Positions 1 to 64,000 of a DNA stretch of 64,000 nucleotides are shown here, piece by piece. How positions within the stretch are numbered: the stretch's first letter is position 1; every line of letters begins with the position of its first letter. The DNA comes from Hygrophila difformis (taxonomy: Eukaryota > Streptophyta > Magnoliopsida > Lamiales > Acanthaceae): assembly GCA_030278955.1 (NCBI GenBank), contig JAOANR010000009.1:35193504-35257503 (forward strand). Reading direction: 5' to 3'. A program made the position numbers and the translations under genes. A model generated the notes under the pieces. The model saw only the letters and a program-made list of their open reading frames with translations, searched no databases and was not told where the DNA came from.

Positions 1-92
1 NNNNNNNNNNNNNNNNNNNNNNNNNNNNNNNNNNNNNNNNNNNNNNNNNNNNNNNNNNNNNNNNNNNNNNNNNNNNNNNNNNNNNNNNNNNN
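1..92. other. Assembly gap (N run)
   Basis: 92 unresolved bases at the left edge. Whatever lies downstream of the F-box gene (its 3' UTR or further exons) cannot be seen beyond this point. Confidence 1.
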
Positions 93-217
93 ATGTTCAT
101 TGAAATCATCTCTTAATTCTCTAATCAAATTGGTAACCTCACAACACAAACAATCAATGTTTGTGGCACCATAATTATAGTGTGGAGGCTCCCTAACTAA
201 GTCTCTGCTGTGTGGAG

Positions 218-784
218 CTATGTAATCACAGTAGTAGCGATGCCCTTGTCCCTGAAAGGGTTAGGCTCTTCTTCACTGTCGATAAAAACCCGGCTGATCT
301 TCTCCTTAATCTTGTGGATATGTTCTTCCTCTTTAAGGATTGATCCAAGCAAATACAGTCCTTCATCAATCTCTTCAAGGCTCTCCGAACTCAGAAGAAT
401 GAGGGCCTTGATGAAGATTGAAGGGTGATGATTATCCTCAATTCCAGGCTTGAGGATTTCAAAAGCTGCTTCCATGAGTCCTGTGTTGCAGAAAGCCGCG
501 AGTGCAGGTTCAAGTTTGAGCATGAAGTTCCCTGCCTCTCTGCATTTTTCCATTATGTGTGCGTAGTGAGCATCATGCGTTCTCTCCGCAGTGATTCGCT
601 TTACTACATTTGCTCTCCTCCATACTGCAGGTGCCTTACTTGCTCTAAAGAATTTCTTGCAAGTTGGGGCTACTTTGGCTACATCTTTCATCTCCTCCTT
701 TCCCAGTCTTGAAAGAATGTCTCCTAAAATTTCATCAGGGATATCTACAATGGAGGTTCTAGCATTGGGAGCTGCTGCGGCCAT
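218..784 (-). CDS. F-box protein, small (188 aa), At2g35280-like type
   Basis: Uninterrupted 188-codon ORF. An F-box lies at about residues 12-58: IVDIPDEILGDILSRL, then CKKFFRASKAPAVWRR. F-box proteins bind SKP1 and give substrate specificity to SCF ubiquitin ligases in cytosol and nucleus. The rest is helical, with KCREAGN (about 79-85) and the AFCNTGLMEAAFEIL segment. This resembles a plant F-box family with Sel1-like C-terminal repeats, an assignment made from memory of the family. The start is the first Met of the frame, followed by a short Ala run; a TATA box lies about 75 bp upstream at 860-866. It is the only non-transposon coding gene supported in the window. No intron is needed. An in-frame TAG at 218-220 ends it, so it is complete, or possibly slightly short for the family. 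The substrate is unknown. Confidence 0.75.
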   Translation of the reverse strand: MAAAAPNARTSIVDIPDEILGDILSRLGKEEMKDVAKVAPTCKKFFRASKAPAVWRRANVVKRITAERTHDAHYAHIMEKCREAGNFMLKLEPALAAFCNTGLMEAAFEILKPGIEDNHHPSIFIKALILLSSESLEEIDEGLYLLGSILKEEEHIHKIKEKISRVFIDSEEEPNPFRDKGIATTVIT

Positions 785-859
785 TTTTTAATTTCTGATG
801 AAGATAATTGTTCTAATGTGGGAATGTTTGAGATGAAAGGAGAGAAAGATTCGACTAGA

Positions 860-866
860 TTTTATA
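860..866 (-). promoter_or_regulatory. TATA box of the F-box gene
   Basis: On the minus strand this reads TATAAAA within GCTATAAAATCTA, 76-82 bases upstream of the ATG. It suits a transcription start near 830. A CGCTTTGT hairpin array lies 140-420 bp further upstream. Confidence 0.55.
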
Positions 867-1007
867 GCAGAAAAAACTAAATTCTGCCATAATTACAAGC
901 GGTTTGAAACGACGTGTGATGGTTAGTGCAGAGGGAGAAGAAGGGTCTGAAAAAGGGTATTTTGGTCTTAAGAAGTTTGAAAATCTTCCATTTAGTATTC
1001 CCAGGCT

Positions 1008-1281
1008 CTCGCTTTGTTAATTATCATCGCGTGGTTATAGAAACCGTCTCTCGCTTTGTAAACTACAAAGCGAGGGAGGATTCTTGTACAATTTTCAGAG
1101 AAAATGGTCACGCTTTGTATTTCGACAAAGCGTAGACATAAAATTTTATCATTTAGAAACAGATCAAATTTTCATAAAAATGAGAATTTGAACTTATCAC
1201 CTCGCTTTATAACTTTTTCAAAGCGTGAGTGAGTAATAGTTCATCTTAAATCACGCTTTGTCAAAGTTAGCAAAAGCGTGG
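1008..1281. repeat. Array of five CGCTTTGT/ACAAAGCG inverted repeats
   Basis: Five hairpin-forming pairs start near 1008, 1050, 1109, 1200 and 1252. The clearest is a perfect 11-bp stem, CTCGCTTTGTA at 1050-1060 pairing with TACAAAGCGAG at 1064-1074 around a 3-nt loop. Others are CACGCTTTGT paired with ACAAAGCGTAG at 1109-1134, and CACGCTTTGT paired with AAAAGCGTGG at 1252-1281. The half-site is the same as in the LTR of Athila element A (9003-9329 and 10258-10625), but the sequence around it is not colinear with that LTR. It sits upstream of the F-box TATA box. Confidence 0.8.
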
Positions 1282-1439
1282 CCTCAGAATTTGTTCACAC
1301 TTAATTTCCAAACACTTAATACGTAAAAACCTGGTTGAAGATCTCTTTCTCATCCTTCTTCATTCCATCACAGCTTCATTTCTCGAATTCCTAAAAATAT
1401 AGAATATAAGAATTAGAGATAAAACATATATCAAAAGAA

Positions 1440-1503
1440 AAAGGGAAATACTACTCAGTTAACCTGGGTAGTATCCACCCCCCTATATTTTTTTTTTTTT
1501 TTT
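1440..1503 (-). other. Purine tract and inverted repeat after the Athila A integrase
   Basis: Read on the minus strand, the integrase end is followed by a run of about 18 A, TATAGGGGGG and then TGGATACTACCC. A short inverted repeat, ATACTAC with GTAGTAT, follows. It looks like a PPT joined to an LTR start, but the sequence after it does not match the start of the element's 5' LTR (TGATGACAGTC). Whether this is a true PPT-LTR junction or the edge of a rearrangement is open. Confidence 0.35.
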
Positions 1504-1512
1504 CAGAAAAAA

Positions 1513-4212
1513 CTAGGGGTTATCCAAATATTTAGTTTTGATATTTAAATCTTGTGGACCAATATATTCTTTAAGCCTGTGTCCATTTACAGTCTTTTCT
1601 CCTTCACTGAGCATGATTGTGACTGCTCCATTTTCATGAACAACTACAATGGGGAATGGTCCTGTCCACCTCGATCTGAGCTTCCCTGGAAATAATTTCA
1701 AACGAGAATTATAAAGCAAAACCAATTGACCAACATAAAATTCCTTATGTTTAATTTTTGAATCATGAATTTTCTTGGTTCGATCTTTATAATCTTGCTG
1801 CTTTCATATGCTTCCAGTCTCATCTCTTCCAACTTAGACAGATCAAACTTCCTCTTGTCTTGTCCTGACTGAAGATCCATGTTGAGCATCTTAATGGCCC
1901 AATATGCTCTATGTTTTAGCTCAACTGGAAGATGGCAAGCTTTTCCAAAAACTCGTCTGTAGGGAGACATTCCTATAGGAGCCTTAAAAATAGTTCTGTA
2001 TGCCCATAAAGCATCATCCAGTTTCTTTGACCAGTCTTTTCTTGTAATGTTCACAGAAGCTTGTAAAATATGCTTAATTTCCTTATTAGATACCTCCCAC
2101 CTGTCCACTTTGTCTGAGGATGATATGGTGATCCAACTTTATGATGAACACCATACTGTTTCCAGCAACTTCTCAAAGAGTTTATTGACAATGTGGGATC
2201 CCCATCAGATATAATGGCACGAGGGGCTCCAAACCTGGTAAAAATATTCTTTTGCAGAAATTTAGTAACTTGTTTAGCTTCATTATTGGGTAAAAGCCAC
2301 TGCTTCTACCCATTTTGAGACATAATCAACAGCTACTAGAATATAGTGATTATCAAATGATGGGAAAAGGCCCCATAAAATCAATTCCCAACACATCAAA
2401 TATCTCTACTTCTAAAATTCCTTTTTGAGGCATTTCTTCTCTCATTGAAATGTTCCCCAATCTTTGGCATCTGTCACACATCTTTATAAGTTTCTGGCAA
2501 TCCAAAAAGATAGTCGGCCAGAAGAAGCCACAGTCTAGAACTTTTCTAGCAGTTCTAGCAGGACCATGATGGCCTCCTAAAGGATTCTCATGACACTTTC
2601 TAATAATTTGAAAACCTTCCTTCTCATGAACACAACGCCTAATAACCTGATCAGAACAAAACTTAAATAAAAAGGGGTCATCCCAATAGTATTTCTGAAT
2701 TTCTCTGAAAATCTTGACTTCTGATGAGAGTCTTTAAACTTTGGGACAATCTTGCAAGCTAGATAATTAGCAAAATCTGAAAATCAAGGACAATCAAATT
2801 GATGCAACTGCAAAGCATACAACTGTTCATCTGGAAATTTATCATTTACAACTTCCTCCTTTTCTGTTTTCTCTTCCAATCTAGAAAGATGATCTGCTAC
2901 TCCATTATCTTTTCCTTTTCTGTCTTTAATAATAATGTCAAACTCTTGTAAAAGTAAAACCCATCTTATCAGCCTAGGTTTGGCTTCTTGCTTTGAGAAG
3001 AGATATCTTAATGCAGTATGATCTGTTACACTATAGTTTGAGCTCCAATAAGATACTGTCTGAACTTGTCAAAAGCAAAAACTACAGCATACATTTCCTT
3101 TTCTGTTGTAGTATAGTTTATCTGAGCATCATTAAGAGTATGACTAGCATAATAGATAACATGATGTTTGCCTTCTTTATGTTGCCCCAATACTGCTCCT
3201 ACTGCATTCTCGCTTCCATCACACATAAGTTCAAAAGGTAAACTCCAATCAGGAGACTGAACTATTGGTGCAGTGATAAGTTTCTCCTTCAAGGTCTTAA
3301 AAGCAGTCAAGCAATCTTCATCAAAGCTAAATGCCACATCCTTATGAAGAAGATTACATAAAGGTCTTGCTATTTTAGAAAAGTCCTTAATAAACCTTCT
3401 ATAAAAACCAGCATGACCAAGAAAACTCCTTACTGCCTTAATCGTTTTGGGTGGCGGTAAATTTACTATCACAGAAACCTTAGCTTTGTCAACTCTATTC
3501 CTGCTCTAGATACTTTGTGTCCTAGGACAATTCCTTCCTGAACCATGAAATGACACTTTTCCCAGTTAAGAACCAAGTTAGTGTCCTCACATCTCTGCAA
3601 AATTTTTGACAAATTTTTTAAAGAATCTTCAAAGTCAGTTCCATGAACGGTAAAATCATCCATAAACACTTCAATGCATTTTTCAATAAAAGCAGACAAA
3701 ATACTCATCATTCATCTTTGAAAAGTAGCAGGAGCATTACATAATCCAAAAGGCATTCTTCTATAAGCAATTGTTCCATATGGGCAAGTAAAAGTTGTCT
3801 TTTCATGGTCTTCACTAGCAATAACTATTTGATTATAACCAGAATAACCATCTAAGAAGCTGTAAAATGGTTTACCTGACAGTCTTTCTAACATTTGATC
3901 AATAAAGGGTAAAGGAAAATGATCTTTTCTTGTGGCAGTATTTAGTTTTCTATAATCAATGCAAATTCTCCAACTAGTTACTGGTCTTGTTGCTACTTCA
4001 TCACCATGTTCATTAGTCACAATGCAAATCCCACCCTTTTTGGGTACAACTTGTGTTGGACTTACCCATTTACTATCAGAAATATGATAGATTATACCTG
4101 CATCAAGTAGTTTGATTACCTCCTTCTTGACAACTTCTTGCATTGGTGGATTTAGTCTCCTCTGTGGTTGTCTGGATGGTTTGTATTCATCTTCCATCAG
4201 GATCCTATGCAT
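1513..4212 (-). pseudogene. pol: Athila-type RT-RNase H-integrase, disrupted
   Basis: C-terminal pol of element A. Reverse transcriptase: WRICIDYRKLN, FLDGYSGYNQI, MPFGLCNAPATFQR, then the catalytic FMDD box in EVFMDDFTVHG. RNase H follows (FLGHAGFYRRFIKDF, LMCDGSENAVGAVLGQ, then [13 protein letters not shown]). The integrase C-terminal half is clear at 2108-1513 ([47 protein letters not shown]). It is broken by an in-frame TGA at 3712-3714, where relatives have Cys of QRCMM, by a frameshift near 3470, one near 3026, and further breaks around 2110 and 1700-1725. Family placement rests on the gag, the PBS and the integrase wording. It could not make a working polyprotein as it stands. Confidence 0.9.
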
Positions 4213-5593
4213 ACAAATGTGTGGACTGATGCCTTTGATATCTGCTATAGTCCAAGCAATTGCCTGAATATGATTTTTTAAGAGTACCTACCAGAGCTTG
4301 TTCTTGTTCTTCACTCAATTTAGATGAAATTATTACCGGGAGCTTCTTTTTGTCTGCCAGAAAGGCATACTTAAGATGTTCTGGTAATACTTTAAGTTCA
4401 AGCTCTGGTGGGTTTTCTGTTGATGGAATTAATTTGCTTCGAGTTTGCACTTCCATCTTTAAATCAGATCCTTCTTTAGAAGGATCTGTTTTATCAATGT
4501 CATCCTCAGATTGTTCTAAGGATGTCATATCCTCACTTTCTGATCCATCCTTGATTTCACTAGTCTCAGGATCAGCGAATCTAACCGCGCACAAGTAAGC
4601 AAAAGTAGCATCTTCAGCATTTGTGAGTGGGGTGAGATTGTTCTCAATTACATCAGTGGTAAAGAGATTATAATAATCAAAAAGATTTCCCGCCTCCATA
4701 GTACTAGAATCTAATCCCTTTCCCGCTACATTGGTTTCAAAAGCATTAAAAGGATATGTTGCCATCTTCATCATGTCGAAAGTAACTTCCTGATCATCAA
4801 CGTGAAGTTTTACTATGCCATTCTTTGCATCAATCATGGCTCCTGCAGTCACCAGGAAAGGCCTTCCTAGTATGATAGGAATTCTGACATTTTCATCGAT
4901 ATCAAGAATGACAAAGTCAGCTGGAAAACAAAGGCCTCCTGTCTTGACTAAAACATCTTCAATGATCCCTTCTGGTCTGGTGCTCGATTGGTCAGCAAAG
5001 AAGAGAGTCATATTAACTGGCCTCATCTTCCCCAAGTCCAAACGTCTAGCCATAGCAAGTGGCATTACATTGATGCTGCTTCCTAAGTCACAGAGCCCTC
5101 GCCCAGCTTCTTTACAGTTGATAATCAGGGGTAAAGTAAAACTCCCTGGATCTTCAAGCTTTGGAGGAATCTGTTGTTGAAGAACCAAGCTACAATTCTG
5201 ATTTAAGACCACCATTTGCTGCTCTCCCGCACTTCGTTTCCCTGAAATCAATTCTTTCAGAAACTTAGCGTAAGTGGGCATTTCCGCAATTAATTCAACC
5301 AAAGGGATTGATATTTCAATGGCCTTAATCTTTTCAAGAAATTTCTTAAATTTAATTTCTTGAAGATCATTTTTTAGTCTCCCAGGATATGGTATCTTGG
5401 GCATGTGTTCATCCAGTGAATCCTTTTTGTTACCTGTAGAGTTAGGGTTATCATTACCTCCCTCTTTTTCCTTTGGAAAGGAGTGTCCTGAGACATTCTT
5501 TTCCAAACCCTTATCCTCAAGTATCTGCCTTTGTTCAAGCTGATCATCTTCTTCCATTGTCTGAACATCTTTGAACTTTTTCTGCTGCAGCAA
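4205..5593 (-). pseudogene. Athila-type protease region (gag-pol middle)
   Basis: A 462-aa open stretch, one frameshift away from both gag upstream and RT downstream. It opens with a charged, low-complexity linker, then the conserved IPYPGRLKND and FLKELISGKR segments. The aspartic protease core is LCDLGSSINVMPLAMARRLDLG (about residues 167-188) with IPIILGRPFLVTAGAMID further on. Plant Athila proteases use a D-L-G-A/S-S core in place of the usual DTG, and this matches. After the protease comes an acidic tail (TSEIKDGSESEDM). The junctions with gag near 5590 and with RT near 4210 need frame changes, so the unit is disrupted, although this segment is itself open. Confidence 0.88.
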
Positions 5594-7338
5594 CCTATCT
5601 CGTTCTTTTCAAATTCGGGATCAACAACTTCTTTTCCTCCCCTCAATGTAACTGCCTTACATTGTGGATTTGTTTCAGAGGAACTTGGTAATTTTCCTTT
5701 TTCTCTTTGCTGTAGTAACTTGGCCATCTCTGTTACTGAATTTTCAACATTCTTGATTGAAGCCTGCAGTTGGTTGTTCGTCTCTGTCTGCTTAACAATA
5801 AACTCCTTCAGAGCATTCTCCACCTTTAAAGAATAAGTGTTATCCTGAGCAACAGGATAAGGGCCTAGAGGCACTGGTTGCTGTGGAAAGTTTGCAGGCA
5901 TTGGTGCAAACTGTCCATATGGTCTATTCTGTTGATTCATTTGTTGAGGAGGTCTCTGAGGGTACATTTGCTGCTGAGGATAAAATGGTTGTTGAGGACG
6001 AAACTGCTGCTGATTCTGTTGAGGTGGATTCAGGAGATGTGCATTCTGTGCGTTTTGAGTGTTACCATAGGTCAAATTTGGATGCTTGTTCTGGAATCCA
6101 GTGTAGTTACAGCTTTCATCTTGTTTTGGTGCTTCCTGGAGTTGTGGGCATTGATCATTATGATGTGGCCCAGAACATATTCCACATTGATAAACTGTTT
6201 CCATTGGAGCAGGTTGAAGGATCATCATAGGTTGTTGTTGTTGTTGATGCTGAACTTGTTGACTTGTTTGCTGAGCGAGTTGTAACTCAGCAATCTGTTT
6301 AGTGAGTGCTGCAAATTTCTCTTCATTTTTGTCTATGTGGATGACAAGACTCTTTCTTGTAGGAGATGGTGGGTCATCATCTTGGAGGACTGCTCTGCTA
6401 GCTGTCATGGTGTCTATTGTTGACCACGCTCTATCAAGTGGCATCTGAAGTAATTGTTCCCCTCCAGTGGCATTAATCATCATCTGCCAAGTGTGAGTGA
6501 GTCCAGTGAAAAAGATCTTCAAAAGTCTTCTTTCTGTGATACCATGCTGCGGGCATCTCTTAAGCATATCAAAGAATCTGTCTCGAGCATCCTTCAAAGA
6601 TTCTCCTTTTCTCATCTTGAAGCTAGAAATCTTATCTACCCATTCATCTACTTTACTTTCTGGAAAATATTTGAGCAAGAAGTTTCTGACTAGTTCTGGC
6701 CAAGTAGCCTTCTGTTGAGCATTCAATGAATCATACCATTCTTTCGCAGAACCATCCAAAGAGAATGGGAACATTGCCAGTTGAATGGTTTCTCCTGATG
6801 CTTTACCCTTCTTCACTGTCTTACTCAGTTCAACAAACTTTTTGAGATGTAAGTGTGGATCTTCAGCACTCAACCCATAAAAAGCTCTGGAAGATGCCAA
6901 GTTTAATATACCAGGTGGTATATCAACCTCTTCATCTGTTCCAGCCAAATACTGATCAACGTTTGGTTGCCATGGTTGATATTGTTCTTCTTGAGGATTT
7001 GGAGCAGGATTAGCAAAATTTGGTGGAAAGTAGTGCTGATGAACAAATTGTGGTGCAGCAGCCCTCTGTGGTGCTTGAAAATGTCCTCGAAGTGGTACGT
7101 TTTGCTGATTTTCTGGCTGTCCATTTGGTAAGTTTCCAGGTCCGTCATTTTGTCCATTGTTAGCCATCCTAGTTATTGTAGAAAGATTCCCTTCTACAAG
7201 ATCTCTTTGTCTCCTTCTAGCGCTTGCTCTGATCAGCCTTGCTGTTCTTTCAAGTTCACAATTAAAAGGAAGCAAAGGTTGCCTTGAAGATCGAGTTGTT
7301 CTTTCGCTCATAAACTGTTGAGACTTCTCTGTGAACAA
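5374..7338 (-). CDS. gag: Athila-type gag (capsid and nucleocapsid)
   Basis: A 654-aa ORF. The first 580 or so residues are gag; the last 65 are out-of-frame read-through after a frameshift near 5590. Landmarks: Arg-rich start (RTARLIRASARRRQRD); a Gly/Asn/Gln/Pro linker; the retrotransposon gag core from about 145 to 300 (EDPHLHLKKFVEL, FPFSLDGSAKEWYDSL, FLLKYFPESKVDEW, RFFDMLKRCPQHGI); a CxxCxxxHxxxxC zinc knuckle (CGICSGPHHNDQCP); a Gln/Pro-rich stretch; and a coiled-coil-like tail ending AVTLRGGKE. The core is typical of the Athila lineage of Ty3/gypsy. Gag packages the element RNA into cytoplasmic particles. The start Met sits about 100 bases inside the PBS. Confidence 0.88.
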   Translation of the reverse strand: MFTEKSQQFMSERTTRSSRQPLLPFNCELERTARLIRASARRRQRDLVEGNLSTITRMANNGQNDGPGNLPNGQPENQQNVPLRGHFQAPQRAAAPQFVHQHYFPPNFANPAPNPQEEQYQPWQPNVDQYLAGTDEEVDIPPGILNLASSRAFYGLSAEDPHLHLKKFVELSKTVKKGKASGETIQLAMFPFSLDGSAKEWYDSLNAQQKATWPELVRNFLLKYFPESKVDEWVDKISSFKMRKGESLKDARDRFFDMLKRCPQHGITERRLLKIFFTGLTHTWQMMINATGGEQLLQMPLDRAWSTIDTMTASRAVLQDDDPPSPTRKSLVIHIDKNEEKFAALTKQIAELQLAQQTSQQVQHQQQQQPMMILQPAPMETVYQCGICSGPHHNDQCPQLQEAPKQDESCNYTGFQNKHPNLTYGNTQNAQNAHLLNPPQQNQQQFRPQQPFYPQQQMYPQRPPQQMNQQNRPYGQFAPMPANFPQQPVPLGPYPVAQDNTYSLKVENALKEFIVKQTETNNQLQASIKNVENSVTEMAKLLQQREKGKLPSSSETNPQCKAVTLRGGKEVVDPEFEKNEIGCCSRKSSKMFRQWKKMISLNKGRYLRIRVWKRMSQDTPFQRKKREVMITLTLQVTKRIHWMNTCPRYHILGD

Positions 7339-7433
7339 AATGAAAGAATTAATGAATTTATTATGGTATAAAGTAAATAATTACAATTAAACCAAAGAGT
7401 ATCTACAGTTCTAAAATTCATAACGCTACACCC

Positions 7434-7451
7434 TCCCCGGCAACGGCGCCA
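7434..7451 (-). other. Primer binding site (tRNA-Asp type) of Athila A
   Basis: Minus-strand TGGCGCCGTTGCCGGGGA, the 18-nt primer site usual in Athila elements, directly adjoining the CA end of the 5' LTR. It fixes both the orientation of the element and one LTR boundary. Confidence 0.92.
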
Positions 7452-9002
7452 TGAAGCTTTGAGGTAAAACCCACTGCAATGCCCCCCCACAGCCTTTAAA
7501 CTATAATCCTATAGGACTGTTAAAGAGCTTGCCTAATTTTTCCTACCGAAAGTGCACGGTATCAAGCTGCAATATTTATTTTTATTGTCGGGATCGTTCA
7601 TTAGAGAGTTACACGATAGAAGCGTTTTAATAGGATTATTAGTTCTAGAACCTGTTTCTGCTCTTGGTTTAAGGATGGTGTAATGATGATGACTAAGAAT
7701 TTAATGCTGAACTGTAAATGCATAAAGCTGTAAACAATAATAAAGAAAACAATTGAAATGATGTTGAGTGTTATGATTATGTTCATGGGTTTAAGATAGT
7801 GCGGACCAAATCAAATAAACGAAATAAGAATATGATGAGAATATCATATTTCAATGGTTAAAAACAGAATGAAAGTTCATCGAGATAGACAAATCCTCTA
7901 TGCAACTTAATCAAATCTTCATGTCTTAAATCACTTCCCAAGACAGGTACTTGTGACTCAGTGTCATGACAATCTAAGCACTGAAATCATGGGATACTGT
8001 CATCACAGGATGATCGGTCAGACTCATTCTGTGACAAAAGCTTTTTAAAACTGCCACTTAATCTATTTCTTTCGGACTCAGATTAAGCCTTCGATAACTC
8101 AAGGTCACATCTAAATCATCCTATATTCATCTGAACTTGAAGTTGTTCTTTTTATTACTCTGAATCAAACTGGTCTCATGACCCTATATTGGATGTCCTC
8201 TACAAGAAGTAAAAAAAAAGCAAGTATTTAAATCTATCATCCAATGATTTCATAAGACTTGACTCCTCAGAGTAATTCCTTCAAGTAATTATAAGAAGTA
8301 ATAGTCCTGTAAGTATATCAAGATGAAATTGCTATTCAAAATCCTTGACTTATCCAGACCACTCAGATTCATATAGATGCTTTAGCTTGAGAAATCTCTG
8401 TAACCAATTCCAAATACCCATGACTTGACTCAGGATTAGTAAGACTGTAGAAAGAATATTTAATCTCCTACCCATAGCATATAGTGGAAACTATAAAGCT
8501 ATGAACCCTGGAAATTAATCTTCCTAAAACTCCACTAATTATTGGGACAAAAGATGGTTTTTGAAACACCCTTCCCTTTTAAACGACAGGTACTAAATGC
8601 CCAACTTAAAGAACAAGTTTGTTCTTCATTACCCTGAGTAAATAATGATTGAGAAAACTTATATCATCATCTTTCTCAATGTACTAATGAAAATATTAAC
8701 ATGAATTACAAGTATGAATTATGAGTCTGTATTTGTGAAGTAAGATTACTCATCATAAACTGGGAAAACTATCCCAAAATATAATATATATAGGTAGTAT
8801 TATATGTATAAAGAAACGATGAGAGTTCTGAGTCCTCTTAATCAAAATGCTAGAGTGTTTCCAAAATATTAACTGGAAACTAGACAGAATTAGGAAATCA
8901 CTTTCCTATGAAAAAGATTTGAGAAATAATTATGCAAAATAGGTGTCCGAAATAGCTCGCAGTAACTACTCTGGGTTTCAAACTATGAACATTTCAATTT
9001 TC

Positions 9003-9329
9003 CGCACGCTATGTCTGTACAGCGTGGAGGGAGTTATTGTTCAAAGAATGTTCCTCAGATTTTGTTTATACAAAGAACTGAATGCCTTGCAGTAATTTCT
9101 GTAAGAATGCGGCGAGGTATTCAATTCCTACTTATAAGATAGGGGTTATATATGTATAAGAAGTAGAAGTGAGTAGTTGATGTCCCAAGAAATGGGCATC
9201 AATTCTGTTGCTATTATAAGTTGATTCTCTCGCTTTGTCAAAATGACATCGCGAGAGTGTTGAAATAGCCTCTCTTGATACAAAGTTGTCTGAATATTTC
9301 CTCGCATCATCTTTTAGGATGAAGCGTGG
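9003..9329. repeat. CpG inverted-repeat array downstream of the LTR A promoter
   Basis: CACGCTATGT with ACAGCGTGG (9004-9027), CTCTCGCTTTGT with ACATCGCGAGAG (9227-9257) and CTCGCATCAT with GATGAAGCGTGG (to 9329). The half-site is the same one used upstream of the TATA box (10258-10625), but the array is sparser. The intervening sequence is AT-rich and looks unrelated. Confidence 0.65.
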
Positions 9330-10214
9330 TTTTATCCTTATGTGAAGTAAATGATCAAGTCCTATAACTGTCATAACTACCCTCTGGAACTTCTATTCAG
9401 AAAATAATGAGAACAGAACCTTTCACATCCAAATTCGAGAATTTAAAGTTGTTAATTCTTAAAGATTATCATGCGATGATTAACACTGCATGGGTCTTTA
9501 GAAACCTTTTAGAGTTTTGAACATTAATTTGTATGATTTCTTCCAAATTTGTGATTGAGACATAGTATCAACAGAAAATCGAATGAATTCACAATTCTGC
9601 CAGTTTCATACCTAACTCGGTTACAATATCCAGACTTCTTGCGCAATTAGAACAAACAAATTATGAATTAAAGATATGAAAGTATCATGATCTTCGAGAA
9701 TCAAATTATCGATGTGATGCAAATTTCAAGAAAAATGAATATTGTATTCGAGGTTCATACTTCTCTGAAACAGAATTGAAAGACATCAGATTTCTAATAA
9801 ACTTTGAAAATTGTAAACAGAAAGATAAGAAATGCACGATTTGATAACTGATCATTCTTCATATATCTTGAATAACAAAGAATTAAAAACGAATACACCT
9901 GGAAATCTGCTTGCAATCAGAATAATGTGAATTTGAACGAAGAAGTCGGAAACTAGATGGTGATCGTCGTAATGGATGAACAAAGCATTCCGATAGCAAT
10001 TCTTCTTCCAGGGTATCCTCAAACTAATCTACCAAAATATTTCGAAGAAAATCTACTGCGAAATTGAATTACAAATCTGAAGAACTTGAAGTAAATTGCA
10101 GTGAAAAGTAAACCCTAGCTATCCTACCTACTGAATTCTAAAAGTGAACTGGAGAGTAAAAATGAGCTATTCTCTTCAATCTCCCGCTACTTGAGCTGAT
10201 CCCCCAAGGGTCTT

Positions 10215-10228
10215 ATTTATAGATGGGC
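10215..10228 (-). promoter_or_regulatory. TATA box of LTR A
   Basis: Minus-strand CATCTATAAATAA, just downstream of the upstream hairpin array and about 590 bp from the LTR start. It is the likely U3 promoter, placing the R region near 10190. Confidence 0.7.
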
Positions 10229-10257
10229 GTTGTAACTGCTTCAGCCTTGGATGATAA

Positions 10258-10625
10258 CCGCTCGCATCAGAATAGCTCTCCTCTCGCTTTGTCCAGTTCC
10301 TTCAAAGCGAGAGCCAAAAAAATGTAATTGTCTTTCTTGACAAGGCGAGATCTCACAGTCTCTTCAAACAGTTTGCTTCTCGCCATAATATCTAAAGCTT
10401 CCTGTCTTGCACAAACTTCCTTTCCTCGCGATGTCAAACAATCATCGCGTGGGCTTCAGCTTCTGAACATTTTTCCTTAGATCTTTCCTGATTTCGTATG
10501 TAAGTCCTCGCACTTCCTCTCTTTCCTCGCTATGTCTTTTCCATCTCCCGCTGCTTTTCAACTTAACTTCCTGCTGAATGACAAAGCGTGAGTCAGTTCA
10601 AATAAAAACATAGCGTGCGAGACTT
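10258..10625. repeat. CpG inverted-repeat array upstream of the LTR A TATA box
   Basis: Half-sites related to CTCGCTTTGT and its reverse complement recur. Examples: CTCTCGCTTTG with CAAAGCGAGAG (10281-10313, 11-bp stem), CTCGCGATGT with ATCATCGCGTGG (10427-10453), and GACAAAGCGTGAG with CATAGCGTGCGAG (10579-10621). Variants replace TTTGT by TATGT or GATGT. The array lies immediately upstream of the TATA box, the same position as the arrays of LTRs B, C and D. Confidence 0.8.
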
Positions 10626-10810
10626 GCAATGAAAACTTAGAATTTCAAGCCATTTTCAATGTAATTCCAACTTCTTCACAGTCTTGGTTCTTCTTCCATC
10701 TTTTCTCATCTTCCATGATTATTCATTAAAAACTAATGGAATTAAGAACAAAAGATCATCATTAAGACACTAAATTGGACGCAAATGACAGTCATAAAAG
10801 ACTGTCATCA

Positions 10811-11990
10811 CCGATGGATAATACTCTTTTAGATATCTAGCGTTGTTGATGTGATGTTTTAAATTTCCATCATTGTCCATTAGTTGGTATGCAACGTTGC
10901 TAAATATTCTGTTGATAATATAAGGTCCTTACCAAATGGAAGACCATTCTCCAAATTCGCGGCCTTTGATTGTAGGAAACTAAACTGCCCTTCTTTGGAT
11001 GTTAACATTTTTATGAATTTGTTATAATATTTAGCCCTCATTCGGGCTTCGTGAGTTAAATTATAAATTGTCTCTCATCGGATAACATTTGGTTGCTCTA
11101 ATTGTTGCACCACTTCCTCTTGATACTTATTACTCGAAGTAGATGTTTGGACTGTCATCTGCGGACTCGGATTCGATACTTCGATAGGCAATACTGCCTC
11201 CTGACCATAACTTAATTGATATGGACTGAATTGTGTGGTCGTGCTTTTAGATTTCCTTTACGCCCATTGGGCTTCAAAAAATGATTGTGCCATTTATTTG
11301 GATTATCCATGATCATTTTTTTATGATCTTGATTATAATTTTATTTATTGCTTCAGCCTGGCCATTGGCTTGGGCGTAATATGGAAAGGAGTATAACAAC
11401 ATGATCTTGAATTTATCGACATATTGGACAACATGATTTCCAATGAAAACTGTTTCTTGATCCGTAAGGATAGAATATGGGAGGCCAAAAGGATGTAAGA
11501 TTCGCTTTGATCCACTCTTTTAAGTGGGACTGCCTCTACCCATATGGTGAAGAAATCAGTTGCCACTAGGATATTTTCATAATGCTTATTGGATGGAAGT
11601 GTAATCCGTTCAATAATATTCATAGCCCAATTTTGGAATGGCCATGATTTGGCCAAGTAATTCAAATTAATCACTGGAAAATGATTTACAGTATTTCTAG
11701 CATACAGGACATCCTTTAGCAAATTTTATACAATCATCAAATATTGTTGACCATACATAGCTAAATCAATGAATCGTCCATAGCATGTTCACACCTGCGC
11801 AATGAGCCCCGCAAATACCTTTGTGTACTTCAGTGATTGCCAACCTGGCCTCTTCCAGAACTATGCATTTTATTAGCACACTTTCCAGAGTTCTTAAAAG
11901 AATACAATCTTCATATAAAAGCTGGAGAGCTTTAACTCTAATGCTTTGGTTGTCTGATTTCGAGTGATCTAAGAAATATTCGATCATTTC
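10811..11990 (-). pseudogene. Tat/Ogre-like Ty3/gypsy integrase relic
   Basis: Several frames on the minus strand join into one integrase. HHCC zinc finger: AITEVHKGICGAH near 11800. Catalytic core start: SWPFQNWAMNIIERI and NILVATDFFTIWVEAVPLK (11560-11650). Further on are the conserved TQFSPYQLSYGQEAVLPIEV (near 11200) and a C-terminal end reading GPYIINRIFSNVAYQL and NNARYLKEYYPS, which stops at 10811. The wording (no chromodomain, IN-RYLK-YYP end) fits the Tat lineage. Many stops and frameshifts make it an old relic. Athila A's LTR is inserted exactly at its 3' end. Confidence 0.8.
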
Positions 11991-12858
11991 TTTGTGTCAA
12001 TCATCTTGGATATTTTCAATATCACCTGAATTTTCATTTATGGGATGCATTTCTGCTTTGTCCTTGATGGCTTGGCTGTTAATTCTTACTCTATCTAGGG
12101 CCAATTGAAGTCTCGACAAAGTTTTTGTATTAATTGAAGAAAGATCATTTATGGGAATGGAGGCATCAACAATTTTCCTTAATCCTCTTGTCGGTTGTAT
12201 ACTTATAGTAGTCGTGTACACCAATGGTATTCCGAAGGATAACCCGGGTATGGTCATGTACGGCTGCTAGTTTTGAATAAAACCTGCTCTTGCCTAATGA
12301 AGAACCCATGATCCTATTGGAGGGTAAGAAGGATAGGTTTTCCCTTGAAAGTATTGTTCCCTTGATGGAGCAATATTGTGGCTGTAATTGGAGTAGTCAC
12401 ATTTTTACCCATGGGATTTGGTGTCTCTATAAGGGTTTTACCAGACGCGATATCCAACCTCTTGGCAATGATGGTGTCCATCATTTATGGCGAGCCCTTC
12501 AAACATCGATTCCTCCATGTTGAATGAAGGTTGATTCGATGGCATAGACATTATCGATTCCAATCCTTCAGGCGCAATGTCATTCTCGTCACTGGGGCAG
12601 CGATAGGGTCTGTTTGATCTCCTGAACCGGCCATTTCTTTGATTCCTTAAATTGTTGAAGTCTCAAACATTTTCATTGGCTTCTGGTTAACCCTTTTGAT
12701 CAAGGAACTTTGTGAGTTCAAAGACTGTAGATCGGTTTATCTTGGATCAATTCTTGGAGTTTTATATCCCACTGTGGTCGCTAATTTATTACTCTCCTAA
12801 AGAGTAACTACTTAGTCATCTAGAATGGTGTTTTCAACAGAAAAGCGGGATGAGGACT
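11991..12858 (-). other. Internal sequence of the Tat-like relic, unassigned
   Basis: Lies upstream (5') of the recognised integrase on the minus strand and is presumably part of the same decayed element. Short open stretches exist (for example 12257-11997), but no RT, RNase H or protease motif could be recognised, so no function is given. Confidence 0.4.
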
Positions 12859-13131
12859 GGGGGTGATATTGAGTCGAGTATCGAGCTTGAACAGTGTAAT
12901 TCGAGTTTGTACAGTAAAAAAATTTAAAGTTCTAGCTCGAATTTAACTAGGCTAGGTAGTATATAATTTGAATTTGAATTGGCAGTTTTAATTATTATGC
13001 TGCAAAATATAAGTTTGTTAGGCTTGATAAAACATAAATTGTGTCTAATAATTTTTTATTTTTATATTTTTTAAATTTAATAGTTTAATCGAGTTTTGAT
13101 CGAGTATCGAGTCGAGTTTTTCTCACCCCTA
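12859..13131. mobile_element. Small hAT-like MITE with CGAGT-rich ends (273 bp)
   Basis: Flanked by a 9-base match, atgaggact, at 12850-12858 and 13132-13140 (8-bp TSD plus one shared base, or 9). The ends read GGGGGTGATATTGAGTCGAG, and on the complement TAGGGGTGAGAAAAACTCGA, so the terminal (T)RGGGGTGA is inverted. Both ends carry CGAGT pentamers and the core is AT-rich without coding potential. It belongs to the same family as the 2.3-kb insert at 31737-34046. Confidence 0.75.
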
Positions 13132-13914
13132 ATGAGGACTATCCCAACGAGAGCTATGAACTAATGCATTGAATTAAAGGAATATCATGCGGAAAGCTTT
13201 ATTAAGTAAAAATAAACATTACAAAGAAATGTAAAGTAGAAACATAGAGTTAGTGTGTTGGTGTACCCTTTTTTCTGCCTAAAAAGTGTCTATTTATACA
13301 AGTGTAGGTGCTTTTTCACGAAACAAAACCATTTGAGGATGACTCGGACACCTCTTGTAAGTGACTTCTCATCGTTCTTTCCTGTCCTTTGTCTGGACAT
13401 GATCTTTGCGAGGGTGTTGAAGCTTCAGACATGATCTTTGCGAGGGTGTTGAAGCTTCAGACATGAACTTTGCGAGGGTGTTTATACTTCATTGCTCGGG
13501 ATCATATTGTCGTGGACATACACGGGAAGGTCTACCTTGGACAGTGTTCTTCGGGCAGATGCTACTCAGACCACTGTTCTTCAGCTGTACACTTTATTCT
13601 AACACTAGTTTCTTCGTGAGAACTTGTGACTCGGGATCCTATCCCTCTGATAGACCCTTGAGCCCGGGTTTGACCAATATTATCACGGCATCTTGCTATA
13701 TTGGGCCATGACTATATATTTGAGCTTTTAACCCATATTTTCATGTGTTAACAAGGTCTCAAAGCCTCATACTATTCAGTTCAACTGTTGGTCGAAGAAT
13801 ACATGAGACTTGACTAATCTTTTCGACACTCAATATGCGGATTTGGTTGTGAAATCAAAATGATCTTCCTCTATGATAGATGTTGAAGCACGTCTTTGTC
13901 AAATTATTTGAATT
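13132..13914. other. Noncoding flank, possibly LTR or leader of the Tat-like relic
   Basis: No coding region supported. It contains a minus-strand TATA-like CACTTGTATAAATAG near 13290 and a 32-bp tandem repeat. It continued directly into 24056 before the Copia insertion, as the 5-bp duplication shows. Confidence 0.4.
13396..13483. repeat. 32-bp tandem repeat, about 2.7 copies
   Basis: Units start at 13396, 13428 and 13460, each opening GACATGATCTTTGCGAGGGT. The third has AACTT for ATCTT and diverges after GAGGGTGTT. Confidence 0.9.
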
Positions 13915-14834
13915 TGTTAGGTCCGTTTGATAGGATAACCAGTAAACTAGTCCTGTAAACTATTTCAAACGCCTTTCATGGACACATTATTCAGTTTAAT
14001 AATAATATGCAGCAGAATGAAAAGTAAATTGAAAAGTAAACGAGCTCAAAGATTTGTTGACCCAGTTCGGAACAAGCCTACATCTGGGGGATACCAATCC
14101 AGGAGGTTTCACTAATTGTTCAACTCGATCCACGATCATACAATAATGTTTCAATTTGCTCAACTCCAATCTCCAAGCAGTTTGAATTGTCAAACCAAAG
14201 CACTCCCCTGCTTTGGTGAAGATCTCCCCGACCTTGCTCCAATTCCTTGAAGGCTCCCCCTTCAAGTTACCCTTGGCCGAAACCTGTTGGCAAACTCTCC
14301 TTCAAGAATAGATTCAATTAAGCTTGTGTGTTGACGACTCCTTGGAAAGCTTGACTGACTTTGTCGACTTCAATCAAGACCACAGTAGCACAATCTCGAT
14401 CAATTCACCCCAAGGCAGTGTTGATCGAATAACTCCCTTCAAGATAGTATTTTCTCGAACACGGGAAGAGAAAACTTTTCTCACTTCGGAATGGATATCA
14501 AGAATAGTTTCAAGAGAAATTGATTCAAAAGTCGTGCGTATCCATTCCTTAGCCTTCGTATTTGAAGTGAGCGACAGCCTAAATTCTAAGGTAAGATATT
14601 CTTGCCATAATTCTTCCTTCCTTAGAATGGAGTTGCCCGAAATAGAAGATCTTAGTTTCCTTACTTCTTGAGCACGATACGGGCAAGGAATTAGCTATTC
14701 GTTGGAGGATGATCTCGAGCAGATTCGCCAGCTTCTCTTCCTCTAAATAGTTTGTTGAGTACTGATGGGGTTGGTTCAACAAAGTAGTCCAGACATCGGT
14801 TGTGAACACATTTGCTCAAAACTGGTTCCCAACA
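13915..14834 (-). repeat. 3' LTR of the Copia element
   Basis: Runs from TGTTAG to CCCAACA in plus orientation. Compared with the 5' LTR it carries 14 extra bases just inside the end (between TGTTAG and ATAACCAG) and scattered substitutions. Confidence 0.9.
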
Positions 14835-14850
14835 ATCTCCCCCTTTTTGG
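14835..14850 (-). other. Polypurine tract of the Copia element
   Basis: Minus-strand CCAAAAAGGGGGAGAT, directly before the 3' LTR start TGTTGGGAACC. It primes plus-strand synthesis. Confidence 0.9.
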
Positions 14851-15280
14851 CAGAATGTGGGCCAGTATATGAGTTGATCAAACCGATGTCTAAACAAATG
14901 ACACAAGAACATAAACGGAGAAATTTTTCCCATTCAACCCAACCACCGATTACATTGATACCCATTTCAAGACAAACTATTCTAATGCTTCGTACAAAAT
15001 ACCTATTAGTCCAATCTAGGAGCATGTACATCAAAACAGCATATGGCAATAAAAACTAAATATAGCATAAGGAATCATTGTTTAATTATTACAGGCCAGT
15101 ATGCAATATCTATGAGCAGTTCACAAAAGTAGTTCAAATAGTTTGACAGAACACAAAAATTTGTTACCCATTCAGTAGCAGACTCCCCCTCCTTGTTGTA
15201 GTGCTTTGCCAGAGGAACTGATCAACGGTTATATCAACTGAACTCCCCCTCTGGCGCACATTTTGCCCAAAAAGGGCAGG

Positions 15281-17655
15281 TCACTCAGATTCCTCAGATG
15301 AATCTGCCTCAGAAGCATCAGACTCCTCCTCCGAATTGGTATCCATGTCTTTTTCTTCATCAGACCAAACATCAGGAAGCTGTCTGAATAGCTTTTCAGC
15401 AGCCTGAACTCGAGTGTGCACCTGTGCTTCCAACACTTTCAGATGGTTAATGTGATCAGGAAGTTCATCACGTACCAAGGAGAAGGCATCTTTGGCAGGA
15501 ATCCGTCCTCCTGGTCCAGGCAGGTGAGGTTTCTTCTTCACGAGGGCAGAGGACAACTTGAAGTCTGCCAGTTTTTTGGGTCGATCATGCTTGCTCCCGA
15601 GAATGTTGAGATGGTTCAGATACTCAGTGATAAGTGCAGAAAGGGGCAGTGTAGTGTTGTACTTCCAAATGATTTTTCCAGCAAAGACCATCATTTGTTC
15701 GAGCACAAGAGCTCCATAGTTAATTTCATAGTTTTGATCTATGGCAAACAGCAACTTACAAATGTTCTTGGACACAACAGAGTCGTTAGCAGTGGGCATA
15801 ATATTGTGTGCACATAGTTTATAAAGGAGTGAAAACCATTGTGTTAAAGCACCAGCACTCAACCCTTTACCATGAATCCGATTTCCTTCCACGCCAGTAA
15901 GTGTCTCAGCAATTTTAGCCATATTGAACTTAGCAGTGCGTGAGTACACGGATTTGAAAGATGGTCGTGGTACCTGGAGAAATCGGTTCAGGGCTTTGGC
16001 TTTGAGTTTGAACAACTCTCCCTGAGCATAGCACAGCTCGAACCAGGGGCCCGTTGGATTGAGGACGTCTTCGCTCAGCTTTGCATAAAAATGCCGAACT
16101 AGTTGTCCCTTGAACTACTTGATCTCAGTGGCCCAGAAGAGTAGGGACCTCTTCTCCAGGTATTGGTGCCAACCCATCTCCTCATATCTTTGAGCTGCAA
16201 ATCTGATCTCCAGGTGGATCTTCATCTTTTCGAGCACAGTAGTGAAGTACTGTTCGGACACCTCATAGTAGAACTCAGTTGTGATGGCATTCTGTACGTC
16301 AATGATCTCTGGTTCATGGTCTTCAGATGATGTTTCAACAATCTTCCTTTTCTTGGAAGCTGCTTTGGAAGATCCTTTTGGTTCAGAACGAGTTCTCTTT
16401 TTCGGTTCGGACTCCTTTGGTGAACTCCTCACTGGTGAGGTTGGTTCTCGTGTCTCAATCTGGGGTTCCTCCTTTCCATGTGATCAGGTTCTTCTTCTTC
16501 TCCGATCTCTTCATCAGATTCTCCTTCTTCCTCAGTTCCTTCTTCCTCACTTTGAGTATCTTGAGATCCCAATTCCTCGGACTTGTCTTCAGTGAGATTC
16601 TCCCCCTCAGTTGGTTCCGGGGCATCATCATGAATGTGTTCAGTGTCGCCGCCTGACTCCTAGTTCTGATTGTCCTTAGAACTTGATTCCTCGACCTCTT
16701 CTTCTTGATCAGCTTCAGAGATAAGTGTGTCTTTAGCTAGGGGCTCTGGTTCAGTTTCCTTTCTCAGAAGATGCTTTCTCTTTTTGCTCGCTGTCCAGGC
16801 AATCTCTTCAGTGATCTCGTTTGCAGCATCAGTCTTTTCATCATCACTGATGTCGACCATCGACTCATCTCAAGAGCTATTGTCATCCGATTCTTGCACA
16901 TAATCTGAGTCCAGTTCTTCTTCATCAAGTGGTTCAGTTAGTGGTTCTGACATATTGGTTGGACTGGTTTGAGTCACTGTGGTAGTGACTTGTAGTGGTT
17001 CTTCGGGATTTTCGGCGGTGGTGGTGATAGGGGTAGATTCAGACACAGCACTTGCTTGCACGGCAACCTTCTGTGCTGGAGGTTTCTTCTTGGGCTTTGC
17101 GGTGGACACCTTTTGTGCATCCTTTGGTGTGGGATCCGCAGCTTTAGATGGCGCACTTGATTCAGTCACCTGTCCGGATCCCATGGTGGGGATGTTTTCC
17201 AGAATAGAGTCCAGGTGTTCCAGTGCTTTCGCCAAGTCTGCTTGAACACGCTCGCTGATGGAGGCATTCTTTTTGGCCACTGCTTTCTCTCGAGGTTTGG
17301 TGGTGGAGATAGCCTTCTTTTTTGCCTTCTGCGATCCTTCTCCCTTCTGCTTCATGGTGTTGGCTCCGGCTACTTCGGCCCTAATATCCAGGGGGTGTTG
17401 AACAGCAACGGTGGTGGCACCTTTCCCCCCGGCAGTGGAAGGAGATGAGGAGGGGAATGGGACAGGTACGATAGAAGGTGTTTCCGAGATCGTCTGTTCA
17501 ACAATTTCCTGTTGAACGGCTCTAGCTCTCCCCTTCGCGCTGGATTCCTCTGGAGCCCTTTTTGATGAAGCTGGAGTAGGATCCTCCGATTTAGAGCTTT
17601 GACTTCCTCGGGTTCTCACGATTGTAACTGAAGGAAAATCTTTTGACAAGAGCAA
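15281..17655 (-). pseudogene. Extra (env-like position) ORF of the Copia element, disrupted
   Basis: Minus-strand reading in four open pieces: 17655-16870 and 16860-16660 share a frame, separated by a stop at 16870; 16432-16115 and 16015-15281 share another, so one frameshift plus stops break it. The N-terminal part is Pro/Ser/Thr/Lys-rich and disordered (KQKGEGSQKAKKKAISTTK), followed by acidic blocks and basic NLS-like patches (KKRKHLLRK, SKKRKIV). The C-terminal 245 aa are globular and helical (NRIHGKGLSAGALTQWFSLL, PGPGGRIPAKDAF) and end in a Ser/Glu/Asp tail. No signal peptide or membrane segment is apparent, so despite its position it does not look like an envelope protein. Its function is unknown. 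Confidence 0.75.
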
Positions 17656-18085
17656 GTGAGAATATACAATATCTTTCGAGAATATATGAGGAATGTTTGA
17701 AGAAGAGAGAATGGAAGGGCGTAGGGAAACCGATCAAGAAGAGATATGGGCACGATTTGATGTGCAACTTCCCTTAATTCAAATATGGAAGGAGGATCAC
17801 GGTTTCCAAAGGTGGTCATGATCACAATTTTTGAATTTGGAAACTGGTAACCGTTCCCGCCGGCTGTTCCCGTCAGTCGTGTCATGATGAGCGGTCAAAT
17901 CAAGTTTAAAATTAACTTCCACCATTTTGAATTTTGTAACCATGGTTACTAGCTTGATCTGCAAGGATTTCTTTCCAAAAGAATTAGTATTACTCAAAGT
18001 AAAATAAAATATTTAAGGTAATAAAATATATGTAAAAAAAAGGAAATTGCTTAAACATAAAACTTATTCCATAATTTTCGGGATA
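17656..18085. other. Spacer between RNase H and the extra ORF of the Copia element
   Basis: About 430 bases, AT-rich next to the RNase H end. Open stretches exist (for example 17885-17616) but none resembles a known domain. It may hold the leader or a splice acceptor of the extra ORF; none was pinned down. Confidence 0.4.
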
Positions 18086-19560
18086 TTAGAAGATCTTGCA
18101 TAGGTCGAGATCTCTTCTTAATTTTTTTAATCTTTCACGATCTAGTGCCTTTGTAAATATATCCGCATGTTGCTCAGTAGTTCCGACATGTTGGATGGAC
18201 ACGATTCCTTCTTCAACAAGTTCTCTAATGAAGTGATGTCGAAGCTCAATATGCTTGGTTCTCCCATGTTGGACTGGATTCTTCGAGATGTTGATTGCAC
18301 TCATGTTATCACATAGTATCGTGAGGATTTCTTGATCAATTCCATAGTCTAGCATTATTTGCTTTATCCATAGCAATTGAGCACAACAACTTCCTGCTGC
18401 AATGTATTCAGCTTCGGCAGTTGAGAGTGAGATGGAACTTTGTTTCTTACTGTACCAACTGACCAGGTTGGTTCCAATGTAGAAGCATCCTCCGGTTGTG
18501 CTTTTTCTATCATCCGCGTCACCTGCCCAATCCTGCATCACTATAGCCAAGTAATGAAAGATTAGATTCATTAGAATACCCTATACCAAGATCACTTGTC
18601 CCTGAAACATATTTGATTACTCTTTTAGCTGCTTTCAAGTGGGATTCCTTGGGATCGGCTTGGTAGCGAGCACAAACTCCAACTGCATAGCTTATGTCTG
18701 GTCGACTTGCAGCTAAGTATAGTAGGCTTCCAATGATGCTTCGATAGAGTTTTTGATCCACACTTTGACCACTGGGGTCTTTGCTCAATTTGTCATTAGT
18801 CCCTATAGGCGTTCGGACAGGTTTGCTGGACTCCATGCCAAACTTTTTGACAATGTTCCGAGCATACTTGGTTTGGCTTAGAAATATGTCATCTTTCTTT
18901 TGTGCTACCTGCAAGCCAAGAAAATAAGTTAGTTCCCCAACCATGCTCATTTCGAAGTCTTTACCCAATATTTCGATGAAGTGGTCTTTGAGCACATGAT
19001 GTGTTGATCCAAAAAATATGTCATCTACATAGACTTGAGCGATTAGAATTCCTTTGTTTTCTCTTTTGATGAATAGTGTCTTGTCAAGACTTCCTCTTTC
19101 GAATCCATGTTCAAGCAAATACTTCAAGAGCCTCTCGTACCAAGCCCTAGGAGCTTGTTTCAATCCGTATAGTGCTTTGTTGAGCTTGTAGACATGTTGT
19201 GGATGATGAGGATCCTCGAATCCTTTGGGCTGCTCCACGTACTCTTCCTCATTCAGCCAACCATTGAGGAATGCACTCTTAAATCCATTTGATAAAGCTT
19301 CAATCCTAATGAACATGCGATGGACAACAAGAGCCGAACTGCTTCAAGTCTGGCTACGGGAGCAAATGTTTCACTAAAGTCCACTCCTTCAACCTGAGTG
19401 TATCCTTGAGCAACTAGACGTGCCTTGTTTCTTGTAATATTTCCTTTTTCATCACTCTTGTTGCGAAAGATTCACTTGGTACCAATTATATTTTTGTCTT
19501 TGGGCCTTTCAACAAGAGTCCAAACTTCATTTCTTTTGAACTGAAGTAGTTCATCCTGCA
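18086..19560 (-). pseudogene. pol: Copia reverse transcriptase and RNase H, disrupted
   Basis: RT begins near 19540 with [29 protein letters not shown], where the usual Trp codon is a stop. It continues with [35 protein letters not shown] and the catalytic AQVYVDDIFFGST, then FLGLQV and SLLYLAASRPDISYAV. RNase H follows in another frame (WAGDADDRKSTTGG, STAEAEYIAAGSCCAQLLW, KTKHIELRHHFIRELV-type end with HADIFTKAL). The frameshift lies near 18550. The YVDD catalytic box is intact. TGG to TGA changes are what deamination of methylated cytosine would give. Confidence 0.9.
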
Positions 19561-19570
19561 TGGCATTTAT

Positions 19571-21155
19571 TCAATGTTCATCCTGAAGAGTCTCTTCCAC
19601 TTTGAATGGTTCGATCTTGGATGTATAGCAGTGCAAGCCAACTAGTTCTTTGAAACCGATCTTCTTCCCCTGGGTTTTCCTCTTTTCATTGACATCGCCT
19701 ATTATGTCTTCAGGATCATGATGTTTGTGAATGCGTCCGTTGAGGTCTTTCTGAGGCTCAGAGTCATGTGACAAGGCGTCCAGACTGGGTGTTTGGACGG
19801 CTTCAGTGGACTCTTCTCCAGTGGTGATTCGTTCAGCATTGATCTGACCTGAATTCTGACTACTAGGTGAAGTTGATGGAATTTCATCTTCATTAAGTTG
19901 AGCAGAATCTTTGCATGAAACATCTTCTATGGCAACGTTTGTGGATTCAAGAACTTTCCTGGTCTTTGGTATATATATTCTGTATGCTCTGCTTGTGTTA
20001 GAATATCCCACGAATATTCCTTCATGGCTTTTTTCTTGGAATTTTCCCACATGTTCCCTGTCATTTAAGACAAAACATTTGCTGCCAAAAATATGAAAGT
20101 TAGTAATTGATGTCTTTTTACCGTTCCATATCTCATATGGAGTCATGAGGGAGTTAGGTCTCAAGTAGACACGATTTATGGTGTAGCATGCAGTGTTGAT
20201 TGCTTCAGCCCACAAGTACTCAGCAACATTTTTGGAGTTTAGGATAACCCTTGACATCTCATGCATGGTGCGATTTCTTCTTTCCACCACTCCATTTTGT
20301 TGGGGGGTCTTTGGTGCGGAGTATTCATGCTTGATTCCATGAGTTGTACAATATTCTTCAAATGACTGGTTTTCAAATTCTCGTCCATGATCACTTCGAA
20401 TCTGCTTTACTTTAGTGTCTTTTTAAGTCATGAGACGATTGCATAACTTTTCAAAGGCTTTGAAAGCGTCACCTTTTTCCCTGAGAAAGTCTACCCAAGT
20501 ATATCTAGAATAATCGTCAATGCACACAAAAATATATTTTTTTACCTCCCAAGCTTTCAACCTCAGTGGAACCAATAAGATCCATGTGTAGTAGGTTGAG
20601 ACATTTTGTTGATCCGAGGTGTTCAGAAAGCTTGTGTGAACTCCTGTGTTGCTTGTTCTTGGAACATTCATCACAGAACTCAATGTTACAGTTTCTGAAG
20701 TAAGGAAGGCCTTTTACGGCTTCGGTTCTACTGAGTCTGATTAAATCTTTGAAATTGAGATGCCCAAGCTTTTCATGCTATAAAATGATGTGATTTTCAC
20801 CTGCGACTGAACAAAAATTGCACGTTTGAACAAGTTGATAACAATTATTTTTAGAGCGCAAACCTCTCATGATGCATTCTTGATTTTGGTTGATCACTAG
20901 GCAATCTTTCTTGGTGAACTGTACCATTAGATCCTCATCACACAGTTGACTGATGCTAATCAAGTTTGCTTGAAGTCCATCAACAAAGAACACTGGAGAT
21001 AATTCTCGTGAGCCACTGTTCTCAATGATTCCTTATCCTACTAATGCAGCCTTTTTGCCATCTCCAAATACAACAAATCCTCCGTCGATTTCCTTGTAGT
21101 GTTTGAGCAAGTTCCTTTCTCCAGTCATGTGCTTTGAGTACCCACTATCAAAGTA
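19571..21155 (-). pseudogene. Copia protease and integrase, disrupted
   Basis: Protease core YFDSGYSKHMTGERNLL near 21150, with a stop where relatives have Trp just before it. GAG-pre-integrase domain: FFVDGLQANLISISQLCDED. Integrase core in broken frames at 20683-20423 (FVCIDDYSRYTWVDFLREK), then MVERRNRTMHEMSRVILNS, LWAEAINTACYTINRVYLRP, TPYEIWNGKK, FGSKCFVLNDRE and GIFVGYSNTSRAYRIY in one clean frame to 19571. The tail is an acidic, low-complexity linker leading to RT. Integrase joins element DNA to the host chromosome in the nucleus. At least three frame breaks are visible. Confidence 0.88.
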
Positions 21156-23101
21156 TCATATTGTGTCCTTAGTCCTTTTCTTGTGAGATAAGAAGGCAAC
21201 ATGACATCTATTTTGAACTTTAGGAACCCATTCACATTTGATGGAGATCAGCTTCATCTTAATCTTATCATTTGGCCAGACGATAGGTCTCCCTGCTTGT
21301 AAGTCTCTAACTATAATTCCACAGTTCTTAGTTTTGTGGCCTTCAAGTTTGCAGTAATCACATCTGAGAGGAATTCGGAGGTGGCCTTCTCGTCCATTTG
21401 TTCCTTCTTGTATGATGAAGAGGTTTCTTGGTAGCTCGGTGGTCACTTAGCATTCCTCCGGATACAAATTTTCTTTTATTTTCTCTTTTTGTGGTAGATG
21501 CTTGATAACCTAAGCCTTGTTTGTTGCCGCTCGGTCTTCCCATGGCAATGAAATCATCTAGCTTGGCTTTTCCCTTGTTCAGTGCTGCAAGAGTGCCTTC
21601 GGCTTTGGCAAGCTTTTCTTGAACTTCAGTTAGTTCGGTGTGAAGAGCATCCTTTTTGCCATGCATACTAGCATACCAGAGTCTGTAGTCATTCTTCTCA
21701 ATTTCCAGATCATCATTGTCTTTCTGAAGTTCTGCATTTTTCTCCAGTAGTTCATTAACCTGTTCAAACAGTGCCTTTAGCTTCTCTTTAAGTTCTTGAT
21801 TTCTGTTTTCAAGGTTCTTGATATGCTCCTTCATATTTCCATTCTCGACTTAAAGCTCCACTGACTCAGCTATGGATATTTCCAATTTCTCGAACGTTTC
21901 TTCATAGAGATCGTTGAGTTTGCTAATACTCTCTTCCTGTTCCCTAACAAAAGAATGCACCATATTAGAAGAAACCATATTGACTGAGTTAGTAGGAGTA
22001 CCTGAGTCCTGTTCATCATCACTGTCTGAATCCCATGTTCCGACGAATGCTACTCCATAATCTGGATCATTTTCACTGGACTTTCTCATTCTCGGAGTCA
22101 CTGAATGTTACTTGATATGATTTGTTTTACTCCTTTGGTCGAAGATTGGCACAATCCTTTTTGATATGACCTCTTCCGCCACACTCAAAACAAATGATCT
22201 CTTTGTCATCCTCAGATTTAGATTGTTTAGATCTATTTTTGTCAAACGACTTAGAGCCTTTTGAAGTGGGTTTAGAGCTTGATGTCCCGGCATCCTTCTT
22301 CATGGAAGAGTTGAATCTGGATCTTCAGTTTTTTAGGATTTGATTCAGCCTTTTAGACAACATGGCTAGTTCTTCTTCATCACTATAGTCTCCAAGATCT
22401 TCCATGGAAGAGTCATCCATGTTCTTGGTCACAGATTTGAATGCCACTGGTTTGCTTTTACCCCTAGGGCAGTGATCCATTTCCCACGATTGTAGGATTC
22501 CCATCAACTCATCAACCTGCAATTTGTCAAAGTCTTTGTATAGTTCAAGAGCAGCCACTTTTGCGTTGAACCTTTCTGGAAGCGTCTCAATGATTTTACC
22601 TACAATATCCTGTTGAGAATACTCTTTGCCAAGCTGAAGAGCTTGGTTAGTTACATCACAAATGCGACCAATGTATTGGCCGACAGATTCATTATCATCC
22701 ATAGTAATTCTATGAAATTGAGCATCAAGTGTTATGATTCTACATTTCTTTACCGGTGCCATGCCCTCGTAGGTATTGGCTAAAGTGGTCCAGACGTCAT
22801 ATGCAATCTTACATCCAGCAATAAGTCGGTATTGATCCTTTGTAAGAGCATTATGAATAGCGTTCAGGGCTTTTAAATTTTTTGATGCAGCAAGCCTCTC
22901 AGTTGCAGTTCATTCGCTTCTTGGCTTTGGGGTTTTCACACCATCTTTTTCAACAACTGGAGGGTGATATTGAGTCTCTACTGCATCCCATGCCCCTTCA
23001 TTTAGTGCGATGAGAAATGCCTCCATTTGATCTTTCCAATAGGCATAGTTTGATTCATCGAGCAATGGGGGTCTGGTTACTGAACCACCTTGGCTATCCA
23101 T
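21156..23101 (-). pseudogene. gag: Copia gag with two zinc knuckles, disrupted
   Basis: It starts MDSQGGSVTRPPLLDESNYA and KDQMEAFLIALNEGAWDAVE, right after the PBS. Next comes the gag core DDNESVGQYIGRICDVTNQA and VDELMGILQSWEM (22762-22325), then a CCHC knuckle CFECGGRGHIKKDC near 22190. A long coiled-coil segment follows (21834-21540: EHIKNLENRNQELKEKLKAL), then a second knuckle-like CDYCKLEGHKTKNC near 21350. A long coiled-coil gag is usual for Sireviruses. Stops or frameshifts fall near 22905, 22320, 22105, 21845 and 21450. Confidence 0.85.
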
Positions 23102-23130
23102 CTATTTGACTGGATCTCGCTATCGAGTGT

Positions 23131-23143
23131 GTGGCTCTGATAC
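23131..23143 (-). other. Primer binding site (initiator tRNA-Met type), Copia
   Basis: Minus-strand TGGTATCAGAGCC, four bases after the LTR end. Complementary to the 3' end of initiator tRNA-Met, the usual Copia primer. Confidence 0.92.
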
Positions 23144-23147
23144 CAAT

Positions 23148-24050
23148 TGTTAGATAACCAGTAAACTAGTCCTGTAAACTAGTTCAAACACCTTTCATGG
23201 ACACATTATTCAGTTTAATAATAATATGCAGCGGAATGAAAAGTAAACTGAAAAGTAAACGAACTCAAAGATTTGTTGACCCAGTTCGGCACAAGCCTAC
23301 ATCTGGGGGATACCAATCCAGGAGATTTCACTACTTGTTCAACTCGATCCACGATCAAACAATAGTGTTTCAATTTGCCCAACTCCAACCTCCAAGCAGT
23401 TTGAATTATTGAACCAAAGCACTCCCCTGCTTTGGTGAAGATCTCCCCGACCTTGCTCCAATTCCTTGAAGGCTCCCCCTTCAAGTTACCCTTGGCCGAA
23501 ACTTGTTGGCAAACCCTCCTTCAAGAATAGATTCAATTAAGCTCGTGTGTTGACGACTCCTTGGAAAGCTTGACTGACTTCGTCGACTTCAATCAAGACC
23601 ACAGTAGCACAATCTCGATCAATTCTCCCCAAGGCAGTGTTGATCGAATAACTCCCTTCAAGATAGTATTTTCTCGAACACGGGAAGAGAACTTTTCTCA
23701 CTTCGGAATGGATATCAAGAATAGTTTCAAGAGAAATTGATTCAAAAGTCGTGCGTATCCATTCCTTGCCATCCGTATTTGAAGTGAGCCACAGCCTCCA
23801 TTCTAAGGTAAGATATTCTTACCATAATTCTTCCTTCCTTAGAATGGAGTTGCCCGAAATAGAAGATCTTAGTTTCCTTACTTCTTGAACACGATCTGGG
23901 CAAGGAATTAGCTAGTCGTTGGAGGATGATCTCGAGCAGATTCGCCAGCTTCTCTTCCTCTAAATAGTTTTTCGAATACTGACGGGGTTTGTTCAACAAA
24001 GTAGTGCAGACATCGGTTGTGAACACATTTGCTCAAAACTGGTTCCAACA
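23148..24050 (-). repeat. 5' LTR of the Copia element (903 bp)
   Basis: TGTTAGATAACCAG to GGTTCCAACA in plus orientation. Its pair is at 13915-14834. The 5-bp duplication gaatt follows. Confidence 0.92.
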
Positions 24051-24055
24051 GAATT

Positions 24056-24762
24056 TTAATTTGTGAAACAGGATGAAAGAAACATATATTGAATTATTGA
24101 TAGATTTGTTAATCAACTTCAACATAGGCAGATTTTATATATCAAACACGTTAAAAAGGTGGTATTAAAAGATTATTAACGATTGCACATTTTATATTTA
24201 TATATTTTTATATTTTATTTCAATTTTAATATACGTATATTCTTCATTGTATTTAATTTGCGCACATTCACTATGCCATTTATTCTTCTTGGAGAGAAAA
24301 TGGATTGGTATATACACTTTCCTCTCATTTCACCTTATGATATATAAAAGTGTAAATGTGTTATGTGTTTAATATTTCTATTCATGCATGAAATCCCAAT
24401 ACAAACGCAAACTCCCACACACACATATATATATATATATATATACATATATATATAGGCAGAGGCAGAGGAAATAGTGTTGGTATTTGCACAATTATTT
24501 CATGCTTGGTTAGGACAACCATGTAATCTTCATCGTACGGACAAAATCCATTATTATAATATCCTTTTGTCTGCTTTGTTTCTCCAATGCCAAATAATCC
24601 CATCAATGCAATCAAAATGAATGATAAATTTTATCAAAATTATATCCTATCATTAGGGCTTTCGGAGTTACTGTAGCAATCAATTCAATTGAATTGACAA
24701 AATATTTTATGTGGTCTGCACTTGAACCATTGGGTTGTCTAATTGATGCCGTAAATTATTAT
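24056..24762. other. AT-rich noncoding stretch with a (TA)n microsatellite
   Basis: No gene seen. A (CA)n/(TA)n tract lies at about 24417-24458. The left end continues the locus cut by the Copia insertion. Confidence 0.6.
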
Positions 24763-25893
24763 GACGGCGGCTATCTACACACCACTTTTCTACTAAATAC
24801 ACGCCATTTACTTAATACACACCATTTTCAAATTTAAAAAATCATCCAATTACTAATACACACCATAAATATTTGCTATTATACCCTTATAATTATTTAT
24901 TAAAAATGAACAATATTTATTATCTTACACAGCAATACATCATAACTTTACTAACTCTACTAAATACACACCTCACACAAAATCCAAAAAAATTAAACCC
25001 GACCCATTGTCTTCCCTCCCTATCCCCCTCCTCAGTCTCCTCTTCTTCAATCTTCAATTTGATACGGCGACTCTCGCATCCTCGCCGCCCGCCGGCCGAT
25101 GCGTGCATCGTCTCGCCGCGCCTCTAGTATCCGTCTCTGCGGCTCTGTTATCCGTCGTCGCGCCCTCACAGTCGCCTCGCCTCACCTCTTCTCTCCATCG
25201 CTGCTCCTCGCCAAGCCATTGTTAGGAAATAAAATATGAACATAGCATATGTGTTCAGGAAATATTTACGAACGAAACTTATCTGTTTAGGAAACAAATG
25301 CTGAACATGACGCAAACCAAATATTTTAATATTATCATAGGTATGTTGAGGAAAATTTTTCTAACCAAAAATATTTGTTCAGGAAATTATTACGAACATG
25401 TGTGCCCTGTTCAGGAAAAAAAAGTTGATCGTAGCATATGCGTTCAGGATAATTTTTCGAACATTTGTTGAGAAAATTCAACCGAAACAGTTCGCGGAAA
25501 TACAAAAAAAATCAGTTTTCTAAGTGTTTACCATGACTTCTGGGGCGACTTCTCATCCGACATTTCGCATATATCCACTTGTAGAACACTTTAATACGTT
25601 TTTCCACTTATTTGGCTTAGATTTGAGTGGTATTTAATGTAAGAAAAATTTTGAGTTTGAACGGAGAAGAAAATGGAGGAGTGATAAAAGAATGTGAATG
25701 TGAGATGAGATTAGGGTTTAAATATAGTGTGTATTTAGCATTTTGGTGGTGTGAGTTTAGTAATATGGACATTTAGGGTTTAAATATGGTGTGTATTTTG
25801 ATTTATTTTTTTTTTAATATAGAGATATTTTAGGAAGATAAAAATGAGATGGTGTGTGTTTGGCAATAATGAGGTGTGTAGATAGCCGCACTC
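24763..25893. mobile_element. Non-autonomous MULE-like transposon (1131 bp), possible Pack-MULE
   Basis: A 9-bp target duplication aattattat lies at 24754-24762 and 25894-25902. Inverted ends: GACGGCGGCTATCTACACAC on the left and, complemented on the right, GAGTGCGGCTATCTACACAC. Subterminal TAAATACACACC motifs repeat inward from both ends in opposite orientation. The 9-bp duplication and G-starting ends fit Mutator-like elements. A GC-rich block at about 25000-25220 contrasts sharply with the AT-rich rest and could be captured exon sequence. No transposase is present. Confidence 0.82.
25234..25495. repeat. Dispersed GTTCAGGAAA repeats inside the MULE
   Basis: Six or seven related units of the form GTTCAGGAAA plus about 7 variable bases plus (C)GAAC, spaced roughly 25-55 bases. 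Two units (near 25236 and 25376) are almost identical; others have GTTTAGGAAA, GTTGAGGAAA or GTTCAGGATA. Confidence 0.65.
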
Positions 25894-26063
25894 AATTATT
25901 ATAGAAGTTTCTATAGTATATATCATAATAATAATCATAAAGATACAAGTATCCCCAATTAATAATAATGAAATATGTAAATAAGAAAATTACGTATAAT
26001 AAATAAATAAATAAAAAGTTTATAAATTCCTTTATTCATATAGATTATTTATTTACCAACAGC

Positions 26064-26237
26064 AGTTGGCTTGAGTGGATGGGGGCTCTAGTCGCTTAAG
26101 CATGGTCTCGGGTTCGAGCCTTATGTATGCAAAAAACTGTTTTGGGAGAGGCGCCCTTAATTGCCCTTGCAGATCCTCGAAGGATTAGTCTTGGGTCCAA
26201 TGCGGCCTGGGAATACCCTGGTATTCACCTAAAAAAA
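26064..26237 (+). mobile_element. tRNA-derived SINE
   Basis: An A-box-like TGGCTTGAGTGG (26067-26078) and B box GGTTCGAGCC (26110-26119) give the internal RNA polymerase III promoter of a tRNA-like head. The unit ends in an A run. It is flanked by a long target duplication, atagattatttattta at 26040-26055 and 26238-26253, continuing imperfectly for seven more bases. Length and structure fit plant SINEs. The ORF-like stretch over it is not a gene. Confidence 0.85.
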
Positions 26238-26376
26238 ATAGATTATTTATTTATCAATAGTTGGTTGTTACAGTCTCCAAGGATAACTGAGGCTGATTCT
26301 AGTGATAACGGTTCAGTTCACTGCATTGGTCTTTGGAATGGTGATTGAGCCACTCCCAGAACTCACATCCGACATA

Positions 26377-26658
26377 GGCCATGTTTGGGAATTAGCTGTT
26401 AGCTGTTAACTGATTCTGTGAGTAATAATTAATTAAAATTAGTTGTTTGACAATTTCAAGACTAACTTTTTGCCTAGAATAAGCTAAAATCCAAAATGCT
26501 GCTATTTGAACACTGTTTCAAATAATAAGCTAATTCAGTTATTTAAAAAATAGCTTATTGAACACTGTTTTAAGTTATTTAGTCTTTTCAAATAAGCTAA
26601 TTCAATTCAAATTACTTAGAATAAGCTAATTTCATTTAGCCGTTTTGTCAAATATGGC
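26377..26658. mobile_element. MITE, about 280 bp, TGTTTGG-type ends
   Basis: Inverted ends GGCCATGTTTGGGAATTAGC on the left and GCCATATTTGACAAAACGG on the complement of the right. Internal AATAAGCTAA repeats and AT-rich content. The target duplication is not clear, so the superfamily (hAT or Harbinger) is left open. Confidence 0.6.
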
Positions 26659-28248
26659 TATAGTATCGGCCCAATGGGCAATGGGTTGAATACTAGAGGT
26701 TGATGCTCAACCGCACTACTAAGAAAAAATGCTACTTAATTATTTATTAATCGTTATTTGGTCCAGTAATGCACTATGAGCCAATGCAGGTTTTGTCACG
26801 GATTTCGCAACGAAATTTTCCATCCGAAATATCGACGGATTTTGCGATAAAAATAGAATTTCCTACCAAAAAAAAAAAAAAAAAACCATCAAAAAATTAC
26901 AACTATTTTATTTCATATAATTTAAATTAGTTTTTGTTTTATTAAATTAATATTCTTCATAATAATTTAGTTTCTTTTATATGATTCGATTCAAGTGTTT
27001 TATTTATTTCATGTCAATTTATTCTTATTTAATCTATATATATATATTAAAGCATTAGTGAACAACTCATCCTACATTTAATGTGGTGTCTCTATTTCAA
27101 ATTTCTAATTTTTATAAATTTTTGTATTTTTTAATTTACCAATTTTAGATTTTCACATTTATTTATTTATTTATTATAGATTTTCAGTTTTTGAAATATA
27201 TGAAATTCCTACCATATTCACTTTTAAAAATATTTGAAAGAAAGATTTGAAATTTGATTATTTTATCTATATTGTTTTGCATTTTTTAATTTACTAATTT
27301 TAGATTTTTGCATTGATTTATTTATTCATTATAGATTTTAGTCTATCGTGTATAAAATTTATTATTTACTTATAATTCTCACTCAATCATCCTATCATGT
27401 CACTATATATTCACTTTAAAAAAAATTTGAAAGATAAAATTTGAAATTTGGCATTTTTATTTTATCTATGTTGGATTTTATTTATTTGCATTTTTTATTT
27501 TATCTATTTTAGATTTTATTATTTTGCATTTTTTTATTTTATTTATTTTAAATTTTATTGCTGCATTTAGAATTTATTTATAGAACATAGGATTATAACG
27601 AGCTTTTGCACTGCAACTAAGAATTATGTTGCATTTGTGTTTCAATATGGTGAACATATTCTAATGCCGGTAATTTTGTGTAAGTTTGGTCTCAACTTTG
27701 GTTATATTTTTTTGTATGGTGAATGATGTAATCAAAATGTACATTGCACGCCAGATTTATTTATTCATGTTAAAGATATGTTAATGTGTATATGGAAATC
27801 CCAATTTTTAGTTTTTAAAAGATATTTAAATTTTCAATTTATATGGAGTTCCTACAATTTTTTTTAAAAAAAATAGAATTTCAAATTTAAATGGAATTTG
27901 CAGTGTATATAAGGAATTTATATTATTAAAAGATACATTAATGAATATAAAAAATATTTGTATATATTAATTAATGTATACTAATAAATATATATAAGTC
28001 AAGTTTTCACAAAAATATGTCACTTCTCTTAAAAGTAATATACAATTATATAGTTGTGAATAGATCCATCAGTAAAGTAAAGAGAGAATAACTAAAATAT
28101 GCGACGAGAAGAAGGTTCCTCCACTTTGATGCCACGATATTTTGATTTAGACAAATGGGTCATTAAAGGATTTTGGGCCTAAATTTAAGCAATTTGGCCG
28201 AATTTGGGCTGCGATTGCTTAAAAGTGAAAATTTTAATTTTTTTAATC
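26659..28248. other. AT-rich intergenic stretch, no gene
   Basis: Holds a poly(A) run near 26870-26885 and two diverged copies of a TTTTTTAATTTAC...TTTATTTATT segment about 165 bases apart (near 27120 and 27285). A possible Helitron-like 5' end, TCTATATATATATATTAAAG, occurs near 27035. No coding evidence. Confidence 0.5.
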
Positions 28249-28514
28249 TACTCCCTCTGTCACATTATTTATGTCTCAAAACTTTTGGACACATCGTCCA
28301 ATACATTTGTTTAACATTTAATATCTTAAAATGTACATATGTAAAAATTATGTAATATATATATATTCTAAAACTACATGATTAGATAAATCTAACAAGA
28401 CCAAATTTGACTATATTTTTTTCGTATATAATTACGATTACATTAGGTCGAAGTTGATGAATAAACAGTATTACAAAGTCAAAATGAGACACTTTGAGTG
28501 TGACGGGGGGAATG
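28249..28514. mobile_element. Stowaway-like MITE 1
   Basis: Begins TACTCCCTCTGTCACATT and ends with GTGTGACGGGGGGAA, whose complement TTCCCCCCGTCACAC pairs with the start. TA target and CTCCCTCNGTC ends are Stowaway (Tc1/mariner) hallmarks. Noncoding. Confidence 0.75.
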
Positions 28515-28543
28515 GAATATTTTTAAGAAATATTCCCAAGAAA

Positions 28544-28796
28544 TATTCCCTCCGTTTTATAATAAGTGTAACACAAGGAAATGACACAAGATTTAAGGTA
28601 ACTTAATAAAATTTATTTAGTTGAAGTAATTAAATAAATAAAATAAGTCAAATTTAACTTTATTCCTTTTGAGTTTTATTTTAATGAATATAAAAAATAA
28701 TAATTTAAGTATAATTAGTAAAAAATATTAACCTTCAAAACATTTCAAATATGGTAATGTAACACTTATTTCCAAACACCGAAAAATGGAAATTAT
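28544..28796. mobile_element. Stowaway-like MITE 2
   Basis: Starts TATTCCCTCCGTTTTATAAT, then AAGTGTAACAC. The right end complement reads TTCGGTGTTTGGAAATAAGT, then GTTACA. Ends are inverted and similar over about 25 bases with mismatches. It lies 30 bases after MITE 1. Confidence 0.65.
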
Positions 28797-29076
28797 AACA
28801 CTTAAAAAATGGATGATGTAATTCATTAATCTATATTTTAACAGATTTGTAATTGACGAAAAACAAATACTCAGAAAATAGTGATTGTGAATGATCAAAG
28901 TAAGTTCATATTGAAAGGCTAATTGCTGCAAATTCTATACGTTTGAAATTTTTCTCTAGAATGCCGGTACTAAATGAAGTTCTAACGTCTGAAACAAATA
29001 ATCTATTGATACTAGAAGAGACATATTAAAATATGGAAGAAATAAAAGCGGATCATGCTAAGTTATTACCTTTATT

Positions 29077-29990
29077 GTTAATGATAAGAAGAATGTTTAT
29101 AATAATATAATGTCTATAGTTGATGGTGATGGGTGTTGATTAATTTTTCTTTACGTGGTGGAACTGACAAGACATTTATCGATAATTTATCTAGAAAATA
29201 TTATGTTTAGCTCTTCATGGTAGATGTAATATTGTGCTGCCTGTAGCATCCAATGGAATAGCACCCTTACTCATTCCAAGAGGTAGGATTGCACATTCTA
29301 GATTTGGTATTCCACTAAATTGTGACGAGAATTCTACCTGCAAAAAAACTACCTCAGAAAATTATTTAACCTCTCTTCTCATTAAAACAAAGCTTAATAC
29401 TAGGGATGAAAATTCTTGATTAGTAGAATAATTATGAGCCCGTCTGAATTAACCAAATTCTCCATTCTATTTCAGAGGAAAAAATTCCACTCGCAGTTTG
29501 TTTTACTATGACTATAAAAAAACAGAAAAAAGAAAAGTAGATGTGAACCTCTAAAGAAGGTTAGACTCTATCTTCAAAAATCATTTTTACCCATGTCAGT
29601 GATATGCTGCAATATCTCGTGTCACTGTAAAGAGGGGACTCGAAGTATTAATAGTAATTAAGATTGATTAACTTAAGATACTATAAGAAATGTTATTTAC
29701 AATGAAAATTATATATGTCAAAACTTTGCACAATGAATACTTCATGTACATGATGGTAATTGGTAAAACTGATATTAATCTTGAAGATGTACAATTAGAT
29801 ATGATATTTCCAGATGATAATTTTATAAACTCTACGCGAGATTCTATAGCGACAATTGTTGAGAGTACTTATACAAATATAAACTGCACCACTTCAAATC
29901 CAAAAATTTTATATATTAACCCCTACCAATGAGTTGCTATAATCAATAATTTCATAATGGAACGTATGTCTGCAAATGAAAAAAATATAT
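29077..29990 (+). pseudogene. Helitron PIF1-like helicase relic
   Basis: Three broken segments match the order of a Helitron PIF1 helicase. First: NDKKNVYNNIMSIVDGDG, then a decayed Walker A reading GGTDKTFI where GGTGKTF is expected. Second (29220-29340): IVLPVASNGIAPLLIPRGR, AHSRFGIPLN and DENSTC. Third (29760-29985): IFPDDNFINSTRDSIATIVE, STY, then ILTPTNE and VAIINNFIMERMSANEK. Between them the middle of the domain is missing or unreadable. PIF1-type helicases unwind DNA during rolling-circle transposition. No RepHel nuclease part and no clear Helitron ends were located, so this is only a fragment. Confidence 0.82.
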
Positions 29991-30256
29991 ATATATATAT
30001 AGTATTAGTTTTAACAATTTTTTTTGAGAAATAATATGTTTTATTCCAACAAAAACACAAGTGAGTTCACAGCCACCAACACATCAATGCCTCTCTACTA
30101 CAATCAATTAATAATATTTGTCAAAAGGATGAAAGCATAGATAATGCCAATGAATTATTTTCACTGGAATATCTAAATACGATCAATTGTTTTTTATTAC
30201 TGAATGATGAAATATAGTAGAATGATGGTTGCATAGTCATGCTTCTTAGGAATATA
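29991..30256. other. AT-rich flank before Athila LTR D
   Basis: Microsatellite-like ATATAT near 29990-30003; nothing else recognised. Confidence 0.5.
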
Positions 30257-30590
30257 TGATAATGGCCAAAATTGTCCATTATTTCCAATCCATTTCCGTG
30301 TCTGAGACGGACATTTTGATCGTATTCCCATCTTATTTTAATAAGAAAGCAGTTGAATGTGACAGATTAATGCGAGTTTGTAAGAATAATAAGCTGGTAA
30401 TGAAAAACACAAAAATATGCAATTTTAATTGCATTTGTGTTGGAAAAATCCAAAAACATGAAAAAAGGAAAAAAGAAAAGAAAAAGGAATGAAAAGATTA
30501 GCAAAAGAATAAAATAGCCCACAAAAATAAAAAAGATGGGAAAAATAATGAAAATCCCACAAACTGAAATCTTTGGCCAAGTATTGAAAA

Positions 30591-30930
30591 GCAATTCGGT
30601 CTATGCAATTCGGTTTATACCGAATTGCCCATGTAGACCAAACTACTGAAGAGAAGAAGAAAAATGATTAAGTTTTGAGAGGAGATGCAATGTGCCCAAT
30701 TCGGTCTATGCAATTCGGTTTACACCGAATTGATTGCATAGACCGAATTGCCTCAAACAGGGAAACCAAGCAGGAGACCATGAGCAATTCGAAATACTCA
30801 ATTCGATTTACACTTAAACCGAATTGATGTTGAAGACCACATCCCAGCTAAAGACCAAGAAAGAGAAGCCTCAAGCAATTCGATATACCCAATTCGGTTT
30901 ATACCGAATTGCCTGAGGAGACCGAATTGA
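30591..30930. repeat. Nested CAATTCGGT hairpin array upstream of the TATA box, LTR D
   Basis: Four units, starting near 30592, 30697, 30784 and 30876. The best is at 30697-30750: outer arm CAATTCGGTCTATG, inner arm CAATTCGGT, loop TTAC, inner arm ACCGAATTG, bulge ATTG, outer arm CATAGACCGAATTG. Both stems are perfect (14 and 9 bp). The units at 30592 and 30876 keep the same 14-9-4-9-4-14 spacing with outer-arm decay. There are about 14 half-sites in all. Confidence 0.9.
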
Positions 30931-31023
30931 ATTCAAAATGCATCCAGATGAAGCCGTGGAACACGTGGAAAATACATGCCATTGCTAATGGGCCCTGATG
31001 GGCCCGGGGTTTAGAGAAAGGTG

Positions 31024-31030
31024 TATAAAA
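31024..31030 (+). promoter_or_regulatory. TATA box of LTR D
   Basis: TATAAAA, about 95 bases after the upstream array and 770 bases from the LTR start. Transcription would begin near 31055. Confidence 0.7.
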
Positions 31031-31736
31031 GCTGATTCTCACCAACACTTGAAGGATCCAAAATTCTTACACTTTTCAACACTGAGCAGAGGACAAGGAG
31101 AATAATCAGAAGGTTCTTCACCCCTTAAGGGTTAGGTAGGTAGTTAGTTAGTTTATTTTTCATGTAATTTAGCTTAGTTTTAGTTATTTAATCTTAGTTT
31201 AGTTTGTAAAAGCTGTTTCTGCCATTTAGTGTAGCCATTTCCATACTCTTTACATGCTTTTTAGTTAGAATGAACCTTACCTTCAATCTAATGATGGTTT
31301 GGGTTATTTATCATGCTTTCAAGTGTTGAATACAAGGAAAAATTCCAGAAATGGGTTTTGTTTCATGTGTTTTGCACTTTTTAAATGCTTTCCTTAGCAA
31401 TAAATTTGTTAGAATGTTTGTTTGTTTCAACTAGGTTGCATTTAATGTGTTTCTAGTTGGCTTTCATTCTCAATAAATACATGTTTAGTGGGTGTTTGGT
31501 TTGATTTTATGCCTTAGAGCTTCAAATAGGTGTTCTTAGGTTTTAGATAATTTAGGACTTGTTAGAAATAGGTTTTAAATGCTTTATTTTCATCTTTATT
31601 ATTGTAGATCTTATATTTATGCTTCCTTAGATTATGTAGGTGTTCTTAGTTTTTGCAAGTAGTTCTTAGAATTTGTGGTTGTTTTAGGTAGATTAATCTT
31701 TGAATTTCTTGTTTGAGTTTTAGGTTATAATCCATG

Positions 31737-34046
31737 TGGGGTGATATCGAGTCGAGTCGAGCCCGATTAGTTAACTGCTTGAGCTTGACTTGACGGGAAA
31801 TATTACTACTCGAGCTCGAGCTCGAGCTCGAGTCGAGTAGTGATTCTCGAGCTCGAGCTCGAGTATCATCGAGTTCGAGCTCAAGATCGAGTAGCTTATT
31901 TTTTTTTTCTGGATTAGGCCCCTTAAACTTCCTCTATTTTTTTATAAGTGCTACGGATCCACCCAGCACGCAGTCCAATGCACATTTTAAATCATTAATA
32001 ACTCAAGTTCGGTATAAGTAAAAATTCTAAAAGTTCGATATTAAAAAACTACACGACGAGATGAATATAACAATATCTCACTTGGCTCTATTTTAACCTG
32101 TATAACTATGATAAAACTTTAAATCAAAGTGTTTGTGTGAACAGTGTCATATTTCAACATGTTGCATTTATTCAAGAACGAGTGAAGTATTACTAGTTTG
32201 ATTGATTAATTTTATTCATTATCAATAGAAGCCAATCAAAAGATCGTATTCATTTAAATAAAATTATAATTATTTATTCCTAATTTAAAACATACACTTT
32301 ACACACAAGCACAATTTTTTTGTTTATTCTAAATATTTTTTTTACACAGTAGCCAAAAAGACATCAATCATTTGTGATGAGTATGATTTTAATTGGTTTA
32401 AAAAATTGGATTGCGACAAAAAGGCATATTAAAAAGCCCATGGCAATAGAAACATACTACACTAAATAAAAAAAATATATCAATCTAAATTTGTGAGTAA
32501 AATAATGTGTTCTCTCAATTACTTAGAATATTCCAATTATAATTATTTATATGGAATCTCAAATGCCAATAAAAAAAAACTCACTGGGATGATAGGGTGG
32601 TATATGAGGAAATTGATTTTTTCAAAGCATATGAAAAAATTAATGAATCCATAAATGGATAGAGAAAACAAAAATATTGATATGGGCTTGTGAGAATGGG
32701 TAATGGGCTTAGAATATTTTGATTATAATTATTGATATGGGCTTGTGAGAATAGGTAATGGGATTGTGAGAATGGGGAGAATTTTTAAATATAAAATAAA
32801 ATATAGTAAAATTAATTAATAAACGAGTACTCAACTCGACTACTCGACTCGACTCGACTCGACTCGAGTATCATCGAGTTCGAGCTCAAGATCGAGTAGC
32901 TTATTTTTTTTTTCTGGATTAGGCCCCTTAAACTTCCTCTATTTTTTTATAAGTGCTACGGATCCACCCAGCACGCAGTCCAATGCACATTTTAAATCAT
33001 TAATAACTCAAGTTCGGTATAAGTAACAATTCTAAAAGTTCGATATTAAAAAACTACACGACGAGATGAATATAACAATATCTCACTTGGCTCTATTTTA
33101 ACCTGTATAACTATGATAAAACTTTAAATCAAAGTGTTTGTGTGAACAGTGTCATATTTCAACATGTTGCATTTATTCAAGAACGAGTGAAGTATTACTA
33201 GTTTGATTGATTAATTTTATTCATTATCAATAGAAGCCAATCAAAAGATCGTATTCATTTAAATAAAATTATAATTATTTATTCCTAATTTAAAACATAC
33301 ACTTTACACACAAGCACAATTTTTTTGTTTATTCTAAATATTTTTTTACACAGTAGCCAAAAAGACATCAATCATTTGTGATGAGTATGATTTTAATTGG
33401 TTTAAAAAATTGGATTGCGACAAAAAGGCATATTAAAAAGTCCATGGCAATAGAAACATACTACAATAAATAAAAAAATATATCAATCTAAATTTGTGAG
33501 TAAAATAATGTGTTCCCTCTATTACTTAGAATATTCCAATTATAATTATTTATATGGAATCTCAAATGCCAATAAAAAAACTCACTGGGATGATAGGGTG
33601 GTATATGAGGAAATTGATTTTTTCAAAGCATAAGAAAAAATTAATGAATCCATAAATGGATAGAGAAAACAAAAATATTGATATGGGCTTGTGAGAATGG
33701 GTAATGGGCTTAGAATATTTTGATTATAATTATTGATATGGGCTTGTGAGAATAGGTAATGGGATTGTGAGAATGGGGAGAATTTTTAAATATAAAATAA
33801 AATATAGTAAAATTAATTAATAAACGAGTACTCGACTCGACTACTCGACTCGACTCGACTCGACTCGACTACTCGACGAGTACTCGATACTCGACGAGTA
33901 TCATATTCTTCTACTCGAGCTTGAGCTCGATACGCGATTAAAATACTCGATACTCGACTCGACTCGAATTTTTTGAGTACGAGTCGAGCTTTTTCCGAGT
34001 CAAGTGCCGAGTCGAGTTCGAATAGCATTACTCGTTAATCATCCCT
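31737..34046. mobile_element. hAT-like insert (2.3 kb) with CGAGT-rich ends and internal duplication
   Basis: It splits LTR D. Flanked by aatccatg at 31729-31736 and 34047-34054 (the match extends one more base, taatccatg). Ends: TGGGGTGATATCGAGTCGAG on the left, AGGGATGATTAACGAG on the complement of the right. Both ends are dense in CGAGT/ACTCG pentamers. The inside is a direct tandem duplication of about 1005 bp. No transposase ORF. It shares ends and CGAGT blocks with the 273-bp MITE at 12859-13131. Confidence 0.8.
31861..33865. repeat. Direct tandem duplication, unit about 1005 bp
   Basis: The segment opening GAGTATCATCGAGTTCGAGC begins at 31861 and again at 32866. The copies differ by only a handful of substitutions and small indels in homopolymers, for example near 32340 against 33345. 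The junction falls in a (GACTC)n tract, suggesting unequal exchange between pentamer blocks. Confidence 0.9.
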
Positions 34047-34231
34047 AATCCATGCTATTACCCACTGAATATGTACATTATGGATAACCACAAAATATTC
34101 ACAAGTATGGCAGCGAGATGACACTGACGTGAAATGAGTGATGGGGTCAATCCCATCTATCATAAACCGCATCAGCTTAGAAACCGCATTGATACTTGTG
34201 AACAAAAAATACACTTATGTAAAAATGGCAT

Positions 34232-34714
34232 GCAATTCGGTCTAAGGCAATTCGGTCTACACCGAATTGCCCATGAAGACTGAAGTGTATGACAAAAAAT
34301 GTTTATTTATTTCCTTCATGTGGTTTCCATGCAATTCGGTTTATACCGAATTGCCCATATAGACCGAATTGACTTTGGAAACCACATTGTATGCACATCA
34401 TCCCATCATGTCAGTTTATTTTTTTTTATGTCAAACCAATTCGGTATGCCAATTCGGTCTATACCGAATTGTCTTGGCAAATCGAATTAACCCTCCCCCT
34501 TTTTTTGAAGCAAATGCCTTAGCCAAATTTGAGTGAGGGAGTAACCTCATCAATTCGGTTTGTCCAATTCGGTTTATACCGAATTGCTTTGACAAACCGA
34601 ATTAGATGATGCTATCTCACATCCTTGCAATGATTAATTGGGTAAGGTCATACTTCATAACTCATGCATTTTCAATTAGGTTTACATTGCACCTAACCCA
34701 GTAAACCGAATTGA
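34232..34714. repeat. Nested CAATTCGGT hairpin array downstream of the TATA box, LTR D
   Basis: Five units, near 34232, 34332, 34437, 34551 and 34675. The unit at 34551-34604 has the same 14-9-4-9-4-14 geometry as the unit at 30697: outer CAATTCGGTTTGTC with GACAAACCGAATTA (13 of 14 pair), inner CAATTCGGT with ACCGAATTG, loop TTAT, bulge CTTT. The half-site is identical to that of the upstream array. Confidence 0.9.
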
Positions 34715-34879
34715 CCTCTTCTCTCTATTTTTAAAAAACTCCAAAATATTTTACTTCCTGAGTTGTGTAAGTTGCATGGGTGTACTGGGCTTAGGCCCAT
34801 CACACCTAATTTTATCCATTACACATCTCAACCTATTAGTGTCTAAATTATTGTGTGACTAACACTCACATAATACAAN

Positions 34880-35378
34880 NNNNNNNNNNNNNNNNNNNNN
34901 NNNNNNNNNNNNNNNNNNNNNNNNNNNNNNNNNNNNNNNNNNNNNNNNNNNNNNNNNNNNNNNNNNNNNNNNNNNNNNNNNNNNNNNNNNNNNNNNNNNN
35001 NNNNNNNNNNNNNNNNNNNNNNNNNNNNNNNNNNNNNNNNNNNNNNNNNNNNNNNNNNNNNNNNNNNNNNNNNNNNNNNNNNNNNNNNNNNNNNNNNNNN
35101 NNNNNNNNNNNNNNNNNNNNNNNNNNNNNNNNNNNNNNNNNNNNNNNNNNNNNNNNNNNNNNNNNNNNNNNNNNNNNNNNNNNNNNNNNNNNNNNNNNNN
35201 NNNNNNNNNNNNNNNNNNNNNNNNNNNNNNNNNNNNNNNNNNNNNNNNNNNNNNNNNNNNNNNNNNNNNNNNNNNNNNNNNNNNNNNNNNNNNNNNNNNN
35301 NNNNNNNNNNNNNNNNNNNNNNNNNNNNNNNNNNNNNNNNNNNNNNNNNNNNNNNNNNNNNNNNNNNNNNNNNNNNNN
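34880..35378. other. Assembly gap (N run)
   Basis: 499 N bases. It hides the right end of LTR D and the left end of the Tekay LTR fragment. The true length is unknown. Confidence 1.
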
Positions 35379-37731
35379 CGTTCATAATATAGTCTATTAG
35401 TGCGAAATTTAAAAGCAAAATAACAATCCCCAAAATCCCATGCATGGTTCGTGCTCACACATGCGCATTCCACATATGCTGTAAGGTAAGGAATAAAAAT
35501 AGTTTTGGTTCAGCAAAATTGCTCGAGTTAAGTTAACACATCAATGCATGATCGTAGGTTTAAAAGCCATTATTTAATAATTCTAACAAAAGCTTGATCA
35601 TAACATAATATAATAATTTTAATCTAATCAAGTGTCCAGTAGCCTAAATTATCTTCAGGGCTCTATTTAATAACACATATCACATGGATCATCATAAAAG
35701 CCAAAATTTAAATAAAGCATTTAAATAATTTAATTGGACAACAATATCATTTAACCTAGTTTAATTTAATTTAGAATCCCCGTTACATTCCCGATTTGGT
35801 ATTTCAAAGTTTCACGATAAAATCGCGATGTCAACAAGTTTAGAGCCGGTAGCCCGGCGGCCGCAACCGTATCAGCCATACCCAGTACCACTCCGGAGCC
35901 TCGGGAAACCCATACGGATATTCACGAGAGTGTAGGCTCTATATTTCGCCGTTTAGGCAATCCATATCTCAAATTTAGCGCGCGGGGTCACCATCGTCCA
36001 TTACGGCACGAAGTGAATCGTTAGGGGGGCACCCTGCAGAGCACTCACCCCTAATTTTAATTTATCAAGTTTGTAAGGGGATTTAGTTTTTAAAATCTGC
36101 CTTCCATTGTATTAATTTAGAAATAATATCTCGATTCGTTTCAACCCTAAAGGTCAATTCCATGTTTCAACAAGATTTCAAGATTTCGTTTCGGTAAATC
36201 ACAGTTTACCCCAAAATTCGTCTAAAATCAGATTTAATTCCAAAAATTCCAAAATTTCATATCTGACTCGGAAACATCAAGATCTACAACTTTCGTGTTT
36301 TAACTTTTTCAATCCGAGATACCTAAGTAGGTCAAAATCGCCAATTTTCACATAAGAAGAAATCTGTCCGAGTTTAACATGTCACAGTTTAAAGATTTCA
36401 AATTCTACCATACCAATTCAACTCCAAATTTAATGAAATTTGACAGGGATCATCTTAAGACATTTATCTACAACTTTCATGTTTGGCCAAAGATCTAAAA
36501 CAGCCTAGATCCTATGTCAAAAACGTGATCAAGATCATTTCTAAGTTCTGTCCAAGATTTCAAGATCTAGAATCAAACAGTTCGGTTTCAACGGGTTTTC
36601 ACATATCAAATCAACTCCAAAAATTCTCAAATTTTTACAGTAGCAAGGTCTAAGTCTTAGGAACGTTTTTCGTGTTTTAAGTTTTTCCATTTGAGTTCGT
36701 TTTAAGGGTCGGAAAATTCACAAATCTGTTGCGCTCGGTAGAAAAACAAAAGTGGACAGATTTATGGTTCTTGTTGAATATTTTAGGTTTCGAATGTTTT
36801 AAAATCTCCCAAAACCATGTAAGGTTAACTTACAGTGTCTATGAACGTCGGGGATGTCTAGTTCGGAGGCGTGGCTTCCAGATCACCGTTTCTCCTCTCC
36901 GTTCGTCGGGTTTCTACGATCTAGATTCGATACGGGGTGTAGAAAGAAAAGAACCGAAGTTAGAATCCGTTTTCGGATTGAAACGTGAAAAGATTTATTG
37001 GACTAGAGCTTACCACAAACGTTTGGAGACCTTGGATTTTCGTCCAAAGCTGCTGCCTCCGTTTGGTGCTTTCCGTCGACTCCGAATTTAGGGTTTCGAA
37101 CGTATAAAAGATTGTAGGGTTTTGTAAACTTGTTTGGGGCTCCCAAGGGGCTTATTTATAGAATTCTTAATCCCTAGGGCGTCCACAACCGACCTAAAGG
37201 TCTGGAGTCGAGAGATGTTCAACCGAAAGTCGAAAAATCCGCGTTCGGGCGAGAGATTCACGCAACAAACGAATCTGTGGGGTGGCGCGGTCGTGGCGCG
37301 CTAAAGCCACTTCACCGCGCGGCCACCGTGCCGACTTCGCCTGGACTTCGGTCCGGGCGGGTCGTGCGATCCGTCGTGCTTTTCCGCCTCTCTTTTCGGG
37401 TTTCTATCCCTCTATGCTCCCGAATTCCGATTTCCGGGTATATTCGGGTTCATACTTTCTCTCTAATTTTATTCTCAGTCTAATTGGATGTTTTGGACTC
37501 GAATACTCGAGTTCATTAGTGTCGGGTTTTGGTGTACCATTTATCCATCCTTTTACTGAATTAAATTCCTTTAATTCCTTTCTAAGTAAAAATCTCATTT
37601 CTCATTTCCTTATCTTTATTTATTTATTTCATTTGCTGGATTTGTTTATTTATTTATAGTATTTATTTTATTTATTATTTATTTATCTAATTATTGTTTT
37701 ATTTTATGTTGGAAAATTCTCGGGTATTACA
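35379..37731 (-). mobile_element. Tekay-type LTR fragment F1
   Basis: Colinear with 60221-62557 of the LTR of element F2, with high similarity. The first 261 bases of the LTR are in the gap. The right end is at CGGGTATTACA (37731), about 200 bases short of the F2 LTR end, after which Athila integrase sequence begins. ORF-like stretches at 36729-37659 occur in both copies and are not genes. Confidence 0.85.
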
Positions 37732-37756
37732 TTGAGGCTTATCAAATCGTCAAGAA

Positions 37757-38851
37757 ATGCATGAATCTGAATACGGAGGTCACCATGGCCCCACTCGAAC
37801 AGCTCGCAAGGTTCTCGAGTGTGGTTCTATTGGTCTAACTATTTATGAGGATTGCAAGGCATTTGTGAAGGCCCGCGACAGATGCCAAAGGTTAGGGAAC
37901 ATTTCCAAGAGGGATGAGATGCCTCAAACAATGAATTCTCACTCTTGAGAGTTTCGATGCTTGGGGTATTGACTTCATGGGATCGTTTCCACCATAAGGT
38001 GGAAACCTCTATATCTTGGTAGCTGTCGACTATGTGTCCAAATGGGTCGAGGGCGGTCGCATTACCAACCAATGATGGTAGCCAAGTCATCAAATTTCTC
38101 AAAAAAAACTTTTTCAGCAGATATGACATACCTAGGGTGATAACATCTGATGGAGGAACTCACTTTGTTAATAAATCTTTTGAAAGCTTAATGAATAAAA
38201 CTGGAATCCTCCATAAGATAGGCACGCCTTACCATCCCCAAACCAGTGGTCAAGTCGAGGTATCAAACCGCGAAATCAAACATATACTCGAAGCCACGGT
38301 TGGGATAACCCGAAAGGACTGGGCAAGAAAGCTCAATGACGCTCTATGGGCATACCGCACTGCATTCAAGACTCCCATCAGGATGTCTCTATACAGGCTT
38401 GTCTTCGGAAAAGCCTGTCATTTGCCTGTGGAGTTAGAGCACAAAGCATACTGGGCCGTCAAAACGCTTAATTTCGATCCAAGAGTTGCTCAGAGCAAGC
38501 GTAAATGGGACCTTAATGAAATTGAGGAAATATGAGCGCAAGCCTATGAGAACTCAAGGATCTAGAAAGAGCGGACCCAGAAGTTGCACGATCGCCCGGA
38601 TTAAATCTAAGCACTTCTATGTAGGTCAAAATGTACTATTGTTCAATTCCAGATTGAAGCTATTCCCCGAAAAGCTGAAGTCCAGATGGGAAGGACCATA
38701 TGAGGTGCTGGAAGTGTTTAAAAGTGGAGCAGTCAGGATCCGAACTGACAAAGGCGATATAGTGGTGAATGGGCAAAGGCTGAAAGAATATCTCGGACAG
38801 TTCGAACCCGAGAAAGAAGTCCAAACAGTGGCGGAACCGGCCTACACATAA
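37757..38851 (+). pseudogene. Athila integrase (element B), disrupted
   Basis: HHCC zinc domain: ESEYGGHHGPTRTARKVLEC and CKAFVKARDRCQRLGNISKR. Catalytic core: WGIDFMGSFPP followed by a stop, then [30 protein letters not shown] (second Asp) and [20 protein letters not shown] (Glu). C-terminal part: [39 protein letters not shown] and VNGQRLKEYLGQFEPE. Two frameshifts (before 38032 and near 38510) and the stop near 37995 break it. The 5' side is cut by LTR fragment F1, so gag, protease and RT are not visible. It is close in wording to the integrase of Athila A. Confidence 0.88.
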
Positions 38852-38947
38852 TTCTAATTATATTATCCATTAATTCATTCTATTTTAGTATCCCGTGAAC
38901 AGTAAAGTATCCAAAAATCAACTAAATATTTAGATTACTAAGACTCT

Positions 38948-38961
38948 AAATGTGAGGATGT
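38948..38961 (+). other. Polypurine tract before LTR B
   Basis: AAATGTGAGGATGT followed by TGAT. The same 18 bases, AAATGTGAGGATGTTGAT, recur at 50830 and 56819, the last directly before LTR C. About 95 bases follow the integrase stop, with no room for an extra ORF. Confidence 0.75.
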
Positions 38962-39295
38962 TGATATTTGGAGAAAATCTAATAGATTGATTTATCTGCC
39001 TTGTAGGAATTTTAGAACCACCAAAAAGAAAAATAAAGCTGCTAATCAGGTTCCTGGTTGGATTGATTCTATAATTAAGAGAAAAATATTCCCGGAATTT
39101 AAAGCAATTTGAAATTCGGAATATTTTTTATAAAGATAGAATTAATCCAACCGAATTTTGAGCAAGATAAATATTAAATGCCCACTAAACATTTGAGAAA
39201 ATAGTCTCGACTCAAAATTTCTCCTAAGTCCAAAATTAATAAAAATGAATGGAGGCCCATTTCTCCGCACTAGGCCCAGTCCGTTTATTTTGAAT

Positions 39296-39728
39296 TTACG
39301 TCACTAGCCAAGTCCCGCCTCCTGGTACGTCGTGAAACCAGTATCACGACGTACGAAATCCGGCTAGCGACGTAATTCTTTCCCCTTACGTCGCTAACCT
39401 CTCTTTACGTTGCGAACCCAGGTTCACGACATTAGACCAAGGCTAGCGACGTAAGCTTCTTTGGTCCCGCTTCACCCCCCTTACGTCGTGAAACCTTACG
39501 TCACTAATATAGGTTAGCAACGTAAGTCAGTATCACGATGTAAACCCCTTTGGGCCCCACTTGATTTGATTACGTTCTGATCCTTTTGCACTTAGCCTAC
39601 GTCGCTAACCTTGTTTCGCGACGTAAGCTAAATGGATCGCGACGTACTAACGTCGTGATACCCCCTTTCCCTGTTCCCACTTACGTTGCGAACCCTGTTT
39701 CGCGACTTGAGTTGGGATCATGACGTAA
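39296..39728. repeat. Nested ACGTCG hairpin array upstream of the TATA box, LTR B
   Basis: About five units. Unit 1 (39296-39375): outer arm TTACGTCACTAGCC with GGCTAGCGACGTAA (13 of 14 pair), inner arm GTACGTCGTGA with TCACGACGTAC (perfect 11 bp). Unit 2 follows with TTACGTCGCTAACC and GGCTAGCGACGTAA outside and TTACGTTGCGAACC inside. Half-sites are TACGTCGTGA and TACGTCGCTA variants. Confidence 0.88.
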
Positions 39729-39738
39729 CCCTTCCCAA

Positions 39739-39746
39739 TTTAAATA
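39739..39746 (+). promoter_or_regulatory. TATA-like box of LTR B
   Basis: TTTAAATA within CCCAATTTAAATACCC, 10 bases after the array, in the same relative place as in LTR C. Confidence 0.6.
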
Positions 39747-41035
39747 CCCATCTTTAGTTTCTTCCTCCCCAATCCACTCCCACACTTAGAGATTTTCGAA
39801 CACTTTCTCACGAACAACACACTGTTCGTCGTAACTTTGAATGCAAATTCAAGAGGAAACTCTGTCAAAATTTTCGAAATCACTCATTGCATCGTCATCT
39901 TCGAATCCCAAGCCCTGGTAAGTGATACCTCCTTCGATTCCCGAGTATTTCGTACTCCCTGTTTTGCGATTTTTGGGGGTATTTGAGTACAATAACCTGT
40001 AAAAGCATGAAATGAAGGCCGATTATGTGTGTTCTCTCCCTCTGGTTTCTATTTTTGAACATTTCGAAATATGGGCATTGTGTTTCTATTTTGGTGAGAG
40101 TGTTCTGTTTTTAGCCGAAAGTGAAATAGGGATTGGGGGTTTGGTCTATTGTCATTATGGAGGGTTTGGAGGAGTTCGGATCTTGTTTGGTGTATTTGAT
40201 TTTTGAACTTAGGGGTTTGCCAGAGAACACAACGGAGATGTTAAGGTTTTGACAGTGATGGTGTTTTTGCCGTTGATGAGTTTTCGAGTTTTTAGGGTTC
40301 CTAGAGATGTGTTCTGCCTCAGTTTGTCCTTGCTTAAATTTTGTTTTGTTTTCTTTGTGCCATGAAATTCTTGATGGAGCTTGTCTAAATCCCTAGAAAA
40401 TTTTGAAACCTGAAAAGGGTGAACTGATAAACATTGGGGTGCTTTTTGGGTATCATGATGTTATTGGTTGCTCTGTTCATGCTTTGGTGTTTATGAGCAT
40501 GATTGATCTGTTGGAATGCATGTTTGAACTATGTTAGAGGTATGATAGTTATCCATGTGTTGCTTCATGTTCTCATCATGTTTGAAGTGAGCTCTGTCTT
40601 GAGTTTTTGATGGTCTATGTGCATGGCACTGTGAGTACTGCTAGTATAAATTGAATGTTTATCTCATTCTCAGTTTATCTGTATGACTTGGACTGTAAAA
40701 CGTTTGTGCTTGCACTTATTTGGCAAATCTGTGCACACAAAGTTGCTTTTTCTGCAACACTTTGTCTATATTAGGTAGTGTTTTTGTGCACTAGGTAGTG
40801 TTTTTGTTCCCAATGAAACACTTTGTCTATATTAAATAACAGTCTTTTGGCTCTTGATAACTGCTATTTCTTTTCAAAAATCCAAAAAATGGGACCACTC
40901 AACATCCTTTTCATTTAATAAAAAGAGTCAACTTTCATTGAAAATATAAAAATAGTGCATTTGTTGCTTGTGTGTTGGTTTTTATCTGCCCAATATGCCA
41001 TCGTCCAATGAAGCAGTTTCGACTCGCTACATCTC

Positions 41036-43921
41036 TGTAACACCCCGGATTTGATAACCCAGGCCGGGATGCCACCGCCACACCTCCCAAGCAAGACACG
41101 ACTTCATTCGAGCTCACTTGAGAGATGCAAGGCTAATGGTATTTCAAAAATAGTTTAAAAAAAAACAAGTCCGGAAATACTTATATTTAAAATAGAGTAG
41201 TAATCATCCATGTACGAATAATAATTAAGTTTATGCAGCGGAAATAAAATAAAGGGCTTACATGGCCAAACACGGGTTAACAGGCCCGTATGCAGTCATA
41301 TGGAAAAATAAAGTAAATGTCCAAATTAATCCCCCAAATGCATACTCATGCTCCGTACTCTATAATAGGAGAAAGTAAAACAACATTTATTAGTATTAAA
41401 GAATACTGAGTAAGACAATCCATAACATAGCAATAAAGGGGTTTTAAAATTTAATAATTAAAAATAAAACTCATTTATTTAAGCATGCATATTTAGGCAA
41501 TAATTTAATTCATATTTTCTCATAACTAAATTAAATTTAAAAATGATAAAGTAAGACATGAGCATAAATTTAAAAACATAATTTAAAAGGCATAATAACG
41601 CCATAAATAAATAAATATAAATTCCAAGTCTTTTAATTTTCCCCGTTAAATAAGAAGAGGACGCCACAACCAAGTTTCTCAAGTGTCTCGTTTCTCAATA
41701 TCAAATTTCGGAAAATTGCCGAAACAACCCGCTTATCGCTCCATACACAGTACCAATCCGGAGCCTCGAGTAACCCATTCGGATACACCTGAGAGTGTAG
41801 ACTAATTTTTCAGTGGCCGTTTTGGCACAATTTCACAGTATTTCACATTTCGTCCATTCAGGCACGAATTTCAAGATAGATGGGCACCCTGCAGAGCATT
41901 CACCCCCTACTTCACTTGGAGATCTAGCTTAGCATAGATTAACGGGTTTTTGAAAAATGTTTTGATTGTTTAGACATAGCTCACAAATCGTGTTTCAAAA
42001 AGTCGAGTTTTTCAGCATATCAACCAAAGTTATTGCCATAGTTTACGCCATTTCAGTTAAAAATTCATCTTAAGGGCAATTGACTTAAAAACACGCCAAC
42101 GAACAACTTTCACGTTTTGAGTTTTTCGAAATCAGATGAGGAAGCAAGTGAAATTTTGCAATCTCTTCAACACGTAAAATCTATCAACTTTTCTAAAACA
42201 GCGCACTGATTTTCAAACAAGTTTTCGACATAGCAAACGACCTCCAAATTTTATAAAAATTTACAGGCACTTAAGCGACACCAAAATAAGCAAGTTTTTT
42301 TAGGGACATTTTATACAAAATCATTACGGATTAAATCAGATTAATTCATTAAGTTCGAATTCAAAATTTGTCAAAGTTTTCTTCAAAAGCACAGTCTGTT
42401 CAAATCGAGTTTTGACTATCCAACCGTTGATGAAAATGCACGAAATGTTACAGGCATAATTTTAAGACAATTATCTACAACTTTTATTTATACACCAAAG
42501 ATTATTTTTGACCGAAAGTGATAGAGAAATGCACATCAAGTTCGACTAGGCATGCTGTCAAGTTTTTCGAAAAACTCATGCAAGTCATAAAATGTCCGAT
42601 GCGTTTTGGGGTATCAAAACTTGATGAAAATGCGTGAACTTTTGACACAATCTAGATTAAGATGTTAGGAATAAATCTCTAGTTCGGAGTTTTTCATTTC
42701 GGATTCTCGAAATAGGGTTTTTTGTTCGATCATACAAAACACGCAAAAGTGAATCTTTTAAGTTCGATTTTAATGTTTTGGTTAAAACTAATGTTTCGAA
42801 CAATCCTAAGCCACCGATATTGATATGTAAGGCATTATCTTACTTGATATGAGTTCTAGACAGTCTCGGGGTCGTCCGAGGTCTACGGATTGTCAGGAAC
42901 GGATCTCCTCAACACGATTCTTCCTCCTTTGGCCACGAATCGGAATCGAAAGTAAAAATCTCGGGTTAGATCGAATTTTTGGACTCATCAAAAATCTGAA
43001 ATCCTAGAATCCTAGCTCTCCTCACCTCCTTGCTCGGATTTCGTCGTCGGAAAATAGTCGGAAAGCAAGAACACAAGAGAATATGGGGTTTTCGGTTTTG
43101 GGAGAAGTTTGGAGAAGAGTTTTGAAGACAATGGGTGATAGGGAATATGAATAATGGCCAAGGATCAACCAAGGGTCGTCCATATATCCTTCCCATTGTC
43201 TAGGATCAAGTTACCAAAGTCGGGGGTCGAAAATAAGGTAATAAATCGCCGAAAATTGAAAGTTGATCACATTCTGTGTGGTCACGCAGCCGCGGCGCGG
43301 TTTCCCTCCAGACCGTGCGGCCACCGCGCGGCTCTCGGCAAGGTTGCGTCGTGGGTTGGGCCGTACGATCCGTCGGGCCTTTTCTCCTCTCTTTCGGGTT
43401 TCTATCCTACTACGTTTTCGCGCTCTATTTTTCGGGTCATTCTCGGATCATGATTCCTATGTTAAATTTATTTCGACTTAACTTGATTTCATGTTTGAAA
43501 TCTTAAATCCTACGAGTTTGGATTCGTCGGCTTCTAATTCGTCGTCTTTTGACTCCCGTGCATTTCCGACTTCACGGGTTCTTGGAATCAAAATTCCTTC
43601 GCTCTTCGGATTTAATTCTATTTTTTATTATAAAAATTACAGGTATTACAGTCTACCCTCCTTAAGAATCAACTTCGTCCTCGAAGTTGCGCTTTAGCTT
43701 CTCGCGAGCTCGGAACTAAGGTCCTTTCGATATGGTGATATTGTGTTATTGTTTGATTGTGTGATTGTATTATCGCGTTTTATTGTTTGATATTGTTTGA
43801 CTGAACCCAGAATTGAAATTTCCAAGTTGCCTACGTACTCTGTGAAGGGATCAAGTCATTACGTAGTTCAAAACAATTCGAATTTATTTATTTGGGGATA
43901 CAAAATATTCGGGTCGTTACA
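41036..43921 (-). repeat. 3' LTR of element E
   Basis: Plus orientation TGTAACACCCCGG to GGGTCGTTACA. An internal GGTATTACA/GTCTACCCTCCTTAAG junction at 43650/43651 looks like an older PPT-LTR boundary. Confidence 0.9.
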
Positions 43922-43937
43922 TCCTCCCTCCCTTAAG
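43922..43937 (-). other. Polypurine tract of element E
   Basis: Minus strand CTTAAGGGAGGGAGGA, then TGTAACGACCCG. Confidence 0.9.
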
Positions 43938-43944
43938 ATTACAG

Positions 43945-45227
43945 TTATGTCCCCATAACTGTGGTTGCATCGTCTTCGAAAAGGGTCGGGTAACGCTCCC
44001 TCATGTCTGCTTCTAACTCCCATGTTTCCGTTTCACTTTCATAGTTCGACCAAAGGACCTTAACCATCCTTACGGTCTTATTTCTTGTTACTCTCTCCTT
44101 AACATCGAGTATTCGTACCGGAATTTCCTTGTAGGTCAAATCATCATCCAGTTCAATTCCTTCCGGTTGAAGTACATGTATTGGGTCGTGCACATACTTC
44201 TTCAATTGGGATACGTGGAACACATTGTGCACTCGAGCCAGTGGGGCGGTAAGGCTAGTCGGTATGCTAGATTACCGACTCTTTCTAGAATCTCATAAGG
44301 TCCTTTATATCGAGGACTTAGTTTTCCTCGTTTTCCAAAGCGCATCACCCCCTTCATCGGTGATATCTTCAACATGACCTTGTCTCCAACTTGAAATTCT
44401 AGGTCTTTCCGTCTCACATCGGCATAACTTTTCTGTCGGTCTTGTGCCGCTTTCATCTTTCCTTGAATGATCTTAATTTGTTGAGCCATATTCTCAACAA
44501 GTTGTGGTCCTACTACCACTGCCATATCATTCTCTTCCCAACTTAGCGGACTTCGGCACTTCCGTCCCGCTTCGAAAGGTACCATGCCAATGCTAGCTTG
44601 GTAGCTATTGTTGTAGGAAAATTCAGTTAATGGTAAATGATTTTCCCAACTACCCATAAACTCTAGGACACACGCCTTCAGCATGTCCTCTAACGTTTGG
44701 ATCGTTCTCTCCGTCTGTCCATCCGTCATCGGGTGGAATGCGATACTCATCTTAATCTGCGTATCGAGAGCTTCTTGCAGCGTAGTCCAAAAGTGAGAGA
44801 CAAACCTACTGTCTCTATCGGAGATAATGTCATGTGGTATCCCTTGTCGCCGCACCACATTGTCAATATACGCTCTTGCTAATTGGTCCATGGTCCAAGT
44901 GTCCTTCACTGGAATAAATATGGCCGTCTTTGATAGCCTATCGACAATCACCCATATCTTATTCATCCCTTTAGGTGATCGTGGTAATCCCGGAACAAAA
45001 TCCATCGAGATACTATCCCATTTCCAACTCGGGATTTCCAATGGTTGCATCAGTCCTAGGGGTTTTTGTCGTATAGCTTTGACCTTTTGCCACGTAAGGC
45101 ATCTCGCCACAAACTCTGCTACTTCTCTTTTCATATTCGACCACCAGTATTTCTTCTTCAAATCCTTGTAAAACTTGTCACATCCGGGGTGAACCGAATA
45201 TGGCGTGTTATGTCCTTCCTCCATCAA
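43945..45227 (-). pseudogene. Tekay integrase with chromodomain (element E), disrupted
   Basis: Zinc domain: HPGCDKFYKDL and VARCLTWQKVKA, where element F2 has CLTCQKVKA; a zinc-binding Cys is replaced by Trp. Core: WDSISMDFVPGLPRSPKGMN, DIISDRDSRFVSHFWTTLQE and HPMTDGQTERTIQTLEDML give D, D and E. PFEAGRKC lacks the two residues LY found in F2. C-terminal domain: DKVMLKISPMKGVMRFGKRG and SPRYKGPYEILERVG. A frameshift near 44225 separates the last 95 residues, which hold the chromodomain (VRMVKVLWSNYESETETWEL). Chromodomains can guide integration to marked chromatin. Confidence 0.9.
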
Positions 45228-45230
45228 TCT

Positions 45231-45902
45231 TTATTTCAGTTCCCCACATTTTTGTGGAACGCACCACCTTCCCTTGAAACGAATGCTTCCATCTCCATGG
45301 ATAGCAAATTTTATCGCCTTCCCATCGGCAATGCTCTCCTTAATCCTTTCCAACTTCACGTCACCCGGTTGGGCGAGTTTGATCTCGTCGAATATGGTCG
45401 ATTCGACTACCATTGCGTTGAGCACTTCACTTACGGTGCCTGGGTGCACCAGTTCTAAGCTCAACCTCGCCAAGTCTATATACAATGCCGGCGGAATCAC
45501 CAGTGAATTTGCCGCATCGTGGGTCTTCCGACTTAGGGCATCAGCTACCACATTGGCTTTTCCCTCGTGATATGCAATTTCGAGATCGTAGTCCTTGATT
45601 AGTTCCAACCACCTCCTTTGCCTCAAATTTAACTCCTTCTGAGTGAATATGTATTTAAGGCTCTTGTGGTCAGTGAACATTCGACACTTTCGCCCGTAAA
45701 GATAGTGTCTCCATATCTTCAGAGCGAATACGACTGCCGCGAACTCCAAGTCATGTGTCGGGTAATTCGCTTCATAAGGTTTCAACTGACGCGATGCATA
45801 TGCAACGACTCTCGAGTCTTGCATCAAAGGGAATCCTAAACCTTCCTTCGAAGCATCACTGTAAACCTCGAAATCACCATCCTTAGATGGTAGTGCTAAC
45901 AC
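45231..45902 (-). pseudogene. Tekay RNase H and linker (element E)
   Basis: RNase H motifs: [20 protein letters not shown] (first Asp), [20 protein letters not shown] (Glu) and [20 protein letters not shown] (Asp), then [12 protein letters not shown]. This is the complete domain in one frame, followed by the linker to the integrase zinc finger. A stop at 45231 (before the MMEEGHN start) and a frameshift near 45910 separate it from its neighbours. Confidence 0.88.
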
Positions 45903-45954
45903 GGGTGTAGTGGTGAGTCATTTCTTCAGTTCTTGAAACGCGGACTCACACTCA

Positions 45955-47169
45955 CTAGTCCACTCGTATTTCACTCCCTTCTTCAATAGCTGAGTTAAGG
46001 GTCATACGATTTTCGAGAAGTCTTTCAAAAAATCGCCTATAATACCCAGCTAGTCCAAGAAAACTCCTTATCTCAGTTGGACTCGTCGGCGATATCCACT
46101 CGGTTATCGCCGAAACCTTTGCCGGATCTACTGAAACTCCATTGGCGTTTACTATGTGTCCATACCGAGTTCGAAATGCTGTCTTCGGAATATCCTTCTC
46201 GGGGATCCTCAGTTGATGGTAACCACATCGCAAGTCGATCTTCGAGAACACTGAAGCTCCCTTCAACTGGTCAAATAAGTCCTCAATCCTCGGTAACGGA
46301 TACTTGTTCTTGACGGTTACTTGGTTGAGTCCTCTATAGTCGATGCAAAGACGTAGTCGTCCGTCCTTCTTCTTAACGAATAAGACCGGTGCTCCCCATG
46401 GAGACGTACTTGGTGTTATATATCCTTTCTCCAGCAATTCTTCGAGTTGTTCCTTCAACTCTTTCATCTCCAGTGGCACCATGCGGTAAGGAGCCTTGGA
46501 AATAGGTTTCGTTCCCGGAATGAGATCTATGGTGAATTCAAGATCTCTCTCAGGTGGCATACCCGGGATGTCTTCGGGAAACACATCCGGGTACTCTCCT
46601 ACCACTGGGATATTGTCAACCTTGTCCTCTTTCGCTTCAAGGTTGTGAACGTAGCATGCATACAACGCGTATCCCTTATGTATTAAGCCACATAACTTGA
46701 GAGCGTTAACAATCTTGATACGCCTCTTAGGGGGTTGAGAGTAAAAGATGACTCTCTTTCCTCTACTTTTCGATAGGGTGATTTTCTGCTTCTGACATTC
46801 AATCACCGCTTCATAGTGGGTCAACCAATCCATTCCCAGTATAATGTCGAAGTCTTTTAGGTTAAATTCTACCAAGTTCGCGAAGAATTTTACGTTCTGG
46901 ATAACTATCGGAATTCCGTTATAACGTTTAGAGCATGATACTACTTCTCCTGAGTGTAGTTGAATTTCTAAGTTAATCAGCTCGCAGATAGGTAGATCTA
47001 GTTCGGTTATGTCATGATGGTCAGCTTCCCTAAGGTGTCCCAGATGGGCCATGTTAGCTTCAAGTTGTCCGATTCGCATTTTGAAATAATTTATATGTTG
47101 TTGAGATTCGAGATAAGCGTTGGTCAATTTCATCATAAGGTTCACCATATTCACATTTGGTTCGGCCAT
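45955..47169 (-). pseudogene. Tekay gag-protease-RT remnant with two internal deletions (element E)
   Basis: A single 404-codon frame in which parts are missing. The N-terminal 65 residues are a gag start ([20 protein letters not shown]). They run directly into the protease ([20 protein letters not shown]), so most of gag and the zinc knuckle are lost. RT then starts normally ([56 protein letters not shown]) but jumps from FRTRYGHI to [14 protein letters not shown], deleting the catalytic YVDD palm. Both deletions keep the frame. The protein cannot reverse-transcribe. Confidence 0.88.
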
Positions 47170-47571
47170 CTAGTGTCAACAAGGTAGGTTAGAGTTAGAA
47201 CATGCCAAGTGTGTAGTTAGAAGATGCAAAAATTTAAATCTACATGCAAGTATGCATTTGCAATCCCCCAATAAAATTTAATTTATCCATGTGTTTAAAA
47301 TAAATTTATTTCATGGATAATAATAATAAAATGTTGGGTCTCTATATTGGGCCAAAGTAATAAATCTTTGGGCTAAGAGAAATATTGGGCTAAGTAAAAA
47401 AAATATTTTGGGCTCAAAATTTAGACTTTTATAAAATAATAAGTAAAATGACTTGGGCTAAAAATTTGGGCTTAGAAATAATAATAATAGTTTTAAAAAT
47501 AATGGTTTTTAAAAATAATACTAGTTTAAAAATAATGGTTTAAAAATAAAAATAGCTTTAAAGATATTCCG

Positions 47572-47584
47572 GGCTCTGATACCA
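47572..47584 (-). other. Primer binding site (initiator tRNA-Met type), element E
   Basis: Minus strand TGGTATCAGAGCC, three bases after the 5' LTR end. Confidence 0.92.
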
Positions 47585-47587
47585 ACT

Positions 47588-50500
47588 TGTAACACCCCGG
47601 ATTTGATAACCCAGGCCGGGATATCACCGCCACACCTCCCAAGCAAGACATGACTTCATTCGAGCTCACTTGAGAGATGCAAGGCTAATGGTATTTCAAA
47701 AATAGTTTAAAAACAAACAAGTCTGGAAATACTTATATTTAAAATTGAGTAATAAACATCCATGTACGAATAATAATTAAGTTTATGCAGCGGAAATAAA
47801 ATAAAGGGCCGATATGGCCAAACACGGGTTAACAGGCCCGTATGCAGTCATATGGAATAATAAAGTAAATGTCCAAATTAATCCCCCAAATGCATGCTCA
47901 TGTTCCGTACTCTGTAATAGGAGAAAGTAAAATAACATTTATCAGTATTAAAGAATACTGAGTAAGACAACCCTAACATAGCAATAAAGGGGTTTTAAAA
48001 TTTAATAATTAAAAATAAAACTCATTTCTTTAAGCATGCATATTTAGGCAATAATTTAATTCATATTTTCTCATAACTAAATTAAATTTAAAAATGATAA
48101 AGTAAGGCATTGGCATAAATTTAAAAACATAATTTAAAAGGCATAAATAACGACATAAATAAATAATTATAAATTCTAAATCTTTTAATTTTCCCCGTTA
48201 ACTAAGAAGAGGACGCCACAACCAAGTTTCTCAAGTGTCTCGTTTCTCAATATCAAATTTCGGAAAATTGCCGTAGCAACTCGCTTATCGTGCCATACAC
48301 AGTACCACTCAGGAGCCTCAAGTAACCCATTCGGATACACCCGAGACTGTAGACTAATATTTCAATGGCCGTTTTGGCACAATTTCACAGTATTTCACAT
48401 TTCGTCCATTGAGGCACGAATTTCAAGATAGAGGGGCACCCTGCAGAGTATTCACCCCCTACTTCACGTGGAGATCTAGCTCACCCCAGATTAACGGGTT
48501 CTTGAAAAATGTTTTGATTGTTTAGACATAGCTCACAAATCGTGTGTTTCAAAAAGTCGAGTTTTTCAACATATCAACCAAAGTCATTGCCACAGTTTAC
48601 GCCATTTCAGTTTAAAAATTCATCTTAAGGGCAATCGACTTGAAATTCGTACAACAACTCAGAAACACACCAACAAACAACTTTCATATTTTGAGTTTTT
48701 CTAAATTAGGTGAGCAAGCAAGTGAAATTTTGCAAACTCTTCAACACGTAAAATCTGTCAACTTTTCTAAAACAGTGCACTGATTTTCAAACAAGTTTTC
48801 GACATAGCAAACGACCTCCAAAATTTATGGAAATTTATAGGCACTTACACGATACCAAAATAAGCAAGTTTTATTAGAGGCATTTTATGTAAAATCATTA
48901 CGGATTAAATCAGATTAATTCATTAAATTCGAATTCAAAAGCACAGTTCTGTTTAAATCGAGTTTTGACTATCCAAACGTTGATGAAAATGCACGAAATT
49001 TTACAGGCATAATCGACAATTACCTACAACTTTTATTTTTACACCAAAAATTAGTTTTGATCGAAAGTGATAGAAAAATGCACATCAAGTTCGACTAGGC
49101 ATGCTGTCAAGTTTTTCGAAAAAGTCATGCAACTCAGAAAATGTCCGACGCATTTTGGGGTACCAAAACTTGATAAAAATGCGTGAAATTTTGACACAAC
49201 CTAGACTAATATGTTAGGAACAAATCTATAGTTCGGAGTTTTTTGTTTTGGATTCTCGAAATAGGGTTTTTCGTTCGATTTCAGAAAACGCACAAAAGTG
49301 AATCTTTTAAGTTCAATTTTAATGTTTTGATTAAAACTAATGTTTCGAACGATCCTAAGCCACCGATATTGATATGTAAGGCATTATCTTACTTCATATG
49401 AGTTCTAGACAGTCTCGGGGTCGTCCGGGGTCTACGGATTGTCACGAACGGATCTCCTCAGCACGATTCTTCCTCCTTTGGCCACGAATCGGAATCGAAA
49501 GTAAAAATCTAGGGTTAGATCGAATTTTCGGACTTAAAAAGGTAAAAGAAAACTTAATAATACTCACCAACAATCTGAAATCCTAGAATCCTTGCTCTAC
49601 TCACCTCCTTGCTCGGATTTCGTAGTCAGAAAATGGTCGGAAAGTAAGAACACAAGAGAATATGGGGTTTTCGGTTTTGGGAGAAGTTTGGAGAAGAGTT
49701 TGGAAGACAATGGGTGAAAGAGAATCTGAATAATGGCCAAGGATCAACCAAGGGTCGTCCATATATCCTTCCCATTGTCTAGGATCGAGTTACCAAAGTC
49801 GGGGGTCGAAAATAAGGTAAGAATTCGCCGAAAATCAAAAGTTGATCACATTCTGTGTGATCACGCAGCCGCGGCGCGGTTTCCCTCCAGACTGCGCGGC
49901 CACCGCGCGGCTCTTGGCAGGTGGCGTCGTGGGCCGGGCCGTGCGATCCATTGGGCCTTTTTCTCATCTCTTTCGGGTTTCTCTCCTCCTACGTTTTCGG
50001 GCTCGATTTTTCGGGTCATTCTCGGATCATGATTCCTATGATAAATTTATTTCGACTTAACTTGATTTCATGTTTGAAATCTTAATTCCTACGAGTTTGG
50101 ATTCGTCGACTTCTAATTCGTCGTCTTTTGACTCCCGTGCATTTCCGACTTCACGGGTTCTTGGAATCAAAATTCCTTCGCTCTTTGGATTTAATTATAT
50201 TTCTTATTATAAAAATTACGGGTATTACAGTCTACCCTCCTTAAGAATCAACTTCGTCCTCGAAGTTGCGCTTTAGCTACTCGCGAGCTCAGAACTAAGG
50301 TCCTTTCTATATTGTCATATTGTGTTATTGTTTGATTGTGTGATTATATTATCGCGTTTTATTGTTTGATATTGTTTGACTGAACCCAGAATTGAAATTT
50401 CCAAGTTGCCTACATACCCTGTGAAGGGATCAAGTCATTACGTAGTTCAAAACAATTCGAAATTGTTTATTTGGGGATACAAAATATTCGGGTTGTTACA
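47588..50500 (-). repeat. 5' LTR of element E (2913 bp)
   Basis: Pairs with 41036-43921. The two differ by many substitutions and by indels, for example extra bases near 49530-49575. It holds the same internal GGTATTACA/GTCTACCCTCC junction, at 50229/50230. ORF-like stretches at 49733-50276 are present in both LTRs and are not genes. Confidence 0.9.
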
Positions 50501-50505
50501 ATCTC

Positions 50506-50829
50506 CATCCATTTTCACCTCATTGATTCGAGCATCCATTCCATCCATTTCGTTCATTCCATCTCCATTTCAACAAGTGTCTTGGACTTGTTTAATAAAA
50601 TGAGAAAAATCAAGCTTTGGGTCCAATAACTTATTAAAAATCTTTTTTGGTCCAATGACCACTTTTAATTTTTATTTTGAACACAATAGTCCATTCAAAA
50701 ATATTTTGGGTCCAATGGCCCTTTCTTTTAATAAATTCTTTAAAAAATTGTGAAAAGAAAAATTTACACCATTGTTTTGAATAAAAACTCAATTTTGAAT
50801 TAATTAACTCAGATTTAGAGCTTAACTCA
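50506..50829. other. AT-rich sequence to the right of element E
   Basis: Continuation of the sequence that element E interrupted. It contains GGTCCAATGRCC repeats (near 50612, 50651 and 50710) and no coding region. It may be the remaining part of LTR B or pol-to-env spacer of Athila C. Confidence 0.4.
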
Positions 50830-50912
50830 AAATGTGAGGATGTTGATTTTAAACTTAAAATTTTATAAAATTGTTCAAACAAAGGATGTTAATACTTTCC
50901 ATATTTTTTCAG
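50830..50912 (+). promoter_or_regulatory. Internal PPT-like motif and splice acceptor before the extra ORF of Athila C
   Basis: AAATGTGAGGATGTTGAT at 50830-50847 is identical to the PPT sites at 38948 and 56819. Sixty bases on, a pyrimidine tract ends CATATTTTTTCAG at 50912, a good 3' splice site just before the coding-like stretch. A spliced subgenomic RNA for the extra ORF is known for env-class Athila elements. Use of this exact site is inference. Confidence 0.5.
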
Positions 50913-53900
50913 GAACAAATAGTTGTTGAATCAGTTGTCGGATTACCGACTTGCAAACAGGACGATGCTTTGATTCAGGCATCTCAGAGCCGAACAAAAA
51001 TCAAGGAACTCAAAGACGCATTAGAAAAGGAATTCGGGCTGAAGATTATTGCTGAGACTGAGGTAAAGTTTTAATTAAAAAAGGATTGGGATAAGAATGT
51101 GGAACCGGAGCATAGAAATTACAAGGCATCGGGTCTGGAAAGGGATTTTTATCACTGTCTGATGGGATTTTGGGAGCGCATGACGGATGAATCCAAAGAA
51201 GATATGAAGGTTCCAGATGATGTCCATTTTGAGAAAATAATTCTGAGATTTAAAGAGTATATGGGAAGATTGATGAACGTGTGAGAAAACAATTTGTAGA
51301 AAGAGCTCCCGACATCAGCGGAATGGTCAAAAGTGGTATATTCTTAATGCATGAGGCACTGCCTTTTACTTTCAAGCCACTCCTTCTGCAAAATAAAGGA
51401 GTTGTGGATCAGAGATGGCTTACACAACAAGCAAGAAAGAGAAACAGGGAGCTATGCCATAATTTTTTCAGTACATTCCAGCAGGCTGCAGATTTTGGAG
51501 AGACAAATCAGATCTCTCAGATGCAGACGATCATTGAGAAAACTAGAGAGGCTAGGCAACACTGGCATGATCTGATGGTGTTATGGGGAAAAGGAAGGGA
51601 AGATATCACTAAGCCAATATTGAAATAAGGTGTCATTTTGCCGGATGAACACCATTTCGACACGATCTTCCTAGCCGAAACGTATAATCCCACCATCCTA
51701 TCAGAACAACAGCCGCGGGGCTTATATCAGATTTCTGTAATGAGGGAGTAAATCACAAGTGTTACACGGCGCAGGAGAGGAAAGTGCTTAAAAGGAATCA
51801 AAAACAAACTCGTCTCATGAATAAAGCCGAGACCGAGGAATATTTGAAAATGGATTTCCCCCACGACATGTCTTATTTGAAAGAAGGCGAAAAGGACATG
51901 GTTGGATCTATGATAGAAGAGAACAAGATTGAATTCCTGAACTTCTTGATGGAAATGGATGCAGTCGCATTGGAATACTGCAACAAAGGAAGCAACAAAA
52001 TCCTTCATTATGACAGGGAGAACCGAAGTGAGTTTGGCAAACTCATCAGAGAGAAATGGGCCAAGCGATTGTCTGTCATCACACTACTAGTTTTTGTGAA
52101 GAAGTATCTGAAGAATGCAGAGAAGAATCTGGGAATTAATTTGGATGAAGAAGAAGATGTATTGATTGATGAATATACAGGCGCAACTTCCCCACCTTGG
52201 GTATACACTGAACCCCAGCCTCAACCGCAATCTCAGCCGCAGCTGCACCCGCAGCCTCAAGTTCAACACGAGCAGGCCACTAGAGCAGCCCCAGTGCTAA
52301 AAGACAAAGGTAAGGGAAAAGCGGCTGAGGAGCCTCCAAAGAAAAAGTTGAAAAATCTAGCCCGGATCGAAATGGATGCCGAAAAAGCTAAAATTGAACA
52401 AGAAAAGACGGACAGAGAAACGAGAATGGAGATGCAGGCTCAAGAACTGGCGAGGGACAGAAGTGAAAGGGTAGCATCTGACCGGCTGAGCTTCGAATGT
52501 GGCCATCTGCCTCCAATTATAACGAGGACACCAAGGGATGAGACAGATCCAAACCCTCCTATCACCACTCACACCCCAGTGTACAAGGACAAAATTCGAG
52601 CTGAAAAGAAAAGAGGAAGAAAGAAAGAAAGCGTTAAAAGAAGAGCAAATTTTGAAAAATATTGAGAAAACGCGAGCTGAAGAGGAGAAGCTGAGAAAAG
52701 AAATGGAGGATAGGAAAGCTCCTGAAAAATTGCAAGTAGAATTGAAAGTCGGAAAATCTGGGGAAGGTGAAAAAGAGAGAACGGGAGGGAGATGATGAAT
52801 ATTGATCACGGGACAAACTGAGGGGGCAGGACTGAACATTAAGGGAGAACTAAGGGAATTAACTGACCCAACACTCAATCAGAAAGAGAGACTGGGGCGG
52901 GCAGACAAGCAAAAATCGATCAAATACGCCAAACCAACTTGTAGGAAGATGAGTGTGGAAGCCCCAGGGAAAGATTCGGGTTAAAAGCCGATGATCCATT
53001 ATGGAAGGAAGTAAACGAAAACGGCGAAGCATGGTTTAGTCAAGCCGCTCAGGTTCTCGACCCATTGGTGGGGACATCAAGAATTGAAGCAATCACTCCC
53101 CAAGGTCCAACCGAAATAAGAAAGAGAAGGAGAATCTTAATTGGAGAATGAGACAAAGCTGAAGAGAGTGAGCAAATGGGAGTTGACCCAGTCATACTGT
53201 CTGAGTTGTTAAAAGAAGAATCAGTTGAGGAACAGAATGCTAAAAAATTGAGAGTTGAAAGAGAGGAAAGAGATAGAATTGAAGCTGAACATGAAAGGAG
53301 AGATGATGAAGCTAACAACCTACTCCTGGCATCACCATTTACGCGAACAAGCAAATAGATTCTTAGAGAGGCCAGTGATAGGCGGGAAAGGGAGGAGGAG
53401 GATGAGGTATCAACTAGTGTTGATGATCCGTATTTTCCTGTATTTACTTTTCCACTTCCTGTAACTCATAAACTCAAAATTTTAAATAATTAAAATGACC
53501 AAGAAGAGGCGGAACGAAATAGGAGAGAGGAGCAAGCAAGGGAAAACTTGGAAGAGGAGAGACAAAATCTGAATGAGCCAGAAAGAAAATGAGCCAGCTG
53601 ATCAGGGCGCAGGCGAAGAAACAGATTGGCACAGTAGTGATGATGAACCCCAAGAGTCAATCGGTTCAATTAAACCAGTTGACTTTTTGGAAGAGATAGG
53701 GGTGAGAACAAGGATGGGAATTTTAGAAAAAATCGAGAAACAAAAGGCAGATTATGGAAGGAGACATCATAAAGAAATTCAATGGAAAGTCGGTAGGGGT
53801 CAAAGCTTATGGAGAGTTGTAAGAAGCAATTGTACCCGATAAAGGATTCGAGCCAGATGCACTGACGCATCCAACTGTCGACTTGTGGAGAACACAACAA

Positions 53901-55180
53901 GAACGGGGGGAATTTTTGTTGCACCATGGGGAACCGGGATATGTGGAGCTTACCAGAGAATTCTTCTGCAACATTGACGCTAAGATGAGGACAACTTGGG
54001 TTAGAGGGCGTACCATTGATATATCACCAGAATACTTAAACAGGTTCCTCAGTACGCCAAATCATGCCGATGAGTTCCCAGAAGGCGAAATTCTCAACAA
54101 AAGGGGCAAAACAAAGAAAAATCCTACATACCGTGCCATAGCCGACAGCCTAACAAAGAGGCTGACCACCGTCATCACATTCTTCTTCACAGAGCTAAAA
54201 TTGGAATTCATGCCCACCTATGAATTTTATATGGCAAGAATTAGACCAAGCTCGCACCCACAGACTACTCCCGAGAGCATCCTGATGGGGTTTGCAACAG
54301 GCCAGCATATTTTTGAAGTCAGGACCAACAGAATCAAGCAAAAGTAAGCTTTGTGTTACCCCAATCTTACCAGAAAAGTTTGCTTTGATCAAGGGGTCGA
54401 CTTGGACGAATTCGCTGCAGAAACCACAGTGGTACTAAATCCCCCCATCTGAGTTCCTTAGCTGCCAAATCGTGAGAGAACCATGTACACCCTTCCTCGA
54501 TTTTCCGAAGACTCTGACATCCAATCATCCTTCATATCTAGTGATCAAGCACCATCAGTGCAAAGAAGAGCATCGATGCCACCTCTTGTGCCAAAAAGAA
54601 GGAGAAGAATTCAAGCTGGTGAGGGCCCCTCAAGGGTTAATGTTGAGCTGCTTGAAGAAGCTGCCAACCCAGTAAATGAAAAAGCTCAGACTCCGATCCC
54701 CACTTCTGCTCCAGTTCAACCAAGAGCTCAACCATCTCAACCTCCTCCCAGAAGCCAAAATGTGTCTCAACATCCAGCCGACTCACATGCTTTGAAATTG
54801 TAAGCGGCATGACCAAAACTATGGCCGACAGCATGAAGTCACTGGCAGATCTTATGATTCTGGGGAAGGAAGAGGAAAGAAGAGAGAGAGCGGAGGAGAG
54901 AAAAAGAAGGGAAGAAAAAGAAAGGAAAAAAGAAGAAAAGGAAGCTGAAATGAGGAGGAGAGACGATTAGTTCAAGAGGCTACTGCTGGAGAGCCAAGAA
55001 AAACTACATAGAAAACGGTTAGAAAGTGAGGAAAGGCAAAGGAAAATGAAGGAGACCACACTCAATCAGCAAGCTCAATTGATGCAACTTCTGGTTGCCG
55101 CTATCCCAAAGCCGCCTCCGCCTCCGCCTCCAAAAGACGATGTTGGACTATCCTCTCAGCCACAGGATCCGAAGGGTTGA
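50913..55180 (+). pseudogene. Extra (env-like position) region of Athila C, disrupted
   Basis: At least seven open pieces in three frames. 50913-51284: helical, KIKELKDALEKEFGLKIIAE and KNVEPEHRNYKASGLERDFY-type sequence with one stop. 51784-52665: 293 aa, FPHDMSYLKEGEKDMVGSMI and KRLSVITLLVFVKKYLKNAE, then a Pro/Gln repeat and a highly charged coiled coil. 53883-54347: the Athila putative plant transposon domain, YVELTREFFCNIDAKMRTTW, VRGRTIDISPEYLNRFL and MPTYEFYMARI. 54483-54803: Pro/Ser/Gln-rich. The end is again a charged coil. No signal peptide or clear membrane anchor is visible, so an envelope role is not supported by the sequence. Many frameshifts make it a relic. Confidence 0.78.
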
Positions 55181-55299
55181 GACTCTCACGATCACATCTT
55201 GCATGAGCTTTATTGTAAACATCATACAAGAGAATTTCTTACCATATGTGCATATTCGAACTTATTGCATTAAAATCTCTTGTAATTGATGTAATTAAT

Positions 55300-56818
55300 T
55301 GCTTTCAACAAAGGAATTTTTAAATTCCAAAACAATTTAAGAAAAGATGTACTAACAGTCCAAGATGAATAAGTGACTGTCAGGCCAAAAACAAAACTGT
55401 AACATGCTTTGCATGTGACAGTGCCTCTTTACTGCTTTAAATTAAATAACCAGCAATAGCATGCATAAATCTGACACCTGAATTCACATGTTGAATTTAG
55501 GCATATGATAAAATTTTCAAACTATTAAATTGGGATAATATAATTAAAGACATGCATGAAATGAATTTTTGAGGTTTTGAGCTTAAAAATATAATGATAT
55601 AATCATCTTGTTGGGTAATAAATCTTCACGTTGAGAATTTAATTGAATAGATTGTAAGAATTTTTCAAAGATTACATTTAAGAATATTGTATGACATGAA
55701 TCAACCATTCCATGTGAGATTTGAGCCATGAGTCACTTTTACTCATTCTTTCTTTGATGTGTGAAAATCATTTTGATTAAAGGAAACTAGAACTTGCGAT
55801 TGGAATCGATTCAAGATCATGCCATATTTCCAAAATTGAGCATATGATCGAGGCACTTAGAATAACCAAATTTTTTGCCTTCTTTTAAAATGCAAACCAA
55901 AAAAATATTTTCCCTTTAGGGTTAACCACTTTGAGCCTTTAAGCCTAATTTTTCTTTGAAGCCCTCTATATTATTTCCTAGCCTTACAAAAAGACCAAGA
56001 AAATCAAACTTAAGTGTGCAAGAATGAATTTTATCGAGGCATTACAATTTTTTATCATCAAAGAAATATCAATCGGGGTTCGAAAAGCCGATTCAAAAAA
56101 AAAAAAAAGAGAAAACGAAAAAAAGAAAGAAAAAAAAGAAAAATGTTGAGTTCAATTCAACAACAATAAATTGCAAATGACAAAGCAATTAGACATAGTC
56201 TAATGGCATGCAATAGAAAAAAAAGAAAGAAAGAAAAATATTGATGATCATAAATTTTAAATAAAAATAGGCCAAGTTATGATAAAAATGAATTCTTGCC
56301 ACTTCTTAACCCAATAAATTCTCATCCATACCAATGTTACAACCGTATGTCCCGTTATAACCCTTAAATATGACCTCGGGATCTCGATTTGAAGAAATGA
56401 GTCGGTGGCGAGTTGGTCTGATTACAAGCTTATAGGATAATTTAATTAAATTTGATTATGAGCGTTCTTGATTAATGCCCAATTTGAAAGGGAGTGAAAT
56501 TTCCGCTTTTACTATATGTGAGGCCATGTTTCTAATTTCTGTTCATGTCATGCTTATATTCTAGAATTAAATCAGTGATTATTTCTGGACATGATATACA
56601 TGAAGAATTAACAATATTGACTGATTTGTAGGCCTGATTGAGTGAGAAATATCATTTCATTAAACACTGTAATAAAGAGAATTCAATACTTGTAGTTTTT
56701 CATTGTCTTATCCCAATATAAAAAGAATAAAATTTTTGAAGCCATGAAAATAGATTGAATATGCAACGTCTATGCTCTTAGGGGCACTGACTCTGACTGC
56801 TCGGGGACGATCGGTATT
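55300..56818. other. 3' noncoding region of Athila C
   Basis: About 1.5 kb of AT-rich DNA between the extra ORF and the 3' PPT. A-rich tracts with GAAA repeats at about 56095-56145 and 56215-56240. No coding region seen. Confidence 0.6.
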
Positions 56819-56832
56819 AAATGTGAGGATGT
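56819..56832 (+). other. Polypurine tract of Athila C
   Basis: AAATGTGAGGATGT directly before the LTR start TGATAATGACC. Confidence 0.85.
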
Positions 56833-57112
56833 TGATAATGACCAAAATTGTCCATTATTTACAATCTATTTCCGTGTCTAATACAGGCATTTGATCGCAT
56901 TTCGGTCTTATATTAAATAAAAAAGCAGTTGAATTTGACAGAAATGTGCATGTTTGTAAAAAAATAAGCTGGTAATGAAAAACACAAAAATATGTAACTG
57001 TATTGCATTTTGTGTTAGAAAAATAAAAAAACATGAGAAAAAAAGAAAATAAAAAGATGGGAAAAGAAAAGAAAAACCCACAAAAAAGTAATTTTGGTAC
57101 TTTTTGGTGTTG

Positions 57113-57491
57113 GATGTCGCTAGCCAAGTTTACGTCGTGAAATGTGGTTCACGACATAGGCCATGAGGCTCGCGACGTAGGAACAAAGGTGGACAAGCAA
57201 GTCTGGAGTTTACATCGTGAAACATGTGTCATGAGGTAAATAGTGGCTCACGACGTAACCAGGAGGATCACGACGTAGAGCCAAAGCAAGCAGATATTCA
57301 AGGTTGAAGACCTTACGTCGCGATCCTAGCTTCGCGACATAAGTGATGGATCACGACGTACTGGGGTGTCACGACGTAGGTTGCCCAGTTTAGGGACAAG
57401 AAATGTCTTTGGACCGAGAACTTACGTCGTGAAAAATGTCTCACGACGTAAAATGAGGCTCGTGACGTAAGCAGTGGAGGATCACGATGTC
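57113..57491. repeat. Nested ACGTCG hairpin array upstream of the TATA box, LTR C
   Basis: Four units near 57115, 57205, 57310 and 57420. In unit 1 the inner arms TACGTCGTGAA and TTCACGACATA are enclosed by TGTCGCTAGCC and GGCTCGCGACGTA. Unit 4 has a perfect 11-bp stem, TTACGTCGTGA with TCACGACGTAA. Spacing is about 90-110 bases. Confidence 0.88.
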
Positions 57492-57543
57492 TGAGGCCCA
57501 GAAATTCAAATCAAATGGGCCCATGGGCCTAGGGTTTCACGCC

Positions 57544-57551
57544 TATTTAAA
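57544..57551 (+). promoter_or_regulatory. TATA box of LTR C
   Basis: TATTTAAA, about 53 bases after the array. It follows the GGGCCCATGGGCC and GGGTTT segment shared with LTR D. Confidence 0.65.
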
Positions 57552-58172
57552 GGGTGTTGACTCTCATGTTCAGTCACTTCACAACATTCCAATACTTCGA
57601 GACAATAGAAGCTCTCAAGCTGTGTAGTTAGGTCGTGTAGCTTAGCATTTTTTATGTTATTTAATTTATGCAATGTAGTTTAGTCTTTAATTAGTGTAGA
57701 TTGATTGTTCTTAGTTGCCTTTTAGCTTAGATGGCCACATTTTCACAGTTTTCTTAAACTTTTATTAGGGTTTGAAATGCTCAAATCATGGGTATTATCA
57801 AACAATTTTTTGAATAAATGGGAAGTTAATCATGAAAAGAGTCCCAAAAACATGAAATGGAACATTCTCTTCCATGGATTTTACTGCTTTGTTTGTATTT
57901 TGGCGATTTGGCCATTTTTATTTATTACTTAGTTAGTTTTTGTATGCTTTTTGGGTCAAGAAAATGCACGGGTGTGTGAATGTTACCCTAGATCAGGTTC
58001 ATTTGAGCTTTAAATTCTGTTCTTAGTTTAGATTTAAATTCCCTGTTATTTTTGCTTATTTAAATTCTTATTCGGTTTCATTTTATTGAGTAGATTAGAT
58101 CAATGCACCTGAGAAAGGGATAAAAATCACATGAACTGCATGAATTTGTCTCAAACACAAGTTCTGGAAAAT

Positions 58173-58841
58173 CTAAGTCGCTGGCCTCTAACCTACGACG
58201 CTAACCCATGTTAGCAACATGAAGAGGGTCTAGGGATGTAGGTAATTCTGGAATCGTGTGAAAATTTTACACCTCTGACGTCGTGACACTCACGTCGTGA
58301 CCCTGACCCTAGGGTCACGACGTAATTTTTTATCTCACAACGTCAGGAGTCCCAAAATACTCCACTTATTTTTATAAAATTTCATGTCGTGATACCCATG
58401 TCGTGACCCTACGTAATTTCCTTGTATCACGATGTGAAGCCCAAATTTACTCTCATTTAAAACTGCCTACGTCGCAAGACTCGCTTCGTGATCCTAGGAT
58501 CACGACGTAATTTATGGTCTAGCAACATAGAACCCAAAAAACTCATTTTTCAAACCATTTACGTCGATAGACTCACGTCGTGATCCTAGGATCACAACGT
58601 AACTTATAGTCTAACGACGTAACCCTCACCCTTTTTCGAAAATTCAAAATTCTAATTTCCTGTTTTACGTCGCAAGACTCACGTCGTGATCCTAGGATCA
58701 GGACGTAATTCTTTAGTCTCGCAACGTAAAACACTCATTTCTAACCTTCAAGTACGTCGTTAGACTCACATCGTGATCCTAGGGTCACGACGTAATTTTT
58801 GTCGAGCAAGGGTCACGACGTAATACCTGTCTAGCGACGTG
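58173..58841. repeat. Nested ACGTCG hairpin array downstream of the TATA box, LTR C
   Basis: Six or seven units, about 85-105 bases apart. At 58559-58622 the outer arms are TTACGTCGATAGACT and AGTCTAACGACGTAA (14 of 15 pair) around an inner palindrome CACGTCGTGATCC / TAGGATCACAACGTAA. At 58665-58729 the outer arms are TTACGTCGCAAGACT and AGTCTCGCAACGTAA. The inner core GTGATCCTAGGATCAC is fully self-complementary in two units (near 58488 and 58581) and nearly so in others. Confidence 0.9.
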
Positions 58842-59959
58842 AAAGGCACCATCATGCCAAATTTTCCATTTCTTCATTTTTCTCACTTAATTAATTGAAC
58901 CTTTAACATTGATTAGAGATCAAAATTAGCAATAATTAAGATCAATGATTAAATTGATATAAGAAATTTTGTTCAATTCTCCATTAAAAGGTTTTCTATA
59001 AATTAAACTCTTATGTTTTAAGCATACATTCTGGGCTTTAATTAATTATTGAATGGAGGGTTGTTTAGACATAATGAGTAATCATGGATTAAGTTCCATA
59101 CCTTGCATGAGAAACCAATGTTTCTCATATAAGATGATTTTTATTTTTTATTTAAAACCCTAAAACATTTTCTTAATTTATTTTGGTCTTTCTCAGTATC
59201 TGTATGAAGCAGATAGCGAAATCTACCAGAAACTAATGTTGGCAGACAGTCCCTTCACCGAGATAAAGTTAGCTCGTCGTTTGTGTATTAATTGCTATTG
59301 CTATTTTGCATGGTCGAGATAGTGGCTAGTGGAAGTCTTGGCGGATGGTTCTTGCTCAGGAATTTAAATTAGCTGCTCAGCAAGCCCCTATCTGGATACA
59401 GTTTTATTTTCTTTACTTTAATTTCAAACCCAAATCTTGAACTGCACGAATACTAGATGATATCAGTCAATATCGTCTAGTAATTAATACAGTAAAAGAG
59501 TATGTAGGTTTTTCTCCCAATTCACAGATAATAAGGGTCTGAATGCCAGCGACTACTGTCACTTAAGACTATTCTGCTGTCTAAAAACGTTTCACCTTGA
59601 ATAATTGGGAACTAGATAGCAGATGTTTGCAGTCCAGATAACCCCAATTATTTCTGTCATTTTTTTAGTCAAAAAATGTTCACTTGAACTCCTCGCACCT
59701 CAGGCTATTCCATCTTTGTGTAGCAAATTCTGTCTAATCCCACCATATATTTTGGGATAATTTATTTATCTTTTTATATTAAATTATGCATTATATTATT
59801 ATGTAAATATTGTGTTCCATTTATTTTGGGATTATTCCCTTGGATGTAGAAGTCTTGATTTTAATCAGATGTTGCATGATAAATTTCCAACAAAAAATTT
59901 CTTTATAAAATCCATATCTGAGTAAGGGATGAATTCTAGAGTTAGGACTAATTCATATC

Positions 59960-62761
59960 TGTAACACTCCGGTTTTTGGTCACCCAGGTCGGGATGTCAC
60001 CGCCACATCTCCCTAGTAAGACACGGTTTCTCTGAGCTTACTAAAGAGATGCAAGGCTAGGTATTGCAGTATTTAAAACATTTAAAGCATTCAAAATAGC
60101 CCATACAATATAATTCGAAAATAATAATAGCATAGCGCAGCGGAAATATTTAGTTTAGTACAGTATCGCAGCGGAAAATATAAAAAGGGCCGACATGGCC
60201 AAAACACGGTTAAACAGGCCCGTTCATAATATAGTCTAAGTACGAAATTTAAAAGAAAAATAAGTATTCCCCAAAATCCCATGCATGAATCGTGCTCACA
60301 CATGCTCATTTCACATATTCTGTAAGGAAAGGAATAAAAATGGTTTTGGTCAGCAAAATTGCTGAGTAAGTTAACACATGCATGATCGTAGGGTTTAAAA
60401 GCCATTAATTTAGTAATTTAACAAAAGCATGATACTAACATAATATTTAGTTTCATCTAATCCATATCCAATAGCATAATTTATCTCAGGCTCTATTTAA
60501 TAACACATATCATATGGTTCAAGATAATAGCCATAATTTAAATAAAGCATTTAAATAATTTAATTGGACAACAACATAATTTAATCTAATTTAATTTAAT
60601 TTAGAATCCCCATTACATTCCCGATTTGGTATTTCAAAGTTTCACGATAAAATCGCGATGTCAACAAGTTTAGCCGGTAGCCCGGCGGCCGCAACCGTAT
60701 CAGCCATACCCAGTACCACTCCGGAGCCTCGTGAAACCCATACGGATATTCACGAGAGTGTAGGCTCTAAGTTTCGCCGTTTAGGCAATCCATATCTCAA
60801 ATTTAGCGCGCGGGGTCACCATCGTCCATTACGGCACGAAGTTAATCGTTAGGGGGCACCCTGCAGAGCACTCACCCCTAATTTTAATTTATCAAGTTTG
60901 TAAGGGGATTTAGTTTTTAAAATCTGCCTTCCATTGTATTAATTTAGAAATAATATCTCGATTCGTTTCAACCCTAAAGGTCAATTCCATGTTTCAACAA
61001 GATTTCAAGATTTCGTTTCGGTAAATCACAGTTTACTCCAAAATTCGTCTAAAATCAGATTTAACTCCAAAAATTCCAAAATTTCATATCTGACTCGGAA
61101 ACATCAAGATCTACAACTTTCGTGTTTTAACTTTTTCAATCCGAGATACCTAAGTAGGTCAAAATCGCCAATTTTCGCATAAGAAGAATTCTGTCCGAGT
61201 TTAATATGTCACAGTTTAAAGATTTCAAATTCTACCATATCAATTCAACTCCAAATTTAATGAAATTTGACAGGGATCATCGTAAGACATTTATCTACAA
61301 CTTTCATGTTCGGCCAAAGATCTAAAACAGCCTGGATCCTATGTCAAAAATGTGATCAAGATCATTCCTAAGTTCTGTCCAAGATTTCGAGATCTAGATT
61401 CAAACAGCTCGGTTTCAACGGGTTTTCACATACCAAATCAACTCCAAAAATTCCCAAATTTTTACAGTATCTAGGTCTAAGTCTTAGGAACGTTTTTCGT
61501 GTTTTAAGTTTTTCCGTTTGAGTTCGTTTTAAGGGTCAGAATAATTCAACAAATCTGTTGCGCCGGTAGAAAGTAATAGTTGACAGAATTTCGGTTTCAT
61601 GTTAATCTTTTAGTTTTGAATGTTTTAATTCATCCCAAAACCATGTAAGAGTTAACTTACTGTGTCTATGAACGTCGGGGATGTCTAGTTCGGAGGCGTG
61701 GCTTCCAGATCACCGTTTCTCCTCTCCGTTCGTCGGGTTCTACGATCTAGATTCGATACGGGGTGTAGAAAGAAAAGAATCGAAGTTAGAATCCATTTTC
61801 GGATTGAAACGTGAAAAGATTTATCGGACTAGAGCTTACCACAACGTTTGGAGACCTTGGATTTTCGTCCAAGCTGCTGCCTCCGTTTGGTGCTTTCCGT
61901 CGACTCCGAATTTAGGGTTTCGAACGTATAGAAGATTGTAGGGTTTTGTAAACTTGTTTGGGGCTCCCAAGGGGCTTATTTATAGAATTCTTAATCCCTA
62001 GGGCGTCCAACAACCGACCCAAAGGTCTTGAGTCGAGAGATGTTCAACCGAAAGTCGAAAAATCCGCGTTCGGGCGAGAGATTCACGCAACGGGCGAATC
62101 TGTCAAGTGGCGCGGTCGTGGCGCGCTAAAGCCCCTTCACCGCGCGGCCACCGCGCCGACTTTGCCTGGACTTCGGTTCGGGCGGGTCGTGCGATCCGTC
62201 GTGCTTTTCCGCCTCTCTTTCGGGTTTCTATCCCTCTATGCTCCCGAATTCCGATTTCCGGGGTATATTCGGGTTCATACTTTCTCTCTAATTTTATTCT
62301 CAGTCTAATTGGATGTTTTGGACTCGAATACTCGAGTTCATTAGTGTCGGGTTTTGGTGTACCATTTATCCCTCCTTTTACTTAATTAAATTCCTTTAAT
62401 TCCTTTTTAAGTAAAAATCTCATTTCTCATTTCCTTATCTTTATTTATTTCTTTTATTTGCTGGATTTGTTTATTTATTTATAGTATTTATTTATTTATT
62501 ATTTATTTATTTAATTATTGTTTTATTTTATGTTGGAAAATTTTCGGGTATTACAGTCTACCCTCCTTAAGAATCAACTTCGTCCTCGAAGTTGTGTTTC
62601 GACTTTTCTCGTCTCGTGCTAAGGTCTTGTATTTGTTTTATTATGTTGTGACTGAACTTAGAATTAAAACTTCTAAGCTGCCTACGTACCCGGTAAAGGG
62701 ATCAAGCCATAACGTAGTTCAAAAGTTTACAAAAATGCACGAAAAATTAGGCGGTATGACA
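59960..62761 (-). repeat. 3' LTR of element F2 (2802 bp)
   Basis: Plus orientation TGTAACACTCCGG to GGCGGTATGACA. It contains the same internal GGGTATTACA/GTCTACCCTCCTTAAG junction as element E, near 62557. Confidence 0.88.
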
Positions 62762-62777
62762 TCCTCTCCCCCTTAAG
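62762..62777 (-). other. Polypurine tract of element F2
   Basis: Minus strand CTTAAGGGGGAGAGGA, then TGTCATACCGCC. Confidence 0.88.
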
Positions 62778-62784
62778 ATTGCAA

Positions 62785-64000
62785 TTATGTCCCCATAACT
62801 GTGTCGGATTCGGTTTGGAACAATGTCGGGTATCGTTCCCTCATGTCGGATTCTACTTCCCAAGTTGCCGTCTCACTTTCGTGGTTTGACCAAAGAACCT
62901 TGATCATTTTGATGGTTTTGTTCCTCGTTACTCGTTCCTTAGTATCGAGAATACGCACTGGGACTTCTTCGTAAGTCAAATCTTCATCGAGCTCAATTAT
63001 CTCCGGTTGAAGTACATGTGTCGGGTCCGGCACATACTTCTTTAGTTGCGAGACATGGAAGACATTATGAACTCGATCTAAGTGTGGCGGTAAAGCCAAT
63101 CGGTAGGCTAGAGTTCCGAATCGTTCTAGAATTTCGTAAGGTCCTATGTATCGAGGACTTAACTTCCCTCGTTTGCCAAAGCGCATCACCCCCTTCATGG
63201 GTGATATCTTCAGCATGACCCTATCTCCCACTTGAAATTCTAGGTCTCGTCGTCTCACGTCGGCATAACTCTTTTGACGGTCTTGAGCGGCTTTCATCTT
63301 CCCTTGGATCACTTTGATTTGTTGAGCCATGTCTTCGATAAGTTGTGGTCCCACTACCACGGACTTATCGTTTTCTTCCCAGCTCAAAGGGCTTCGGCAC
63401 TTTCGTCCATACAATGCCTCGAAAGGTGCCATGCCGATACTAGCATGGTAACTATTATTATAGGAAAACTCAATCAAGGGTAAATGAGATTCCCAATTTC
63501 CTTTGAATTCCAACACACATGCTCTCAGCATGTCTTCTAGTGTTTGGATTGTTCTCTCGGTTTGTCCATCCGTCATCGGGTGGAATGCGGTGCTCATTTT
63601 GATTTGAGTACCGAGAGCTTTTTGTAACTCCGTCCAGAAATGAGAGACAAATCTACTGTCTCTATCGGAAATGATATCATGTGATACTCCATGTCGTCGT
63701 ACCACATTATCAATGTAGGCTCGGGCCAATTGGTCCATAGTCCACGTGTCTTTCATTGGGATAAATATGGCTGTCTTCGTTAGCCTATCCACAATCACCC
63801 AAATCTTGTTCATGCCTTTAGGTGATCGGGGTAATCCCGAGACAAAGTCCATTGAGATGCTATCCCACTTCCAACTTGGAATCTCTAGTGGTTGCATCAA
63901 TCCTAAGGGTTTATGTCGCACTGCCTTAACCTTTTGGCAGGTGAGACATCTCGCCACGAAATTTGCCACTTCCTTCTTCATTCCCGGCCACCAATAGATC
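62785..64000 (-). CDS. Tekay integrase with chromodomain (element F2), partial
   Basis: Open to the window edge; the frame continues upstream with IYWWPG before MKKEVANF. HHCC second half: VARCLTCQKVKA. Core: WDSISMDFVSGLPRSPKGMN (first Asp in MDF), SHDIISDRDSRFVSHFWTEL (second Asp) and MTDGQTERTIQTLEDMLRAC (Glu). GPY/F-type C-terminal domain: GDRVMLKISPMKGVMRFGKR, YIGPYEILERFGTLAYRLAL and RVHNVFHVSQLKKYVPD. Chromodomain at the end: IKMIKVLWSNHESETATWEV. No stop or frameshift over 405 codons, and the zinc-ligand Cys and the LYGRKC segment broken in element E are intact here. It is the best preserved Ty3/gypsy pol in the window. Confidence 0.92.
   Translation of the reverse strand, partial: IYWWPGMKKEVANFVARCLTCQKVKAVRHKPLGLMQPLEIPSWKWDSISMDFVSGLPRSPKGMNKIWVIVDRLTKTAIFIPMKDTWTMDQLARAYIDNVVRRHGVSHDIISDRDSRFVSHFWTELQKALGTQIKMSTAFHPMTDGQTERTIQTLEDMLRACVLEFKGNWESHLPLIEFSYNNSYHASIGMAPFEALYGRKCRSPLSWEENDKSVVVGPQLIEDMAQQIKVIQGKMKAAQDRQKSYADVRRRDLEFQVGDRVMLKISPMKGVMRFGKRGKLSPRYIGPYEILERFGTLAYRLALPPHLDRVHNVFHVSQLKKYVPDPTHVLQPEIIELDEDLTYEEVPVRILDTKERVTRNKTIKMIKVLWSNHESETATWEVESDMRERYPTLFQTESDTVMGT

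Follow-up and report, generated by a model that had tools for sequence, protein, structure and literature searches.

Results

Half-site arrays in LTRs D, B and C

The window analysed here, a stretch of 64,000 nucleotides (C15:35193504-35257503), carries the long terminal repeats (LTRs) that we call D, B and C, whose relatives were searched for in the 915 Mb (246 contigs) of the genome. Each of them contains one or two arrays of a short half-site, and the following features were delimited.

30257..34876, + strand: LTR D, split by about 2.3 kb of inserted DNA (about 31.73-34.06 kb) and followed by masked bases
30592..30929, + strand: D U3 array of CAATTCGGT half-sites
30990..31029, + strand: D pre-TATA anchor GGGCCCTGATGGGCCCGGGGTTT and TATAAA box
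34233..34713, + strand: D leader array of CAATTCGGT half-sites, separated from the D U3 by the insert of about 2.3 kb
38962..41030, + strand: LTR B, starting TGATATTTGG and broken near 41030 by another repeat; backbone unrelated, over the stretches compared, to that of C or D
39297..39727, + strand: B U3 array of TACGTCG half-sites, the in-place counterpart of the A-type arrays in B relatives
56820..56832, + strand: AATGTGAGGATGT, directly upstream of C and the same as upstream of B, which we take to be polypurine-tract-like
56833..59959, + strand: LTR C remnant, starting TGATAATGACC; a relative's LTR can be aligned up to 59959
57131..57491, + strand: C U3 array of TACGTCGTGA half-sites, each module with a single forward copy and two or three reverse ones
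57517..57552, + strand: C pre-TATA anchor GGGCCCATGGGCCTAGGGTTT and TATTTAAA box
58277..58841, + strand: C leader array of TACGTCGTGA half-sites, in modules mostly of two forward and two reverse copies

In both C and D, the array that precedes the TATA box has a matching counterpart in the presumed transcribed leader. The leader array of D (34233-34713) was missing from an earlier note on this DNA, which also took 58841 as the limit of LTR C; that position is where C's second array ends, inside the stretch that aligns to the relative. Beside D's leader array there is a run of N at about 34880-35378 (592 N in the whole window), and the insert that splits LTR D includes a sequence of about 1.03 kb with ACTCG-rich ends in two overlapping copies (31846-33881; 98.4% identity).

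The array modules recur roughly every 80-115 bp, and the commonest consists of two forward and two reverse half-sites, at offsets 0, 14, 27 and 45 in D and 0, 14, 32 and 52 in the C leader. In C and B relatives the forward-reverse spacing is mostly 19-20 and the reverse-reverse spacing 18-20, while in D these are mostly 13 and mostly 17-18, respectively. The window's five arrays contain 3, 5, 6, 9 and 4 ten-base inverted repeats, where dinucleotide shuffles gave 0.05-0.22 and three control stretches (the C 5' flank and the between-array parts of C and D) had none; two relatives had 1 to 4 of them per array, and 1 in one of two between-array stretches. The RNA-fold z scores were -14.8 for the C leader, -5.6 for the C U3, -8.9 for the D U3 and -10.7 for the D leader. 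The CpG observed/expected ratio was 0.86-1.64 in the five arrays versus 0.15-0.78 in the six other LTR stretches measured.

Homology of the LTR backbones

The 5' ends of C and D both open with TGATAATGRCC and are 84.4% identical over 231 columns (56833-57057 and 30257-30481). Local alignment of C with D, scored against shuffles, gave a z value of 66.5 in the 5' flank; the homology is weaker before the TATA box (8.5) and in the 500 bases after it (6.1). The flanks of B (5' flank and 500 bases after the array) gave z values of 0.14 to 0.97 against those of C and D, and B is unrelated to them there. Much of what the earlier note had read from the letters is upheld by these comparisons, namely a common U3 backbone in C and D, homology before the TATA box (weaker than in the 5' flank), different half-sites in the arrays of the two LTRs, and TACGTCG units in the unrelated LTR B.

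An intact relative of D (L082/L083) has two LTRs of about 5.0 kb that are 98.7% identical. The 5' LTR of this one element has TG...CA termini, ending in TTTCA, and is followed by TGGCGCCGTTGCCGGGG, presumably the primer-binding site typical of Athila/Tat. This site, together with the earlier note and an integrase core ORF upstream of LTR B (38032-38532, PF00665), points to the name Athila-type (Ty3/gypsy) for these elements. The same AATGTGAGGATGT stands directly in front of B and of C, so these two look like the 3' LTRs of elements sharing one internal end.

Other elements lie in the window. The direct repeats at 13927-14834 and 23147-24050 (95.4% identity) probably flank a minus-strand Copia element as its LTRs, with reverse transcriptase and RNase H-like ORFs at 18086-20290 between them; 3' of pol there is a PF20167 ORF (15281-16012), for which none of 400 candidate relatives reached E <= 0.001. 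A second, partial PF20167 ORF (putative plant transposon protein) lies upstream of LTR C at 53883-54344 and scores 38.8 against a curated cut-off of 45 bits; it is a possible candidate for a protein that reads the arrays.

Each LTR is nearly uniform in its half-site spelling

Among relatives with the C backbone (40 scored of 3140 first-look candidates, all 40 retrieved), the half-site is YMCG-N-CGNNA, with T, A or a G/A mixture at the centre, and a few of these copies have no array or too few sites. For D, 30 of 41 rows were cut out; the D-backbone loci counted have AATTCGG sites and zero sites of nine CG-N-CG kinds. For B, 12 pieces of 49 rows were taken, one of them array-less (L096, dropped) and one with another motif (L093, kept outside the comparison of T and A types). 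The half-sites of L093 (C3:17802290-17802850) are about TGCGTCGCAATCC, a further spelling, and L096 (C10:32727351-32727911) begins like an LTR (TGATTCTTCAC) behind the AATGTGAGGATGT that also precedes B and C, and may represent a third LTR backbone. Yet another spelling was seen in a nested LTR, where TGTCG occurs 13 times and CGTCG 0 times. The ACGT core, which is bZIP-type, was considered as the recognised word and ruled out, as it is missing in the TACGACGCTA, TACGGCGCTA and CAATTCGGT half-sites.

The central base is fixed per LTR and not per palindrome. Since the T and A groups are defined by the central base, that is, by the very trait compared, we added a leave-one-out prediction: the central base was predicted correctly from the other sites of the same LTR in 145/168 cases in B and 386/430 in C, where the commonest base would give 0.56 and 0.55, respectively. 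The purine fractions of the U3 and the leader are also correlated (Spearman 0.71 over the 34 LTRs with at least 4 sites per region), including L042, L011 and L032, the disagreeing rows, whose leader readings are spread over four bases. L029, with an A-type U3 and a T-type 'leader', was discarded as an exception, the leader stretch belonging to a second LTR nested in the first, although it too is included in the Spearman value. The uniformity within each LTR that the earlier note had described is therefore nearly, if not strictly, what is found.

T and A types differ in place, site by site

We then compared aligned arrays of the two types, with strand-ambiguous sites dropped or oriented in the counts. 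Over 15 aligned half-sites of 11 B-type LTRs, the centre is T in 70/71 sites of the six T-type LTRs and A in 49/54 sites of the five A-type LTRs (the others being 3 T and 2 G). Over 23 aligned half-sites in the leaders of 21 C-type LTRs (the 23 LTRs of the tree set below minus L013 and L026), it is T in 164/169 sites of ten T-type LTRs and A in 145/153 sites of nine A-type LTRs, while the two G-type LTRs have 18 G and 15 A. The majority letters of the T and A groups, which are defined by this base, differ at 11/12 centre columns in B and 19/22 in C, compared with 11/193 and 34/583 spacer columns (Fisher's exact test, centre versus spacer, 1.6e-11 and 3.5e-19) and with 11/164 and 26/271 columns elsewhere in the half-sites.

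The spacers between the sites are homologous across types, as their majority letters are the same in 172/265 columns in B and 354/496 in C, where random pairing would give 74 and 143. Spacer identity in B is 0.65 within the T type, 0.59 within the A type and 0.54 between them, and this higher identity within types indicates that type also follows lineage. The U3 of one LTR of the C lineage, L022, holds both kinds of site (7 A, 6 T and 1 G), as would be left by a site-by-site transition. Aligned sites of related LTRs are thus re-spelled one by one, in place, between the T and A types. The earlier note had proposed that the motif is exchanged as a block; for these two types the in-place differences at the centres, set among homologous spacers, rule this out, and the arrays of C and D, from which the proposal came, do not align with each other.

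Type mostly follows family within the C lineage

The larger of two trees was built from 23 of the 41 non-D LTR starts, namely those with both later backbone segments longer than 200 bases and with a type assigned. In the 1535-column tree of these C-type LTRs, one branch (support 100/100) has seven A and two G types on one side and twelve T and two A types (L022 and L037) on the other. Four changes of type are needed, the minimum being two; the AU test does not reject one clade for all T types (p 0.157), and L022 and L037 resemble the two sides of the tree to about the same degree. The 253-column 5' tree is weak, with 9 starred forks of 46, and D forms its own clade (support 100/99).

The check proposed in the earlier note, of array types against a backbone tree, therefore comes out mostly on the side of agreement, and types largely follow families within the C lineage. 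As type goes mostly with backbone within each background, part of the pattern is ordinary descent. Repeated switching within this lineage, which that note had named as support for a cassette system, is not forced by the four changes, the single T clade being retained. The parallel lies elsewhere, in the unrelated B and C backgrounds, which show the same set of spellings.

As for D, a T-type LTR (L078) and the D-type L082 are 86.7% identical at their 5' ends and 78-81% over the 3' part of about 2.2 kb, with a middle of about 2 kb that gives no alignment. The D motif may have come from replacement or from long divergence.

The same spellings in two unrelated backgrounds

Letter combinations were counted in 76 exact half-sites of B and 560 of C, leaving out 2 and 53 sites, respectively, as ambiguous. 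A centre of A or G goes with the lead TA in 27/29 half-sites in B and 212/226 in C, and with the end CTA or TGA in 26/29 and 216/226; the end CAA, in turn, goes with a central T in 22/24 and 155/162. The same combinations of centre, lead and tail are hence found in B and C, despite their unrelated flanks, and nothing points to arrays having passed from one background to the other.

When the half-sites were masked, B and C arrays of the same type were no more alike than those of different types (median score 16.0 for both, p 0.69), whereas within each background same-type arrays scored above different-type ones (34.6 versus 22.8 in C and 26.2 versus 22.8 in B). As the flanks of B and C are unrelated and their masked same-type arrays are no more alike, we infer that the same re-spelling occurred separately in each background. 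However, the B-C score with half-sites masked (16.0) exceeds that obtained with shuffled C arrays (11.65), a likeness beyond the masked letters, so B and C arrays may still go back to a remote common origin.

The arms are independent at the centre and partly matched at the edges

Palindrome pairs were compared in the 46 LTRs with at least 2 pairs. The central base is matched in 174/235 pairs, against 175.6 when arms are shuffled within the LTR. A selected helix would match its own arms better than arms elsewhere in the LTR, and at the centre there is no such excess; the arms of the two G/A LTRs carry a mixture of A and G. The tails, in contrast, are matched in 116/235 pairs versus 99.4 shuffled (a value reached by 3 of 2000 shuffles), which indicates that dyad symmetry or pairing matters too, and the two lead letters in 118 versus 110.9 (reached by 103 of 2000). 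In D, an outer arm pair differs between the window copy and L082 on both arms with complementarity kept, as judged by eye.

Palindromes with T on the left and A on the right number 437 genome-wide (208 + 229; control 5, 4 + 1), and A/A palindromes 2612 (control 2). Mixed T/A palindromes are thus a real class and the uniformity is not strict. The repeated occurrence in the genome of such mixed forms, TACGTCGCTATCCTTGGATAGCGTCGTA for example, suggests families with one preferred central base in the left arm and another in the right.

Discussion

We lean, if only modestly, towards reading the arrays as sites for a putative sequence-specific trans-acting factor whose preference has changed, with the sites following in place. 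On this reading the factor would bind to the arrays, both ahead of the core promoter and within the transcribed leader of Athila-type LTRs, and would recognise, most likely in DNA, half-sites about 10 bp long (YMCG-N-CGNNA) that are arranged as dyads. Its preference would then change, to a T, A or G/A centre with matching edge letters or, in D, to CAATTCGGT, and selection would bring almost all half-sites of an LTR to the new spelling, each changing singly at its own position. The consequence would be either promoter activation or the removal of silencing, the latter as VANC proteins do. We infer the existence of the factor, its binding to DNA rather than RNA, and these two possible outcomes; a central base matched in pairs no better than after shuffling, near-uniformity per LTR, change in place and shared spellings all support a factor. 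The change of partner factor suggested in the earlier note fits with a near-uniform code common to unrelated LTR backgrounds. On the other hand, the matching of tails and the strong RNA-fold scores suggest that pairing may matter as well, and they count against a reading by the factor only.

It is tempting to speculate further, although we find this extension doubtful, that the spelling of the half-site is an address code. Several versions of the reader, borne by the elements or by the host, would coexist in this plant, each serving LTRs by their spelling regardless of backbone; Athila-type families in two backgrounds would have re-spelled the roughly 40 dispersed sites per LTR singly, so as to keep their reader or to switch to another, and the sites would act as private anti-silencing or promoter keys.

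Other forces could have shaped the arrays. Selection could act on RNA or single-strand hairpins, with the leader or U3 folding for packaging, translation or stability and the arm letters being secondary. The RNA-fold z scores of all four C and D arrays, the tails matched within palindromes and the D outer arm pair that changed on both arms while remaining complementary are what such selection would leave. Yet the central base is matched in pairs no better than the make-up of the LTR provides, A and G are mixed between arms in the G/A LTRs, hairpins alone need no single sequence for all half-sites of an LTR, and U3 DNA outside the 5' transcript would serve the same fold as well; taken as the whole explanation, hairpins seem unlikely to us.

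We consider it quite unlikely that the pattern reflects a conflict with silencing, in which small RNAs from or against the hairpins drive the change and the new spellings are escapes. Escape should scatter changes rather than shift all sites to one new spelling, which weighs against the earlier suggestion of escape from silencing alone, and the spacers, equally open to 21-24-nt RNAs, changed only at the background rate. The idea nonetheless has precedents, as two papers describe an excess of small RNAs on the palindrome clusters of Sirevirus LTRs in maize (PMC10760457) and RNA-directed DNA methylation targeting the VANC-bound non-coding regions of VANDAL21 (PMC10398659). The arrays are also rich in CpG compared with the other stretches of these LTRs that were measured.

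Mutation without selection could homogenise the arrays if template switching or conversion among half-sites occurred during reverse transcription. The half-sites are the sequence common to the modules, so microhomology switches could copy them, and the palindrome arms are partly matched. The conversion tracts would, however, have to be limited to about 10 bp, since the spacers retain their own sequence; the C U3 and leader arrays, about 0.8 kb apart, agree in most LTRs; and the same letter combinations recur in the unrelated B and C backgrounds, all of which makes this explanation very unlikely in our view. Finally, the earlier idea of a cassette exchange, with whole arrays swapped between LTRs through recombination, can draw on the L078 and L082 ends that align around a middle that does not, but we give it hardly any credence given that T and A types differ in place, that, once half-sites are masked, sharing a type does not make a B and a C array more alike, and that weak homology between C and D is kept between their arrays.

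The role of palindromic LTR arrays is unsettled, and the two unrelated backgrounds offer replicated, column-by-column contrasts, in which the T/A differences separate the recognition of letters from the pairing of hairpins. TACGTCGTGA, TACGACGTGA, TACGGCGCTA and CAATTCGGT are natural short probes in a search for the reader. The open-licence matches listed contained no paper describing arrays of this kind in the LTRs of Athila elements, nor concerted change in place. Two known systems resemble what we describe. Sirevirus (Ty1/copia) LTRs carry 8-32 copies per element of a palindromic, CpG-rich RM box upstream of the TATA box; the boxes differ between elements and are alike within one, with a CGG-CCG core in 12/13 of those listed (PMC2829016). 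The arrays reported here share with this description the many dyad-symmetric motifs upstream of the TATA box and their uniformity within an element, and D's CGGTYTARACCG (CGGT...ACCG) matches the CGG-CCG core. This core is found only in D, however, the CG-N-CG types being without it, and the host, by its primer-binding site and neighbouring integrase, appears to be an Athila-type Ty3/gypsy element and not Ty1/copia. Ty3 elements in maize are reported to be generally without an obvious peak of such palindromic structures (PMC10760457). In addition, our elements have a second array in the leader, their half-sites often come as two forward and two reverse copies, and homologous arrays with concerted differences in place are documented here, which sets them apart from the Sirevirus boxes.

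The second system is that of the Arabidopsis VANDALs. There, VANC proteins bind short motifs in non-coding tandem repeats; the target motifs differ between families and evolve synchronously, related proteins have different specificities, and the motifs are described as accumulating and evolving via tandem-repeat formation (PMC5735166, PMC10398659). Here too, non-coding motif arrays differ among related elements and are uniform within one. In contrast with the VANDALs, which are DNA transposons with a known reader, the reader in our case is only putative, and aligned dyad sites change in place with their spacers kept, a route other than tandem-repeat formation. If such a reader is found, the Athila-type LTRs would exemplify how a regulatory factor can change together with dozens of sites in one element without tandem-repeat turnover.
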